A DNA stretch of 64,000 bases, from positions 1,922,001 to 1,986,000 of the forward strand of contig NZ_CP022881.1 in the NCBI RefSeq assembly GCF_003491325.1, written 5' to 3'. The position numbers and the translations under genes were made by a program. The notes under the pieces were generated by a model, which ran no database searches, was not told the origin of the DNA, and saw nothing but the letters and a program-made list of their open reading frames with translations. Positions 1 to 64,000 of this stretch are shown here, piece after piece. The stretch comes from Staphylococcus sp. M0911. GTDB lineage: Bacteria > Bacillota > Bacilli > Staphylococcales > Staphylococcaceae. The stretch's first letter is position 1; each line of letters starts with the position of its first letter.

Positions 1-43
1 AATGAAGTTGATTGGTGCAATACACTATTTGTGAATCAAAACA

Positions 44-210
44 AAAAAGCCCACAACCACATGGGTTGCAGGCTATATAATGGAGTCGGCGAGAGTTCAT
101 TAATGCCTTTATCTATTCGTGTAGAAATCGCTATAAGTATTGTCATAGCAATGTTTAAATTGTCTAATAAGTTGTGTGTAAAATATTAAAATTGAAAAAA
201 CACAAGATAT
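44..210. repeat. Distal long direct repeat with outer att copy (island A end)
   Basis: This stretch matches 2517-2683 without gaps at a constant offset of 2473 bp, with scattered substitutions. Inside it, 73-94 resembles the 22-bp att core at the tmRNA 3' end (16780-16801) but differs at two positions (gtc for gac, gaga for ggga). I read it as the outermost junction of a tandem pair of islands that both used ssrA. The changed core suggests it is an old or differently derived junction. Confidence 0.8.
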
Positions 211-393
211 TTGGGGCAATGAATAGCATTATCTTTATATCAAATTTACAGTTCTGAATATAATTTATTAATATAATCAATTAATGACTGTTCGTTCCTA
301 AAGTATACGTTACTTATATATTTATTAAGGTCGTTAATACATTTTATATTCAGTAAGAAAAGAAGAGCAGTCATCAGACTGCTCTATTTTTAT

Positions 394-717
394 TTATTTT
401 ATGATACTATTTATTAATTCAACATATAACTCACTATTTTTATAACCCTCTAATATATCATTTACTTGTCTCATTGGAATTTCTGGTACTTCTCTAATGT
501 TTTCCAATTTTGTTTTGAATTGTTTTTTTGTTACTTGCTCTTTATTAGTAGCCAATTGGAACAAGTAAGAATCTAACATATTAATTTCTTTATATGAATA
601 CATATATCTTAATAACATTAAATCTCTAGTTTTTAAGTTTGGCGCTAGTTCTTCTTGTAATTGTTCTATTGATTGTTTCATTAATAACAATCTTGTTTCT
701 AATTCTTCATTATTCAT
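394..717 (-). CDS. Small helical cytosolic protein, putative immunity protein
   Basis: 107 residues, predicted almost entirely helical (LETRLLLMKQSIEQLQEEL...), with no signal peptide or membrane segment. Its size and all-helical look recall bacteriocin immunity proteins of the four-helix-bundle kind, but I see no defining motif. It lies 15 bp downstream of a secreted-protein gene on the same strand, so the two are probably one transcript. The same arrangement occurs at 35130-35961, where a 117-residue helical protein follows a homologous secreted protein. The immunity role is inferred from that repeated pairing. It could equally be an antitoxin or chaperone for the secreted partner. Confidence 0.55.
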   Translation of the reverse strand: MNNEELETRLLLMKQSIEQLQEELAPNLKTRDLMLLRYMYSYKEINMLDSYLFQLATNKEQVTKKQFKTKLENIREVPEIPMRQVNDILEGYKNSELYVELINSIIK

Positions 718-732
718 TTTATCACACTCTTT

Positions 733-1257
733 TTATATTAATGCTTGACCAACTTGAGAAACCCAAAATCCTATGCTTCTTACAGTAGAATCTTTAATAC
801 CGGTTCCCATCAAAGCTTGCGAAACTTGTCCTTGTACATTTCCCCATGTAGCTTCTTCTTGTTTTAATACATTATTCAATGCAGGATTTACATATTTATC
901 CCATCTTTTTTCCAATGATTTTCCGGCACGAGGACTGATTTCTTTTACACCATTAAACACAGCTTTTTTATTTTTAATCATAGCTTTTATGACTTTTTTA
1001 ACAGCGTATGATCCTCCAACTCTTTCAGATGTGCCTTCTTTTAAATTAGATGGTAAGTTATCAATAGTTTTTTGGCTAGTTCTTTCTGGATTTTTAAAAA
1101 ATCCATCTAATATTTTATCATCTGTATTTAATTTTTCAGTAATTTGCTTAATATTTGTATTATCGTTATTTTGGGTAGTATCTTGCACACTTGCTATAGG
1201 TGTCGCAGTTGAAAGGAATAAAGCGCTCATTATCAATGTTCCAAGTATTTTACTCAT
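733..1257 (-). CDS. Secreted bacteriocin-like protein (VGG-x-Y-x-x-KK family)
   Basis: 174 residues. Residues 1-24 form a signal peptide (MSKILGTLIMSALFLSTATP, then IASV). A polar linker rich in N, D and T runs to about residue 80. A C-terminal domain then begins RVGGSYAVKKVIKAMIKNKK and ends with a hydrophobic helix (GFWVSQVGQALI). Both leader and C-terminal domain align with the frameshifted protein at 35130-35596. An in-frame TAA directly precedes the ATG, so the start is fixed, but no clear Shine-Dalgarno is visible. An 8-codon reading frame overlaps the start and might couple translation. It lies at the cargo end of island A, next to a small helical protein. A secreted antibacterial protein is the best guess; a secreted virulence or adhesion factor is the alternative. 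Confidence 0.6.
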   Translation of the reverse strand: MSKILGTLIMSALFLSTATPIASVQDTTQNNDNTNIKQITEKLNTDDKILDGFFKNPERTSQKTIDNLPSNLKEGTSERVGGSYAVKKVIKAMIKNKKAVFNGVKEISPRAGKSLEKRWDKYVNPALNNVLKQEEATWGNVQGQVSQALMGTGIKDSTVRSIGFWVSQVGQALI

Positions 1258-1844
1258 TTACAATATTAAAATTCATTTGCTTTATATTTACTCCCAATCA
1301 CAAAATTATATTCCCATAATCAACATAGCATTCTAAACAATAAATTCAAGTTTGGATAATTAAAGTTTTTGTAAATTGAAATTTACTGTCGGAGTTTAAT
1401 GCAAAATCAACACTTAAACATTATAAAGATACACTTTCATATTCTTATTAACCCAAATTTTATATTCAAGTAATATAAATTAAAGGAGGAATAACATTGT
1501 TAAAATTGTAATTATTTTCTTATTTATTATTTCTCTTTATTCTGTAGATCTTTCTTTTAAATTACATTAATAATAGATCAAACTAGAGCTTTTACAAAAA
1601 TGAAAATAATTTAAGGAATAAATACAAATAATATGACAGGTAATACTATTTTAGATCTGGCTACTTTTATTTGGGAACGTAAAAAAGGGAAGTTTTATAT
1701 TAAAAATATAAAACAAAATGAAATAATAAACTTAAAAATCAATATATATTTTTAACAAGAAATATACTAAAAAGATAAACCTCTATTCAAATATGGTGAT
1801 GAAAAATCATTTATACATAAATTAATTAGAATACATACTAAATT
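1258..1844. other. AT-rich gap with two possible short peptide frames
   Basis: No normal-size gene is seen here. Two plus-strand frames deserve mention. The frame 1496-1570 would encode a 24-residue hydrophobic peptide (core VKIVIIFLFIISLYSV). A strong GGAGG (1485-1489) lies 6 nt upstream, but the start would have to be ATT. The frame 1633-1755 begins with ATG and encodes 40 residues starting MTGNTILDLATFIWERKKGK, with an amphipathic N-terminus and only a distant AAGGA. Both may be relics of cargo genes. Confidence 0.35.
1496..1570 (+). CDS. Possible 24-residue hydrophobic peptide with ATT start
   Basis: A consensus ribosome site (AAAGGAGG, ending 1489) stands 6 nt before ATT-GTT-AAA. The frame reads a lysine, a run of about 12 hydrophobic residues, then a polar tail ending FKLH. 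A TTG one base later gives only four codons. The pattern resembles membrane-active toxin peptides of staphylococci only in general character, and I found no sequence match from memory. It may instead be the beginning of a deleted gene. Confidence 0.25.
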   Translation: MVKIVIIFLFIISLYSVDLSFKLH

Positions 1845-1874
1845 AGAAAAGCTACCAATCACGGTAGCTTTTCT
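1845..1874 (-). terminator. Perfect 12-bp stem terminator after terS/sigma-like relic
   Basis: AGAAAAGCTACC pairs perfectly with GGTAGCTTTTCT around a 6-nt loop. The stem also holds the last codons of the sigma-like relic just upstream. An almost identical hairpin (37575-37598) closes the related gene in island C, so this is a conserved end of the packaging operon. Confidence 0.8.
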
Positions 1875-1926
1875 AATATTTCCTCATATATCTGTTTTAC
1901 TCTTTCACTACTTAATTTAAATATTT
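1859..1926 (-). pseudogene. 3' fragment of sigma-region-4-like island gene
   Basis: On the minus strand this stretch reads FKLSSERVKQIYEEILEKLP and then TGA, inside the terminator hairpin. It closely matches the end of the sigma-like protein at 37586-37910 (FDLSRERIRQIYDGLLVKLP). Only the C-terminal recognition-helix part remains, directly downstream of the degraded terS. In intact island B the order is reversed (sigma-like, then terS), so this is a deletion or recombination scar. Confidence 0.7.
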
Positions 1927-2454
1927 TTACAACTCTTTTAAATCACTATCATTCTTTTCATCGTCTTGACCAATGCTATCAATAAAAACTGGTGTCGCCA
2001 TATTCATATCTATTTTATCAGTAAAGATACTAAGATAACGCCCAAGTAGGTCACGGGCTTTCAAACGACTACTCGCTTTTATAGGTACCTCAACTAATTC
2101 CACATGTTCGTTATATACGAGGTTCATGTGTCCTGTGTCGGGGTTCTTTTCAAATGAACTTTTCTTAACTACAACTTCTTTCACTTCAGTTTCCTCACTC
2201 ACTGCTGAACGTGATAGCAAGTATAGTGTTTCTTTCGCAGTTAAAATGGTATCGTCTATAATCTCATCTTTCTTGCTTTGAATATAGTCTTTTACTTTCT
2301 CATTGCGCAATAATCTTCTACCTGTTACATGTGTGCTATTTGAGCTATAACCGTTATTTATAGCGTTTTGAGTGCATTTTCCACTCATTCTTAATACTCT
2401 CTTTTCTACTTGTTTATTCGTCCTAATAATCACTACGTCTCTCTCAAATGACAT
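1927..2454 (-). pseudogene. terS: Degenerate terminase small subunit (TerS), island A
   Basis: The frame is open for 175 codons. From about residue 30 it aligns with the intact TerS at 6646-7215: GYSSNSTHVTGRRLLR versus GYSANSAHVTGCRLLK, then DDTILTAKETLYLLSRSAV, the EVKEVVVK stretch and VYNEHVELVEVPIK. The N-terminus, where TerS has its DNA-binding start (ELTAKQARFVNEY), is scrambled here, and the real start is missing. It therefore probably cannot direct DNA packaging. The C-terminus reads TPVFIDSIG, a different tail type from the intact copy. It is the main evidence that island A was a pac-type SaPI. Confidence 0.75.
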
Positions 2455-2516
2455 ATATTTTAGTTCTTTTATTCGATCTACATCGAATATTTACTACTAA
2501 CCACATCACATACAAT

Positions 2517-2683
2517 AAAAAGCCCACAACCACATGGGTTGCAGGCTATATAATGGAGACGGCGGGAGTTCATTAAAGCGTTTATCTATTCATGTATAAC
2601 TCGCTATAAGCATTGTCATATCAACGTTTAAATTGACTAATGAGTTGTGTGTAAAATATTAAAATTGAAAAAACACAAGATAT
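2517..2683. repeat. Inner long direct repeat with att copy (island B distal end)
   Basis: Gap-free match to 44-210. Positions 2546-2567 are identical over 22 bp to the tmRNA 3'-end core at 16780-16801. This is the distal attachment site of island B and also the boundary with island A. Integration at 16780 and a copy at 2546 define an island of about 14.2 kb, the normal SaPI size. Confidence 0.9.
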
Positions 2684-2746
2684 GTGTGCACTTTACTTTT
2701 AATAAATTTCTAGCTACATCTTTTTTGAAATGTTTTACTTTAATAC

Positions 2747-3595
2747 TCAATTATGAGTGATTAATTTAGCTGGTTTATATTCCATAATTACTATTTTATT
2801 GTTTAGCCTTTTTTTCAGATAAGGTATATATCTACAATACCCAAAGAGCCCCCACCTTTTCTTATGGTAGTCAAAGTAATTATATTCATTTATAACTTTC
2901 ATTTTATTTGGTAAAACTTTATCCAATTCATTTAAATCATTGTATCCATATTTAAAAACAGGTTGTGAGGATAATTTTGATACAGATTTATGTCTTTTTG
3001 TATTATTTGCAATTGTTTTTGAGCAAAATTCAATCGCAAAGACCAAATTATGATCTCCAAACTTTTTAATAATAGTATGTAATAATTTAGTCATTACACT
3101 CTCATCAAAATACATCAATACACCTTCAAAGATAAACAATATATTTGACTTACTATTAAAAAATTTATAATTTTTAACATCTTCAATCCAACTGTAATCC
3201 AGCATTGATTTAGCTATCATCTTATAACTATCTGTTTCTTTAAAAAATGTTTTTCGTATTTCTATTGATTCAGGTACATCTAAATCTATCCACGATATTT
3301 TTTCTTTATTAAATCTTTGAAACCTTGTATCTAAGCCACAACCTATATTGACCACAATCAAATTTTTATTATCCTTGATAAGCCTTTTAGTAACACTATC
3401 TATTATCACAGAACGTATACTAATTCCAATTTGAGACATATCATCACATGTAACATTTTTGTACATATCATCTAAACCATCAAATATTTTTTTAGATAGT
3501 GCGTCTTTTATTATTGGTTTTTCGTATTCGTACTCTTTTGCTCGAGCTATCAAAGGAATTAACATTGATTCGGGAATTCCATCCAGTCGTTTCAT
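2747..3595 (-). CDS. LCM-family SAM-dependent methyltransferase
   Basis: 282 residues. The SAM-binding motif I is clear (VVNIGCGLDTRF, about residues 81-92), followed by an acidic strand (SWIDLDVPE) and the typical LFIFEGVLMYFDE segment. These belong to the leucine carboxyl methyltransferase / PpmA-TcmP superfamily, which methylates carboxylate or hydroxyl groups of proteins or small molecules. AAGGAG lies 8 nt before the ATG. The gene follows the FhuD2-like lipoprotein gene by 57 bp on the same strand with no terminator between, so it should share its iron-controlled promoter. A role in modifying a siderophore or another secreted small molecule is an inference from that linkage. The substrate cannot be read from sequence. 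Confidence 0.8.
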   Translation of the reverse strand: MKRLDGIPESMLIPLIARAKEYEYEKPIIKDALSKKIFDGLDDMYKNVTCDDMSQIGISIRSVIIDSVTKRLIKDNKNLIVVNIGCGLDTRFQRFNKEKISWIDLDVPESIEIRKTFFKETDSYKMIAKSMLDYSWIEDVKNYKFFNSKSNILFIFEGVLMYFDESVMTKLLHTIIKKFGDHNLVFAIEFCSKTIANNTKRHKSVSKLSSQPVFKYGYNDLNELDKVLPNKMKVINEYNYFDYHKKRWGLFGYCRYIPYLKKRLNNKIVIMEYKPAKLITHN

Positions 3596-3652
3596 TTAAT
3601 CACTCCTTAAAAATATTATTATTAATACATTAGAAATTTTTATAACTTATTT

Positions 3653-4567
3653 CTAGTGAGATTTATTTAAAATTTCTTTTTTTAATTTACTTCTCAAATG
3701 TTCTAATGTAATAGGATCTGTGAACCAATAATCTTCTGCTTTATATGAAATTACATGTCCTTTTTTTACAGCTTCAATATTCTGCCATGTATGTGTTTTT
3801 TCAAAATCAAATTTCCCGTATGAAGGCTTACTTAAAAATATATAATCACCAGCATATTTACTAATATTTTCTTTTGAAATCGAAGCATAACCTTTTTTAT
3901 CTTCTTGTAATTTATCTTTATATTGCTTTGTCATTGGCATACCGAATGCATCATGAACAATATCCAAACCACGACCCCATGTAGAGTTATATATGTATAT
4001 TTGCTTTTCATCTGGTTCAAACACAGATGCTGTTGCTTGACCAATTTTACTTTGAATTTCTTTTTTATCTTTTCTAGTTTTATCTTCCCACTCTTCAATC
4101 CATTTTTTTGCTTTATCCTCATTATTAGTCAACTTGCCTATTTCTTTTAATATTTCTTTATGATTGTATTTATTATATGTATATGGGACTGTTGGCGCTA
4201 TTTTTTGGTATTTTTTAATATTTTTATCCATAGCATCTACAACAATTAAATCGGGTTTTTCTTTAGCAACTTTTTCAACATCATTTTCTCCAATATAATC
4301 AACCCCTTTTAAATAAGGTTTTAAAATTGAAGAATCTTTAGTTATATCTGAAACAGCAATTGGTTTGATTCCTAACTTTATAAAATCACCAACATAAAAT
4401 CCAGTTAATACAGCAACTCTTTTAGGTTTCTCTGGTACTTTCAGTGTTTTACCATTTTCAATTTTATAGTCTATAGTCTTTGTCGAGTCACTTGTTTTAT
4501 CGACAGATGTTGAACACGCAGTCAAAATAAATAAACTACATAATAAAATTCCAATTAATCTTTTCAT
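3653..4567 (-). CDS. FhuD2-like hydroxamate siderophore-binding lipoprotein
   Basis: 304 residues. A lipoprotein signal peptide ends in lipobox LTAC (Cys18). The mature part is a class III periplasmic-binding-protein fold. It resembles S. aureus FhuD2 along its length: PKRVAVLTGFYVGDFIKLGI, DVEKVAKEKPDLIVV, KKYQKIAPTVPYTYNK, YNSTWGRGLDIVHDAFGM and YWFTDPITLEHLRSKLKKE all have FhuD2 counterparts. FhuD2 delivers ferric hydroxamates to the FhuBG permease, which is encoded elsewhere. An island copy could therefore plug into the host permease. A promoter with an overlapping Fur box lies just upstream. A helper gene widening siderophore use is the likely role; ligand preference is unknown. Confidence 0.88.
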   Translation of the reverse strand: MKRLIGILLCSLFILTACSTSVDKTSDSTKTIDYKIENGKTLKVPEKPKRVAVLTGFYVGDFIKLGIKPIAVSDITKDSSILKPYLKGVDYIGENDVEKVAKEKPDLIVVDAMDKNIKKYQKIAPTVPYTYNKYNHKEILKEIGKLTNNEDKAKKWIEEWEDKTRKDKKEIQSKIGQATASVFEPDEKQIYIYNSTWGRGLDIVHDAFGMPMTKQYKDKLQEDKKGYASISKENISKYAGDYIFLSKPSYGKFDFEKTHTWQNIEAVKKGHVISYKAEDYWFTDPITLEHLRSKLKKEILNKSH

Positions 4568-4588
4568 AATATCATCCTTTCACTTTTA

Positions 4589-4607
4589 ATTGATATTCAT
4601 TTTCTAT
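4589..4607. promoter_or_regulatory. Fur box overlapping the promoter of the fhuD2-like gene
   Basis: ATTGATATTCATTTTCTAT matches the classical 19-bp Fur palindrome (ATTGATAATCATTATCAAT) at 16 of 19 positions. It overlaps the -10 element (TATAAT on the minus strand, 4606-4611), whose -35 is TTGACT at 4628-4633 with 16-bp spacing. Fur-Fe2+ bound here would block transcription, so the two-gene cargo unit should be induced by iron starvation. Confidence 0.8.
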
Positions 4608-4633
4608 TATAGATTTTTAAAAATAATAGTCAA
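4606..4633 (-). promoter_or_regulatory. Sigma-A promoter for fhuD2-like / methyltransferase operon
   Basis: On the minus strand TTGACT (4633-4628) and TATAAT (4611-4606) are separated by 16 bp. This is a near-consensus housekeeping promoter about 40 bp upstream of the lipoprotein start codon. Confidence 0.75.
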
Positions 4634-4771
4634 TACTTATACCTATCCTACTCGATGATATGAATGTATTTCGTTAAGCCATAATTAACTTATACATTAT
4701 TTTTAACGTATTAGAGAATTTTTATTATCACATGAAAGCTTTTTGATATAGAAGTTTGTGAATAAAAAATA

Positions 4772-4793
4772 GGCAAGTACCGAAGTACCTGCC
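4772..4793 (-). terminator. Rho-independent terminator
   Basis: GGCAGGTAC pairs with GTACTTGCC around TTCG on the minus strand and is followed by TATTTTTT (4770-4764). It ends whatever reads through the relic at 4797-4985 and insulates the Fur-controlled unit from it. Confidence 0.85.
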
Positions 4794-4796
4794 CAG

Positions 4797-4985
4797 AAAA
4801 GGATCATTCACTTTTTTACTCTAACTGATTTCTCCACATAAGTCGCTTAATAACTGACTAGTTGGAACAGAACCATTCAATGTTCTAATAGGCAAGTAAT
4901 AACGTTGCCCCTCCCATTTATATAATACCCTTAAATAATATTTATATAACTAATATATGCAATTTTACAAGGCTCAAAATTGAGT
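4797..4985 (-). pseudogene. Relic C-terminal reading frame of a lost gene
   Basis: The minus strand reads [20 protein letters not shown] and then [18 protein letters not shown], just before the terminator. No start is available. The [10 protein letters not shown] run resembles the end of SH3b-type cell-wall-binding domains of staphylococcal phage lysins, but the match is from memory and short. It is a leftover of earlier cargo or phage sequence. Confidence 0.35.
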
Positions 4986-5008
4986 TCTGCCGTTAAATTC
5001 ATAAACAT

Positions 5009-5271
5009 TTAGTATGGAATTTTAGTTTCACCATTTGATGTTATGTGTTCTTTGGTGCGTTCTGGTTCGGGAAGAGTTGCGATTTCGTATAAAATATTCA
5101 TTGATTTTTTCGACGTCGAAATTTCTTCTTGATGATTTTCTACTATTGTTATAAATTTACTTGCTTGCGATTTATTCAAATTAACTTTTTCAAGCCACTT
5201 ACCAAACTCTCCGTGTGCTAAATCGTTCTCTTTCACATGTTTTAGTCTTCGACCAATCTCGAAAATCGACT
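5009..5271 (-). pseudogene. Fragment of a DUF3102-like phage/plasmid protein
   Basis: The minus-strand frame reads FEIGRRLKHVKENDLAHGEF and then GKWLEKVNLNKSQASKFITI, typical of DUF3102 proteins found in staphylococcal phages and plasmids. It is preceded in frame by TAG at about 5274, and the first possible start (GTG at 5236) has no ribosome site. The N-terminal half is missing. It ends with TKIPY-stop. I treat it as a gene fragment of unknown role. Confidence 0.55.
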
Positions 5272-5423
5272 AACCAGCCTTTGATGATGTCGAATTTAAC
5301 AATGTAATATATACATTTTGCATACATAGTTATTAAAACTCATTTCCCACTGCAACACGGGGCGTTTCTCAGCGTCTTAAAATACAAACAACGTCACTCG
5401 TAAGTGACATTAAAAAATATCTT

Positions 5424-6392
5424 TTATAACATATCCAGTATTTTTGTTTGATCTGGAAAATTCATTTTTGTATATAGGTCATCTATAGTAATTGTATAGA
5501 AAGAATGTGAATAATTACTTATTAGTTTATCCATGTTTTTCATCAATTTTATGTAATCATGTTTATTCAAAAATAGACATAGTGAAATCAACAAATCGAA
5601 TACATAACTACCATTCATTGTAGGAACGTATTCTTTATCGTATATTTTGTTATAATTGGCGAATATATTAGCTCTACTTTTAGCCCTGTCTATTTTATAA
5701 TCATACAATCTTTCTTCATGCGCACACACGTTACGAAACATATGTGCTTGTTGTAGTATACTGTCTACATCTGATGGAGTTATTTGAACACGTGTTTTAT
5801 AATCTCTTTCCAATTTCCTTTTATAGTCTTTAGCAACTTCCAATCGAAGATCATCATCCAAATTGGAATACATTTTTGAAACATTACCTAAAGTTAAATA
5901 ATTCACCAATATCCATAGTGGCACTCCATTATGAGTATTAATATAATGTTTTAATGGTTTATTTTTTCTATTACTCATAACCGAGCTAAATGTAGCAACC
6001 ATTTTCACGATGCTATCTGTCTTACTTGTGTCAGATGAATAATTTTTAAAGTATAAATATGAATGTGGTTCTCTATATTTTTCGCTAAAATAATATGAAA
6101 TTCTTGATTTAATATGAGTTTCAAATACTAACAAATACTCTAATAAAACATTCCTAAATTTTCTATCTAGTTTGTATAAAGAAAAGACTTCTTTAAAATG
6201 AGTACCTTGCTTATATTTATCAGGAACCAAAAAATTACCATTAACATCTAGTTCTAAAAATAAATCTTTATAACCATTTATGATATTATAATAATTTTCA
6301 TTTTCTAAATCTCTTTTAGCACTACTCGGTACTTCCATTCCTCTTCTTCTTAGAATTTTCAATTGTTTATTATGACTTTCAAATGGCTTCAT
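5424..6392 (-). CDS. Abi-family (AbiD/AbiF-like) HEPN abortive-infection protein
   Basis: 322 residues. The N-terminal region carries the Abi_2 superfamily signature around residues 34-46 (YYNIINGYKDLF). The HEPN catalytic motif RxxxxH is intact at R220-NVCA-H225 in the context MFRNVCAHEERLYD. Such proteins are RNases or RNase-like toxins that stop phage growth in infected cells. The gene sits between the terS transcript terminator and the siderophore cargo, a usual place for phage-interference and defence genes in these islands. It has its own 30-nt leader and no obvious antitoxin partner. A solitary Abi is the best reading; its target and trigger are unknown. Confidence 0.85.
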   Translation of the reverse strand: MKPFESHNKQLKILRRRGMEVPSSAKRDLENENYYNIINGYKDLFLELDVNGNFLVPDKYKQGTHFKEVFSLYKLDRKFRNVLLEYLLVFETHIKSRISYYFSEKYREPHSYLYFKNYSSDTSKTDSIVKMVATFSSVMSNRKNKPLKHYINTHNGVPLWILVNYLTLGNVSKMYSNLDDDLRLEVAKDYKRKLERDYKTRVQITPSDVDSILQQAHMFRNVCAHEERLYDYKIDRAKSRANIFANYNKIYDKEYVPTMNGSYVFDLLISLCLFLNKHDYIKLMKNMDKLISNYSHSFYTITIDDLYTKMNFPDQTKILDML

Positions 6393-6412
6393 AAATTTAC
6401 CCCTATAAAAGT

Positions 6413-6440
6413 AGCCATAACCCGAATAGAGTTATGGCTA
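6413..6440 (-). terminator. Hairpin after the terS operon
   Basis: TAGCCATA pairs with TATGGCTA around 12 nt. On the minus strand it is followed by CTTTTATAGGGG. It separates the packaging operon from the Abi gene. The U-run is short, so readthrough is possible. Confidence 0.6.
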
Positions 6441-6538
6441 GATCGTTATATATATAATACATTTAATTTTATCGGTTGTAAATAAATAAGAAATAACAAA
6501 AAGAGATATTTTACACAATTACTTCCTTTGTTTTATTG

Positions 6539-6645
6539 CTACTCCTCAAACCCACCAATATTATCAATAAACACTGGTGTCGCCACATTTAAGTCTACCT
6601 TTTCTGTAAACAAGCTATGGTAACCAATAAATTTATCATTTAACT
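6539..6645 (-). pseudogene. 3' fragment of a second, different terS
   Basis: Directly after the stop of the intact TerS, the minus strand continues with GYHSLFTEKVDLNVATPVFI and then DNIGGFEE-stop (TAG 6541-6539). This is a TerS C-terminus of the TPVFID type seen in island A (FTDKIDMNMATPVFIDSIG), not the NVPIFINIGEWDGDDEE type of the intact gene. It marks a past recombination in which one terS replaced the front of another and left its tail behind. Confidence 0.8.
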
Positions 6646-7215
6646 TCAATCCTCTAACGGTATATCATCCACAATCACAGTATGGTTAGGATTAGCGTTA
6701 GATACATCTTTTACAGTTTTATCTAATTCCTCATCGTCTCCGTCCCACTCACCGATATTAATGAATATCGGCACATTACCGTTGATATCATGCTTATCTG
6801 TAAATAACTTATGGTATTTACCCAACATATCACGAGCTTTTAAACGATCACTAGGTTTAATTGGCACCTCTATCAGTTCAACATGTTCATTATAGACTAA
6901 CTGTACTTTGCCACTTTGTGGATTCTCTTTATATTCCCCACGCTTGACCACAACTTCTTTAGTTTCTGTTTCATCACCGACTGCCGCATTCGTAAGCACA
7001 TGTAGTAACTCTTTTGCAGTTAATACATTTTCATCTATAATCTTATCTTTTTGTTCTTGTATATATTGTTTGATGTGTGGTTTCTTCAATAACCTACACC
7101 CTGTCACATGTGCACTATTTGCGCTATAGCCTGCTTTTATGGCACTTTGTGTCACATTAAGTGTTCTAATGTATTCATTCACAAAACGCGCTTGTTTTGC
7201 CGTTAACTCACTCAT
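6646..7215 (-). CDS. terS: Island terminase small subunit
   Basis: 189 residues. It begins MSELTAKQARFVNEYIRTLN and continues VTQSAIKAGYSANSAHVTG, the helix-turn-helix start of phage TerS (terminase_2 family), followed by a coiled region and an acidic C-terminus (DGDDEELDK, DDIPLED). SaPI TerS pairs with helper-phage TerL and recognises the island pac site, so that island DNA is packaged by the headful mechanism. Its ATG overlaps the stop of the preceding sigma-like gene by 4 nt (ATGA), so the two are translationally coupled. It is the last gene of the packaging operon, and a terS relic and a hairpin follow. It should make island B pac-type. Confidence 0.92.
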   Translation of the reverse strand: MSELTAKQARFVNEYIRTLNVTQSAIKAGYSANSAHVTGCRLLKKPHIKQYIQEQKDKIIDENVLTAKELLHVLTNAAVGDETETKEVVVKRGEYKENPQSGKVQLVYNEHVELIEVPIKPSDRLKARDMLGKYHKLFTDKHDINGNVPIFINIGEWDGDDEELDKTVKDVSNANPNHTVIVDDIPLED

Positions 7216-7553
7216 TCTATCACCTCCACAATTTTATCTAATAAGGTTTCATACCATAATCTTACAGATTGTTCTGAATACTCTAAGACATTGCTAATAT
7301 CTTTAAAACTACGTCCTTGTATTAAAGAATCGAAAATATAAAACTCTTTATCATTAGCTACTTGGTCAACAATCATTTCTAAGTGATTCTTTACAATATG
7401 ATCATCAATGTTATCGTCTGCCATCCATTCATTAGAATTTTCATCACCTATTGAAAAGAATTCACCGGTATTTATTTCATCATCTATCAACACATCACTT
7501 CTAGTTCGCTTATGATAATCACACACGAAGCCTTTTATTTGCTTTTTATCCAT
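7212..7553 (-). CDS. Sigma-region-4-like island protein
   Basis: 113 residues with an acidic N-terminal half and a C-terminal helix-turn-helix (SFKDISNVLEYSEQSVRLWYETLLDKI) of the sigma-70 region 4 / late-transcription-regulator type. Related copies exist at 37586-37910 (frameshifted) and as a tail at 1859-1926. It is placed between the 175-residue gene and terS, with junctions of 2 bp and a 4-bp overlap. Phage proteins of this kind often control late genes, so an effect on helper or island late transcription is plausible. I do not know an assigned function. Confidence 0.7.
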   Translation of the reverse strand: MDKKQIKGFVCDYHKRTRSDVLIDDEINTGEFFSIGDENSNEWMADDNIDDHIVKNHLEMIVDQVANDKEFYIFDSLIQGRSFKDISNVLEYSEQSVRLWYETLLDKIVEVIE

Positions 7554-7555
7554 TG

Positions 7556-8083
7556 TTACACCACTTTTACATATGTAGATTGGTGATATGCATTTACTCG
7601 TGCAATCTTACTGTTTTCAATTGCTGTATTTCTTTGTTTTTGACGTTCTGAACGTTGTTTAATACTTTCTCGGTACAAATCAACCTGTAAGCGTTCAATG
7701 ACGTTGTAGGGCTTATATCGTCCATTTGAACGCATATATTTTACAACTTGCTTCTTCTCTTTTTCTGTATAAAAGGTAAGTACATTTTTCAGTAATGCCA
7801 TATTACTTATAGATCGTTTTTTATAGTTTTGTAATCTTGCCTTTGTTTCAATAATTTGGATAACTAGTTTTTCAATTGGATATGAGACAGACACAACCCC
7901 CATTATTTCATCACATGTTGTGGTCGACGCACTCATATGGTACATACTTTCAATTTGGAATTCACACATCTTAATTTTTTTATTAATAAATGCTGGGTTA
8001 AATTGCGTTAATAGTTGATACTCAGATAATTTATTGTCGCCATTACGATAATATAAACAATTCTTCGTTTTAAGCAGTTTCAT
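7556..8083 (-). CDS. Conserved island packaging-operon protein, unknown function
   Basis: 175 residues, basic and helical, with a C-terminal charged helix (RESIKQRSERQKQRNTAIEN). A broken homolog lies at 38206-38693 in island C, with matching segments NPxxINxKIKxxxxQIxSxYH and KYMxxxGxxxxxNVIERLxxD. GGAGTG precedes the ATG. It is in the same operon as the sigma-like gene and terS. Genes at this position in SaPIs interfere with helper phage late transcription or packaging, but I cannot assign this one to a named protein. Confidence 0.75.
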   Translation of the reverse strand: MKLLKTKNCLYYRNGDNKLSEYQLLTQFNPAFINKKIKMCEFQIESMYHMSASTTTCDEIMGVVSVSYPIEKLVIQIIETKARLQNYKKRSISNMALLKNVLTFYTEKEKKQVVKYMRSNGRYKPYNVIERLQVDLYRESIKQRSERQKQRNTAIENSKIARVNAYHQSTYVKVV

Positions 8084-8103
8084 ACGTTCACTCCTATAAA
8101 GAG

Positions 8104-8126
8104 AGCCTACCCAAATTGGATAGGCT
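8104..8126. terminator. Terminator-like hairpin inside the packaging operon
   Basis: AGCCTA pairs with TAGGCT, with an internal CCAAATTGG palindrome and a T-run on the plus side. It lies between the 217- and 175-residue genes and may reduce downstream expression or stop antisense transcripts. Confidence 0.5.
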
Positions 8127-8135
8127 ATTTTTGAT

Positions 8136-8789
8136 TTAAGCGTTACGGAACACTTCGTTATACTTACTTTGAATGTTAATAATTTCTATATCGCCATCAC
8201 TATCTTTGATGACTGGTTGCCCGTTATTTTGTAACCCAAACTGTCTTAAAACATTATAGTTATACTCTAATTTTTGATATTCTTCATTATTTCGATATGG
8301 ATAAATTACCTTTTCTACCAATACATCAAAGTAAGGTTTTAACCTTACATTTTCATCTTCAGTAAGACGACTTTCTATCGCTTTTTTATAGATATTAAGT
8401 TCATATACATTAGTGGTTTTAGGATTGGCATTATAAACAAGATTAAATAGTTCTTCTGCATCAATTAAATTTACTTTCGCCTCTATGTCTTGACGTTTCA
8501 ACATTTCAACTTGTGGATTCTCATATGAAGATTCTTTCTCTTTTTGTTGGATTTCTACTATTTTTTCTTCATGTTCATCTAATAATATTTGTCCTAATTC
8601 TTTGAATTTAGATTGTAGGCTCAAAGCCTTATTATCCATTTTATTTTTAATAACATCCGTTTTATAGCCTTGTCTAATTAATGATTTCGTTTCTGTTATT
8701 AGATCTTCAAAATCTCCTAACAAATTTCTATAACGTCTATCATTAAAATATACATCCCACGTATCACCCGTGATTGTTGTAGTTGTCAT
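8136..8789 (-). CDS. Island protein of 217 residues, unknown function
   Basis: A predicted long alpha-helical protein. Residues about 25-110 are highly charged coiled-coil-like sequence (FEDLITETKSLIRQG..., EEKIVEIQQKEKES), and the C-terminal half is more globular. It is the second gene of the packaging operon in island B. By position and helical character it could act in capsid-size redirection or scaffolding, as CpmA/CpmB do in other SaPIs. I see no recognisable motif, so this is only a possibility. No copy survives in islands A or C. Confidence 0.65.
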   Translation of the reverse strand: MTTTTITGDTWDVYFNDRRYRNLLGDFEDLITETKSLIRQGYKTDVIKNKMDNKALSLQSKFKELGQILLDEHEEKIVEIQQKEKESSYENPQVEMLKRQDIEAKVNLIDAEELFNLVYNANPKTTNVYELNIYKKAIESRLTEDENVRLKPYFDVLVEKVIYPYRNNEEYQKLEYNYNVLRQFGLQNNGQPVIKDSDGDIEIINIQSKYNEVFRNA

Positions 8790-8819
8790 TTATAAGTACC
8801 TCTTTCTTTAGTTTTTGTT

Positions 8820-9161
8820 TTACACTTCAATTCGTTTCAAAGCTTCATAGCGTTTCATACTGCCATCAGCTAATTTCTTAATACTTCTCATCGCTTGTTG
8901 CTTTTCTTGTTCTGTCGTAATGGTGTAATAACCACGTTCACTAGGTTTATAACTGCATCCGATAGGATAGCCATAATCATATACTAATGAATTGATTACT
9001 CTTCGTAACCATCGTTCATTGCTTGAATTATATTCATATCCCAATTGATTTAAGATTTTAGTTTTAGTAATATATTTATTGGACGTATTTTTTATCACAT
9101 TGAAAACTTGCAGGTGTTCGGTGGGTAAATGATACGTCTCTTTTTCTGCGATACTTTCCAT
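8820..9161 (-). CDS. Winged-helix-like island protein, first gene of packaging operon
   Basis: 113 residues. Residues 20-90 read like a winged helix: helix FNVIKNTSNKYITKTKILNQ, recognition region ERWLRRVINSLVYDYG, then a wing YPIGCSYKPSERGYYTI. A helical tail follows. It is the first gene after the 535-bp control region that holds a LexA-like palindrome, so it may be expressed early upon SOS or helper induction. A DNA-binding regulator is likely; the target is unknown. Confidence 0.65.
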   Translation of the reverse strand: MESIAEKETYHLPTEHLQVFNVIKNTSNKYITKTKILNQLGYEYNSSNERWLRRVINSLVYDYGYPIGCSYKPSERGYYTITTEQEKQQAMRSIKKLADGSMKRYEALKRIEV

Positions 9162-9337
9162 TTCTACACCCCTTTCTTTTAATTATTTTATACCTAAATT
9201 ATACCATTTTCACTGACCTAAAACAAACTTATGTTCGCTTTGTAGCACGCTTTGTCAGTTGTTTAGCTTATCTCATATAAAACTTATAAAACAACATTAT
9301 AAAATTAATAAGGAGCCTTTTAGATCATTCAAATACA

Positions 9338-9349
9338 GAACTTAAGTTC
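9338..9349. promoter_or_regulatory. LexA (SOS) box-like palindrome
   Basis: GAACTTAAGTTC fits the GAAC-N4-GTTC core of the Gram-positive SOS box, and the flanks (A...G) give 13 of the 14 consensus positions or close to it. It sits beside the probable promoter of the packaging operon. Confidence 0.65.
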
Positions 9350-9661
9350 GATATAATAGGGCGAACAAATGGCGAACGAATTTAACTTTTAGGCCTATAC
9401 CAAAAACACAAACTTTAGCTTGTATTAGCGTTAACAAAGTTCGCACACCTTGCACAAATCTTGCCATTTTTTCAATTCTCAAAGACTGTATACCTTCCGA
9501 TTTTAAAAGCTAACACCTTTATATAACCTTATTATTTTCAAAGCCATAAAACAGCTCAATATCAACATTTCACACTTTTTTTAATTTCGCACACCTATCT
9601 ATTAACTCACTATTGTTGCAACCTTTACATTTTAAAACTTCTATACCTTATACTTTTACAT

Positions 9662-9687
9662 TAGGAGCCACACACCACGTGTGACTC
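9662..9687 (-). terminator. Hairpin after the replication operon
   Basis: On the minus strand GGAGTCACAC pairs with GTGTGGCTCC with one mismatch, immediately after the stop of the 213-residue gene. The U-run is weak. Confidence 0.5.
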
Positions 9688-9696
9688 CATATTTAA

Positions 9697-10338
9697 TTAC
9701 TTATTCAAACTGTAATAAGATGACTTCAACTCAGTTAACTTACGTTCTAAAGCCTTGTAATCCTCTTGTGTAGCCTTCTCATCTTGTACAAACTCAGTTA
9801 CTAATTTTAATCCCTCAACTAACTCTGGTGCTGGTTCATTGATTCCCGTAGCTATCTGATACAACATTTCAATATTCGCTATCACATCAGTATTACTCGA
9901 TTGAATGCCCTCAAGTGTATCAGTATCAAATCCATTTTCTAGGTACTCAAACACATCACTATTATTTGATTCTGCATATGTTTGTAATCCATACATAAAA
10001 TATTCATCTTCAAACAAATGACTAGCCATCATATCACTAATAGAAAGCTGTTTACCGTCATGTAATTCATAACCTACATAATGCCCCTCTATGCTTCTTA
10101 TAAGCCCCTCAGTGTGCTTAGGTGACGCTAATTCAAATGATTGCCTTACTTTACAATCTTTAATATATACATGACCGAATAACTTCCCGTTCATCATCAC
10201 ATAAACCATATCAAATGGATCATTGTATAACTTAAAGCAACATGGTTGCACTTTACTATGTTCTAATAATCCTGTGTAGTACCTTAGTAACGTGCCTGCT
10301 CGTGTTTCAAATTGGTTTACGATAGTTTCTACGTTCAT
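9697..10338 (-). CDS. Island protein of 213 residues, unknown function
   Basis: A soluble acidic protein (for example DTLEGIQSSNTDVIANIEML) with a lysine/glutamate-rich C-terminal helix. It contains no signal peptide, membrane segment or nucleotide-binding motif I can identify. It is the last gene of the replication operon, downstream of the primase. Island-encoded proteins at this position are common in SaPIs and mostly unstudied. I can only say it is intact and probably co-expressed with rep and pri. Confidence 0.65.
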   Translation of the reverse strand: MNVETIVNQFETRAGTLLRYYTGLLEHSKVQPCCFKLYNDPFDMVYVMMNGKLFGHVYIKDCKVRQSFELASPKHTEGLIRSIEGHYVGYELHDGKQLSISDMMASHLFEDEYFMYGLQTYAESNNSDVFEYLENGFDTDTLEGIQSSNTDVIANIEMLYQIATGINEPAPELVEGLKLVTEFVQDEKATQEDYKALERKLTELKSSYYSLNK

Positions 10339-10339
10339 G

Positions 10340-10672
10340 TTATTTACTCCTTTTTATATAATTTAAATAATTCTTTAATCTAGCTAGCACTAACTCAAAA
10401 CTTCCTGTAGCTATAACTTTGTAACTTGTCCTTTTATTCGATTTAGGTATATAACTCTCACGCCATGCAGTCCAATTGTTATCAATATATTCTAAATAAA
10501 CCGTTGATACATAACTTATTGAACAATAATATACTTCATTAGATATACCAGTTATTAAGCCGATGCTTTGGGCTTGTTCATCTAAATTGTAATTCTCTTT
10601 AACGGCTTGCACTTCTAACTGTCGCCTCCCAGTCTCTCTCAGTAAATACATCGCCGTTTTTATTATCTCCAA
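10340..10672 (-). CDS. Small island protein downstream of primase
   Basis: The frame is open for 110 codons, but its first 73 bp overlap the primase end. An internal GTG at 10612 lies 12 nt after GGAGG and would give 91 residues (VQAVKENYNLDEQAQSIGLI...). The region YYCSISYVSTVYLEYIDNNW looks like a beta-rich fold. It ends one base before the next gene. The start is uncertain and the function unknown. Confidence 0.55.
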   Translation of the reverse strand: MEIIKTAMYLLRETGRRQLEVQAVKENYNLDEQAQSIGLITGISNEVYYCSISYVSTVYLEYIDNNWTAWRESYIPKSNKRTSYKVIATGSFELVLARLKNYLNYIKRSK

Positions 10673-11402
10673 TCAATACACGTAACGGCTCAATATCTAC
10701 GTTACATTGAATCGCGTAACTTACTGCTTTATATAAATCATTGTTCCTATATTCACTTTGACCGTCTATAATGCGTTGATATGCACGTTTGCCTTCTCCA
10801 CCTTTGCCAACTCTTACGTGACTAAAACTATAATTAGGTAGTGCTCGTCGAATGGAATACGGCTCTAATACTTGTTGTTTGTAATTACCAGCTTTAGAAA
10901 ATATTCGTTTCTCAAACTCTCCTTGATACTTAGTTACATTGACACCGTTATGAGTGTATATACCTTTAGCTGTTTGACTACCTGCAAGCACAAAATAATT
11001 ATTGGGATGTGCTTTGATATCAACAGATGGTAAATAACCTATCTTCTGTCCGTATTCGATATTGTCATGCTTTTTGAATATGATATGTTTCCCACCACTT
11101 GCCGTTGTCTGTACTAATGTATTTTGTGCATTGGTAACAAGTTCTTCGTAATATGGTATTTGTTTCAAACTAACGAAACCATTCTTACCATCTTCATGAT
11201 CTACATCAATGTCGATACACCATACACCTCGTGTTAATACGCCCAATACATTGGTTTGATGATAAATATTAGAATGATATTCAATGAATTCATCGGTAAT
11301 ATCTATATCAGCAAATGAAACTGTTGGCTTTTTGTGATTATTAAGTGGTATCACTTCAATATTCTTTTTTAATAATTGTTTTGCTACATGATAACCTGTC
11401 AT
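10599..11402 (-). CDS. pri: Prim-Pol-type island primase
   Basis: 267 residues with the bifunctional primase/polymerase fold: the metal-binding strand GVWCIDIDVDHEDGKNGF (DxD, about residues 64-70) is followed by TTASGGKHIIFKK and VDIKAHPNNYFVLAGSQ, as in replication proteins of phages and SaPIs. It synthesises primers and pairs with the Rep helicase encoded immediately upstream. The 175-bp gap between them holds the iteron-rich origin. The C-terminus (TERDWEATVRSASR) is the usual end of this primase C-terminal region. It is intact. Confidence 0.85.
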   Translation of the reverse strand: MTGYHVAKQLLKKNIEVIPLNNHKKPTVSFADIDITDEFIEYHSNIYHQTNVLGVLTRGVWCIDIDVDHEDGKNGFVSLKQIPYYEELVTNAQNTLVQTTASGGKHIIFKKHDNIEYGQKIGYLPSVDIKAHPNNYFVLAGSQTAKGIYTHNGVNVTKYQGEFEKRIFSKAGNYKQQVLEPYSIRRALPNYSFSHVRVGKGGEGKRAYQRIIDGQSEYRNNDLYKAVSYAIQCNVDIEPLRVLIGDNKNGDVFTERDWEATVRSASR

Positions 11403-11414
11403 TGTATACCTCCT

Positions 11415-11577
11415 TTGTAGGTAACCAGTAACTCTAATAACTCTTATTTTTACCTATATCATCAACAATATTAAAAGTTATCGATTAATGTTACAGTAAT
11501 AAGAGTTATATAGGTTACCAATTGTTATAACGCTATTTTTAGAGTTACTATATAAGTTACCTAGAGTTACAGTAACC
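11415..11577. other. Island replication origin with iterons
   Basis: This 163-bp AT-rich region between rep and pri is filled with GTTAC/GTAAC motifs: AGTTACC, AGAGTTAC, AGTAAC and GGTAACC appear at least ten times, on both strands. They form two clusters (about 11418-11456 and 11490-11577) around an AT-rich centre. ATAACTCTTATT (about 11437) is the reverse complement of AATAAGAGTTAT (about 11498). SaPI origins lie next to rep and consist of such iteron sets bound by the cognate Rep, so this is very likely ori. Confidence 0.85.
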
Positions 11578-13194
11578 TTAGTGTTCAGAAATTAGTTCTA
11601 AAGCCATATTAAATAATTCAATGTTTCCAACTTTATGAACTTTTGTATTTACCCCGTCTATTTTCTTTTGATTATTGATACTAATGCCAATTTTCCTCAT
11701 GTCTTCTTTAGCGTTCTTGTAACGTAAACTTGAGTAATCTTGTTCTATCAAGCGTTGTAAAGTTTCATCGCCTGCTAATATAAAGCCCTGTTTTGATAAC
11801 AATCTGATCATAGTAATTTGAGTTTCAGTCAATTCATCTTCATTAAAATAATACTTGAGCGTTACATCCTTAAATTTAAATTCTCTTCCATTTTCTTTTA
11901 AATATTCCAAACTCGCTATTAAGAATGACACTGATGCACTAACTGAAATGTTGCCATTAGGTTGTATATAATCCCAATAAGGCTTAAAAATCTGATAACG
12001 TTCTTCATCAGTTTCATTTATGGGTCTATCCTTTAGCGATATTTTAACTGTTCGCGTTGTATTGGCTGTAATTTCACCAGTATCGACACTTTCATTTGTA
12101 TCTAGTATTAATACGGCGTTATTTTTAAATGTAAATGCGTTTCTTCCAATGCCCCGTCCAGAAATTGTTTCACCTGTTGCTATTTTTCTTAATATGCGCA
12201 TCATTTGTTTAGTGATTTCACCTGTCTCATTAGCATGAGCTATATCTGCACCGTAAAAATTCATCCACTCATTTGCCGATTCAAAACCACCAGAAATAAG
12301 GCTATCAAAATTAACTTTGTTCACTGTCATCAATTTTTCAAATGTAGCCATAAACAAACCTTTTCCAGAACGACCAAAATCTTTAAGTAAAAACCACTTT
12401 TCTGCTTGTATCAATTTCATTTTTCGATACATTGTATAAGCGTGTGTTAGCATTAAATTGTTTTTACTCTTTTCATTGTCAGTTACTAAATCAAAGAAGT
12501 TTCTGGGTATTTCTAAATTGATATCTTTAATATCTACGTCATATTTAATTGAGTAGAGCTCATCACTTTTTAATTTTTGTTCTGTAAGCGTTAAATTTTG
12601 GCAATCATATACCCAGTCATTACCTGCAATGCAATATGGATAAATCTTAAAGTTATGAGTTACATTTAAATGTTCGCGGTAAAGCTCTAACATCACATCT
12701 AAGAAATCATCAATATAGTACTTGTTATCAACTGGATAGGTTAACGCAAAGTTTGTATTGTCTATCACTTCATACTGGTTATTCTTAACTATAATAAAGC
12801 AGTCTAGTTGTTTTGAATAAATGACCCTGTCAGAAATTAGATCAGCTATAAAACGTGCATAGTTATGAAAATGACTGGTTTTAAACGTAGATTGTTTTTC
12901 TTCTTCACCATTTTTATCAACAGTCTTGATATTGACGGTACCATAAACAAGCCCAATTTCTTTTGGTTTTATGGTATAATCTAAAGTAAGATTACTAATA
13001 TAATCACCTGCAACATTATCTTTTTCTCGGTGATATACATTTCCTTTGTTATTAAAAACTTGTCTATCTGTTGAGATTGATGCAAAGTTTATACGCTTGC
13101 TTATCTCTTTTATCCTAGATAGATTAATTGTTGAAACATAATCTAATTTAGAATGAAATTCGAAATGTTTTTTATAAAGTGATACTTCGTCCAT
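11578..13194 (-). CDS. rep: Island Rep: replication initiator helicase
   Basis: 538 residues. A superfamily 3-type ATPase core is seen: Walker A in FLLKDFGRSGKGLFMATFEK (about residues 267-286), Walker B-like FYGADIAHANETGE, and sensor AVLILDTNESVDTGEI. The C-terminal part (from about 440, EDELTETQITMIRLLSKQGF) is a winged-helix-like domain that in SaPI Rep proteins recognises the iterons. The predicted origin starts directly after its stop codon. Rep forms a hexameric helicase that starts autonomous island replication once the repressor is lifted. Confidence 0.88.
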   Translation of the reverse strand: MDEVSLYKKHFEFHSKLDYVSTINLSRIKEISKRINFASISTDRQVFNNKGNVYHREKDNVAGDYISNLTLDYTIKPKEIGLVYGTVNIKTVDKNGEEEKQSTFKTSHFHNYARFIADLISDRVIYSKQLDCFIIVKNNQYEVIDNTNFALTYPVDNKYYIDDFLDVMLELYREHLNVTHNFKIYPYCIAGNDWVYDCQNLTLTEQKLKSDELYSIKYDVDIKDINLEIPRNFFDLVTDNEKSKNNLMLTHAYTMYRKMKLIQAEKWFLLKDFGRSGKGLFMATFEKLMTVNKVNFDSLISGGFESANEWMNFYGADIAHANETGEITKQMMRILRKIATGETISGRGIGRNAFTFKNNAVLILDTNESVDTGEITANTTRTVKISLKDRPINETDEERYQIFKPYWDYIQPNGNISVSASVSFLIASLEYLKENGREFKFKDVTLKYYFNEDELTETQITMIRLLSKQGFILAGDETLQRLIEQDYSSLRYKNAKEDMRKIGISINNQKKIDGVNTKVHKVGNIELFNMALELISEH

Positions 13195-13253
13195 GTAGTC
13201 ACCCTTTCGATAATATTCTGTTTTTGTTAATATATTAATTAGTATTTATTTAA

Positions 13254-13562
13254 TTAAATACTTTGTACATTTGCGTTACTTTCGCTTTGGTCGGTGGAGA
13301 GTGACGCTTTTTCTATTTCATGAAACTTATTCATTAAACTGTCTAATTCTTCCAAATAAGTAAGCATTAATTCTGTAACTTGTTCGTTGTGAATTCTATG
13401 TTCGTTATACGCTAGACCGTAATTAACCACTTCTTCTTCAGTTTTTAACGATCTCTTCGTAAATCGTCCATCTACAAACCATGTATGTGTAGTCGCTACA
13501 TCTTCCAACTTTCCTTTTACTATCTCTATATTGCACATTAAATTTCTAATCTCCCAATTCAT
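13254..13562 (-). CDS. DUF1474 family island protein
   Basis: 102 residues beginning MNWEIRNLMCNIEIVKGKLE, with the block YGLAYNEHRIHNEQVTELML that is typical of DUF1474 proteins found in nearly all SaPIs. It is helical and cytosolic. It shares a one-base junction with the upstream gene and is co-transcribed with rep. It lies in the early operon controlled by the master repressor; its biochemical role is not established. Confidence 0.8.
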   Translation of the reverse strand: MNWEIRNLMCNIEIVKGKLEDVATTHTWFVDGRFTKRSLKTEEEVVNYGLAYNEHRIHNEQVTELMLTYLEELDSLMNKFHEIEKASLSTDQSESNANVQSI

Positions 13563-13946
13563 TTATAATTCCTCCACTTCAATATTTCCCACAATGTAAT
13601 CTAATGCCCACTCTAACATTCCAATCACGTGTCCTTTGCGATCTGTTGTATGTTTATGTTCACCTTTTTCGTCTATGACACTATAACGGTAAACGTGTTG
13701 TGTTTCTTTCATGACATCACTTAGCGTCATTGTTACTTCATCAAGAATTAAAAATGCTTCATCTTCAAAATCTAATTCAGCAAGAATATTGAACAATCCA
13801 TTATGAACTAACTTTAAAGCATATTCATAAAATGCTTTATCCTGATAATGATAGTCCTTATCGGATTTAAACTTATCTTCCTCGTATAATACTACTTCTA
13901 ATATTTTAACCACTTTTGATAATTGATATTTTTGTTTGATTTCCAT
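13563..13946 (-). CDS. Island early-operon protein, unknown function
   Basis: 127 residues, acidic. The N-terminus is helical and the central region resembles a small alpha/beta unit (DEAFLILDEVTMTLSDVMKE). The end VIGMLEWALDYIVGNIEVEEL is conserved-looking in SaPI early genes. It is tightly packed between the 67-residue gene (1-bp gap) and the DUF1474 gene (adjacent). No membrane segment is present and I recognise no function. Confidence 0.65.
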   Translation of the reverse strand: MEIKQKYQLSKVVKILEVVLYEEDKFKSDKDYHYQDKAFYEYALKLVHNGLFNILAELDFEDEAFLILDEVTMTLSDVMKETQHVYRYSVIDEKGEHKHTTDRKGHVIGMLEWALDYIVGNIEVEEL

Positions 13947-13947
13947 C

Positions 13948-14151
13948 TTAACTACCTACTTTTTTCTTATTTTTAATTTCTGTAATTTTTGATAAATCCA
14001 TTTCTAAACACGCAACTTGAACATCTTTACTAACATCAGGAAAGTACTGTCCAAATACTTTTGGCGGTATATTTAACATTAAATTATGTTGAGTATCTTT
14101 AATGTTGTGCCAGCCAACTACTGTTTTTGTAATAATAACTTGTTTTCGCAC
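13948..14151 (-). CDS. Small island protein, 67 residues
   Basis: It starts with GTG at 14151, preceded by AGGAGAG at good spacing. The sequence has a beta-rich N-terminus (RKQVIITKTVVGWHNI) and a basic tail (KITEIKNKKKVGS). Its beginning overlaps the end of the 57-residue membrane protein gene by 34 nt, so the two are probably coupled. Unknown function in the early operon. Confidence 0.65.
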   Translation of the reverse strand: MRKQVIITKTVVGWHNIKDTQHNLMLNIPPKVFGQYFPDVSKDVQVACLEMDLSKITEIKNKKKVGS

Positions 14152-14291
14152 GTTGTAATCTCTCCTGTTAAATTAAATCCATAAGTTACCATCATGCCGT
14201 ACACACTAAAAGCGACATACATGTTAGATATTGCTAGTAATAATATTGTTAACAATGAAACTAAGCAGATATAAGTTAAGTACATTTTCAT
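14118..14291 (-). CDS. Small membrane protein, 57 residues
   Basis: The ATG at 14291 overlaps the stop of the upstream HTH gene (ATGA), and GAGGGG precedes it. The protein begins MKMYLTYICLVSLLTILLLA and has one clear transmembrane helix at residues 4-24, perhaps a second at 27-43, then a short polar tail (TCENKLLLQKQ). It fills an apparent gap between the regulator and the early genes, and its coupling on both sides supports translation. The function is unknown. Confidence 0.6.
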   Translation of the reverse strand: MKMYLTYICLVSLLTILLLAISNMYVAFSVYGMMVTYGFNLTGEITTCENKLLLQKQ

Positions 14292-14515
14292 TGCCTTGAC
14301 CCCTCTACTTTAATTTTTGATGAAAATAACTCATCAATTGGCATGTCATACATTTCTGAAAGAATCTGACACTCATTTAAATTAAATATTGCTTTACCAC
14401 TTTCCTTTAACTGGTAGCGTTGTGGACTAATACCAAGTTTGCTAGCAACTTTCTTTTGCGTGTCACCTTTTTCTTTTCTAGTAATGTATAACATTGGATA
14501 AGTTAGTTTTGTCAT
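14288..14515 (-). CDS. Xre-family HTH protein (second early regulator)
   Basis: 75 residues from the ATG at 14515, chosen because AGGAG lies 9 nt before it; a GTG at 14524 is too close to the ribosome site. The HTH region is EKGDTQKKVASKLGISPQRY, followed by KESGKAIFNLNECQILSEMY and the common tail MPIDELF. Small Xre proteins of this type lie in the rightmost operon of SaPIs and act as activator, excisionase-like or Cro-like factors. It follows the other small HTH gene by 28 bp, with a 15-bp operator-like repeat in the gap. Confidence 0.75.
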   Translation of the reverse strand: MTKLTYPMLYITRKEKGDTQKKVASKLGISPQRYQLKESGKAIFNLNECQILSEMYDMPIDELFSSKIKVEGSRQ

Positions 14516-14533
14516 TCTAATCACTCCTAAAGG

Positions 14534-14841
14534 AAACTTTATGCTACTTATTAATTAAAAAAATATCATCAATAGTAATGTCTTTGATACCATTTTCTAT
14601 TAATTTATTTTTTATAAACACCTTCTCTGAATCTTTAAATGGTGTTATTCCTCTTTCTTTATTTCTATAAGCAGTAACTGAAATTTTTAAATTATTAGCC
14701 ATTTGATTTTGTGTTAAACCAATATACCTTCTGTAATTGCTTACTTTATTATTCATCAAAACCACCTCCTTGAAACTTTATGCTACAAGCATATAACCTC
14801 TCCTTTTACTTGTCAACACTTTTTATGATACTTTATGAAAC
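14534..14841. promoter_or_regulatory. Operator repeats of the island regulatory switch
   Basis: GAAACTTTATGCTAC occurs identically at 14534-14548 (between the two small HTH genes) and 14772-14786 (upstream of the Cro-like gene). A variant, ATACTTTATGAAAC, lies at 14828-14841 in the divergent promoter region. Such repeats are the expected binding sites of the master repressor or its opposing regulator. Confidence 0.6.
14544..14756 (-). CDS. Cro-like HTH regulator divergent from the repressor
   Basis: 70 residues from the ATG at 14756, placed 8 nt after AAGGAGG. The HTH is SNYRRYIGLTQNQMANNLKI and then SVTAYRNKERGITPF, similar to Cro/phage regulators. It is transcribed divergently from the longer repressor gene, the lysogeny-switch arrangement of SaPIs (str versus stl). 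Its own upstream region carries repeated GAAACTTTATG motifs, so it is likely repressed by the neighbour. Confidence 0.75.
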   Translation of the reverse strand: MNNKVSNYRRYIGLTQNQMANNLKISVTAYRNKERGITPFKDSEKVFIKNKLIENGIKDITIDDIFLINK

Positions 14842-14913
14842 TTATAATTCCACTAAAGCTAAATTAATGATAGAATACTAACATAAATATTCATCATTAA
14901 GGAGGCGTTTAGT

Positions 14914-15561
14914 ATTTCACAACAATCAATTTTAGCTAATAATATAAAAAAAATTAGAAAAGAATTAGGTCTTACGATGGAAGAGTTTGGTGAAAAATTC
15001 ACACATAAAGCTCATAAATCTATTGTTTCAAAATGGGAAAAAGGGCTAACAAAACCAAGTAATGAAAGATTAAAAGAGATTGCTAAGTTAGGGAATATAA
15101 GTGTACATCAATTAATATACGGTGATTTTCTAGGGTTGTTAGAAAGTATTGCAAACGAGGAAATAAAGTTTATTTTAGACACAAATATGTGTGCTAACAA
15201 TAGTTTTCTAGCTAATGAATTATCATCTTCAGTTTCTCGTTTTATATTTTCCTATTATGAAAGAGGTAAAGAAAATTTTAACGAAAATTTATTTAGAAAA
15301 TTGTTACAACATTATTTACAATTAGAATTAGATTTAGGAAATAGAGATCTTGAATCTTTAACATATTTCGCTTATCAAAGAACAATAAATGCGCAAGAAT
15401 TAGTAGTTGACTATTATGAAGATTCAAAAGCAAAAGAATTTTTAAAAGATGAGAGCATCGATGAATTCCTTACGACAATATCTAACAAATACTTTGATCT
15501 ATTAGAATACATTGATGACTATAGAGTTAAACATGATCTAGAGAAAATTAGTGAAGAGTGA
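14914..15561 (+). CDS. Master repressor (Stl-like) with probable ATT start
   Basis: I place the start at ATT 14914, 8 nt after the strong site AAGGAGG (14899-14905). From there the frame encodes SQQSILANNIKKIRKELGLT and then MEEFGEKF, the first half of an Xre helix-turn-helix. The first ATG (14977) would start inside the HTH and leave no ribosome site. With ATT the protein has 215 residues: HTH at about 9-65 and a large helical C-terminal domain that in SaPI repressors binds helper-phage inducer proteins. It faces away from the Cro-like gene and overlaps the integrase start. Binding to an inducer would lift repression of the early operon. Confidence 0.8.
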   Translation: MSQQSILANNIKKIRKELGLTMEEFGEKFTHKAHKSIVSKWEKGLTKPSNERLKEIAKLGNISVHQLIYGDFLGLLESIANEEIKFILDTNMCANNSFLANELSSSVSRFIFSYYERGKENFNENLFRKLLQHYLQLELDLGNRDLESLTYFAYQRTINAQELVVDYYEDSKAKEFLKDESIDEFLTTISNKYFDLLEYIDDYRVKHDLEKISEE

Positions 15562-15566
15562 ATACA

Positions 15567-16673
15567 ATGTCATATAGCTTAAACTTATCCCACAACATAT
15601 ATAAAGACGCTAAACGTGGCACTTACTATTTCCGTATCACTTACTATGACAAAAGCAATACTCGTAAGTACATAACACGTAAGGGGTTTAAACAACGTAA
15701 AGATGCAGTAAAGAAATGTAACGAAATGATGGACGAATTAGAGGGAGTCGGACACCTTAATAGGTTACCTTTTGACAAGCTCGTTGAAGAATATATAGAC
15801 TGGTATTCAGCGCGTCGAAAGACATCAAGTGTAAAAGCATTAAAGACACATACCAATAACCATTTGCTACCTTATTTTAAATCTATGGACGTGTTTAAAA
15901 TGACTACACAAGATGTGATGAAATTTCAGAATAAGAAGTTAAAAGAGGGGCATTCTGGAGACTACTTAAAGAAGATGCATGTATATTTAGTATCATTACT
16001 GAATCATGCAATGAAGTTTCATGAGTTAAAACAAAATGTTGCATCTCTTGTAGGGAATTTTGAAATAGAATCACAGAAACGATTGAATTATTGGACGTTA
16101 GAACAATTCAATCAATTCTATGATGCGCTTGCTACACAACAACAAAAATTATTTTTTAAACTATTGTTCTACTCTGGAGCAAGAAAGGGCGAAATCAGAG
16201 CTCTCACATGGCGCGATATTAACTTTGATGATGACTTTATCCATATAAACAAAACGGACTATCACGGTGAAGTGACAGCCCCTAAAACGAAATCAGCCAT
16301 ACGTGATATATATTTGCCTACTCACATGATGTATGACATCAAAGATTATTTAATTTGGTATAAAGAGAATAACATATACAAGGACGACTATGTATTGTTT
16401 GGTACATTCTATAAAGCTTACAGCGAGTCTACTATTGATCGTTGGTTTACTAACGCATTAAAAGTGTTGGATGAGCAATTACCAAACGGACAAAATTTCC
16501 CTAGAATCGTTATACACGAGTTAAGACATAGCCATGCATCTATGCTAGTTAATCTAGGGGCTAGTGTAATGATTATAGCTCAGCGTTTAGGTCACAGCGA
16601 TACGACAGAAGTGTATAACCGATATGGTCATTTATATCCTAGTACACAGAAAGAAATAGTTAAATACTTATAA
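15567..16673 (+). CDS. int: Tyrosine-recombinase integrase of the island
   Basis: About 368 residues from the ATG at 15567; a GTG at 15558 overlaps the repressor stop and is the alternative. The N-terminal arm-binding and SAM-like domains are followed by the catalytic domain with Arg in FYSGARKGEIRALTW, the box HELRHSHASM and LGHSDTTEVYNRYGH, which contains the nucleophile Tyr. The full R-H-R-H-Y set is present. It inserts the island into the 3' end of ssrA, about 105 bp downstream. A terminator and 11-bp-spaced repeats follow it. Confidence 0.92.
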   Translation: MSYSLNLSHNIYKDAKRGTYYFRITYYDKSNTRKYITRKGFKQRKDAVKKCNEMMDELEGVGHLNRLPFDKLVEEYIDWYSARRKTSSVKALKTHTNNHLLPYFKSMDVFKMTTQDVMKFQNKKLKEGHSGDYLKKMHVYLVSLLNHAMKFHELKQNVASLVGNFEIESQKRLNYWTLEQFNQFYDALATQQQKLFFKLLFYSGARKGEIRALTWRDINFDDDFIHINKTDYHGEVTAPKTKSAIRDIYLPTHMMYDIKDYLIWYKENNIYKDDYVLFGTFYKAYSESTIDRWFTNALKVLDEQLPNGQNFPRIVIHELRHSHASMLVNLGASVMIIAQRLGHSDTTEVYNRYGHLYPSTQKEIVKYL

Positions 16674-16676
16674 AGT

Positions 16677-16700
16677 CACTACCAACTAAAATTGGTGGTG
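16677..16700 (+). terminator. Terminator of int
   Basis: CACTACCAA pairs with TTGGTGGTG (one G-T pair), followed by TCTTTTTG. It lies 4 nt after the integrase stop. Confidence 0.85.
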
Positions 16701-16712
16701 TCTTTTTGTATC

Positions 16713-16741
16713 CTGTGCATTTTCTGTGCACTATCTGTGCA
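16713..16741 (+). repeat. Three CTGTGCA repeats in helical phase by attR
   Basis: CTGTGCA begins at 16713, 16724 and 16735, each exactly 11 bp apart, so all face the same side of the helix. They lie between int and the attachment core. Arm-type integrase sites or excisionase sites are the likely role. Confidence 0.65.
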
Positions 16742-16779
16742 CTCAAAAATGAAAAGCCCACAACCACTAAGGTCGCAGA

Positions 16780-16801
16780 CTATATAATGGAGACGGCGGG
16801 A
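16780..16801. repeat. Attachment core at the ssrA 3' end
   Basis: 22 bp identical to 2546-2567. It covers the last bases of tmRNA (its acceptor stem and CCA end) plus 8 flanking bases. After integration the island regenerates a complete tmRNA 3' end. Confidence 0.9.
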
Positions 16802-17146
16802 TTCGAACCCGCGTCCAGAGGTCCTGATACATATCTTTCTACGTGTGTAGTTTATCATTTAGTTTCGCATAATGAGAGGTGATAAACAACCAACATTATG
16901 CTAGTTTGATTGGTTTTCATCTAAACAGACTTCAAACGGCAGTGTTTAGCATATCCTACTTAGGTTGAATCGCGTTAACAGCACATAGGAGATGCTGTTA
17001 GGCGATGCAGAGTGCTATTAGGCAGCTACTGCGAAATTATTGTTTGATTTGCCAGTTATTATAAACTGAGTGTGTTAGTGACGGAGACAACCCTCCGACA
17101 CGCTTAATAAGCTCTGGGGACCCCTGTCGAATCCATAAACGTCCCC
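16788..17146 (-). ncRNA. ssrA: tmRNA
   Basis: 359 nt. The 5' end (minus strand) begins GGGGACGTTTATGGATTCGA and the 3' end has the tRNA-like T arm GGTTCGAATCCC and ends CCGTCTCCA. The resume frame (17053-17021) encodes GKSNNNFAVAA followed by two stops, the known tag of S. aureus and S. epidermidis. Together with SmpB, encoded just upstream, it rescues stalled ribosomes and marks the peptide for proteolysis. Its 3' end is the target of two tandem islands, and it remains intact. Confidence 0.97.
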
Positions 17147-17323
17147 GTAATAAAATGTACTTTGTAGAAATCAAACATGTCGTTAACAATAATATTATCA
17201 TTGTCACTCGCACTTGATGAACAACGTCTGAGTCACCTAAAATAAGATGTTCTTACTCAACCACTTTTCTAACAAAGCACTTATTAATATATCAAATGTA
17301 GCCCGTGTAAGCAATAGTATTGC

Positions 17324-17788
17324 TTAATAACGGGCTTTTACTGCGCGATCCATATCACGTTTGACTGCTTTTTCTTTTAAAGCTTGTCGTTTGTCATATT
17401 TTTTCTTACCGCGAGCAATACCTAATAATACTTTGCATTGACCATGCTTTAAGTACAATTTTAGCGGAATAATAGAATACCCTATTTCTCGTGTGCGGTC
17501 ACCTAATTTAATAATTTCTCTTTTATGAAGGAGCAATTTACGTGATCGCAATGGATCATGGTTAAATCGGTTACCTTCTTCATATGGCGCAATATGCATA
17601 TTATTTAAATAGATTTCACCGCGTTTTACTTGAGCATAGCTATCTTTAAGATTGGCGCTACCTCTACGTATAGATTTAATCTCTGTACCTTGTAACACAA
17701 TCCCCGCTTCAATCGTATCTTCTATATTATAATCATGTCTTGCTTTACGGTTTTCAGCTAATGTGCCTGGTGATTTTTTCTTAGCCAT
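17324..17788 (-). CDS. smpB: SsrA-binding protein SmpB
   Basis: 154 residues, full length. The conserved OB-fold sequence begins [20 protein letters not shown], with [10 protein letters not shown] and [20 protein letters not shown] as expected. The basic C-terminal tail [20 protein letters not shown], which becomes helical in the ribosome mRNA channel, is intact. It delivers tmRNA to stalled ribosomes. It lies between rnr and ssrA, the standard trans-translation cluster of Firmicutes, 21 bp after the rnr stop codon. Confidence 0.97.
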
Positions 17789-17809
17789 TCTGTCTCACCT
17801 CTTTGCTGC

Positions 17810-20185
17810 TTATTTTTTCTTTTTACGTGATTTTTTCTTAACGCTTTTATCTTTATAGAATGGTTTATGCTTCGTGTTACCTTTTTTATCTTGTTGGCGT
17901 GCATTTTTACCTTTACGTTGTTTACGCTTATTTTTGCCATTTCCTTTATCATCAGATTTTGATTTATCTAATGATTTACCACGTGTTTTTGCTTGAATGG
18001 TCTTACCACGTGCTGGTCGTTGGCTTCTATCATTCTTAGGTAATGGCATTCCGACGATTTGGAAGTCAATCATGCGTTCATCCACATCGACATGTGTCAC
18101 TTTGACTTTGACAGCATCACCGATACGGAAAACTTTGGCTTGGCGTTCACCAATTAATGCCATTTGACGTTCATCAAATTGATAATAATCATCAGTCATA
18201 TTTGAAATATGAACCATACCTTCAATGGTATTAGGTAATTCAATGAACATACCAAAATTAGCTACAGAACTAATGATACCTTCGAATTCGTCACCAATGT
18301 GTTGAATCATATATTCAGCTTTCTTCAACTCATCTGTATCACGTTCTGCTTCAATCGCACGACGTTCCCGTTGAGATGTGTGTTCAGCAAGTTCTGGTAG
18401 TTTATCTTCCCATTTATGTTGTTCCTTTTTATCCATTGTATGTTCAATAAGGTATTTACGAATTAAACGGTGCACCGTTAAATCTGGGTAACGACGTATA
18501 GGTGATGTGAAATGTGTGTAATATTCTGCAGATAGACCAAAGTGACCTAAGTTCACATCATCATAATGCGCTTGTTGCATTGAACGTAACATCATGGTTG
18601 AGATAACCATTTGTTCTGGTCGTCCTTCAACTTCTTCTTGAATATTTTGAAGCGTTGTCGGATGAATATCTTCACCTGTCCCTTTAATCATAATGCCAAA
18701 GTTCGTAATAAAGTCAAAGAACTGTCTCAAGCGTTCTGATTTAGGTTGTTCGTGGACACGATAGATAAATGGTACTTCTAGTTTATTAAAGTGTTCAGCT
18801 ACGGTTTCATTAGCCGCTAACATGAATGACTCAATTAAACGTTCACCTTCACCACGTTCACGCACTTGTACATCTGTTGGGATACCATCTTCATTAACAA
18901 GCACTTTCGCTTCGTTAATGTCGAAATCAATTTCACCACGACGTTTTCTCATATTTACTAAACGGTTAGATAAATCTTGTGCCAAGTCAAGCATTGGTGT
19001 GACTTCACTATATTGACGACGTACATCTGGATTCTGTTCAGTAATAATTTGGTTAACAGCATCATAAGTCATTCTGTAGTTAGAATGGATGACACTATCA
19101 AAAATGTCATGGTTCACTACTTCACCACGTGCATTGATTTCCATACGACAGCTTAACGTTAAACGATCAACTTCAGGATTTAATGAACAAATACCATTAC
19201 TTAATCTATGCGGAATCATTGGAATAACTCTGTCTACTAAGTACACACTTGTAGCTCTATCATAAGCTTCTTTATCTAAAGCTGAATCTTCAGTTACATA
19301 ATAACTTACATCTGCAATACTTACCGTTAATTCCGTATTACCATTTTTTAATTTTTTAACGCTAATGGCGTCATCTAAGTCTTTAGCATCTGCGCCATCA
19401 ATTGTAATCGTTAATTCGTCTCTTAAATCATGACGTCCTTCGATTTCAGAAGGCTCAATTTCATCAGGAACATCTTCAGCTTCTTTAAGTACATTATCTG
19501 GGAATTCTATCTCAATACCATGTTGATAAATGATAGATAAAATATCTACACCAGGATCGTTTTTATGGCCTAGTATAGCTGAAATGTGGCCTTCCGGGTT
19601 ATCTGTTCCATCAGCATATTTAGTGATTTGCACTAATACTTTATGACCATCTACTGCACCTAAGCTTTGACCCTTAGGAATAAAGATATCCTGCATAATA
19701 CGTTTATCATCTGGAATGACAAAGCCGAAATGTTTCGCTTCACTATAAGTACCTACTACTTGAGTGACAGAATGTTTTTCGATGGATTTGACTTCACCTT
19801 CTGTCTTGCCTTTAAAGTCGCCTCTACCTTTGTGAACTTCTACAATGACGGTATCTCCATCTAAGGCTCTATTGATTTTTGTTGGCGGGATGAAGATGTC
19901 ATCTACACCCTCTTCTTCTGGTCTTAAGAACGCAAATCCCTTTTTATTCTGACTTAACGTTCCTCTTACTAATTTCGAGTTAGACTTACTAGATTGCTTT
20001 CGTTGATATCTATCTGTCTTCGTACGTTCAATTAAACCAGTTTGTTCTAGTTCAACAAGCACCTTTATTAAATCTCTGAATGAGTCGGCACTATTTAAAC
20101 CTAACGCATCTTGAAAATCTGATACTGACATGGGTTCGTAGTCAGGTTGTTTAATCATTTCTTCGATGGATTGTTTTAAATTCAT
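17810..20185 (-). CDS. rnr: Ribonuclease R
   Basis: 791 residues. Order of domains: an N-terminal winged helix (residues 1-60), two cold-shock OB domains, the RNB catalytic domain starting at about 260 with the magnesium-binding aspartates in ITIDGADAKDLDDAISVKKL, the S1 domain (GIISSVANFGMFIELPNTIE) and a long lysine/arginine-rich tail. It is a processive 3'-5' exoribonuclease that degrades structured RNA and mRNA freed by trans-translation. GGAGGGG precedes the ATG. It sits upstream of smpB and ssrA, with which it acts. Confidence 0.96.
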   Translation of the reverse strand: MNLKQSIEEMIKQPDYEPMSVSDFQDALGLNSADSFRDLIKVLVELEQTGLIERTKTDRYQRKQSSKSNSKLVRGTLSQNKKGFAFLRPEEEGVDDIFIPPTKINRALDGDTVIVEVHKGRGDFKGKTEGEVKSIEKHSVTQVVGTYSEAKHFGFVIPDDKRIMQDIFIPKGQSLGAVDGHKVLVQITKYADGTDNPEGHISAILGHKNDPGVDILSIIYQHGIEIEFPDNVLKEAEDVPDEIEPSEIEGRHDLRDELTITIDGADAKDLDDAISVKKLKNGNTELTVSIADVSYYVTEDSALDKEAYDRATSVYLVDRVIPMIPHRLSNGICSLNPEVDRLTLSCRMEINARGEVVNHDIFDSVIHSNYRMTYDAVNQIITEQNPDVRRQYSEVTPMLDLAQDLSNRLVNMRKRRGEIDFDINEAKVLVNEDGIPTDVQVRERGEGERLIESFMLAANETVAEHFNKLEVPFIYRVHEQPKSERLRQFFDFITNFGIMIKGTGEDIHPTTLQNIQEEVEGRPEQMVISTMMLRSMQQAHYDDVNLGHFGLSAEYYTHFTSPIRRYPDLTVHRLIRKYLIEHTMDKKEQHKWEDKLPELAEHTSQRERRAIEAERDTDELKKAEYMIQHIGDEFEGIISSVANFGMFIELPNTIEGMVHISNMTDDYYQFDERQMALIGERQAKVFRIGDAVKVKVTHVDVDERMIDFQIVGMPLPKNDRSQRPARGKTIQAKTRGKSLDKSKSDDKGNGKNKRKQRKGKNARQQDKKGNTKHKPFYKDKSVKKKSRKKKK

Positions 20186-20218
20186 TATGCCCCTCCTTTC
20201 TAATTATCTTGTTTATTT

Positions 20219-20959
20219 TTATTCTGACCAATCTAATGATTCTAAAAATGCGTAAATATCCTCAAAGACTTGTACTTTTTCTTTATCGATTGTGATTACA
20301 TGTCCTGAGTTCGCATACCATTTAATATCTTTATCATCAGATTCTACAGTTTCATATATATAATTTGCTGATTGAGGATCAATCATTTTGTCTTGTTCTG
20401 CTTGTACAACTAATATTGGGTCCATCACTTCATCTACTTGATCTTTAACGCCTTTCATTGTAGCACTTAATTCTTCAAGTGTTTCAGTTGGATGGAAATG
20501 TTCCATTTCTTGATCAATGGTCGCTTGATCTTTACCCTCATATTTCTTGAAATTTCTAGCATATTCTAAAAATCCGTCGTAAATTGTGCTCGATGACTTA
20601 TCATCCATAGGAGCGCACATAGTTATAATACCCTTAACATCTCTGTTTAAGCTTAATTTTAAAGCAAAAACGCCACCTAATGATAATCCCGCAACTGCAA
20701 TTTCATCATATCCTTGATCAACTAAATATTGATAGCCATCTAAGACATCTTTAAACCATACGTATGGACTTGATTTTAATATCTCTTCAGGTGGTGCAGC
20801 ATGGCCCTCATATTGTGGCGCATAAGATGTATAGCCCTTTTTCTGTAAGAAACGGCCTAATTGTCTTACATCTGAAGAATTACCTGTAAATCCATGTAAT
20901 AACAATACTGCACGCTTGCCCTCTTCGAAAAAGAAAGGCTTAGGTAGTTTAATTTGCAT
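20219..20959 (-). CDS. Carboxylesterase of the Est/YvaK alpha/beta-hydrolase type
   Basis: 246 residues from the ATG at 20959, which follows GAGGG at good spacing; an upstream ATG at 20989 is less likely. Alpha/beta-hydrolase features: oxyanion segment [10 protein letters not shown], nucleophile elbow AGLSLGG (Ser about 93), acid in [11 protein letters not shown] and histidine in [10 protein letters not shown]. Homologs hydrolyse short acyl esters and monoacylglycerols. The order secG-est-rnr-smpB-ssrA is the conserved one in staphylococci and bacilli. The physiological substrate is not known. Confidence 0.9.
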
Positions 20960-21068
20960 GATGTTCATCCCTCTTCCAAAAGTATTCATAAACCATTTTT
21001 ATATCAAACGACTTCCCTTTATTACTCAATATCTCTATCATTCATTTTCTCTTTATTATAAATAAAAA

Positions 21069-21094
21069 AGCCCGACATGAACATCGTCGGACCT
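21069..21094 (-). terminator. Terminator after secG
   Basis: CCGAC pairs with GTCGG; on the minus strand it is followed by GGGCTTTTTTATTT. It separates secG from the esterase gene. Confidence 0.75.
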
Positions 21095-21327
21095 TATAAA
21101 CCAAGATAACTTATGCCAATCATAAGTAAAAAGAATATTACAAATAAAATTATTGTTAATCTATGCAAGAATAAATCGACGCCACGTTGTTTTTGTTTAC
21201 CAAACAACTGTTCTGCGCCGCCACTGATAGCACCTGAAAGTCCATTACTTTTTCCTTCTTGGAGTAATACAACAGTCACTAATGCAATACAATCTATAAT
21301 TAATAATACGACGAAAAATGTATGCAT
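21094..21327 (-). CDS. secG: Protein translocase subunit SecG
   Basis: 77 residues, two transmembrane helices (about 2-22 and 52-74) joined by the conserved loop [21 protein letters not shown] in part. It is the small accessory subunit of the SecYEG channel in the cytoplasmic membrane. It works with SecA, encoded later in this window. Length and sequence are typical for Staphylococcus. Confidence 0.95.
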
Positions 21328-21395
21328 AAAAATTGTCCTCCATTCATTATATACGAATCGAATTATAACACATATTCGTATTGTTTATCAATCTT

Positions 21396-21854
21396 CTATC
21401 GATTGAACGTACTTTTACGCTTAATTGATACGACTAACATATATGCTGCTAAAATAAGTGAACCAATCACTACAATTAAAATAGGTAATATGGCGATCAC
21501 ACTTTTAACATCTAGTATCGCATGTACAACCATGTATAAATTGACGAGTGTAAAGAAAGCATTCGAAATATATACTGCAAACATAAACCACCATAAATAA
21601 GGATGGCGATTCCAATATGCAATGACACCTGATAAATATGCTAATAAATACATGACACCGTCAAATCTGAAACTGTTTAATACTTGATTCACTGAATTAG
21701 TCGTTGTCTTTTGACCTGCTAGTGATAACAATGTTTTAACTGTTGTAGCATCTAACACGATAAAATTATGAATGATTAACAATATGAAAAATATAAGTGA
21801 ACTGATAGCTATTACATTACCTGTAACGACTTCTTTTTTTGTTGTTTCAGCCAT
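21396..21854 (-). CDS. Conserved multi-pass membrane protein, unknown
   Basis: 152 residues with four predicted transmembrane helices (about 13-33, 60-80, 87-107 and 117-142). The central part contains AYLSGVIAYWNRHPYLWWFM. It lies between eno and secG, where staphylococci usually carry such a gene. There is no enzymatic motif, so I give no function. Confidence 0.8.
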   Translation of the reverse strand: MAETTKKEVVTGNVIAISSLIFFILLIIHNFIVLDATTVKTLLSLAGQKTTTNSVNQVLNSFRFDGVMYLLAYLSGVIAYWNRHPYLWWFMFAVYISNAFFTLVNLYMVVHAILDVKSVIAILPILIVVIGSLILAAYMLVVSIKRKSTFNR

Positions 21855-21967
21855 TATCGTTCTCCTTTTACAATTGAATACTTACATTATTATACCAGTT
21901 TGTATATATAAGTTAAATCATACTTATTGATGCACTTATAAATGATCAACTACAATGACATATTAAA

Positions 21968-21999
21968 AACCCGTTACAGCCTCAACTCTGTAACGGGTT
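21968..21999 (-). terminator. Terminator of the glycolytic operon after eno
   Basis: AACCCGTTACAG pairs perfectly with CTGTAACGGGTT over 12 bp. On the minus strand a T-run (TTTTTAAT) follows. Confidence 0.93.
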
Positions 22000-22065
22000 A
22001 TGTTTCTAGGATGCACATCCTAGACTTTTAGCGTGAACTCAATAATTTAAATGTTAAAACAAAAC

Positions 22066-23397
<1,332 letters not shown>

Positions 23398-23511
23398 TTA
23401 AAGCTATTATAGCTTTATTTATTTAATTAATAAAATGATAATACATGTTGTTAACGAAAAGTTAACAAACAAGGGAACTTAATCCCTTATTTGAAACATA
23501 TTTTCTATAAA

Positions 23512-25029
23512 TTAATGATTAATTAAAGATTCGCCTGTCATATCTTCAGGTTGTTGAACATTTAATAAATCTAATAATGTTGGAGCTAAGTCGCCTAAAC
23601 GACCAGTTTCTCTTAAAGTTACGCCTTCTTTTGTAACAATAACTGGAACTGGGTTAGTTGTATGTGTAGTCATTGGTTGATCATCATCTGTTAAGACTTG
23701 GTCAGAGTTACCATGGTCTGCAGTGATGATCGCATGACCACCCATGTCGATAATTTTATCTACAACTTCACCTAAACATTCATCAACAGCTTCGATAGCT
23801 TTGATTGTTGGCTCTAACATACCACTGTGACCTACCATGTCTGGATTAGCAAAGTTTAACAAGATTAAATCTAAGTCGCCTTTGTCTAATTCTTCTAATA
23901 AGGCATCTTTTACTTCGTATGCACTCATTTCTGGTTTTAAGTCGTAAGTTGCAACTTTAGGTGAATCGATTAAACGTCTACGTTCACCTTCAAATTCAGC
24001 ATTACGACCACCACTCATGAAGTAAGTAACATGAGGGAATTTTTCTGTCTCAGCAATACGTAATTGTGTAAGATTATTATCTTGAGCAACTTCACCAATT
24101 GTATTTTTAAGATCTACTTTTTCAAATACAACTTCAGCATCAACGTCATCGTTGTATTTTGTAAATGTAGCGTAGAATAAGTCGTTAACTCGTTCTACTT
24201 TGAAACCTTCAAATGCTTTATTAGTGAATACTTCTGATAATTGTGCAGCTCTGTCTGGACGGAAGTTATAGAAAATAACTGCATCTCCGTCATTAACGCC
24301 ATCATTTTGTCCTTCAACGATAAATGGTTCAACAAACTCATCTGTTAAATCTTTATCATAGTTCGCTTCTACACCTTCTTTAGCAGTAGCGAATGTAGGA
24401 CCTTCAAAATTACGAATTGCGTTGTAAGCTTTTTCTTCACGATCCCAACGTTTATCACGGTCCATTGCATAATAACGTCCAGATACTGAAGCGAATTGGC
24501 CTACACCTAATTCTTTGAATTTAGCTTCTGTTTCTTCGATATATTTAATTGCAGATTTTTGATCAACGTCACGTCCATCTAAAAATGCATGTACATATAC
24601 TTTCTCAACACCTTGCTTTTTAGCTAATTCTAAAATCGCAAATAAGTGTTTATAATGACTGTGAACACCGCCATCTGATAGTAAACCGAATACATGTAAT
24701 GCTGAATTGTTGTCTTTCACATGTTTTACTGCGTTATTTAACACATCATTTTCGAAGAAATCTCCGTCTTCGATTGATTTGTTAATACGAGTTAAACTTT
24801 GATAAACAATACGTCCAGCACCAATATTCATGTGTCCTACTTCAGAGTTACCCATTTGGCCTTCAGGAAGACCAACATCTAATCCACTAGCTTCAATTTG
24901 AGTAGTTGGATATTTATTGTAGTAACGATCAAAATTAGGTTTGTTTGCTAATTTTACAGCGTTACCGTGTTCACTTTCACGATTTGCAAAACCATCTAAA
25001 ATGATTAAGGCAGTTGGTTGTTTTGCCAT
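23512..25029 (-). CDS. gpmI: Phosphoglycerate mutase, cofactor-independent
   Basis: 505 residues of the alkaline-phosphatase superfamily. Metal and catalytic sites: [11 protein letters not shown] near the start, the nucleophile Ser in [17 protein letters not shown] (about residue 62), FLDGRDV, and TADHGNSD near residue 440. It interconverts 3- and 2-phosphoglycerate without 2,3-bisphosphoglycerate and needs manganese. Only 2 bp separate it from tpiA, so the two are co-transcribed and probably coupled. Confidence 0.97.
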
Positions 25030-25031
25030 AA

Positions 25032-25793
<762 letters not shown>

Positions 25794-25895
25794 TCAATAC
25801 ACTCCTTAATATTTTAATGTTTATTGGTATACTATATATCTTTCAACATTCGTTTTCCCGAATATACCTTAGAAAAACACAACATTTTATAGATA

Positions 25896-27086
25896 TTATT
25901 TATTGTTGATTGCTTTAATACCAGGTAATTCTTTACCTTCTAGGTATTCTAATGATGCACCGCCACCAGTAGAAATGTGAGTGAAGTTATCTTCGAATCC
26001 TAGTGAGATTGCTGCTGCTGCAGAATCACCACCACCGATAATTGTCACAGCATCTTTTAAGTTAGCGATTGACTCACATACACCGATAGTACCTTGAGCA
26101 AAGTTACTAAATTCGAATACACCCATAGGTCCATTCCATACTACTGTATGCGCACCTTGTAATTCTTTATTAAATAATTCAACAGTTTTAGGACCAACAT
26201 CCATTGCTTCTTGGTCTTTAGGAATATCATCAATTGATACTTCAGTGATTTCTGCATCATTTGAGAATTCTTTTGCTACTTTAGCATCAACAGGTAATAC
26301 AATTTGGTCTCCATTGCTTTCTAATAATTCTTTAGCAAAGTCAATTTTGTCTTCTTCTAATAAAGATAATCCAATTTCTTTACCTTGTGCTTTAAGGAAT
26401 GTATAAGCCATTCCTCCACCGATAAGGATTTTATCAGCAATGTTTAATAAGTTTTTGATTACGCCGATTTTATCAGAAACTTTAGCACCACCAAGGATGG
26501 CTACCACTGGTTTGTGTGGATCGTTTACTACGCCACCAATGAATTTAATTTCTTTTTCCATTAAGAAACCAGCTGCAGTTTCTAAATGAGTAGAAATACC
26601 TACGTTAGAGGCATGTTCACGGTGAGCAGTACCGAATGCATCGTTTACAAATACGTCACCTAATGAAGCCCAATATTTACCTAATTCTGGGTCATTTTTA
26701 GATTCTTTCTTACCATCTAAATCTTCAAAACGTGTATTTTGTACTAATATTACATCGCCAGCTTTAAGATCTTTGATTGCAGATTCTAATTTTTCACCAC
26801 GAGTTTCAGGTACAAATACTACGTCTTTATCTAACTTTTTAGATAAGTCATCTGCAACAGGTTTTAATGTTAATGATTCTTTGTCGCTTTCTTCTTTTAC
26901 TTTACCTAAGTGTGAGAATAAGACAACTTTACCACCTTGTTCGATGATGTATTTGATTGTTGGTAATGCTTGTACAATACGGTTATCATTTGTGATTTCA
27001 CCGTCTTTTAAAGGTACGTTGAAGTCCGCACGAACTAATACCGTTTTGTCTTTAAGTTCTAAATCAGAAACTATTTTTTTAGCCAT
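25896..27086 (-). CDS. pgk: Phosphoglycerate kinase
   Basis: 396 residues from the ATG at 27086; the ATG at 27092 is too close to GGAGG. The N-terminal domain has [15 protein letters not shown] and the histidine-containing FSHLGKVK; the C-terminal nucleotide domain has [25 protein letters not shown] and [10 protein letters not shown]. It makes ATP and 3-phosphoglycerate from 1,3-bisphosphoglycerate. A terminator-like hairpin separates it from gap, so expression of pgk and later genes may be lower than that of gap. Confidence 0.98.
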
Positions 27087-27128
27087 TTTCATTTCCTCCT
27101 TTAATTAGGAAAATATATATTAAAAAAT

Positions 27129-27157
27129 AAGCGGAGAAGCGTTTGTGCTCCCCGCTT
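27129..27157 (-). terminator. Intergenic terminator between gap and pgk
   Basis: AAGCGG(GGAGC) pairs with (GCTTCT)CCGCTT, followed on the minus strand by ATTTTTTAA. A stem this good inside the glycolytic cluster should produce many gapR-gap transcripts and partial readthrough into pgk. Confidence 0.85.
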
Positions 27158-27220
27158 ACTCATAAGCTTTATTATAAAATTTAACAGTTAAGAGCACTAG
27201 TTAAATTAACTATGCTTTAA

Positions 27221-28255
<1,035 letters not shown>

Positions 28256-28280
28256 TTAAAAAGCTTTGAACTTTTTATTC

Positions 28281-29294
28281 CTAATTTAATATTACTTTCG
28301 CCGCAGCTTCATCAGTGATTAACACTGTATTGTCAGGGGCAATTGATAAGTAAGCTTTAATTGCTTCACCTTTAGATTGACCGCCTGCTACTGCATAGAT
28401 AAAGTCTTTGGACTCAAGATCTTCTAATTGTAATCCGATTGTCTTTACTTTGTGGACGATATGACCTTGAGCATCAAAGTAATAACCAAATGCTTCACCC
28501 ACGGCTTGGTGATGTTGAAGCTTATCAATCACATCTTTATGTGACTGTCGTCGATGCGCCATCTTCAGCGCATCACCAATACCATGTATCGTTACATTCG
28601 CTTGTTTAATTTTATCCAATGTATGACTGACTGAAGGTTCTAACATTAATGTATTATATGTAGACTCACTTACGTTATCAGGTACATATAATGTTGTGTA
28701 ATAACCACCTGCTTGTTGTGCCATACTTGATGCAATCGTATTGGCTTGATATACCATATTTTCACCAAGTCCACCACGAGCAGGTACGAAGAACACATTA
28801 AATGGTAATAAATGAATAGATTCACTTACATAAGCCATTGTTGAACCACCAGTTACTGACACAATTGCGTCTTCGTATAAACTACTTTCTAATAACTGGC
28901 CAGCCTGTCTGCCCATTTCTCTTTTAACTGATTGTTTCTCGTCTGAATCACCAGGGACAACATGAACTTCTTTTATGTTGTACTTCTCTTTAATGGCATT
29001 AGCCATTTTATGATCATCTGAATAATGATTAAAGTAATCATTTAATTGATTGATTACCTCTTTACCCTTTTCAGTGATTTCCATTCCTGTTGATTTAACT
29101 TTGATTAGTTCTTGTTTTTTTAACAAATCTGTTTCAGAACGTAGAACTCTTTCCGTCAAATCCATATGTTCACTTAAACTACGTCGTCCAACTGGCTCAT
29201 TTTGAGAAATAGTAGCTAAGATTGAAAAACGACGATACATCTTTTCGACCAAATCTGGAATAAGTTGCTGTTGAATTTCGATCAAATCTTTCAC
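28281..29294 (-). CDS. gapR: Central glycolytic genes regulator GapR/CggR
   Basis: 337 residues from GTG at 29294, chosen because AAGGAGG lies 8 nt before it and the product then has the family length; a longer frame to 29348 has no ribosome site. N-terminal HTH (residues about 25-75, RRSLSEHMDLTERVLRSETD) and a C-terminal sugar-phosphate-binding domain of the SorC/DeoR type (SVTGGSTMAYVSES, FVPARGGLGENMV, LHGIGDALKMAHRRQ-like). It represses its own operon and is released by fructose-1,6-bisphosphate. An operator-like palindrome lies about 75 bp upstream. Confidence 0.95.
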   Translation of the reverse strand: MKDLIEIQQQLIPDLVEKMYRRFSILATISQNEPVGRRSLSEHMDLTERVLRSETDLLKKQELIKVKSTGMEITEKGKEVINQLNDYFNHYSDDHKMANAIKEKYNIKEVHVVPGDSDEKQSVKREMGRQAGQLLESSLYEDAIVSVTGGSTMAYVSESIHLLPFNVFFVPARGGLGENMVYQANTIASSMAQQAGGYYTTLYVPDNVSESTYNTLMLEPSVSHTLDKIKQANVTIHGIGDALKMAHRRQSHKDVIDKLQHHQAVGEAFGYYFDAQGHIVHKVKTIGLQLEDLESKDFIYAVAGGQSKGEAIKAYLSIAPDNTVLITDEAAAKVILN

Positions 29295-29366
29295 TACTCT
29301 TTCCTCCTTGTATGTTTCTAAAGGATGAGTCAATATTGCTTGAATCATAGAGGATTGACGTTTGAA

Positions 29367-29380
29367 GTCCCACGTGGGAC
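29367..29380. promoter_or_regulatory. Perfect palindrome upstream of gapR, candidate operator
   Basis: GTCCCACGTGGGAC is a 14-bp perfect palindrome, extended by ACAAAATCT. The GGGAC half-site is found in the CggR operator of Bacillus. It lies between the probable promoter and the gapR start, where a repressor would block transcription. Confidence 0.65.
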
Positions 29381-29716
29381 AAAATCTAACCTCTTTACAA
29401 TTGCAATAGTACTATTATGCGAATTAAAATGCAAGTAAATCCGCTCAAAATTTTCCAAATATTGTGTAAAGCGATTTCATTTACTTTAGGTACAGTTACG
29501 TGAATTAAATCACTTATTCAAGGTATTTTAAGCTTTTTATCAACTTTTAGTTGCACACGACTCAGTTGATAAATATTGTGCTACACATTGATAATATTAC
29601 CCTTTATGTTACGAGTTAACCATATCACTATAAAGCAATTATTCTTTTATAATATTGTGCTTTTCATTTATAATCCAAATAAGGACAACTCTTTTTGAAA
29701 GAAGGTTTAATTTATA
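29381..29716. other. Intergenic region between gapR and a small divergent gene
   Basis: Non-coding and AT-rich. It should hold the gapR promoter (minus strand) near 29400-29440 and the promoter of the small plus-strand gene at 29717. TTGATAAATATTGTGCTACACATTGATAATATTACC near 29566-29600 is AT-rich without a clear motif. I see no gene here. Confidence 0.4.
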
Positions 29717-29938
29717 TTGAGTACAGACGACGAAAATAAAATAGAAGTTATCGATCCAACTGACCCGCGTTATAAAGATGATGAACATTTTCATCAAAAT
29801 CGCTATGACGATAACAAGTCCAGTAACCAAATTTATACATATGGATGTACACACACGGGGTGTGGATGTTCTATTGGTTGCTCTACATTGATGCTCATTT
29901 CCCTTATTATCACAATGTTTATTTATTGGTTATTTTAA
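29717..29938 (+). CDS. Small cysteine-rich membrane-anchored protein
   Basis: 73 residues starting with TTG at 29717 (MSTDDENKIEVIDPTDPRYK), about 10 nt after AAGAAGG. An acidic N-terminus is followed by a cysteine/glycine cluster (YGCTHTGCGCSIGCS) and one C-terminal transmembrane helix (LMLISLIITMFIYWLF). Staphylococci carry a gene of unknown function at this position. The four cysteines next to the membrane could bind metal or be acylated; neither is shown. Confidence 0.7.
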   Translation: MSTDDENKIEVIDPTDPRYKDDEHFHQNRYDDNKSSNQIYTYGCTHTGCGCSIGCSTLMLISLIITMFIYWLF

Positions 29939-29975
29939 TGCACATTACTGTAATAATTTTTTTAATATAAAAAAT

Positions 29976-30033
29976 GCCGATAAGGTCAGTACATTAACTT
30001 GCGAATCGCAATTGTACGAAATACCTTATCGGC
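29976..30033. terminator. Bidirectional terminator
   Basis: GCCGATAAGGT pairs with ACCTTATCGGC around a loop that contains its own palindrome TTGCGAATCGCAA. T-runs flank both sides, so it ends both converging genes. Confidence 0.85.
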
Positions 30034-30043
30034 CTTTTAATAC

Positions 30044-30727
30044 TTATTCATCAGATTTATTGTTAGATGAACTATTTTGACTTTGTGAACTTTGTCTATT
30101 ATTTGATTGTTGTGATGCACTGCGTTGTGTATTATTGTTTGAGTTATTCTGCGTTGATTGTTGTGCACTTGGCTTTTCTTGGGTACTTGGTTTTTGTTGT
30201 GTGCTTGGTTTCTCTTGAGTACTTGGCTTTTGTTGTGTGCTTGGTTTTTCTTGAGTGCTAGGCTTTTCTTGGGTACTTGGTTTTTCTTGCGTGCTTGGTT
30301 TCTCTTGCTTGCTTGGTTTTTCTTTAGTTGGTGCTTCCTTAGTTTTATTATCTACTTTTGGTTTTTGTTGTGTCTTAGGCTGTTGTGATTTTGGTTGTTG
30401 AGTAGAAGGTTGTTGCTGTGTTGTTGGTTGTTGTCTTGTCTGTTGTTGTGATGGTTTTTGTTGTGTATTTTGCTTTTCATCAGACTTTTTGTCAGATGAT
30501 TTTTCTTTTTTCTCTTTGTCGTCTTTGTCTTTTTTATCTTTTTGTTCTTGCTTCGTCTCATTATTTAATCGTTCATTAGCTTTCTTTGAATGATCTACAA
30601 ATGAAAATATAGCAAATGTTAAGCCACCCAGTAGCAATAATACGATAATGATACTAATTATTTTCGCGATGCCACTCATACCTTTTTTACCTTGATTGTC
30701 GTACTCATTAAAATCTTGCTTTGACAT
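30044..30727 (-). CDS. Membrane-anchored protein with KPSTQE hexapeptide repeats
   Basis: 227 residues from the ATG at 30727 (MSKQDFNEYDNQGKKG), preceded by GAGGGAGA. One transmembrane helix lies at about 21-45 (KIISIIIVLLLLGGLTFAIF). A long extracellular, charge-patterned Lys/Asp/Gln region follows. At about residues 137-190 nine copies of KPSTQE/Q run in tandem, then an Asn/Ser/Gln-rich end. There is no catalytic domain and no LPXTG signal. It is probably a surface-exposed spacer-like protein at the cell wall; the function is unknown. The 18-bp DNA repeat should vary in copy number. Confidence 0.75.
   Translation of the reverse strand: MSKQDFNEYDNQGKKGMSGIAKIISIIIVLLLLGGLTFAIFSFVDHSKKANERLNNETKQEQKDKKDKDDKEKKEKSSDKKSDEKQNTQQKPSQQQTRQQPTTQQQPSTQQPKSQQPKTQQKPKVDNKTKEAPTKEKPSKQEKPSTQEKPSTQEKPSTQEKPSTQQKPSTQEKPSTQQKPSTQEKPSAQQSTQNNSNNNTQRSASQQSNNRQSSQSQNSSSNNKSDE
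30156..30320. repeat. 18-bp coding tandem repeat (about nine units)
   Basis: On the minus strand units of the type AAGCCAAGTACCCAAGAA repeat about nine times with synonymous changes, encoding KPSTQE or KPSTQQ. The unit is a multiple of three, so copy changes keep the frame. Confidence 0.85.
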
Positions 30728-30952
30728 ATTCTCCCTCACTTTAAACATGGAATATCATATATAATAAATAAATTTATATCTTAAGTTTTCGTTATGTTTT
30801 ATTCATCAAAAATTTATATTTAGGATTTCAATAGGATTAGCAAATTACTATTTACATAATCTTATCTCATTTATGATAACATCATAATGAAGAAGAAACA
30901 TCTATTTTAAACTTTTTTAATGTAAATTTAATAGGAACGGTTTGTGATAATA

Positions 30953-31132
30953 ATGAAAAAATTGTTTGAAGAACATTTAGAGACTAATACCAATGATGAC
31001 CACAAAATTACAATAAAAAAGATGTTGATAACTAATGATCAACATCAAAATAAATCACCCATTTTAAGCAATAGCTGCTATTATGCCTTCATTTTATTGG
31101 CACTGTTCACTTTCATTTGGTTTTTTCATTAA
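30953..31132 (+). CDS. Small membrane protein, unknown
   Basis: 59 residues from ATG 30953 (MKKLFEEHLETNTNDDHKIT), with a C-terminal transmembrane helix (CYYAFILLALFTFIWFFH). AGGAAC stands some 20 nt upstream; a GTG at 30944 would sit closer. It may be real but short. I recognise no family. Confidence 0.5.
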   Translation: MKKLFEEHLETNTNDDHKITIKKMLITNDQHQNKSPILSNSCYYAFILLALFTFIWFFH

Positions 31133-31246
31133 AATTAAAGTTTATTAATTAAATGATTATTTCTATTATAAATATGCACACAATTTTTTATTAAGTTTAT
31201 TTCTGTAAAAAGATGTAAAAATCATTTAGAATAATAATAAAGAGAG

Positions 31247-31370
31247 AAAAAAGACCCATACGTTGCTCGCATGGGCCCACTACTAAAGGGAGTCAAAATT
31301 TACCTTCGCTAGTATATTATGGGGTATACTCATACTAATTAAGAGATGTTTAATTAATTTCCGAAGGTAC
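31247..31370 (-). ncRNA. rsaH: Candidate small RNA at the RsaH position
   Basis: A minus-strand transcript of about 124 nt is predicted. TATAAT lies at 31382-31377, and a strong terminator ends it (CCCATGCG / CGTATGGG followed by TCTTTTTT, down to 31247). The 5' part folds into a closed unit: TACCTTCG pairs with CGAAGGTA and encloses two hairpins (AGTATA/TATACT and an AATTAA stem). The single-stranded linker contains GACTCCCTTTAG; a UCCC motif in a loop or linker is the mark of the RsaA/C/E/H group. RsaH of S. aureus lies between the same two genes, as I recall. Identity is inferred from position and features. Confidence 0.7.
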
Positions 31371-31376
31371 AAATCA

Positions 31377-31415
31377 ATTATAACTTAACAAAAAATTTTT
31401 TAAATACGAATCTAA
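31377..31415 (-). promoter_or_regulatory. Promoter of the small RNA
   Basis: Minus-strand TATAAT at 31382-31377, with an AT-rich -35 region (TTTAAA-like) about 20 bp upstream. No genes are read from it other than the ncRNA. Confidence 0.55.
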
Positions 31416-31518
31416 AAAAGTATTTGACATATTGTTGGCTAAAAATTGGATAAATTTTGAATAATAATAATCACTACTAACTATTAACTAAGTTAGAATT
31501 TTTTATTGAGGTGAGATA

Positions 31519-32418
31519 ATGAAACAATATTTAATAACTGGTGGAACTGGCATGGTAGGTTCTCATTTAGTGAGTGAAATTAAGAAATCAAATGCTCATA
31601 TTACTATTTTGACTCGACATGATGAACAATCAAACGATGCTCGGGTTTCATATGTGAATTGGTCTAAAGATGGCTGGGAAAGTAAAGTGCCTGATATCGA
31701 TATCGTTATCAATCTAGCTGGTGCAACACTCAACCAACGTTGGACAAAAGACTATAAACAAACATTAATGTTAAGCAGAATTCAATCTACACAGGCCCTT
31801 TTTGAATTATTTAAAAAAAGAGAAAAGAAGCCAGAAGTATTATTTAATGCTAGTGCTATGGGATATTACCCTCCTAATTATCACCATAGTTATACAGAAC
31901 TTTTTAAAACATTACCGTTTGACTTTTTATCAGATATTGTTTATCAATGGGAAAGATTTGCTAAGCAATTCGAAGCACTAGGAACAAGAGTCGTTTTAGG
32001 TCGCTTTGGAATGATCTTATCTAATGATGGTGGCGCTTTACAAACTATGAAATTACCTTATCAATTTTATGTTGGTGGTAAATTAGGATCTGGTTTCCAG
32101 TGGTATTCATGGATTCACATTGATGATTTAACACGTGCAATATTATTTACAATCGGTAATGACAAAGCCAAAGGACCTTTTAACTTAACTGCACCAATAC
32201 CTGAACGTCAAAATTTATTCGGTTATACGTTAGCTCGTGCAATGCATAAGCCACATGAAACATGGGTTCCAAGCTTTGCGATGAGACTAGTACTTGGTGA
32301 AATGTCTACCGTTGTTTTAGATACGCAAAAGGTATTACCAAATAAACTCGAAGCACTAGGATTTAATTTCATGTATAATAATCTTAAAAATGCACTAGAT
32401 GATTTAATCAGAAATTAA
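31519..32418 (+). CDS. TIGR01777-type NAD(P)-dependent epimerase/SDR-like protein
   Basis: 299 residues. The Rossmann motif [16 protein letters not shown] is at the start, followed by [20 protein letters not shown], and the C-terminal DUF1731-like region contains [19 protein letters not shown]. Proteins of this family have been annotated as cell-division inhibitors, without solid evidence. Reaction and substrate are unknown. It is probably co-transcribed with the 62-residue membrane protein after it. Confidence 0.9.
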
Positions 32419-32437
32419 ATTAAGAGGTACAACAGCA

Positions 32438-32626
32438 ATGGAAAACAATCAAAATGACAAACTCACATACATTTTAATGATCATAGCAGGCTTAATCTGT
32501 ATTTTGAACGGTGTCTTAGTATTTGATCAAACAGTAATTATGATATTACTCTCCATCCTATTTATTATTGTAGGACTCATAATGTCGTTTATTTCAATTA
32601 ATGGATTGAGACATAAGTTAAAATAG
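32438..32626 (+). CDS. Small two-helix membrane protein
   Basis: 62 residues, two transmembrane helices (about 9-29 and 31-55). It begins MENNQNDKLTYILMIIAGLI. AAGAGG precedes the ATG, and it follows the epimerase gene by 19 bp. A terminator follows. Unknown function. Confidence 0.7.
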   Translation: MENNQNDKLTYILMIIAGLICILNGVLVFDQTVIMILLSILFIIVGLIMSFISINGLRHKLK

Positions 32627-32654
32627 TTAACGCCATACAAATCTATATAAGTAA

Positions 32655-32696
32655 AAAAGAAGTCAGGACCTTAAATGATGGTCCTGACTTCTTTTT
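32655..32696. terminator. Strong bidirectional terminator
   Basis: AAGAAGTCAGGACC pairs with GGTCCTGACTTCTT over 14 bp, with A- and T-runs on the two sides. It separates the plus-strand pair from clpP. Confidence 0.93.
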
Positions 32697-32734
32697 ATTG
32701 AACTTCGATTATTATATCTAATTAAATAGAAATA

Positions 32735-33325
32735 TTATTGTTTACCTTCTGGTTCCATAACTTCATCAACTAAGCCGTATGCTTTAGCTTCTTCAGCTGT
32801 TAAGAAATTGTCACGATCAGTATCTTGTTGAATTTTTTCAATAGATTGACCTGTTCTTTCAGCTAAAATACGATTTAATTTTTCACGAGTTTTTAAGATA
32901 TGGTTGGCAGCAATCTCGATTTCAGTTGCTTGACCTTGTGCACCACCTAAAGGTTGGTGAATCATTACTTCAGCGTTTGGTAAAGCATAACGTTTACCTT
33001 TTGCACCTGCTGCTAATAAGAATGAACCCATTGACGCAGCCATACCAATACAAATTGTTTGAACATCTGGTTTGATATGTTGAATTGTATCATAGATAGC
33101 AAAGCCAGCAGTCACGCTTCCCCCTGGTGAATTGATATATAAGTAAATATCTTTTTCAGAGTCTTGGGCTTGTAAGAATAATAATTGAGATACAATTGAG
33201 TTAGCAACGTTATCATCAATTTGAGAACCTAACATAATAATACGGTCTTTTAATAATCGTGAATAAATGTCATACGCACGTTCCCCACGATTTGTTGTTT
33301 CGATAACTGTAGGAATTAAATTCAT
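32735..33325 (-). CDS. clpP: ClpP protease subunit
   Basis: 196 residues. Catalytic serine in [16 protein letters not shown] (about 98), histidine in [12 protein letters not shown] (about 123) and aspartate in [10 protein letters not shown] (about 172). It forms the tetradecameric chamber of Clp proteases with ClpX and ClpC and degrades misfolded proteins and regulators. GGAGG precedes the ATG. A CtsR box lies about 50 bp upstream, so it belongs to the heat-shock regulon. Confidence 0.98.
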
Positions 33326-33372
33326 CTATATTTCCTCCTTGTAATAACTGTTACTTCACATTTTAACCCAAA

Positions 33373-33389
33373 AGTCAAAAATGGTCAAA
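33373..33389. promoter_or_regulatory. CtsR box upstream of clpP
   Basis: AGTCAAAAATGGTCAAA matches the direct-repeat CtsR consensus (A/GGTCAAA-NAN-A/GGTCAAA) except for position 1-2 spacing detail in the first half. CtsR represses clpP here until heat shock. Confidence 0.85.
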
Positions 33390-33514
33390 AATAAAGTTCT
33401 TTTAGTTTAATTGCTAATTGACGTTAAGTGAATTACTTTTGTACACTAGAAATAACTATTTTTGATTGTACTGATTTTATATCGTTTAGTACAGAAATAA
33501 GCTTTATCTATTTT

Positions 33515-33586
33515 CCCCTTGTAGTGTAATGGATAACACATAAGATTCCGGTTCTTAGAATAGGGGTTCGATTCCCTTCGAGGGGG
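33515..33586 (+). tRNA. tRNA-Arg (anticodon CCG)
   Basis: 72 nt. Acceptor CCCCTTG pairs with CGAGGGG, the D stem is GTGT/ACAC, the anticodon stem TAAGA/TCTTA with loop TTCCGGT (anticodon CCG), and the T arm AGGGG-TTCGATT-CCCTT. No CCA is encoded. Its 3' end is the attachment site of island C and is duplicated at 39960-39977. Confidence 0.93.
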
Positions 33587-33590
33587 CTCA
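33573..33590. repeat. Left attachment repeat of island C (tRNA 3' end)
   Basis: 18 bp (TCCCTTCGAGGGGGCTCA) identical to 39960-39977. It covers the tRNA-Arg 3' end plus four bases. Confidence 0.92.
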
Positions 33591-33654
33591 GTAGCCATTA
33601 AAACGTTGTTTTAATGGCGTTTCTTTTGCTTAATGGGGAAAAAACAGGGAAACG

Positions 33655-34296
33655 TTATTTATATTTTGAATAAAAAGTTTTCAGATTTGCAAAGTAAGTA
33701 CTTTTAATTCTGTAAAAATCTGGGTTTTTCTCTTTTTCTCCATCATCTTGGCGACTATTTAAATCTTCAATACAAAATATTAATTCTGATATTAACTCAT
33801 ACACATCATCTAGTTCAGTGATATCATCATCACTTAGATAATAATAACTTTCGCTCATTTTAAACTCGCTTATTTTATTCAGTGATATATTTATTCTATT
33901 TATATAGGTATCTCTTACTCTGTTATATATTACTTCTTCAAATGTAAACATTCCACCTGCATCAAAAGGTCGTGCATTATCAAGAGCTATTTTAGTTTGT
34001 TTTAACAACTCATTTTTTAGCGCTTTTGCTCTCTTTTTATTAATTTCAATTTTATTATTTTCACTTAATCTAATGGTTTTCATGGTATAACGCCCAGATA
34101 TAGCCGCACCTAAAAATGCACCACCAAACGTTGAAAATATACCAACAAAACTAATGGCAATGGAATAACCCGTAATACTATGATTAGGATCCACAGAGCT
34201 AATAATGTAACCAACTGTGAACACAAACGTCATTATTGCAAGAACAACAATAAAGGTTATAAACAAAATATGTTTCAACTCAAATTTATTTTGCAT
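33655..34296 (-). CDS. Island C membrane protein with cytosolic helical domain
   Basis: 213 residues. Two transmembrane helices (about 8-32 and 43-66) are followed by a long charged helical region from residue 75 on (NNKIEINKKRAKALKNELLK). The topology resembles membrane-anchored phage-exclusion or defence effectors, but there is no diagnostic motif, so this is speculation from context. It is the first gene inside island C, next to the tRNA. Intact frame; function unknown. Confidence 0.6.
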   Translation of the reverse strand: MQNKFELKHILFITFIVVLAIMTFVFTVGYIISSVDPNHSITGYSIAISFVGIFSTFGGAFLGAAISGRYTMKTIRLSENNKIEINKKRAKALKNELLKQTKIALDNARPFDAGGMFTFEEVIYNRVRDTYINRINISLNKISEFKMSESYYYLSDDDITELDDVYELISELIFCIEDLNSRQDDGEKEKNPDFYRIKSTYFANLKTFYSKYK

Positions 34297-34659
34297 TATC
34301 TGTCACCTCATGTTTTTCTTACCATAATACCACATATAAATTTAGTACCTACTACTAAGTTATGGTATAATTAAACTATGTTGAAAGTTACTCAACATTT
34401 GGGGATTCATGAATCTCAGATAGTCTTAAATCATAGTATAATAAAATGACGCTATTCATACTATGTTTATTTTTAATTTCACATTCAACGTTTAAGCCAC
34501 CATATACTATATATGATGGCTTTTTGTTATGCTTGTTTTTAATATATAAATTAGTAAGTATCTTAAATGTATTTGTCATAGTGAACATTTCGTTCAGTAA
34601 GCTATATACTAGTGTCATGGATCACGATTTCAATGACCATTTTAGTAATCATTAAACCA
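34297..34659. other. Intergenic stretch with a plus-strand terminator hairpin
   Basis: No gene can be supported. It contains AAGCCA..TGGCTT (34494-34525) followed by TTTTT on the plus strand. Short frames are open on both strands around it. The hairpin may be the end of an unseen short plus-strand RNA. Confidence 0.35.
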
Positions 34660-34830
34660 TTAATTAAATTTATCATCACTTAAATATAAATAAGCTATAA
34701 CACCTATAGGAACACCCAATAATGGTGTCGTAAAGATACTAGCTATGAATATGTATAATATTAGCATCCAAATTTCATCAGATTCCCATTTTTTATTTAG
34801 TAAATATTCCCACATTTCTTTTATACTCAC
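34660..34830 (-). CDS. Small membrane protein of island C
   Basis: 56 residues from GTG 34830, preceded by AAGGTGG. The longer frame to 34917 lacks a ribosome site. One or two transmembrane helices lie at about 22-50 (MLILYIFIASIFTTPLLGVP). The function is unknown. Confidence 0.45.
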   Translation of the reverse strand: MSIKEMWEYLLNKKWESDEIWMLILYIFIASIFTTPLLGVPIGVIAYLYLSDDKFN

Positions 34831-35129
34831 GCAATAACCACCTTTATTATATTTAATTAATAATGTACTCAATAATACATATATCACAATATCAATATAA
34901 ATAAAATAGCTACCCAATACAGATATTAAGTACTATTTATACATATACCGATTCTCAGATTTACACAAGACGTTTCTCAGAAGTAATTCCAAAGATAGTA
35001 AAAGTTATATATATACACTTATGTATATGAAACAGACACTTGGGGAAATTACACCAATTTTAAAACGATTACTATAGACTAAAGTTGTAAGTGCTAGATT
35101 AAAAATTTGATTAAAAGAGTAGATAAGCT

Positions 35130-35596
35130 ATGAAGTTAAGTAAGAGTATAGGATCATTAGTTTTAAGTGCGGTTTTATTAACGTCTATTTCCCCTTTAGC
35201 AAGTGCAGAAGAACAAGTTCAAACGCAAAATAGTAATGTTCAACAATCTCAAGATAACAAGTCAAATCAACAAACTAATGAAAACAAAAAAAATGTACAA
35301 ACCTATGTAGGCGGGATATATCTTACTAAAAAACTATTAAGGGTATATTAAGTAATAAAGGTAAATTAGTAGGTGCAGTTAAAACTGTTACTGGCAATCA
35401 AAAAGCAGCAAATGCTGTTTCAAAAAATTTCGACGCAATTGATTCAGAACTACGCCCTTTGTTAAAATTATCTGAAGTCCCAGCTAACTCAGTTGCTGAT
35501 GCAGTGTATAGAGGATTAGTAGATGCTGGTATTGACAAAGACCTCGTTGGTCAAGTTAAAGTTGCAGTAAAAGAAGGTATTAATTTACTAGTTTAG
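35130..35596 (+). pseudogene. Frameshifted secreted bacteriocin-like protein (copy 2)
   Basis: The first 73 codons start MKLSKSIGSLVLSAVLLTSI, a signal peptide ending SPLASA, then a Gln/Asn-rich linker and YVGGIYLTKK. The frame breaks in a run of six A's at 35328-35333. With one more A it continues TIKGILSNKGKLVGAVKTVT to KVAVKEGINLLV and stops at 35596, giving 155 residues. The restored protein aligns with the secreted protein at 733-1257 over leader and C-terminal domain (VGGxYxxKKxIK, DxGIxxxxV). It is followed at once by a helical immunity-like gene. The single-base defect may be recent loss, phase variation, polymerase slippage or a sequencing error. Confidence 0.7.
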
Positions 35597-35607
35597 GAGT
35601 GAAAATA

Positions 35608-35961
35608 ATGTTTGAAAATAAAGATGATATAAGGTTACTATATCAAGCAGTTTCAGAACTAGCAGAAATCGTAGGACATCATCCTTACAATACAAAATCA
35701 ATAAGTCTTTTATGTTTAGACTTAGGTATCCCTCTAGATGAATATGAAAAAGTATTTATGGCATTTACAAGGTTGTCTAATAACAAAAACACTGATGATA
35801 TGAACATTGAAGAATTTAAATCAATATTAATTGAAAATGTAACTAAATATGACGAAATAACTGACTCTCAAGCTTTAAGATTTATAGAAGGCTACGCTAG
35901 AAATTATATACCTGAATTATTACCATATGCAGAAAAGTTATATCTTGATTTAAGAGTATAA
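35608..35961 (+). CDS. Helical immunity-like protein (copy 2)
   Basis: 117 residues from the ATG at 35608, 8 nt after AGGAG (35595-35599), which itself overlaps the stop of the secreted-protein gene. It is all-helical and acidic (LLYQAVSELAEIVGHHPYNT, then helices ending LLPYAEKLYLDLRV). Like the protein at 394-717 it follows a VGG-family secreted protein on the same strand. It is intact though its partner is broken, as expected when an immunity gene is retained. Assignment rests on context. Confidence 0.55.
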   Translation: MFENKDDIRLLYQAVSELAEIVGHHPYNTKSISLLCLDLGIPLDEYEKVFMAFTRLSNNKNTDDMNIEEFKSILIENVTKYDEITDSQALRFIEGYARNYIPELLPYAEKLYLDLRV

Positions 35962-36164
35962 AAATAAGAGCTTAGCATTGTGATGTGCAACCCAAAAGTT
36001 GGACTACAAATCTAACTTTATGGAGTGCATATCATTAAATTGTTGATCCTTATTTTGTTGAAATTTACTCATCATTAGAAAAACATTATACAAAAATAAA
36101 TTTGAATTATATCTTTAAATAGCTCTATCACTTATTTATTCTGAGAATTTCTCTTTCATTCAAA
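35962..36164. other. Intergenic remnant with possible IS3-family end
   Basis: GCAACCCAAAAGTTGGACTA near 35989 and the nearby AACTTTATGGAGTGCATAT form an imperfect inverted pair that recalls IS3/IS150-type termini. Only the end-like sequence exists; no transposase frame is seen. Confidence 0.3.
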
Positions 36165-36833
36165 TTATAAATCACGCTTATCTATGTATTCTCTAATATC
36201 AATAACGAAATTATTAACCATTTGATAAACGTCATCTAAAAATTCAAACACTTCTCTATTATTGTATTCAAAATAAATTTCTTCTTTATATGAATAGTCT
36301 TTAACTTTGCTAAAATCAATCTTCCTACTATTCGGCATAATCAAAGTATCAACATTGTCTTCATGCCCAGATATACTCACATCTTTAATAATCACACCTT
36401 TTTGTTCAGTGTAACCTATTCCCTTTGTTATATTTTTGAATTGAACATTTATCATTGAATGTTTTTCATTATTCTGCATTTTATTGAATTCATTATATGT
36501 TTCAGTGTAAAATAAAGAATCAAAAATTTCTCTACCTCTATTGTCATTAACACCAAATCTTTCATTTAGCAGATTGTAAAACGTTTCGATACTTTTCATT
36601 TCTTTTTTATTTGGAATATATGGTTTTTTGTTTTTACTCACATTATTATGTTTTTTTATGCGTTGTATAGAATATTCCATTACCGATTTATATACGTTCA
36701 GTAATAAGTTAATCATTATCTGATCATTTAAATCTAATTCTTCTTTTTTCTTTAAATTTTCTATGTGATATAAACAAAAATTTAATTTTTGAATACTTTG
36801 CTCATATAAATCTAATTCTTTTAATTTTTTCAT
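36165..36833 (-). CDS. Island C cytosolic protein, unknown
   Basis: 222 residues, charged and helical in the first 90, then a mixed alpha/beta part (INVQFKNITKGIGYTEQKGV, IIKDVSISGHEDNVDTLIMP) and a helical end. No motif I know. Its ATG overlaps the stop of an upstream short frame by 4 nt (ATGA), so the two form a coupled pair. It may be cargo such as a toxin-antitoxin or defence unit; that is only inferred from size, pairing and location. Confidence 0.6.
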   Translation of the reverse strand: MKKLKELDLYEQSIQKLNFCLYHIENLKKKEELDLNDQIMINLLLNVYKSVMEYSIQRIKKHNNVSKNKKPYIPNKKEMKSIETFYNLLNERFGVNDNRGREIFDSLFYTETYNEFNKMQNNEKHSMINVQFKNITKGIGYTEQKGVIIKDVSISGHEDNVDTLIMPNSRKIDFSKVKDYSYKEEIYFEYNNREVFEFLDDVYQMVNNFVIDIREYIDKRDL

Positions 36834-37051
36834 AAAACTACCTCTTTTTTTAGGTAACTATCTTTTATAGTATTGATTAGTATTAAATCTTTATCATCCA
36901 ATTCATATATAACTCTATTTTCTAGTTCTAATATTCTATAAATTTTGTAATTTGATAATATATTGGTTATAAGATTTTGATTCTCACTAACACACATTAC
37001 ATTGGTCTTAGAATTTTCATAATCTTCTATATGCTCAAACAGTATATACGT
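36830..37051 (-). CDS. Short partner frame with ACG in place of a start codon
   Basis: The frame of 73 codons reads TYILFEHIEDYENSKTNVMC to NTIKDSYLKKEVVL-stop. A strong GGAGG (37064-37060) precedes it at the right distance from ACG (37051-37049). No ATG, GTG or TTG is present there; the first in-frame ATG is 19 codons later. The stop overlaps the next gene's ATG. Either ACG is used inefficiently or the start codon has been mutated (ATG to ACG). Confidence 0.5.
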   Translation of the reverse strand, partial: TYILFEHIEDYENSKTNVMCVSENQNLITNILSNYKIYRILELENRVIYELDDKDLILINTIKDSYLKKEVVL

Positions 37052-37166
37052 TTTATCTCCCTCCTTTTAAAATTATTTTTACACTTATGAATTAAATTAT
37101 AACACTTTGGCAAATACAATTAATCTTTATATACCATTATTTAAAATGATTCTTAAGGAGGTGTAT

Positions 37167-37571
37167 ATGATGAATGTATTGATAGAAGATATTAAAAAAT
37201 CTCAGTGGTGTATGGTAACAATGATTATTACATCTATTTCATTTATCTTTCTAAAATTAATGGCCAATGAATTTATTAAACAGTTTGGTAATGATGTAAA
37301 TATTCGAAATTTAGGTAAAGATGGTTACTTAAGTGGCACATTAATAATTTTATTAATAGCTTTAATAACTGCTATTTTTTCAATTTTAACTGCTTATCTA
37401 GGCTTTAGGTCACTCCAATACGATTTCAATATCACTTCGTTAGTTTGTATTGCATTATCAATAACTTTGTTAATGCTGACGTTTTTCATTAGTGAGATAC
37501 CATTCTTAAAAACAATTATCCTCGTACTAATTATAGGCTTTGCCATTATAACTATATTAAATGATAATTAA
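37167..37571 (+). CDS. Four-helix membrane protein of island C
   Basis: 134 residues from ATG 37167 (7 nt after AAGGAGG). Four transmembrane helices (about 13-31, 52-73, 83-104 and 107-128). It faces away from the 36165-37051 pair. It resembles small defence or superinfection-exclusion membrane proteins only in topology. Function unknown. Confidence 0.6.
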   Translation: MMNVLIEDIKKSQWCMVTMIITSISFIFLKLMANEFIKQFGNDVNIRNLGKDGYLSGTLIILLIALITAIFSILTAYLGFRSLQYDFNITSLVCIALSITLLMLTFFISEIPFLKTIILVLIIGFAIITILNDN

Positions 37572-37574
37572 CAA

Positions 37575-37598
37575 AAAGCTACCAATTACGGTAGCTTT
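37575..37598 (-). terminator. Terminator after the sigma-like gene (island C)
   Basis: AAAGCTACC pairs with GGTAGCTTT around AATTAC, nearly the same hairpin as at 1845-1874. It converges on the membrane-protein gene. Confidence 0.8.
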
Positions 37599-37910
37599 AC
37601 TAAGAGTCCATCATATATTTGTCTAATGCGTTCACGACTTAAATCAAATATTTCCCCTATATTTTCGTATGAATGCCCCTCGCTAATTAACCAGTACACA
37701 TAATACTCTTTATCTGATGCGATTGTTTCTATCAAAGTATCTAGTTCATTAAAGTATATTGTGTCGTCTATATGATCATTCTCTATTTCTTCATCTTGAT
37801 TTATATTAAAGAAATCATCAATGTTAGTCACTACAATATCTTTATCGATATCATTTTTATGTTGATAGTTTTCAGAAATATTTTCACACTTTGTTTATCA
37901 TATTTTTTCA
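37586..37910 (-). pseudogene. Frameshifted sigma-region-4-like protein
   Basis: The ATG at 37910 begins MKKYDKQSVK; after a frameshift near 37880 the second frame runs ISENYQHKNDIDKDIVVTNI to SYENIGEIFDLSRERIRQIY and KLP-stop. It is homologous to the intact protein at 7212-7553 and has a clearer sigma-70 region 4 (LSRERIRQIYDGLL). Its start overlaps the stop of the gene before it. The 81-codon downstream part could still be made from an internal start. Confidence 0.75.
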
Positions 37911-38209
37911 TACCCAACCTATCTCATTTGCTAATTGTTTAATAATGATTCTACGCCCTTTATTGAAGTCATTCATACTTAAATTTAGTGCTGGTGCTAT
38001 TACTTCATCAAGTTGTTCACCTTTCCACCAAGATAACTCTATAATTTGCTGATATAATATTGAACATTCGTTAAAGACCGAAGTTATACCTCTAGTAAGA
38101 TGATATAAATTGTGATGGTATAGATCATTCTCAACGATTGATAATAATCCATCATTTTATGATAATTTTTAAAGTGTTTCGATAAAATCACGTAATCATC
38201 ATTCTTCAT
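37907..38209 (-). pseudogene. Frameshifted island packaging-operon protein
   Basis: Begins MKNDDYVILSKHFKNYHKMM at 38209; one base is missing near 38150, after which the frame continues LLSIVENDLYHHNLYHLTRG, then ITSVFNECSILYQQIIELSW and ends IIIKQLANEIGWV-stop. The 4-bp overlaps on both sides show that it was a normal operon member. It has no copy in island B. Function unknown. Confidence 0.7.
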
Positions 38210-38693
38210 GGCATCGCTAACACCTTTCTATTGGTAGATAATTCTTCTTTAACTTGTTCTAAATGCTCATCAAATGCCTTTTGGTATAATTCTGAACGTT
38301 CATTTTGTCTTTCTTTACGTTTTTGACTCTCAACTTGATAGATATCTTTCTTCAAGCGTTCGATAACATTTTGATTTCTTACTTTACCACTGATTAACAT
38401 ATATTTAATCACATCTTGTTGTTCGTTCTGAATATAATTCTTGATGATATTTTTGAGTAAATTTAACCTGTCGTGTGCTGTTTTTGAATTATATTGAAGT
38501 TTCGCTTTCTCATCAATGATACAAATACCATCATATCTTTCTCATTGGTAATCACATGACTCATATTTAAATGATATAGGCTATCTATTTGTGATTTCAT
38601 AGCTTTAATCTTTCTATTAATCACTTTGGGATTATAATCCATTAAAAATTCAATTTCTGTGATTTTATCATTACTTTCGAAGTCAGAGACCAA
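38206..38693 (-). pseudogene. Frameshifted homolog of the 175-residue packaging-operon protein
   Basis: Two pieces, 38463-38693 (TTG start, MVSDFESNDKITEIEFLMDY) and 38206-38412 (MIKYMLISGKVRNQNVIERL...), align respectively with the first and last parts of the protein at 7556-8083. A frameshift between about 38412 and 38463 splits them. Same operon order as island B: this gene, then the sigma-like gene. Confidence 0.8.
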
Positions 38694-38797
38694 ATAATCA
38701 CACCTTTTTCAATGGATTTGACGCTTAAAATGATTAAAAAAAGGGATAAACTGAGTTACCCCCTTTCATGAAAAATTTATCCGCGTTGCAAACGAAA

Positions 38798-38808
38798 GCC
38801 CCCCGCCG
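38798..38808 (-). other. Candidate cos site core
   Basis: The minus strand reads CGGCGGGGGGC, which matches, as I recall, the cos core of staphylococcal phages such as phi12/phiSLT and of the cos-type island SaPIbov5. It is a striking GC-rich patch (38755-38850) in AT-rich DNA, with a GTCAAA...TTTGAC inverted repeat nearby. It lies directly downstream of the capsid-like gene, as expected for a packaging start. Confidence 0.7.
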
Positions 38809-38873
38809 GTACCCGTCAAAAATAATATTTGACCCAAAAGGTAGGGGGGAATAAATTTTATTGTATAAATTAT

Positions 38874-39682
38874 TTATTTAATATTAATGATTCGTAATAA
38901 CTCTGGCACAATTTTGATATCAAACACATAGTTCAATGCAAATTGGTACACGCCTCTTAATGCTTGTTTCTTTTTATTGTACATAATAGGCTCATATTTA
39001 GCATATATAGCATGCCCAAAGTCTCCTATAAAGATATCTTGTGCATCATCTGTAACTACTACGTGAGATACATTAAATAGCTTAGTTAAATCACCTGCAA
39101 GTCCACCTAATCCCATCTGTGCTAACTCTTTGATGAGTTTATCATGATGTTCTGTGTTCATTATGATAGATACATTACGTCTAAATGTTTGTGGTATATC
39201 TTTTATCGCTTATTAAATACCATCATACATTGTAGTGTTACTTACTTCTTTAATGCCTTGATTATATAGTGATAAGTCTTGGTTATCTTTATCAATCAAT
39301 CCACTCGCATTGTTCTTATCTAAGAGTAATGTTGTTTCATATGTGACACACTCATTAATAAAGATCTCTTTAAGTAGGTCGAGCCATGCACTACACTGTC
39401 TGATACTTCTGTATATATGTGTCCCTCGCGTCTATAAAAGTATTTGCTACTACCATTAAGTGATAGCTCAATACCATTAGTAGCTAACTTATCTTTAATG
39501 TATGTTAGTGATGGTATAGATTCAACATGTTCATCATCTGTAATAGTAATCACATCACGTAATGTTTGAGGTAGCTCAGTATTAACTAATAACTCTTTAA
39601 ATACTTCTATACGTGCAGTCGGTAACTCTTGAATATTAAAGTTATTCTCATTACTAACTAATTGCTTTGTTAATATACCTAC
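38874..39682 (-). pseudogene. ccm: Broken HK97-fold capsid-like gene (ccm type)
   Basis: Three conceptual pieces join into one protein. The first is GILTKQLVSNENNFNIQELP to TEVSDSVVHG. After a frameshift near 39370 comes WLDLLKEIFINECVTYETTL to NTTMYDGI. Then, past two TAA codons at 39210-39215, comes AIKDIPQTFRRNVSIIMNTE to IVPELLRIINIK. The content (LLLDKNN, VVVTDDAQDIFIGDFGHAIY) is that of phage major capsid C-terminal domains. In cos-type SaPIs a capsid homolog, Ccm, redirects helper capsids to small size. The N-terminus is missing at the junction with the integrase relic. Confidence 0.75.
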
Positions 39683-39817
39683 TCAACTAATTACTTTATA
39701 GTTAAATGTTTAGGTCATAAATCTGCGAAAATCACTTATGAGATTTATGGGAATTTATTAGAAGAATCATATGAAGAAGAAAACACGAAAACAATAAAAT
39801 TAATGAATGATTTATAA
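39683..39817 (+). pseudogene. int: 3' fragment of the island C integrase
   Basis: The frame reads KCLGHKSAKITYEIYGNLLE and then ESYEEENTKTIKLMNDL-stop. LGHKSxxITYEIYGNL is the last catalytic box of tyrosine recombinases, with the nucleophile Tyr. The rest of the gene is gone; the fragment abuts the capsid-like relic, so one deletion removed the integrase front, the switch and the replication genes. The attachment site lies 143 bp further. Confidence 0.8.
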
Positions 39818-40026
39818 AAACACTGCCTTAAAATAGAGTAATGATTTAATTAGTTTATAGAGAAAATGATTGGCAAAAGTATGTAAAATACAAATAGATA
39901 AAATTACTGATTTAATAGTATTTTAAAAATGAGCCAAACACTATTTTAATTAAAAATCATCCCTTCGAGGGGGCTCATATATGTTAAATACAAAGACTGC
40001 TTATGCAGTGAATCAAATTAACAGAA
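39818..40026. other. Right end of island C
   Basis: Non-coding AT-rich DNA that contains the right attachment repeat (39960-39977). Nothing else is recognisable. Confidence 0.5.
39960..39977. repeat. Right attachment repeat of island C
   Basis: TCCCTTCGAGGGGGCTCA, identical to the tRNA-Arg 3' end at 33573-33590. It defines an island of about 6.4 kb after decay. Confidence 0.92.
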
Positions 40027-40094
40027 AAAAGCCATGACTTCATATATAGAATACATGATTACACAATGTGTTCTATCAATGAGACATGGCTTTT
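40027..40094. terminator. Terminator downstream of whiA
   Basis: AAAAGCCATG pairs with CATGGCTTTT around a loop with its own stem. T-run on both strands. Confidence 0.8.
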
Positions 40095-40156
40095 AGTTTT
40101 ATCACTTCAGTATGATATATTTTTCCGGATTACATTCCACTAGGATAGTGAGTCTT

Positions 40157-41101
40157 TTATAGTTCAATCTTCTCACCGTTTCGGATTTTATCTGCTAATT
40201 CGTTTAATTTTCTTAAACGATGATTCATACCTGATTTAGAAATAGGCCCTGTGGAAATCATTTCCCCTAATTCTTTTAAAGAAATTTCTTGATGTTCAAC
40301 TCTTAATTTCGCGACTTCACGCAAACGATCTGGCAAATTGTCTAAGCCAATTTCTTGGTCAATTAATTGAATACTTTCAACTTGTTTCATAGCTGCACTC
40401 ACAGTTTTATTTAAATTTGCTGTTTCACAATTTACTAATCGATTAACTGAATTTCTCATATCACGTACAATTCGGACGTCTTCAAATTTGAGCAGTGCTT
40501 GATATCCACCAATTAAACTTAAAAAGTCAGATATTTTTTCCGCTTCTTTCAAATACACGATACTACCTTTTTTTCTTTCAAGATGTTTGGCATTTAATTC
40601 GTAACTATTCATCAATTTAGTTAATCCTTCAGAATGATTCTCAAATTGAGAAAAAATTTCTAAATGATATGAAGATGTTTCAGGGTTATTTACAGAACCC
40701 CCTGCTAAAAATGCGCCACGCAAGTAACTACGTTTCATTTCATCATCTTGGATCATCTCTGGATCAATTTCATGTGTAAATACACCTTCTTTTAAAATAC
40801 CTAATTCGTCAAGAATCTCTCTAGCTTTCATCTTTGTACGACAAATGTATATATTATTTTTCTTCAATTTCATTTTTTTACGTACTAATATTTCTACTTC
40901 AACGTTAAAGATACGCTTAATCAACGAATAGATTCTTCTAGCAGTTGTGGCATTTTCAGTTTGAACGTTTATCACAAACTGTTGATTGGACAGACTAAGT
41001 GCCCCATTCATACGAATTAATGCACTGAGCTCTGCTTTCGCATTAGCTTCATCTACATCTATACGAGTTAATTCATTTTTCATATCTGATGCAAAGCTCA
41101 T
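40157..41101 (-). CDS. whiA: WhiA, sporulation-regulator-type DNA-binding protein
   Basis: 314 residues from the ATG at 41101 ([20 protein letters not shown]), the family's normal start, with GGAAGGAATG upstream. The N-terminal LAGLIDADG homing-endonuclease-like fold ([20 protein letters not shown]) has lost catalytic activity; the C-terminal helix-turn-helix is [20 protein letters not shown]. In Firmicutes it influences cell division and chromosome segregation. It is last in the rapZ-yvcK-whiA operon. Confidence 0.95.
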
Positions 41102-41240
41102 AGAACACTCATTCCTTCCTATCATTGTCTACATGATTTATTCGCAATGACTTTTTTCTAAATAAATCTCATCTAAATTATTTTTCATACTGAATTAACT
41201 GACTCAACTTTGTTCTAATATATACTCATCATGACTACTG

Positions 41241-42233
41241 CTAACGTTTGCTGTTAGGATCAAATTGAATTGTACTAATTAATTCAAGTGCGACTTCATA
41301 TATCAAAGTAGATAATACTTTGGTATTGTGTCTAACTAAATGTTCGTCTGATATTTCAACTAGATTAGATGCCGTAATCACTTTAATACCGTCCTGTTTT
41401 AATTCATCAACGTTAACAGCAACGGGTTCTGAATGCTTTTCTCTGTATTTTTGTAAAACATTGTCATTAAATTGATCCGTACAACAAATGACGTAATCGA
41501 CAAATGATTGTCCTGCTTGTCGATGTAATGCATTAATATGTTCTTTCACATCATAACCATCTGTTTCACCTGGCTGTGTCATTACGTTAGACACATATAG
41601 TTTAGGTGCAGAAGAATTTAATAATGCCTCTGATATACCTTTCACACATAAGTTAGAGATGACACTCGTATACAACGAACCTGGACCTAAAACAATTAAG
41701 TCTGCTTCTTCTAACGCTTCCACTGCTTCTTCCATAGGTTCAACATCATCCGGTTCTAAAAAGACTTTGTCTATCTTTTTCTGCATTTTAGGAATTTTAG
41801 ATTCACCGTAAACAATGTCTCCATCCTCCATAATGGCATTTAATTGCACACTTGAATTGGTTGATGGAATCACTTTACCTTTAATATTTAATACTTTACT
41901 TAATTCTTTAATTGCATGTCCAAAATCATTCGTAATATTGGTCATACCAGCAATTAATAAATTTCCTAACGAATGTCCACTGATTTGATTTTCTTCAAAT
42001 CGATATTGAAATAATTGTGTTAACACTGATTCCGAGTCACTAAGCGCTGCAATAACGTTTCTAATATCACCAGGAGCTGGGATATCCATTTCATTTCGAA
42101 TTTTACCTGTACTACCACCATCATCTGCGACCGTTACAATAGCGGTAATATCAATTGGAAATTCTCTTAAACCTCTTGCTAATACTGATAAACCAGTTCC
42201 CCCGCCGATTAATACTACTTTCATTCTTCTCAT
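41241..42233 (-). CDS. yvcK: YvcK/CofD-like gluconeogenesis factor
   Basis: 330 residues. Motifs: MKVVLIGGGTGLSVLARGLR, VTVADDGGSTGKIR and GDIRNVIAAL, with the later LGPGSLYTSVI. It binds UDP-GlcNAc in Bacillus and is needed for growth on gluconeogenic carbon sources and for normal morphology. Its start overlaps the stop of rapZ (TAATG), so the two are coupled. Confidence 0.95.
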   Translation of the reverse strand: MRRMKVVLIGGGTGLSVLARGLREFPIDITAIVTVADDGGSTGKIRNEMDIPAPGDIRNVIAALSDSESVLTQLFQYRFEENQISGHSLGNLLIAGMTNITNDFGHAIKELSKVLNIKGKVIPSTNSSVQLNAIMEDGDIVYGESKIPKMQKKIDKVFLEPDDVEPMEEAVEALEEADLIVLGPGSLYTSVISNLCVKGISEALLNSSAPKLYVSNVMTQPGETDGYDVKEHINALHRQAGQSFVDYVICCTDQFNDNVLQKYREKHSEPVAVNVDELKQDGIKVITASNLVEISDEHLVRHNTKVLSTLIYEVALELISTIQFDPNSKR

Positions 42234-43153
42234 TAGTGCTCGCCACTTTCAATATGTGCATCTCTGTGATGAACATAAACGTTATAATCAAAAACCTCAT
42301 TTAGATATTCACCTAAACGTTTACTTAAAGCTACTGAACGATGTTGGCCACCAGTACATCCAATAGCTATGACTAATTGAGATTTACCTTCTTTCTTGTA
42401 ACCTGGAATCATGAATTTTAATAAATCAGTTAGTTTATCAAAGAATATTTCAGTTTCTCTCCATTTCATTACATAGGTATACACTTCTTCGTTTAATCCA
42501 GTTAATGGACGTAACTCTTCTACATAATAAGGGTTGGGTAAAAATCGAACATCAAATACTAAGTCAGCATCCATTTGAATACCATGTTTAAATCCAAAGC
42601 TCGTCACATTAATCGTAAATGTTTCAAAATCGTCATTCTCATAATAATTAACTATGCGTTCTTTTAATGCTTTAGGTTTAAGTTGGCTCGTATCAATCAC
42701 ATAATTGGCGATACTTCTAATTTGTGAAAGTTGTCCACGTTCTTCATTAATGGCTTCAATTAATGAACGTTGTCCCTTTTCATTTAATGGATGCGCACGT
42801 CGTGATTCTTTATATCTTGAAATTAACTTTTCTGTTGTTGCTTCTAAAAACATGACATCTACGATAACATCATTTCTACTTTTGATTAAATCTATTTCTT
42901 TCACAAGTGATTTAAATAATTCTTTACCTCTTAAATCTATAGCAATTGCCACTTTTTGTAATGAAGGATTACCTTGCTCCATTAATTCAACAAATTTAGG
43001 CAATAATACAGGTGGTAAATTATCTACACAAAAATAGCCTATATCTTCTAAACTTTGAATGACTAGAGATTTACCAGCACCTGACAAACCAGTTACTACT
43101 AATAGTTCACTCTTTCCCATTTCTTTTTCAGAATTCATCATTTCATTGGTCAC
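42233..43153 (-). CDS. rapZ: RapZ/YvcJ nucleotide-binding protein
   Basis: 306 residues. Walker A is [20 protein letters not shown], and the C-terminal domain ends with [20 protein letters not shown]. Family members bind ATP/GTP; E. coli RapZ also binds small RNA, whereas the Bacillus protein is linked to competence. GTG at 43153 is the likely start; in-frame ATGs lie 4 codons on. It heads the rapZ-yvcK-whiA group. Confidence 0.94.
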
Positions 43154-43237
43154 CGCCAGTTATTTTGAAATTTATACATTAATAGCTTCATCATACCACA
43201 CTCAAATTCACAAAGGAACGTTCCTAAGACTTAGAAA

Positions 43238-43292
43238 AAGCTAGAACAACAAATGGATTATTGGCATTATAATCCTCCCATTGCTCTAGCTT
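43238..43292 (-). terminator. Terminator after trxB
   Basis: AAGCTAGA pairs with TCTAGCTT, with an inner CAAATGG/CCATTG pair. It precedes rapZ on the minus strand. Confidence 0.75.
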
Positions 43293-43322
43293 AAATTACT
43301 GTTGTGATAAATGGTATTTAAT

Positions 43323-44264
<942 letters not shown>

Positions 44265-44328
44265 TTACTTGCCCTCCTACTAAATAATCATTAAACGCAT
44301 TATATATCAAAATAAGTATTTCATAAAT

Positions 44329-45768
44329 TTATATGCTCAACATATAAGTTATCGTTTTATCTAGTTTGTAATGACTAATATCAAACCATTCTTTAATTTG
44401 CTTCTTAGTCAACTTCTGATTTGTTTGTTGGTAATACAAATATAAATACGCACCTATATATCTTTCTACTTCAGTTAAATCTGCTTGATCAGCAATAATT
44501 GATTCAGCTTGATCTATCCATTGAACAAATAATGATGTATCATTTCGAAATTGGTCGAATTGATACAGTTTTTGCATACCACGATGAATGAAGTCCAATT
44601 TATTCAAGGTTAAACCTTGAACTAAATATGTTAAATATAATTTTTCATAATCATTTAATGTTTCTAAAACAGCCCATATATCTTCTGTTATCAATATTTC
44701 TTTACCATTCAATTGATTTAATAGGAAGATTCCATACAATCTATAGTGACTATCATCATCCATTAATAATGGTAAAATTCGTTGATCAAATACATGTTTG
44801 CTTTCCTCTATAACCCAAGGTGGAAATCCTACATCCACTTTAGAAATTTGCAACAGTTTATTCCAAAATTGGATACTCTCATCTTTATTTCCTAGGTAAT
44901 AGTAATTGTAACTTAAAGCATTGAACATTTGTATCGAAGCAAATTTACCTTTTTTATACAGTGGAAGCAGTAACTTCTGTGAGGCATGATATTGTTTCAA
45001 ATAACTTAATACAATGCCTAGTTTAAAGCTTTCATCATCATTCATTGGTACAACTTTACTTAATATATTCAAGTAACGTTTATACTTGTCTTTTTCATTT
45101 GTATTATAAAGTAATAACGTATAATGACAAAGTGCATGCACATCTGTATTATCTTCATTTAATAGTTCCTCAAACATGTCTTTAGCTATATCATATTTAC
45201 TTAAATATAAATAACACATCGCTAATAAATTTTTAATAACACGATGATTTTGTATAGTTTTGTCTTGATTTAATATATATGATTTTGCTTGTTCTAAACG
45301 ACCTTGTGAAAATAAAAATTGGAACAATAATTGAACAGCAAAAAGTTGTGCCTCTACTTCAATTTGATGCTCATTAGAATACGAAACATCAAACGTTTCT
45401 TCTAATTCATCACGAAAGTCTTGATCATCTGTGATTAATACATAATTAATACCAAACAAGAATGCCTTGTTTGGTTCATTTAATTCAATGTTCAACTGAC
45501 TCAATTCATAAAAACTATCAGCCACGCGTCTATCATTAATAATATTTTCATAGAATAAATGTTCTGCACGACTACCAAATCCTAGTTTAACTAAACATTG
45601 AGCGTAGTTTAATTGAATATCAAAATCTTCAGGTGACAATTCTAGCACTTTACTATAATAATCAGCTGCTTTTTTAAAATCTTGTTGTTTCCACTTTTGA
45701 GCTGCCATTTTGCGATAAAACGGTTCATCAAAAGCCATTGAAATAATTTTATTATTTTTATCTGCCAA
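44329..45768 (-). CDS. TPR-repeat protein
   Basis: 479 residues. TPR-like helical repeats start at about residue 15 (KMAAQKWKQQDFKKAADYYS) and continue (KYDIAKDMFEELLNEDNTDV; LLPLYKKGKFASIQMFNALS). There is no signal peptide. The gene lies between a hexapeptide acyltransferase and trxB, as in other staphylococci. A scaffolding role is likely; the partner is unknown. Confidence 0.85.
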   Translation of the reverse strand: MADKNNKIISMAFDEPFYRKMAAQKWKQQDFKKAADYYSKVLELSPEDFDIQLNYAQCLVKLGFGSRAEHLFYENIINDRRVADSFYELSQLNIELNEPNKAFLFGINYVLITDDQDFRDELEETFDVSYSNEHQIEVEAQLFAVQLLFQFLFSQGRLEQAKSYILNQDKTIQNHRVIKNLLAMCYLYLSKYDIAKDMFEELLNEDNTDVHALCHYTLLLYNTNEKDKYKRYLNILSKVVPMNDDESFKLGIVLSYLKQYHASQKLLLPLYKKGKFASIQMFNALSYNYYYLGNKDESIQFWNKLLQISKVDVGFPPWVIEESKHVFDQRILPLLMDDDSHYRLYGIFLLNQLNGKEILITEDIWAVLETLNDYEKLYLTYLVQGLTLNKLDFIHRGMQKLYQFDQFRNDTSLFVQWIDQAESIIADQADLTEVERYIGAYLYLYYQQTNQKLTKKQIKEWFDISHYKLDKTITYMLSI

Positions 45769-45786
45769 AGATTGTCACCTCCATAT

Positions 45787-46269
45787 TCATTGTATTTGTA
45801 TAGGATTACCAAATGCGACCGAATTGTTCGGTACATCTTTAGATACAACTGTTCCTGCACCAATTTTTACATGATCTCCAATAGTGACACCTGGAAGTAT
45901 AGTGACGTTGGCACCAATTAATGTATGACTGCCAATCGTTACCTTTCCAATTTTAAATTCGTCTACTAAAATTTCATGCGTTAATATTGTAGTATTATAA
46001 CCAATCACACTATTATTGCCAACTGTTATTAGCTCTGGATAAAACAAATCTGGCACTACTTTAAATGCGAATACAGAATAATTTCCAATATCCATACCTA
46101 ATAATTGACGATACATATGACTTTTCAATTTTAAGTTTGGCATGTACCGACAAACCTCGATAATAATCGTTTGCCTTAATACTTTAGGAAATTTGACTAA
46201 TCGATAAATATGCCATAACGGATTCATATTAGTGGCTTGATATTCACGATGAGGCTTTAATTTTCTCAT
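45787..46269 (-). CDS. Left-handed beta-helix acyltransferase
   Basis: 160 residues with hexapeptide repeats ([47 protein letters not shown]), typical of trimeric O-acetyltransferases of the maltose/galactoside acetyltransferase group. The acceptor is unknown. It follows lgt by 7 bp, so it is in the hprK-lgt operon. Confidence 0.9.
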
Positions 46270-46276
46270 ATTTGAA

Positions 46277-47116
46277 TTACACCTTCTGCTTAGGCCAACT
46301 TAATGGGCCAGCATTTTTGTATGTGGGTGGTTGATATTTGAAACGTCTATATAACATTAATGCCACACTGATAATAATTAAAATCACAGATACTAACTGA
46401 GCCACTCTAATATGACTTGTTAACATTAAGCTATCTGTCCTAAGCCCTTCTACAAAGAAACGGCCGATCGAATACCAAATTAAGTATAAGAAAAATGTTT
46501 CGCCTAATTTCATGTGTTTTCTAATTGTAACTAAAATAATAAATCCTAAAACATCCCACACTGATTCATATAAAAATGTTGGGTGATAATAATGACCATC
46601 AATATACATATTATCAATAATGAATTGAGGTAAGTGCAACTGTTCTAAGAATGATTTAGATACCATACCACCATGCGCCTCATGATTCATAAAGTTACCC
46701 CAACGTCCTATGCCTTGTGCCAAAATAATACTTGGTGCAACAATATCTCCAATTTGAAATGGATTTAAATTTTTTATTTTACAAACTATAATACCAGTGA
46801 TAAAACCACCTATTAATCCACCATGAATGGCTATACCACCATGCCAAATTTTTGGTATTTCACCTGGATTTTGCATGTAGTAGGGCCATTGGAAGATAAC
46901 GAAATAAATACGTGCCACTATGAAACCAAATATTGCACAGTAGAAGATAACATCTACAAGTGTATCCTTATGTAACCCTATTCTCTTTAATGCTTCTTGT
47001 GCTACAAAATAACCTAATAAAATGCCGCAAGCAATAATAATGCCGTACCATCTTATTTGTAGTGGGCCCAAATGAAATGCAATAGGATCAATATAACTTA
47101 ACGTTAAATTCATCAT
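46277..47116 (-). CDS. lgt: Prolipoprotein diacylglyceryl transferase
   Basis: 279 residues with seven transmembrane helices. Motifs: [14 protein letters not shown], the signature [13 protein letters not shown] and [14 protein letters not shown], and [20 protein letters not shown]. It transfers diacylglycerol from phosphatidylglycerol to the lipobox cysteine, and so would modify the island's FhuD2-like protein as well. It follows hprK by 4 bp. Confidence 0.97.
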
Positions 47117-47120
47117 CTAA

Positions 47121-48053
47121 CTACTCCTCACCTTTATGACTGTTACGAACAATTTCATCATTCAAGCGTTCACTAAATTCTTCAGCTGTATTGATGCCCA
47201 TTATATTTAAACGATAGTTCATTGCGGCAACTTCAATGATCACTGCAACATTTCGTCCAGGTCTAACTGGAATAGTCTTTTTAGTTATTTCTGTATCTAA
47301 GATACGTAATGTTTCTTCATTGAGACCCACACGGTCATACAATTTTTCTTTATTCCAATTCTCCAAATTAATATTCAAGCGAATTTGCTTCTCAGTTAAG
47401 ATTGAACCAGCACCGAATAATGTCATTACATTAATAATACCTAGACCTCGAATCTCTAATAAATGTTCAATCAGTTTTGGAGGTTTACCAATTAATTCAT
47501 CTTTTGTAATTTCTCTAATTTCAACGTTGTCATCTGCAACAAGTCTGTGTCCTCTTTTAACTAGTTCTAAAGCTGTTTCACTTTTACCAATACCTGAATC
47601 ACCTGTGATGAGTACACCCACACCATAAACATCAACAAGTACACCATGTAATGATGTTGTCTTTGCTAATTCATGTTCTAAAAATGTTGTTAAACGACTC
47701 ATAAGGCTTGTCGTTGCGTCTTTAGCAACAATGAGTGGCGTGTTAAGTTCTTTTGCAGCTTCAACAAGTTCATTAGGTGGTTCTAAGCCTCGTGTTACAA
47801 TAATTGCAGGAGTGTCTGGTCGACATAACTTTCTCATTCTTCCTTGTCGCTCGTCATCCGGTAATAAGTTGTAAAAAGATAACTCAGTCGTTCCTAGTAA
47901 TTGAATTCGATCTGAAGCATAATGTGAGAAATATCCAGCCATCTCTAAACCAGGGCGAGAGATATCTGTATTCTTAATCGGTTTATTTAATCCTTCTTCA
48001 CCGGCTATTAATTCTAAATTTAATACTTCAACTAATCTTTCAGTTGTTAACAT
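47121..48053 (-). CDS. hprK: HPr kinase/phosphorylase
   Basis: 310 residues from ATG 48053, 6 nt after GAGGTG; a longer frame to 48116 lacks a ribosome site. Walker A is [20 protein letters not shown], and the family signature [20 protein letters not shown] is present. It phosphorylates HPr at Ser46 in response to glycolytic intermediates and so activates CcpA. It heads the hprK-lgt-acetyltransferase operon. Confidence 0.97.
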
Positions 48054-48280
48054 GCGTTCACCTCTATATTGAATTGTTACTACAAATTCACTTTCTTTAA
48101 TCATATCAAAAATCAAACTACTATCTATATTAAAAAGTTATATTAACTCAATGTTTAGAAAATAGTCATGATTGATTAACGTAAAAACCGTTAAATCTCT
48201 GACATTTTTTTGCTTACACGTCAGTAATACCGTATTGATATTTCATTTGAATATGTATTGAATGAAAAAATAATTTAAAA

Positions 48281-48312
48281 AAGATGATTCCAGTATACTC
48301 TGAAATCATCTT
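48281..48312 (-). terminator. Terminator after uvrA
   Basis: AAGATGATT pairs with AATCATCTT; on the minus strand a TTTTTT run follows. Confidence 0.85.
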
Positions 48313-48336
48313 AATATAAATTATAACATCATTCTT

Positions 48337-51183
48337 TTATGATTCATCTTCATTTCTATCTCTTTCTAAAACTGTTTTCAAATATTGACCTGTATATGAA
48401 CCTTCGACATTGGCAATATCTTCAGGTGTTCCTGTAGCAACAATGGTACCGCCACCATCGCCACCTTCTGGCCCTAAATCTATAATGTGATCAGCTGTTT
48501 TGATAACATCTAAATTATGTTCGATAATGACAACTGTGTCACCATTTTCGACAAGTCGGTTTAAAACTTTTAATAATCGACTAATGTCATCAACATGTAA
48601 ACCTGTTGTTGGTTCATCAAGAATATAAATAGAACGTCCTGTTGATCGTTTGTGTAATTCAGAAGCCAGTTTTACACGTTGTGCTTCACCACCCGATAAG
48701 GTAGTAGCTTGTTGTCCTAAAGTAACATAACCTAATCCGACATCTACCAATGTTTGTAGTTTACGTTTAATCTTAGGTATATTTTCAAAGAAATGAGTCG
48801 CATCTTCTGCTGTCATTTCTAGTACATCAGCAATATTTTTACCTTTATAAGTAACTTCTAGTGTTTCTCTGTTATAACGTTTGCCATCACAAACTTCACA
48901 AGGAACGTAAACGTCAGGTAAGAAATGCATTTCTATTTTGATGATGCCATCACCTTTACAAGCTTCACAACGACCGCCTTTAACGTTAAAACTGAAACGC
49001 CCTTTTTGATAACCTCGAATCTTAGCTTCATTGGTTTGTGCAAACACATCACGTATATCATCAAACACGCCTGTATAAGTAGCTGGATTTGAACGTGGTG
49101 TTCTACCAATTGGTGATTGGTCAATATCTATAATTTTATCTAATTGGTCAATACCTTTAATTGACTCATAGTCTCCTGGCTTAACTTTAGATTTATTGAT
49201 TTTTTGTGCAAGAGATTTATATAATACTTCATTTACTAATGAACTTTTACCAGAACCTGAAACACCTGTCACTACAGTCATAAGTGAGAGTGGAATATCT
49301 ACATCAACGTTTTTCAAGTTATTACTTTTAGCGCCCTTGATGCTAATTTTTTTATTAGTCGCTTCACGTCTGTGCTCTGGCACATCAATTTTCTTTTTAC
49401 CACTTAAATATTGCCCTGTCAGGGAATTCTTATTTTTCATTACTTGTTTAGGCGTACCTTGAGCGACAATTTCACCGCCATGGTTACCCGCACCAGGTCC
49501 GACGTCTACTAAATAATCAGCTGCGCGCATAGTATCATCGTCATGTTCTACAACAATAAGTGTATTGCCTAAATCTCTCATCTCTTTAAGTGTATTAATC
49601 AAGCGATCATTATCACGTTGATGTAAACCTATTGATGGTTCATCAAGTACATAGAGCACACCAGTGAGACGAGAACCAATTTGTGTCGCTAAACGAATAC
49701 GTTGCGCTTCACCACCAGATAACGTACCAGATGCACGGTTTAATGTCAGGTATTCTAACCCAACATTATATAAGAATGTTAGACGAGAAATGATTTCCTT
49801 AAGAATTTGATTGGCAATCGCTTGGTCTTGTTCTGAAAGTTCGATATTTTGATAATAATTCAAAGCTTCTTTAATTGAGTATTCAACAACTTCACCAATA
49901 TTTAATCCTGCCACATAAACTGAAAGAGCTTCTTTACTTAAACGTTGTCCATGACATGTCTCACATGGTAATTCAGTCATATATCGACTCATCATCTCTC
50001 TCGTATACTCTGATGGCGATTCATGATAGCGACGATTGATATTATTAACTACACCTTCAAATACCATTTTACGTTTTCTTTGTCCACCGCCAAATCGCTG
50101 ATTAAATGTAAATTCAATTTCCTTATCTCCTGAGCCGTGCATTAATATATTCTTTTGTCTGTCAGTTAGTTTTTTATATGGTTTATCCATATTAATTTTA
50201 TAAACTTCACAAACACGTTTTAATAACGTTGGATAGAAATCTGAACTTGTAGGTTCCCATGGTTCAATTGCACCTTCATTAAGTGTCTTATTTGGATCCG
50301 GAATAACTAAGTCCATATCAACTGTTAATCGTTGTCCTAAACCATCACAAGTTGGACACGCACCAAAAGGACTATTGAAACTAAACATACGTGGCTCTAA
50401 CTCACCTATGGAAAATCCACAAATTGGACATGCGTGATTTTCGGAGAATTTTAATTCTTCTCCATCGATAATATCAACTGTTAAACTTCCTTCGGCAAGT
50501 TCAAGTGCTGTTTCGATTGAATCAGCTAGTCTTGTTTCAATGCCTTCTTTAACAACTAATCGATCAACAACGACTTCAATAGTATGATTTTTATTCTTAT
50601 CTAATTCTGGTACTTCATTCACATCGACAATCTCACCGTCAACTCGCAAACGTACATATCCTTTTTTACTTATATCTTCAATCAATTTTTCATGACTACC
50701 TTTACGGTGAGAGATAACTGGTGCTAATAGTTGAATTTTAGTTCGAGTTTCTAATTCTAAGATTCTATCTACCATTTGTTGAACAGTTTGCGATTCTATC
50801 TCTATGTGATGATTGGGGCAGTATGGTTTACCTACACGTGCATATAACAACCTAATATAGTCATATATTTCAGTCACTGTAGCTACTGTAGAACGTGGGT
50901 TCTTACTTGTTGTTTTTTGATCAATTGAAATCGCTGGTGATAAGCCTTCAATTGTGTCAACATCCGGTTTATCCATTTGACCTAAAAATTGACGTGCATA
51001 AGCACTTAATGATTCTACATATCTTCTTTGACCTTCGGCATAAATGGTATCAAAAGCTAAAGAGGATTTACCTGAACCAGAAAGTCCTGTCATCACTATC
51101 AACTTGTCTTTAGGTAATTCTATATCAACACCTTTTAAATTATGTGCTCTTGCACCTTTCACTACTATGGATGGTTCTCTCAT
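48337..51183 (-). CDS. uvrA: Excinuclease ABC subunit A
   Basis: 948 residues. Two ABC ATPase modules: Walker [15 protein letters not shown] and [14 protein letters not shown], with signatures [14 protein letters not shown] and [14 protein letters not shown]. Zinc-finger cysteines are [24 protein letters not shown] and [24 protein letters not shown]. It scans DNA for bulky lesions with UvrB. It lies 7 bp after uvrB in one operon and should be SOS-induced with it. Confidence 0.98.
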
Positions 51184-51190
51184 TTAAATG

Positions 51191-53176
51191 TCACCCTTCT
51201 GATTTTAATTCGAATAACATATCTCTTAATTCTGTTGCTCTCTCAAAGTCTAAATCTTTAGCTGCTTTTTTCATTTCTTTTTCTATATTTTCTATCGTTT
51301 TTTGACGTTCTTTTTTCGTCATTTTCTTAGGTACTTCTGTTTGTTTATTTTCATTAGTATCATCACTTTCGACAGTAGCACTGATAACATCATGAATTTT
51401 CTTATTGATGGTTTTAGGTGTAATACCGTATTTCTCATTATGAGCCATTTGAATATCACGTCGTCTTTGCGTTTCATCAATGGCGTATCTCATTGAATCT
51501 GTAATCTTATCTGCGTACATAATAACTTCACCGCGATCATTACGCGCTGCACGCCCAATGGTTTGAATTAAGGAACGATTGGAACGTAAAAATCCTTCTT
51601 TATCTGCATCTAAGATAACAACTAATGAAACTTCGGGAATATCTATCCCCTCTCTTAATAAGTTAATACCAACAATTGCATCATACGTACCCATACGTAA
51701 GTCTCTTATGATTTCAATTCTCTCGAGTGTTTTAATTTCGGAATGAAGATAATTGACTTTTATTCCTGCTTCTTTCATATATGTTGTTAAATCTTCACTC
51801 ATTTTTTTAGTTAATGTGGTAACAAGTACCCTTTCATTTTTATCAATTCTATCTTGAATTTCACTTAACAAGTCGTCAATTTGATTTTCTGTAGGGCGTA
51901 CATCAATTTTCGGATCTAACAATCCAGTTGGTCGAATAATTTGCTCTACCATTTCGTCTGTATGTTCTATTTCATAAGGTCCTGGTGTTGCAGATACATA
52001 GACTAATTGATTCGTTTTTTCTTCAAATTCTTCAAATTTTAATGGTCTATTGTCTAATGCGCTAGGCAATCTGAATCCATGATCAACTAAAACTTGCTTA
52101 CGTGCTCTATCACCGTTATACATCCCTCTCACTTGAGGTAGTGTTACGTGTGATTCATCAATCATGATTAACCAGTCATCTCCAAAGTAATCAAGCAATG
52201 TATACGGCGTAGAACCTAAAGGTCTTAACGTTAAATGTACGGAGTAGTTTTCAATACCTGAACAGAATCCCATCTCACGCATCATTTCCAAATCATAATT
52301 AGTTCGTTGTTCTAACCTCTGTGCTTCTAAAAGTTTATTTTCATCTCTTAATTCTTTTAAACGTTCTTCTAATTCTTTTTCAATTCGTTCAATCGCAACT
52401 TTCATCTTTTCTTCACGCGTAACGAAGTGGGAGGCTGGGAAAATTGCAAAATGTTCACGTTCTCTTATAACTTCGCCAGTTAAATAGTTCACTTCTCTAA
52501 TACGATCGACTTCATCACCAAAAAATTCTACCCGAATACACATTTCTTCTCTAGAAGCAGGGAATATTTCGACTACATCGCCTCGTACTCTAAAGGTACC
52601 ACGTTGAAAGTCTATATCATTTCTAGTATATTGCACATCAACTAGTTTTCTTAATAATTCGCTACGTTCCATTTCCATGCCCACACGCACACTGACAACT
52701 AAATCTTTATATTCTTCTGGATTACCCAAACCATAAATACAACTCACACTCGCTATGATAATAACATCATCTCTCTCAAACAAAGCGCTTGTTGCTGAGT
52801 GTCTTAATTGGTCAATTTCATCATTAATAGACGCATCTTTTTCAATAAATGTATCTGTCGATGGTACATAAGCTTCTGGTTGATAGTAATCATAGTAACT
52901 CACGAAATATTCCACCCTATTTTCTGGGAAGAATTCTTTGAATTCACTATATAATTGTCCAGCCAATGTTTTGTTATGTGCAATAATTAATGTTGGTTTA
53001 CCTACTTGTTGTATAACATTACTCATTGTAAATGTTTTACCTGTTCCAGTTGCACCAAGTAGTGTTTGATGTCGCTTTCCTTCTTTAACACCTTTAACAA
53101 TTTTCTTTATTGCTTCAGGTTGATCACCTTGAGGATCGAACTCTGAATTTAATTTGAATGGATAATGTTCAACCAT
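51191..53176 (-). CDS. uvrB: Excinuclease ABC subunit B
   Basis: 661 residues. Helicase motifs: Walker [19 protein letters not shown], the beta-hairpin region [24 protein letters not shown] box MIDESHVT and QTIGRAARN. The UvrC-binding C-terminal motif is [20 protein letters not shown]. It is the damage-verification helicase. An SOS box lies about 215 bp upstream. GGAGGCG precedes the start. Confidence 0.98.
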
Positions 53177-53390
53177 TACTACATACGCCTCCTGTATTGT
53201 TTACAACTCAACTTTTATTACTCAAGATTATTGAAATCATTTTATTCTAAAGATTATCACCGTTTAATACATTATTTATTAATTACTTTCCCTAGTTAAC
53301 CTATTGTCATACATCATTTTGATGATATCGTTAACGTAAATATTAGCACTGAATTTATTTTCTATTTTAACAAATCTCGAACATAAAATA

Positions 53391-53404
53391 CAAACATTTG
53401 TTCG
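53391..53404. promoter_or_regulatory. SOS (LexA) box upstream of uvrB
   Basis: CGAACAAATGTTTG on the minus strand fits the Gram-positive SOS consensus CGAACRNRYGTTYG at every position. It lies in the uvrBA promoter region. Confidence 0.9.
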
Positions 53405-53436
53405 CTAACATTTTTATATTATAAGATAAATAAAAA

Positions 53437-53465
53437 ACAAACATAGCTTAGCAAACTATGCTTGT
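53437..53465 (-). terminator. Terminator after csbA
   Basis: ACAAGCATAG pairs with CTATGTTTGT, followed on the minus strand by TTTTTTATTT. It insulates the uvrBA promoter. Confidence 0.85.
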
Positions 53466-53508
53466 TCTTATAGACTTTTTATCAATCAATTTGTATGTTA
53501 ATCAAGTT

Positions 53509-53736
53509 TTATTCTTCTCTCTTATGGAATTCTAGTTGATCTATGATTAAATAACCCGCTAATAGCGATACAACATCAATAAATATAATCCATTCACTAT
53601 GAAAAAAGCCTTTATATATTGAGGTTGCGATTAATATTAATGTAACAGAGGTACCAATCCATTTATTTTTAGTCACTACACTAAAAAGCACAATTAAAAT
53701 ACAAGGAAAAAAGGCAGCACATGCATACCAAATCAT
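53509..53736 (-). CDS. csbA: CsbA-type small membrane protein
   Basis: 75 residues with two or three transmembrane helices (2-20, 24-42, 49-66). In Bacillus csbA is a SigB-controlled gene before uvrBA, as here. Function unknown. It follows the HD-domain gene by 5 bp. Confidence 0.8.
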   Translation of the reverse strand: MIWYACAAFFPCILIVLFSVVTKNKWIGTSVTLILIATSIYKGFFHSEWIIFIDVVSLLAGYLIIDQLEFHKREE

Positions 53737-53741
53737 TTATT

Positions 53742-54386
53742 TCACCTGTTTCTTTTATTTAGTATTGTCATCGTAGTTTCTCGTAATTCTGTTCTAGGAA
53801 TGAAGTTTTCTGTTAGCATTTCAGGAATAACATTATCAATAAAATCATGAACAGATGCTAAATGATCGAATTGCATAATTGTTTCTAAACTCATTTCATA
53901 TATTTCAAAAAACAAAGGTTCTGGGTTACGTTTTTGTATTTCACCAAATGTTTCATAAAGTAAATCGATTTTATCTGCTACAGCAAGTATTTGCCCCTCT
54001 AACGAATCATCTTTACCTTCTTGTAACCTTTGTCTGTAAATGTCACGATATTGTTCAGGGATTTCTTCCTTAATAAAATTCTCTACCATTTCTTCTTCAA
54101 CTTGTGAAAAAAGCATTTTCAATTCTCTACTTGCGTACTTTACTGGCGTTTTAATATCACCTGTAAACACCTCTGCAAAGTCGTGGTTTAGTGCTTTTTC
54201 GTATAAGCTCTTCCAGTCTATAACATTTCCATTATATTCTTCAACAGTACCAAGATATTGAGCAATTTTAGTTACTTTGAACGAGTGTGCAGCAACATTA
54301 TGCTCAAAATATTTGAATTTACCAGGCAACCTAATAAGCTTTTCCATATCAGAGAGTCTTTTATAATATTGATGTATGCCCATTCC
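53742..54386 (-). CDS. HD-domain protein (YfbR/5'-nucleotidase-like)
   Basis: 214 residues from the ATG at 54386, 9 nt after GGAGG. HD motifs: the first His in ENNVAAHSFKVTKIAQYLG-type sequence (HNVAAHSFKV), HDFAEVFTGDIKTP with the central HD, and the later aspartate in AVADKIDLLYE. This arrangement is that of YfbR-like dNMP phosphohydrolases. Substrate is not shown for Staphylococcus. Confidence 0.85.
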   Translation of the reverse strand, partial: GMGIHQYYKRLSDMEKLIRLPGKFKYFEHNVAAHSFKVTKIAQYLGTVEEYNGNVIDWKSLYEKALNHDFAEVFTGDIKTPVKYASRELKMLFSQVEEEMVENFIKEEIPEQYRDIYRQRLQEGKDDSLEGQILAVADKIDLLYETFGEIQKRNPEPLFFEIYEMSLETIMQFDHLASVHDFIDNVIPEMLTENFIPRTELRETTMTILNKRNR

Positions 54387-54581
54387 GTGATGCCTCCTTC
54401 TCATTTAATCATAGATGATACTTAGTTTCATTATACCAATCATCATCATGATTAAAAGCAATATCTTAATGTTGATTTCAACTTAATCGATTATATGCAA
54501 ATGAATTAATATAAAAATAAGCAGCAACGTAATCATGTCAATTACGTTACTGCAATATCAAACTTTAATACGTATTCAAAT

Positions 54582-55385
54582 TTAATGAATATAGTTGTAG
54601 CTACCTGGATTTGTAATTGTTCTGTAAGATTTCACATTAAATCCACCGTTCCAGTTCATCTCAGAAACTGTAACAGTACCATTACTGTTTACACTCTCAA
54701 CTACGCCTACATGACCATAGCCACCTGAACCATTTGTACCAGGATTAGATTGGAAAACAGCACCTGCTACTGGAATATTATTCACTGTGAAACCAGCATT
54801 TCTAGCATTTACTGCCCAACTACCAGCATCTCCCCATAAACTTCCAATAGGTTTCCCTAACTCTGCACGACGATTGAATGCATAATATGTGCAGTTTCCA
54901 TAATTATATAAATTACCTGAATGACTTACAGAATACAAGCTAGCATCAGTGTCATTACGATAGGATTGATTCGTTGTAGCAGATACTTGTGGTGTTGATT
55001 CACTTGTAACATCTATATATTGTTGACTTGTAGTTGATGTTGGTTCTCCAACATAGTAATTGCTTGTATTATAAGTTGTATTATTAACTTGATATTGTGT
55101 TTCATAAGGAGAAACAATAATGATGTCTCCTGGGAAAATTAAAGGTGTAACCCCAGGATTAAGGTTATATAATTCTTCTAAAGTAATATTGTGATTTAAA
55201 GCGATTTGATATAAAGTGTCACCAGGTTTGACGATATATTGACTAGCATTCTCAGTTCCAACTGATGCTATGTTTTCAGATGTATTCACATTAGGTACAG
55301 CAGTTTCTTCTTGAGCATCTGCAACATTGCTGAATGCGATACACGCTGCTACTGATGATAATGATAATAATAACGTCTTCTTCAT
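54582..55385 (-). CDS. Secreted LysM-CHAP peptidoglycan hydrolase (SsaA/Sle1 type)
   Basis: 267 residues from the ATG at 55385, preceded by AAAGGAATG. Signal peptide MKKTLLLSLSSVAACIAFSN to AQE; one LysM domain at about 52-95 (YIVKPGDTLYQIALNHNITL); a Ser/Thr-rich linker; and a C-terminal CHAP domain from about 155 with catalytic Cys in LYNYGNCTYYAFNRR and His in GGYGHVGVVE. CHAP enzymes are amidases or endopeptidases for cell separation. A WalR-type repeat lies 77 bp upstream. Confidence 0.92.
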   Translation of the reverse strand: MKKTLLLSLSSVAACIAFSNVADAQEETAVPNVNTSENIASVGTENASQYIVKPGDTLYQIALNHNITLEELYNLNPGVTPLIFPGDIIIVSPYETQYQVNNTTYNTSNYYVGEPTSTTSQQYIDVTSESTPQVSATTNQSYRNDTDASLYSVSHSGNLYNYGNCTYYAFNRRAELGKPIGSLWGDAGSWAVNARNAGFTVNNIPVAGAVFQSNPGTNGSGGYGHVGVVESVNSNGTVTVSEMNWNGGFNVKSYRTITNPGSYNYIH

Positions 55386-55461
55386 TAAATATGTCATTCC
55401 TTTGTTGTATATTCTAATTTGTCGAATTTAATATAACACAATATTATTTTAAAATGCTTAA

Positions 55462-55478
55462 TGTTAAATTGATGTAAT
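55462..55478 (+). promoter_or_regulatory. WalR-type box
   Basis: TGTTAA-ATTGA-TGTAAT fits TGTWAH-N5-TGTWAH. WalKR controls CHAP/LysM hydrolase genes in staphylococci. The box points away from the gene, so the distance and orientation should be tested. Confidence 0.6.
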
Positions 55479-55750
55479 ATAATATTTATACACTATCATT
55501 TCAAGTATCATCATACATATCACCATGAACACATATATATCAACTAATTCAGAGTGATTCATTGTTAGTTTGACTTTGTCATAATTATCACGTGAGTAAT
55601 ATTACAAGAGATGTTTTACATAGATTCTGTCTTTTTTTAAATTTAAAAAATAATACATTCTTCTATTTATTTAAATAGCAGTACTTTTCAACTAATAACA
55701 GACAGAGCTTAAGATCATTAAATGTCTCAAGCTCTGCTTCATTTATTCAT

Positions 55751-56858
55751 TTATTTATCCATTTGGTGTCTTAAATATGCTTCAATAAACGGACCAATGT
55801 CACCATCCATTACTGCATCCACTTTACCTGTTTCCTCATTTGTTCTATGATCTTTGACCATTGAATAAGGATGGAATACGTAAGACCTAATTTGACTTCC
55901 CCAACCTATTTCCTTCTGCTCACCACGTATTTCTGCCATTTCACGCTCTTGTTCTTCTAATTTAAGTTGGTACAATTTAGATTTCAACATTTTCATGGCA
56001 GCTTCACGGTTTTTAATTTGTGAACGTTCATTTTGGTTATTAACTACAATACCTGTAGGATGGTGGGTAATTCTAATTGCTGATTCCGTTTTATTGATAT
56101 GTTGTCCGCCAGCACCAGATGCTCTGAAGGTATCAACTGTGATGTCATCAGAATTGATTTCTATTTCAATCTCATCATTATCAAAATCAGGAATAACATC
56201 ACAAGAAGCAAATGATGTATGACGACGGCCAGATGAATCAAATGGTGAAATTCGAACTAAACGATGCACACCTTTTTCTGCTTTTAAATAACCATATGCG
56301 TTATGCCCTTTGATTAATAGTGTCACACTTTTAACACCCGCTTCATCACCTGGTAAGTAATCAACTGTTTCAACTTTAAAGCCGCTTTGTTCGCAATAAC
56401 GTTGATACATTCTTAATAGCATACTTACCCAATCCTGTGATTCAGTACCACCTGCACCAGGATGTAATTCTAAAATTGCATTATTAGCATCATATGGTCC
56501 ATCTAATAATAATTGTAATTCAAAGTGATCAATCTCTGCTTTAAATTCGACAACATTATTTTCTAACTCTTGCTTCATATCTTCGTCAAATTCTTCTTGT
56601 AACAATTCAACTGTTGCAGACATGTCTTCCACAGATTCTTCTAATTCATAAAAACCATTTACCATTGATTTTAAAGCATTATTTTTATCAATAATATCTT
56701 GGGCTCTATTTTGATCATCCCAAAAATTGGGCTCTGTCATCATTTCTTCATACTCTCGGATGTTAGTCTCTTTATTTTCTAAGTCAAAGAGACCCCCTAA
56801 TTTGATTTAAATTGTCTTTATACGCATCTATATTTCTTTTAATTTCTGATAATTCCAT
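55751..56858 (-). CDS. prfB: Peptide chain release factor 2, with programmed frameshift
   Basis: The ATG at 56858 (GGAGAG upstream) starts a 24-codon frame [24 protein letters not shown] that ends at TGA (56786-56784). The frame must shift by +1 at CTT TGA C to enter the main frame ([20 protein letters not shown]). An AGGGGG Shine-Dalgarno-like stretch (56798-56793) stands just before the slip site. The catalytic GGQ is in [17 protein letters not shown]2 ends translation at UGA and UAA, and the shift makes its synthesis self-limiting. Confidence 0.97.
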
Positions 56859-57080
56859 AATGTCTCTCCTATTTCGTTTGGTAATCTATGATCTTTATTT
56901 CAATATGATTTATTTTATCAAATTCTTAAATATCACTACACCACATTCATCATATTATACGCTTATATTCTATCATATATAACCTGAATTACAGTATAAG
57001 AATACGAATTATGTTAAAGACTCATAACTTAATCATCGATATTAACTCATTTTCTCAATCAATGAAATAAACACTAAAAA

Positions 57081-57107
57081 AGCCCAAGACAACATTGTCT
57101 CAGGCTT
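57081..57107 (-). terminator. Terminator after secA
   Basis: AGCCCAAGACA pairs imperfectly with TGTCTCAGGCT. On the minus strand it is followed by TTTTTTAGTG. Confidence 0.75.
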
Positions 57108-57135
57108 CAACTACATAATACTTATTAACATACAA

Positions 57136-59670
57136 CTATGCTTGTCCATGACAGTTTTTATATTTCTTACCACTTCCGCAAGGACAAGGATCATTACGAC
57201 CGATGTCTTCACCTTTAACAATCGGTTGTGGTTTTACTTTTTCTTTACCATCTTCGGCTGAAACATGTTTTGCTTCACCGAAATCTGTTGTTTTTTCACG
57301 TTCAATATCATCTTCAACTTGTACCACTGATTTTAATATGAACTTACAAGTATCTTCTTCGATATTTTGCATCATCATATCAAATAACTCGTGACCTTCA
57401 TTTTGATAATCACGTAATGGGTTTTGTTGTGCATATGAACGTAAATGGATACCCTGACGTAACTGATCCATTGTATCAATGTGATCTGTCCAATGACTGT
57501 CAATAGAACGTAATAAAATCATTCTCTCGAATTCATTCATTTGATCGCCAAGCGTTTCTTTTTGTTTAGCATAAGCTTTTTCAATTTTAGACCATACTAC
57601 TTCAAAGATATCTTCTGAATCTTTGCCTTTGATTTCTGATTCTTTTAATTCGCCTTCTTGTAAGAAGACATCATTAATGTAGTTGATGAATGGTTGGTAA
57701 TCTAAGTTATCATCCTCTTCATTGATATGATAGTTGATTCCACGTTGTAATGTTGAACGTAACATGGCATCTACAACTTGTGAACTATCATCGTTATCAA
57801 TGATTTCGTTACGTTCACTATAGATAATCTCACGTTGTTTACGTAGTACTTCGTCATATTCTAAGATACGTTTACGGGCATCAAAGTTGTTACCTTCAAC
57901 GCGTTTTTGTGCTGATTCTACTGCTCTTGAAACCATTTTAGATTCAATTGGTGTAGAATCATCCATTCCTAATCGGCCCATCATTTTTTGTAATCTCTCT
58001 GAACCGAAGCGAACCATTAATTCATCTTGTAATGATAAATAGAAACGACTGTCACCATTGTCTCCTTGACGACCAGAACGACCACGTAATTGGTCATCAA
58101 TTCGGCGTGATTCATGACGTTCTGTACCAATAACGGCTAAACCACCAATTTCTTCTACGCCTTCACCTAATTTGATATCCGTACCACGACCAGCCATGTT
58201 TGTCGCAATGGTAACCGATCCTTTTTGACCAGCATTTGCGACTATTTCCGCTTCACGTTCATGGTTTTTGGCATTTAATACATCATGTCTTACGCCACGT
58301 TTTTTTAATAAATTAGAAATATATTCAGATGTTTCTACAGCAACTGTACCCAATAATACAGGTTGACCTTTTTTATGCTTTTCAACTACATCTTCAACAA
58401 CGGCATCGAATTTCCCTTTTTGACTAATGTAAATTAAGTCAGATTTGTCAACACGTTGTACAGGTTTATTAGTCGGAATTTGAGTTACTGTCATATTATA
58501 AATATTACGGAACTCTTCTTCTTCTGTTTTAGCAGTACCTGTCATACCTGCCAACTTATTGTACATTCTGAAGTAGTTTTGGAATGTGATTGACGCCATA
58601 GTTTTAGATTCATTTTGAATTTGTACGCCTTCTTTAGCTTCAATCGCTTGGTGTAAACCTTCAGAGAAACGTCTTCCCGGCATTGTACGACCAGTAAATT
58701 GGTCAACTATAAGTACTTCGCCATCAACAACCATGTAGTCAACATCTCGTTGTAATGTTACATGTGCTCTTAATGCTGTATTAATATGACTAATAATTTC
58801 TACGTTTTGAACGTCATAAAGATTATCAATCTTAAACATACGCTCAGCTTTATCTGCACCTTGTTCTGTTAAGTTTACAGATTTCGTCTTTTCATCATAT
58901 TTATAATCATCATCTAATTTGAGCATTTTAGCGAAAACATTAGCTTGTGTATAAAGAGATGTAGATTTTTCTGCTTCACCTGAAATAATAAGTGGTGTTC
59001 TTGCTTCATCAATTAAAATAGAGTCAACCTCATCAATAATAGCAAAATGCAGTGGTCTCATAACACGCTCTTCTGCATAGTTCACCATGTTATCTCTCAA
59101 ATAGTCGAATCCTAGTTCGTTATTCGTGCTATATGTGATATCTTGTGCATATGCTTCACGTTTTTCTGTTGTGGTTTTACTATTTAAATTAAGTCCTACA
59201 GATAAACCTAGAAATTCGTATAGCTCTGCCATTTCTTCACTTTGAACGCTAGATAAATATTCATTGACTGTAATAACGTGAACGCCTCGCCCTGCTAACG
59301 CATTTAAATATGTAGGCATTGTCGCTGTTAACGTTTTACCTTCACCTGTTCTCATTTCAGCAATATCGCCATGATGAATTGCGATACCACCCATTACTTG
59401 TACTTTATATGGAATCATATTAAAAACACGTTTAGAACCTTCACGTACGAGTGCATACGCTTCAGGTAAAATTTTATCTAAATAATCATTTTGTTTTTTA
59501 ACATCTTCAATTTCAGCAAGTTCTTCTTGAAATTTCTTAGTTTTATTTCGAATTTCTTCATCAGTTAAAAGTGCTGTTTCTTCCTCTAATGCGAGTACTT
59601 TATCAGCTAACTTACCTAATTTTTTCGTTTCTTTTTTATTGCCGTCAACAATTTTTGATAAAAATCCCAT
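57136..59670 (-). CDS. secA: Preprotein translocase ATPase SecA (SecA1)
   Basis: 844 residues from the ATG at 59670 ([14 protein letters not shown]), 9 nt after AAAGGAGC. Walker [25 protein letters not shown] in [20 protein letters not shown], helicase motif [20 protein letters not shown], and the zinc/SecB-type C-terminus [16 protein letters not shown]. It drives secretion through SecYEG. It precedes prfB on the same strand. Confidence 0.98.
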
Positions 59671-60127
59671 TCTGTTCGCTCCTTTAGCTAAAAACTGCTT
59701 GGCTTTCAACAATTAATCTTACCATTTATACCTTTAGAATCATACTTAAATACTCATTAGTATACTTTATTCCCTTTGTCCGTAACATAAACATATTGGC
59801 AAACATAGCTTACATACTTTATGCTATTTCACATGGTAATTCAATCAAAATGCCTTTGTGTCTTTTCAATCGATAACATAAATAAATCTAATGAATTGTC
59901 AACAAGTTAATTCTAACATGATACAATGTATTATTTCTCGTCTCAAATAAATAAACTTCGCATAAATTGCGAAATTTATTATACAGTACTTCGTTTCTGT
60001 TATTTTCAATTAAGATTAGCACAGTATAATGCTTGCGTCTACGAATTCAACATCCACACATCATTTGCATTAAGTCTTTTTACTAAAATCATTATGATTA
60101 ATTTTTTTCAATATCGTATCTAAAAAA
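59671..60127. other. secA promoter region and gap
   Basis: No gene is supported. Positions 59740-59920 should contain the secA promoter. The CATAAACATATTGGCAAACATAGC region has no clear motif. A long plus-strand frame at 59926-60123 lacks coding character and a ribosome site. Confidence 0.4.
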
Positions 60128-60175
60128 GGGAGCAAGATGAAGTATTCATATACGAATAACAATCATCTCACTCCC
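60128..60175 (-). terminator. Terminator after hpf
   Basis: GGGAGTGAGATGA pairs with TCATCTTGCTCCC on the minus strand, and TTTTTT follows. Confidence 0.85.
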
Positions 60176-60242
60176 AATGTAACACTATTTAATTATTAAA
60201 CTGAAATAATTTCATACCTATATTTAAGGTTCACATTGACCC

Positions 60243-60818
60243 TTATTGTTCAGTTGTTTCAATTAGACCATACTTACCATCTTTACGACGATAAACGATA
60301 CTAGTACCGTCAGTTTCACGGTCTGTAAAGATAAAGAAGTCATGTCCTAAAAGATTCATTTGTAGCACCGCTTCTTCAGAATCCATAGGTTTTAAACTGA
60401 ATTGTTTAGAACGGATAATTTCGATATCATTATCATTATTTTCTTCAGCACCGCTAATTTCTTCTGGTGGCGCTTCTTGAACTTCTGCTACAAATACTTC
60501 TTGATCGCCACGATCACGGTGCTTACGATTTACACGTGTTTTATACTTTCTAACTTGACGTTCAAGTTTATTAGTAATTAAATCAACACCTGCATATAAA
60601 TCATCATGTCTTTCTTCTGCTCTTAAAGTTACATCTTTAAGCGGAATTGTCACTTCAACTTTTGTAGTTGAATTTGAATAAGTTTTAACTTTAACGTGGG
60701 CAACCGCATTCGGTACATTGTTAAAGTAACGTTCTAACTTACCAATTTTTTCCTCAATATAGTTGCGAATTGCATCTGTGATAGTGAGGTTATCTCCATG
60801 AATTTCAAATCTAATCAT
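60243..60818 (-). CDS. hpf: Long-form ribosome hibernation promoting factor
   Basis: 191 residues. The N-terminal ribosome-binding domain ([20 protein letters not shown] to about 100) is joined by a linker to a C-terminal dimerisation domain ([40 protein letters not shown]). It dimerises 70S ribosomes into 100S in stationary phase. GGAG precedes the ATG. It lies between comFC and secA, as in other Firmicutes. Confidence 0.97.
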
Positions 60819-60879
60819 AGTAATCTCTCCTTTAACCTCTTATATTGGTAATGCTTAATTATATTTTACCACGTCGCCC

Positions 60880-61554
60880 TCATCTTGCAAACGCAAACAC
60901 ATTGAATTTTCTGACATTTAATGTAGATAATTTACACATTGCGCGGTTAATCGTTAACCCTGTTGTATAAATATCATCTACAAGTAATATTTCTTTACCA
61001 TCCAACTCAACATTGTTTCTTATAAAGAAGGGATTGGTCTCTTTAAGACGGTTAATTTTATTTAACTCTGCTTGTTTCGGTCTTAATTGTGTACCTAGTA
61101 CATTTACATAGGCAATACCCTTCATCTTTAATACTTCTTCAACTGGATTAAATGTCCTTTCAATATTACGTTCATCTGGCGATGGTATTGGAATTACATA
61201 ATCAAACTTACCTTCTGGTAAATTGATGATCGCGGCAAGAACCTTACATAAATAATGATCTTTCAAAAATTTATATTGATGCATCGTTTCTTTCATAATA
61301 CCATCATAATTAAAATTACATTTTAATCGATATTGAATGTTAAATCGTTCATTCAAAAATTGACAGTCTTCACAAATATGTTCACCTTTAGTCATTAATT
61401 TCAAACACTTTTTACAACGCTTTAATGCATCATTAATCTTTACTTGATTCCATTTTTCAAAGCAAGTCTCACATATAACACAAGGTTTTCTATAAAAATT
61501 AATAATAGTTAATTGTTCATTGATCGGATTTAAACATTGTAGGCATTGTTCCAT
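60880..61554 (-). CDS. comFC: ComFC-like amidophosphoribosyltransferase-type competence protein
   Basis: 224 residues from ATG 61554, whose bases overlap the comFA stop (TAATG). The N-terminus has zinc-binding cysteine pairs (CLQC, CVICETCF, CKKC, CEDC), and the C-terminus has the phosphoribosyltransferase motif EILLVDDIYTTGLTINRAM. It supports DNA uptake or processing with ComFA. It is coupled to comFA and followed by hpf. Confidence 0.93.
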   Translation of the reverse strand: MEQCLQCLNPINEQLTIINFYRKPCVICETCFEKWNQVKINDALKRCKKCLKLMTKGEHICEDCQFLNERFNIQYRLKCNFNYDGIMKETMHQYKFLKDHYLCKVLAAIINLPEGKFDYVIPIPSPDERNIERTFNPVEEVLKMKGIAYVNVLGTQLRPKQAELNKINRLKETNPFFIRNNVELDGKEILLVDDIYTTGLTINRAMCKLSTLNVRKFNVFAFAR

Positions 61555-62885
61555 TATATGTCTAACCATCCTTTTTGTTTCGCAAGTTGATTCATTTTTT
61601 TAATATCTTTTCTAGCTAACATCATTGATAACGACACACCATTATGATAATAAACCACATTCCCGTTTGGGGCTTGCTTCTTTCTACCCACTCGACCTGC
61701 GATCTGTATTAATGCCGCTTTAGAAAACTGGTCAGCTTCAATAACTACGACATCCAACTTTTCCATAGTAAAACCTCGTTCAAGAATGGTAGTGGTAAAA
61801 ACAACCATATGATTGCCTGCCCTTAAAGATTGCACTTTCTCAAAGCGCTGTTCATCTTCACTGTGAATATATATTAAATTAGGTATTTGAGATTGATATG
61901 TCTTAAAAGCTTTAATCATATGATCAATATGATTAAAAAACACTAAGGTATAACGTTGATTCTGTATTTGTTTGGATAAGAAATTCAACAATTTAAATTG
62001 AACCTGTTTGGGTTTAAACTTTAAATATTGAAAGATAGGTACGGGGAGTGGTTGTCGGTGAAATCGTGCTGGCAATTTTATCACATTATCTTTACTTATC
62101 GTTGATAATAATTTCTGTGGTGGTGTAGCTGTCATATAAATATGACATGCGTTCTGTTTGGAAGATGATTGAATGACCTTAAATAAGTCGTCATCCATAG
62201 ATAAGGGAAATGCGTCTACTTCATCAATGATGATCGTATCAAAGTGATTTTTATATCGGTATAGTTGATGAATTGTTGAAGTGATAAAATGTCCATCGAA
62301 TTGTTGTTGACTACTTTGATGTATGACATCTATATCTTCGTGAATAAATGCATTTTTAATCCGTTGACTAATTTCTACTACAACGTCAACACGTGGGGAT
62401 ACAATCGCAATATTGTCTCCCTGATTTCTAGCAAACTTAATGCCTTCGAAAATCATTTCAGTTTTTCCAGCTCCAGTAACAGCGTATAACAATAATTTTC
62501 TTCGTTCCATAATGGCTTTTACAATTTGTTGAGAGGCATAGCTTTGTTGGTCTGAAAGCTCAAATTCCAGATGATATTCACATGGCGTAACCTTTTGATG
62601 ACTCTTTATGATTCTATAATCAGTCAAATGATCCATACGACCAAGTTGTATACATTTCCTACAATATACTATGTCCTTATTTATAAAATCTGAATAATAG
62701 CGATGAAAATATTTAGCATCGTCTGTTTCACATTGAACACAATGCCATCGGTTATTTTTAAATACGACCCCTTTAGTAACAAGCGCCACTTGTTCCAAAG
62801 TGATATTCGTTTCCGAATGTATTAACTTACCATAATGTAATATTGATGTTCCCTCCAATAAAAAAAAGACATACCGAATTGTCAT
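61554..62885 (-). CDS. comFA: ComFA ATP-dependent DNA translocase
   Basis: 443 residues. Zinc site (CVQCETDD...CRKC at about 48-80), Walker A LLLYAVTGAGKTEMIFEGIK, DEVD (TIIIDEVDAFPLS), and a helicase C-terminal domain ending in IQIAGRVGRKKQ. It powers uptake of single-stranded DNA in competent cells. Genes of this set are present in staphylococci and are SigH-controlled in S. aureus. Confidence 0.95.
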   Translation of the reverse strand: MTIRYVFFLLEGTSILHYGKLIHSETNITLEQVALVTKGVVFKNNRWHCVQCETDDAKYFHRYYSDFINKDIVYCRKCIQLGRMDHLTDYRIIKSHQKVTPCEYHLEFELSDQQSYASQQIVKAIMERRKLLLYAVTGAGKTEMIFEGIKFARNQGDNIAIVSPRVDVVVEISQRIKNAFIHEDIDVIHQSSQQQFDGHFITSTIHQLYRYKNHFDTIIIDEVDAFPLSMDDDLFKVIQSSSKQNACHIYMTATPPQKLLSTISKDNVIKLPARFHRQPLPVPIFQYLKFKPKQVQFKLLNFLSKQIQNQRYTLVFFNHIDHMIKAFKTYQSQIPNLIYIHSEDEQRFEKVQSLRAGNHMVVFTTTILERGFTMEKLDVVVIEADQFSKAALIQIAGRVGRKKQAPNGNVVYYHNGVSLSMMLARKDIKKMNQLAKQKGWLDI

Positions 62886-62914
62886 TTAACAATTCCATAT
62901 GTCCTCTCAATCTT

Positions 62915-63781
62915 CTAATTAAGTCTAATTTGGCGTGCTGTATATCCTAAACCTAACCCACCAGATCCTAAGTGTGCGGCAATAACTGGTCCAAATTCAG
63001 AATATGCTACTTGATAATGTGAAGGTGCATTCGCTTTAACAGATTCTAATAACGCTTTTCCATCATCAGTTTTATCACCATTAATCACATAAATGGTCAC
63101 ATCATCATAATCTTTGACTTGATTTAAGACTTTGTCTTCTAATGCTTTGAGTGCTCTCTTCTTAGTACGTACTTTTTCTTCCGGTACAATTTTACCGTCA
63201 TCAAACTTAAGTACAGGTTTCATTTTTAGCAAAGTACCTACCCAAGCTTGTGCGCCTGTAATACGGCCGCTTTTTTGTAAATTTTTTAAGTCATCTACAA
63301 TTAAATAAGCACCTGTATGTTCTCTCATATCAGTTAACTCTGCTATGATATCATCTGGTTTATAACCTTGTTCTACCATTTCTATTGCACGTAATACGTA
63401 ACAACCTTCCATCATAGCCGCAAGCTTACTATCAAATGCATAGACGTTAATGCCTTCAACTAATTCTCCAGCTTGCTTCCCAGATTGATAACTCCCACTA
63501 ATTCCACTAGATAAGAATACAACTATCACATCTGTGTAACCATCTTCTCTTAATTTTTCATATCTTTGAATCCATTCACCTACAGCCGGTTGACTAGTCG
63601 TAGGTATCGTTGCTGAAGAAGCCATTTTATTGTAAAAATGGTCAATATCAACATTTACATCTTCAGTATAGCTTACACCATCATCAAAAGTTACACTTAA
63701 CGGTGCAACTGGGATATCATATTTATCAATTAAATCTTGAGATAGATAGCTAGTAGAATCAGTCATTACAGCAATCTTCAT
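62915..63781 (-). CDS. fakB1: DegV-family fatty-acid-binding protein, FakB1 type
   Basis: 288 residues from the ATG at 63781, 7 nt after GAGGAGG. DegV fold: [30 protein letters not shown], the Ser loop [17 protein letters not shown], and the domain end [17 protein letters not shown]. FakB1 presents saturated fatty acids to the kinase FakA so that host lipids enter phospholipids. Position next to comFA matches S. aureus. Confidence 0.9.
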
Positions 63782-63920
63782 AGTAGTCCTCCTCAATTAT
63801 ACTCATAGTAATAATACAATATTTTATTAAAAAAGAAAATCTTAATTAAACAATTTATTTTAAGTATTTACAGCGTGTATAATACTAGTATGAAAACAGA
63901 GCGAAGATGAAGGTGAAAAA

Positions 63921-64000
63921 ATGACAAAACCAATCATTACTATTAAAGAAGAACATACTATTGAAAATACGATCAATAAATCTCTTTTTATTTCACATAT
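63921..64000 (+). CDS. YigZ/IMPACT-family protein, partial
   Basis: The ATG at 63921 follows GAAGGTG and reads MTKPIITIKEEHTIENTINK to FISH at the window end. The start resembles YvyE/YigZ proteins (UPF0029/IMPACT), which commonly sit next to degV. It is cut off by the window. Confidence 0.7.
   Translation, partial: MTKPIITIKEEHTIENTINKSLFISH

What the first reader, a model, noticed from the sequence alone, without database searches (positions are those of the whole stretch)
35130..35961. A second, diverged copy of the same cassette in an unrelated island
The frame-restored protein shares leader and C-terminal domain with the copy at 733-1257 (VGGxYxxKKxIK, then xxGIxxxxV) and is also followed by a helical gene. 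Two islands at different att sites, one pac-type and one cos-type, carry it at the same relative (cargo) end. This suggests a mobile cassette family spread by phage-inducible islands.
Basis: partly seen in the sequence, partly recalled or inferred. Interest (0 to 1): 0.88.

Follow-up and report, generated by a model that had tools for sequence, protein, structure and literature searches.

The report
Mobile staphylococcal bacteriocin-like toxin-immunity cassette
The window holds two distant relatives of one mobile gene pair, most likely a secreted protein that harms rival bacteria and a small protein that protects its owner; in the second copy the secreted gene is broken but the protector is intact, a pattern that recurs in other staphylococci.

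Summary
At 35130-35596 lies a secreted-protein gene split over two frames; searched apart, both pieces match a profile of intact relatives (E 4e-16, 4e-27), and an intact 117-residue helical gene follows at 35608-35961. The copy at 733-1257/394-717 is homologous in both genes (profile-profile E 7e-8 and 2e-5; no column shuffle reached either score). The copies sit at different attachment sites (tmRNA, tRNA-Arg). Best explanation: a bacteriocin-like antibacterial toxin plus cytosolic immunity protein. Reasons: the secreted domain is also the C-terminal tip of an RHS polymorphic toxin with its own partner gene; distances among secreted domains and among partners agree; in 108 related genomes 13 of 14 full-length secreted genes have a full-length partner (the exception is a distant relative), while 43 of 56 full-length partners lack an intact secreted gene. 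The cassette is mobile (synonymous divergence 0.12 against 0.89-1.66 for neighbouring core genes), but islands are only one vehicle: small plasmids of five genera carry it too. Neither gene reaches a curated Pfam or NCBIfam cut-off. Not shown: killing, target, or kinship with EntV-type bacteriocins. The claimed 'same cargo end' is not supported.

The parts
35130..35351 (+). first piece of the broken secreted gene (copy 2): Sec-type signal peptide, linker and start of the conserved domain
   Evidence: ORF; profile match 35130-35342, E 4e-16
35330..35596 (+). second piece of the same gene in another frame: the conserved C-terminal domain (described only, not joined)
   Evidence: profile match 35330-35593, E 4e-27;
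35608..35961 (+). intact partner gene of copy 2, 117 aa, predicted immunity protein (an in-frame GTG lies at 35599)
   Evidence: ORF; homologues; profile; six-helix model mean pLDDT 80
35596..35599 (+). GGAG ribosome-binding-like site overlapping the stop of the secreted gene
   Evidence: sequence
733..1257 (-). intact secreted protein of copy 1, 174 aa; helical C-terminal domain, about residues 78-173
   Evidence: ORF; homologues; model
394..717 (-). partner gene of copy 1, 107 aa, predicted immunity protein
   Evidence: ORF; alignment, profile
33515..33587 (+). tRNA-Arg(ccg), attachment site of the element around copy 2
33573..33590 (+). att repeat, tRNA side
   Evidence: 18 nt, 0 mismatches
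39960..39977 (+). att repeat, far side
38758..38888 (.). DNA resembling the TerS/HNH region of cos-type staphylococcal phages
73..94 (+). third, imperfect tmRNA-type att copy (2 mismatches)
2546..2567 (+). tmRNA-type att copy; copy 1 lies between this and 73-94
16780..16801 (+). att copy at the tmRNA gene
15558..16673 (+). integrase of the tmRNA-linked island
1927..2454 (-). terminase small subunit between the first two att copies, next to copy 1

Best explanation
Both copies are toxin-immunity cassettes for competition between bacteria. The first gene makes a Sec-secreted protein: signal peptide, variable linker, then a conserved cationic all-helical domain of about 95 residues that ends in a hydrophobic helix. 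That domain is the toxic part and probably acts on the envelope of related Gram-positive cells, by membrane damage or through a receptor. The second gene makes a small acidic cytosolic helical protein that protects the producer. Because the protector is useful without the weapon, the toxin gene often decays while the immunity gene is kept. Copy 2 is such a case: toxin gene broken, immunity gene intact. Shown by computation: homology of both genes, pairing, one RHS fusion, one-sided decay, purifying selection on the partner, horizontal movement. Signal peptides are read by eye. Inferred: toxicity, neutralisation, the membrane as target.
For: (1) The domain is the C-terminal tip, straight after the Rhs core (TIGR03696, E 9e-24), of a 1444-residue RHS protein followed 33 nt later by a partner-type gene; the tip alone scores E 2e-7 with a profile built without it. 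(2) Partners of the RHS-tip group are homologous to those of copy 1 (probability 97.4, E 1.5e-11) and copy 2 (probability 81.3, E 1.2e-5); three secreted-against-partner controls give probabilities of 0.15-0.65. (3) Distances of secreted domains and of partners agree over 28 complete pairs: r 0.895, 0 of 5000 permutations; within copy-1 type (6 pairs) 18 of 5000, within copy-2 type (8 pairs) 2 of 5000. (4) In 108 family genomes 13 of 14 full-length secreted genes have a full-length partner; of 56 full-length partners 13 have an intact secreted gene, 9 a broken one and 34 none found (hand tally, checked). (5) dN/dS of copy-2-type partners 0.06-0.48 over 15 pairs, 0.08 between the window's copy and the orphan in the same genome. 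(6) Net charge +5 to +11 over the last 100 residues of six secreted-domain proteins, -2 and -9 for the two window partners. (7) Small plasmids of 3.3-7.6 kb in five genera carry the pair.
Against: No activity data. Only one RHS fusion was found, in a draft genome of 83% completeness. One full-length but distant secreted relative (G079:C83, 170 aa, E 1e-5, 1.7e-8) has no partner of these families beside it; its neighbour is a divergently oriented 91-residue gene that looks membrane-bound by eye. No curated toxin or immunity family and no solved fold matches. The best 17-residue hydrophobicity is moderate (0.8-1.3), so a transmembrane pore is not evident. The secreted gene is constrained too (0.21 in the one intact pair; 0.16-0.48 for the window's two pieces), so selection does not by itself set the partner apart. 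Linked descent alone gives part of the distance agreement.
Confidence: 0.78

Rival explanations
1. It is a member of the EntV / streptococcin A-M57 / corynicin JK class of Sec-secreted modular bacteriocins, processed by an extracellular protease to an active C-terminal domain.
For: Same plan: EntV is a 170-residue prepropeptide with a signal peptide and an active 68-residue helical C-terminus with a hydrophobic last helix (passages); A-M57 is plasmid-encoded (passages); ours are mostly 150-180 residues, C-terminally helical and often on plasmids. The C. difficile plasmid relative has two cysteines in its last 100 residues.
Against: No EntV entry (7ROA) among sequence matches at E 10 with three profiles or in the Foldseek rows shown (50 of 134); 0 Cys in the last 100 residues of the copy-1 protein and two intact copy-2 relatives, whereas EntV needs a cysteine pair. 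The A-M57 and dysgalacticin plasmids were not held, so no direct alignment.
Confidence: 0.25
2. A secreted peptide signal and its cytosolic receptor (quorum sensing), mobile with the islands.
For: Secreted protein plus soluble cytosolic partner whose distances agree.
Against: The domain tips an RHS protein; the secreted part is a predicted folded domain of about 95 residues, not a short peptide; the window's partners have no match above cut-off to a DNA-binding family; orphan partners outnumber pairs.
Confidence: 0.06
3. A host-directed (animal) virulence factor with a chaperone or regulator.
For: Some copies lie at SaPI-type att sites in staphylococci.
Against: Relatives sit in a kimchi Bacillus, a biogas-sludge C. 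difficile and in Catenibacterium; partners are kept without the secreted gene; RHS fusion.
Confidence: 0.05
4. An island maintenance (toxin-antitoxin) or anti-phage module.
For: Two genes, mobile elements, att sites.
Against: The first gene has a Sec-type signal peptide; PADLOC gives only weak matches (E 0.017-0.039); the 'antitoxin' survives alone in 34 of 56 places.
Confidence: 0.04

Closest known systems
Polymorphic toxin-immunity systems, free-standing toxin cassettes with a signal peptide (Zhang et al. 2012, PMC3482391; start of abstract and passages seen)
   Same: C-terminal domain shared between an RHS protein and stand-alone Sec-secreted proteins; small gene directly downstream; lone immunity genes; pairing by subtype
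   Different: The cassette genes match no named family above cut-off in the Pfam and NCBIfam scans; in the staphylococcal genomes searched it was seen free-standing, on plasmids and in island remnants
EntV (EF1097), streptococcin A-M57, corynicin JK bacteriocins
   Same: Signal peptide, propeptide, helical C-terminal part, plasmid carriage of A-M57
   Different: No detectable sequence or fold match here; no cysteine pair in the staphylococcal proteins examined
Cytosolic immunity proteins of pediocin-like class IIa bacteriocins (recalled)
   Same: Small, soluble, helical, next to the bacteriocin gene
   Different: No Pfam or fold match here; the secreted protein is much longer and Sec-dependent
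EsaD/EsaG and TspA/TsaI of the S. aureus type VII system (PMC9484751, PMC10941976; passages seen)
   Same: Lone immunity genes in strains without the toxin (reported for esaG)
   Different: Other secretion route, other proteins

Membership tests
Polymorphic toxin-immunity system | toxin domain at the C-terminus of varied delivery proteins | tested here: met
   Sec-secreted free-standing form and RHS fusion; one RHS fusion only
Polymorphic toxin-immunity system | small immunity gene directly downstream | tested here: met
   13 of 14 full-length secreted genes in 108 genomes; in the distant loci all printed secreted ORFs but L101 (second domain in the same frame) have one; L102 and L104 printed no secreted ORF
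Polymorphic toxin-immunity system | orphan immunity genes | tested here: met
   34 of 56 full-length partners have no secreted gene found at E 0.001; two of the 34 show a faint remnant (G078, G049)
Polymorphic toxin-immunity system | toxicity neutralised by the partner | not testable with these tools
   needs the bench
EntV / A-M57 class bacteriocins | signal peptide, propeptide, helical C-terminal active part | tested here: inconclusive
   architecture alike; processing not testable
EntV / A-M57 class bacteriocins | sequence or fold homology to EntV (7ROA) | tested here: inconclusive
   not among matches at E 10 nor in the Foldseek rows shown; presence of 7ROA in the copies was not verified
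EntV / A-M57 class bacteriocins | cysteine pair for the disulfide needed for EntV activity | tested here: not met
   0 Cys in the last 100 residues of the copy-1 protein and two intact copy-2 relatives; the C. difficile plasmid relative has 2
SaPI/PICI cargo | lies between att repeats of an island | tested here: met
   copy 2 between 33573 and 39960; copy 1 between att copies 73 and 2546
SaPI/PICI cargo | element carries its own integrase | tested here: not met
   no integrase among nine ORFs of 34.4-39.2 kb scanned; not every small ORF was scanned; the island next to copy 1 has one

The most novel reading that the evidence does not exclude
An undescribed toxin-immunity superfamily spread over Bacillota, used as an RHS toxin tip and, far more often in what I saw, as a free Sec-secreted bacteriocin; in Staphylococcus the weapon decays and protective genes are collected, partly at satellite att sites, so that even S. 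aureus can keep a lone immunity gene between smpB and clfA.
Probability: 0.6. Interest if true: 0.72.

Novelty: new variant of a known kind. Interest (0 to 1): 0.62.

Why it matters
If right, a family of 'hypothetical proteins' in many Bacillota becomes testable as a bacteriocin class with its own immunity genes, and phage satellites and small plasmids become carriers of weapons and shields between staphylococcal species. Lone immunity genes, including one in S. aureus, would predict which strains resist which rivals.

Tried and rejected

Rows set aside before the tally: five matches of the first 65 or fewer positions only, in frames of 273-794 residues (G092, G051, G048, G096, G053; not looked at further), G035 (a lipoprotein-like frame) and G036 (a low-complexity frame), the last two looked at; G079:C83 was first dropped and, counted as a full-length distant member without partner, which lowered my figure from 13 of 13 to 13 of 14 and my confidence from 0.80 to 0.78. 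In one search G022 (cut by a contig end), G093 (stops) and G009 (weak) were left out; seven broken loci were not counted as full-length, and G000's orphan and G080, flagged with a stop at the alignment's end, were counted. 'Full-length' means an open profile match over nearly the whole model, start codons not checked one by one. P0032 (frame-shifted end) was left out of the profile and, but is in the alignments.

Print: six protein accessions of the family gave 0 papers, and the listings showed no paper that I recognised as describing it; most subscription papers are not held, and two that matter (Swe 2007 on EntV and corynicin JK, and the DysI paper) could not be read.

Full report
WHAT IS THERE. 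The window is 64 kb of a 2.44-Mb Staphylococcus chromosome (genus inferred from the relatives). The finding's gene is split: an ORF at 35130-35351 with a Sec-type signal peptide, and a second stretch in another frame that ends at 35596; a helical gene follows. A profile of 13 intact family members matches the two pieces apart (E 4e-16 and 4e-27). Close intact relatives exist in S. shinii and S. simiae. Copy 1 (733-1257 with 394-717, minus strand) is intact.

HOMOLOGY IS REAL. Copy-1-type and copy-2-type C-terminal domains: hhalign probability 94.5, E 7.4e-8, score 44.9; 200 column-shuffled profiles reached at most 18.6 and the reversed one 8.1. The full-length comparison, E 1.2e-14, includes signal peptides and one frame-shifted row, so I rely on the C-terminal test. 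Partner families: probability 77, E 1.9e-5, 0 of 100 shuffles. Three secreted-against-partner comparisons, as controls, gave probabilities of 0.15-0.65; one of them (copy-1 secreted against copy-2 partner) just exceeded all of its 60 shuffles (14.4 against 14.1), at probability 0.65.

THE FAMILY IS WIDE. A protein search with copy 1 gave 35 proteins; those with an organism name are from Staphylococcus. With an alignment it gave 137 proteins, among them named ones from Streptococcus, Clostridioides, Enterococcus, Clostridium and Catenibacterium (120 listed). Genome searches: 19 of 398 sampled from the class and 9 of 398 from the phylum, own genome included in both and some matches weak or interrupted. 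Small plasmids carry it: S. capitis 3982 bp, S. epidermidis 3265 bp, S. suis 4285 bp (12 of the 14 records hit), E. cecorum 6244 bp, B. safensis 6643 bp, C. difficile 7624 bp, each with an annotated 96-116-residue gene behind the secreted one, overlapping by a base to 51 nt away.

WHY TOXIN AND IMMUNITY. In genome G591 (unnamed, 83% complete) the domain is the last ~105 residues of a 1444-residue RHS protein, directly after the Rhs core domain, the place where polymorphic toxins carry their toxic tip (Zhang et al. 2012, PMC3482391, passages). The tip alone scores E 2e-7 with a profile that did not contain it. The gene 33 nt downstream belongs to a group whose profile matches copy 1's partners with probability 97.4, E 1.5e-11, and copy 2's with probability 81.3, E 1.2e-5. 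Over 28 pairs chosen for being complete, distances among secreted domains and among partners correlate at r 0.895 (0 of 5000 permutations, maximum 0.313); 14 staphylococcal pairs 0.960 and 14 others 0.785, 0 of 5000 each; within copy-1 type 18 of 5000 and within copy-2 type 2 of 5000 reach the observed value. Common descent of a linked pair contributes to this, so it shows pairing, not binding.

DECAY IS ONE-SIDED. In the same 108 genomes of the family I searched the secreted and both partner profiles. Hand tally: 14 full-length secreted genes, of which 13 are followed by a full-length partner. The fourteenth (G079:C83) is a distant relative of 170 residues, E 1e-5 and 1.7e-8, with none of these partners beside it but a divergently oriented 91-residue gene that looks like a membrane protein. 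There are 11 broken secreted genes, 9 with a full-length partner. There are 56 full-length partners (17 copy-1 type, 39 copy-2 type): 13 with an intact, 9 with a broken and 34 with no secreted gene found at E 0.001; two of the 34 show a faint remnant (G078, G049). Exceptions: in G076 a broken secreted gene has no partner beside it, in G039 both are broken, and seven loci with broken copy-2-type partners were seen (G039's among them). Partner dN/dS over 15 pairs was 0.06-0.48, among genomes with and without a working secreted gene, and 0.08 between the window's copy-2 partner and the lone copy in the same chromosome, where dS is near saturation. The secreted gene is constrained as well (0.21 in the one intact pair, 0.16-0.48 for the window's two pieces), so the break in the window looks recent and the contrast rests on presence and absence, not on rates.

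MOBILITY AND ISLANDS. The copy-2 partner differs from that of S. simiae (G085) by dS 0.12, while clpP and whiA of the same two genomes differ by 0.89 and 1.66; the copy-1 partner differs from that of G030 by 0.23, smpB by 1.78. That is best read as horizontal transfer. Copy 2 lies between 18-nt repeats at tRNA-Arg(ccg), 33573 and 39960, in a 6.4-kb remnant with SaPI-like pieces (PT1028, 2PHSA1 and cos-phage matches), no integrase found. Copy 1 lies between tmRNA-type att copies at 73-94 and 2546-2567; the integrase-bearing island runs from 2546 to 16780. So copy 1 sits in a segment beside the island, and 'same cargo end' does not hold. Just outside the window (G000:C1:1921644-1921997) is a lone copy-2-type partner, 74% identical, facing copy 1. 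In 50 regions, 6 cassettes or lone partners lie at tmRNA/smpB (five genomes), 3 at clpP/tRNA-Arg, and 4 more regions hold TerS-like stretches; 39 regions show none of these. The markers were few, so these are lower bounds. The record called phage ISU935 (S. aureus host) shows a truncated copy-1 gene with an intact partner between smpB and clfA; full-length copy-1 relatives from S. aureus exist as well (P0002).

MECHANISM. The secreted domain of copy 1 is modelled as five helices (pLDDT of ten-residue blocks 76-94 from residue 82 on; the rest is poorly predicted, mean 67.6; model residues are protein residue minus one). It is positively charged (+9 over 100 residues) with a hydrophobic last helix; the partners are acidic, the copy-2 one modelled as six helices, neither with a signal peptide by eye. 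I take it that the secreted domain damages the envelope of related cells and that the partner protects from inside, as immunity proteins of many bacteriocins do (recalled). Membrane action is a guess (about 0.5); toxin-immunity is well supported (0.78).

COMPARISON. It works like a free-standing polymorphic toxin or a class IIIb bacteriocin. It meets the marks of the first that I could test; toxicity itself was not testable. For EntV and A-M57 the plan agrees, the cysteine pair does not (in the staphylococcal proteins examined), and homology could not be shown or excluded. Novelty: a new variant of a known kind, in an undescribed sequence family as far as the libraries and searches named here go.

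Noticed in passing
G000:C1:1921644-1921997 (L062:9644-9997), just before the window's first base: A third, lone copy-2-type partner gene, 74% identical, convergent with copy 1; an IMG/VR contig (L148/L150) carries both genes too.
   Followed up: partly
window 73-94, 2546-2567, 16780-16801: Three tmRNA-type att copies: the tmRNA-linked island seems to have grown in steps, with a terminase gene and copy 1 in the outer segment.
   Followed up: partly
L072:4001-4528; L157 (G030): In S. aureus, between smpB and clfA, a truncated copy-1 secreted gene with an intact partner: a lone immunity gene in a pathogen.
   Followed up: partly
L218 (G079:C83), plus-strand 1299-1811 and 1862-2137: A distant 170-residue secreted relative beside a divergently oriented 91-residue membrane-like gene: perhaps another kind of immunity.
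   Followed up: partly
P0089: A 280-residue protein with the domain at its end and a precomputed PF00553 match in front: perhaps another delivery form.
   Followed up: no
L101 (G177): Secreted domain and a partner-like domain read in one frame of 268 residues.
   Followed up: no
L064:2797-3678 (S. epidermidis pSE45A5-1): The plasmid copy of the copy-2-type secreted gene is split as well, its partner intact.
   Followed up: no
L067:42-197 (S. capitis 3982-bp plasmid): The plasmid with the copy-1-type pair also has a gene annotated as beta-class phenol-soluble modulin.
   Followed up: no
window 2747-4567: Cargo of the tmRNA-linked island looks like a methyltransferase and an iron-siderophore-binding lipoprotein (by eye, not searched).
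   Followed up: no
L022/L081 start: The first ORF of the contig begins with residues MCIRDR, which I recall as a sequencing-adapter artefact.
   Followed up: no
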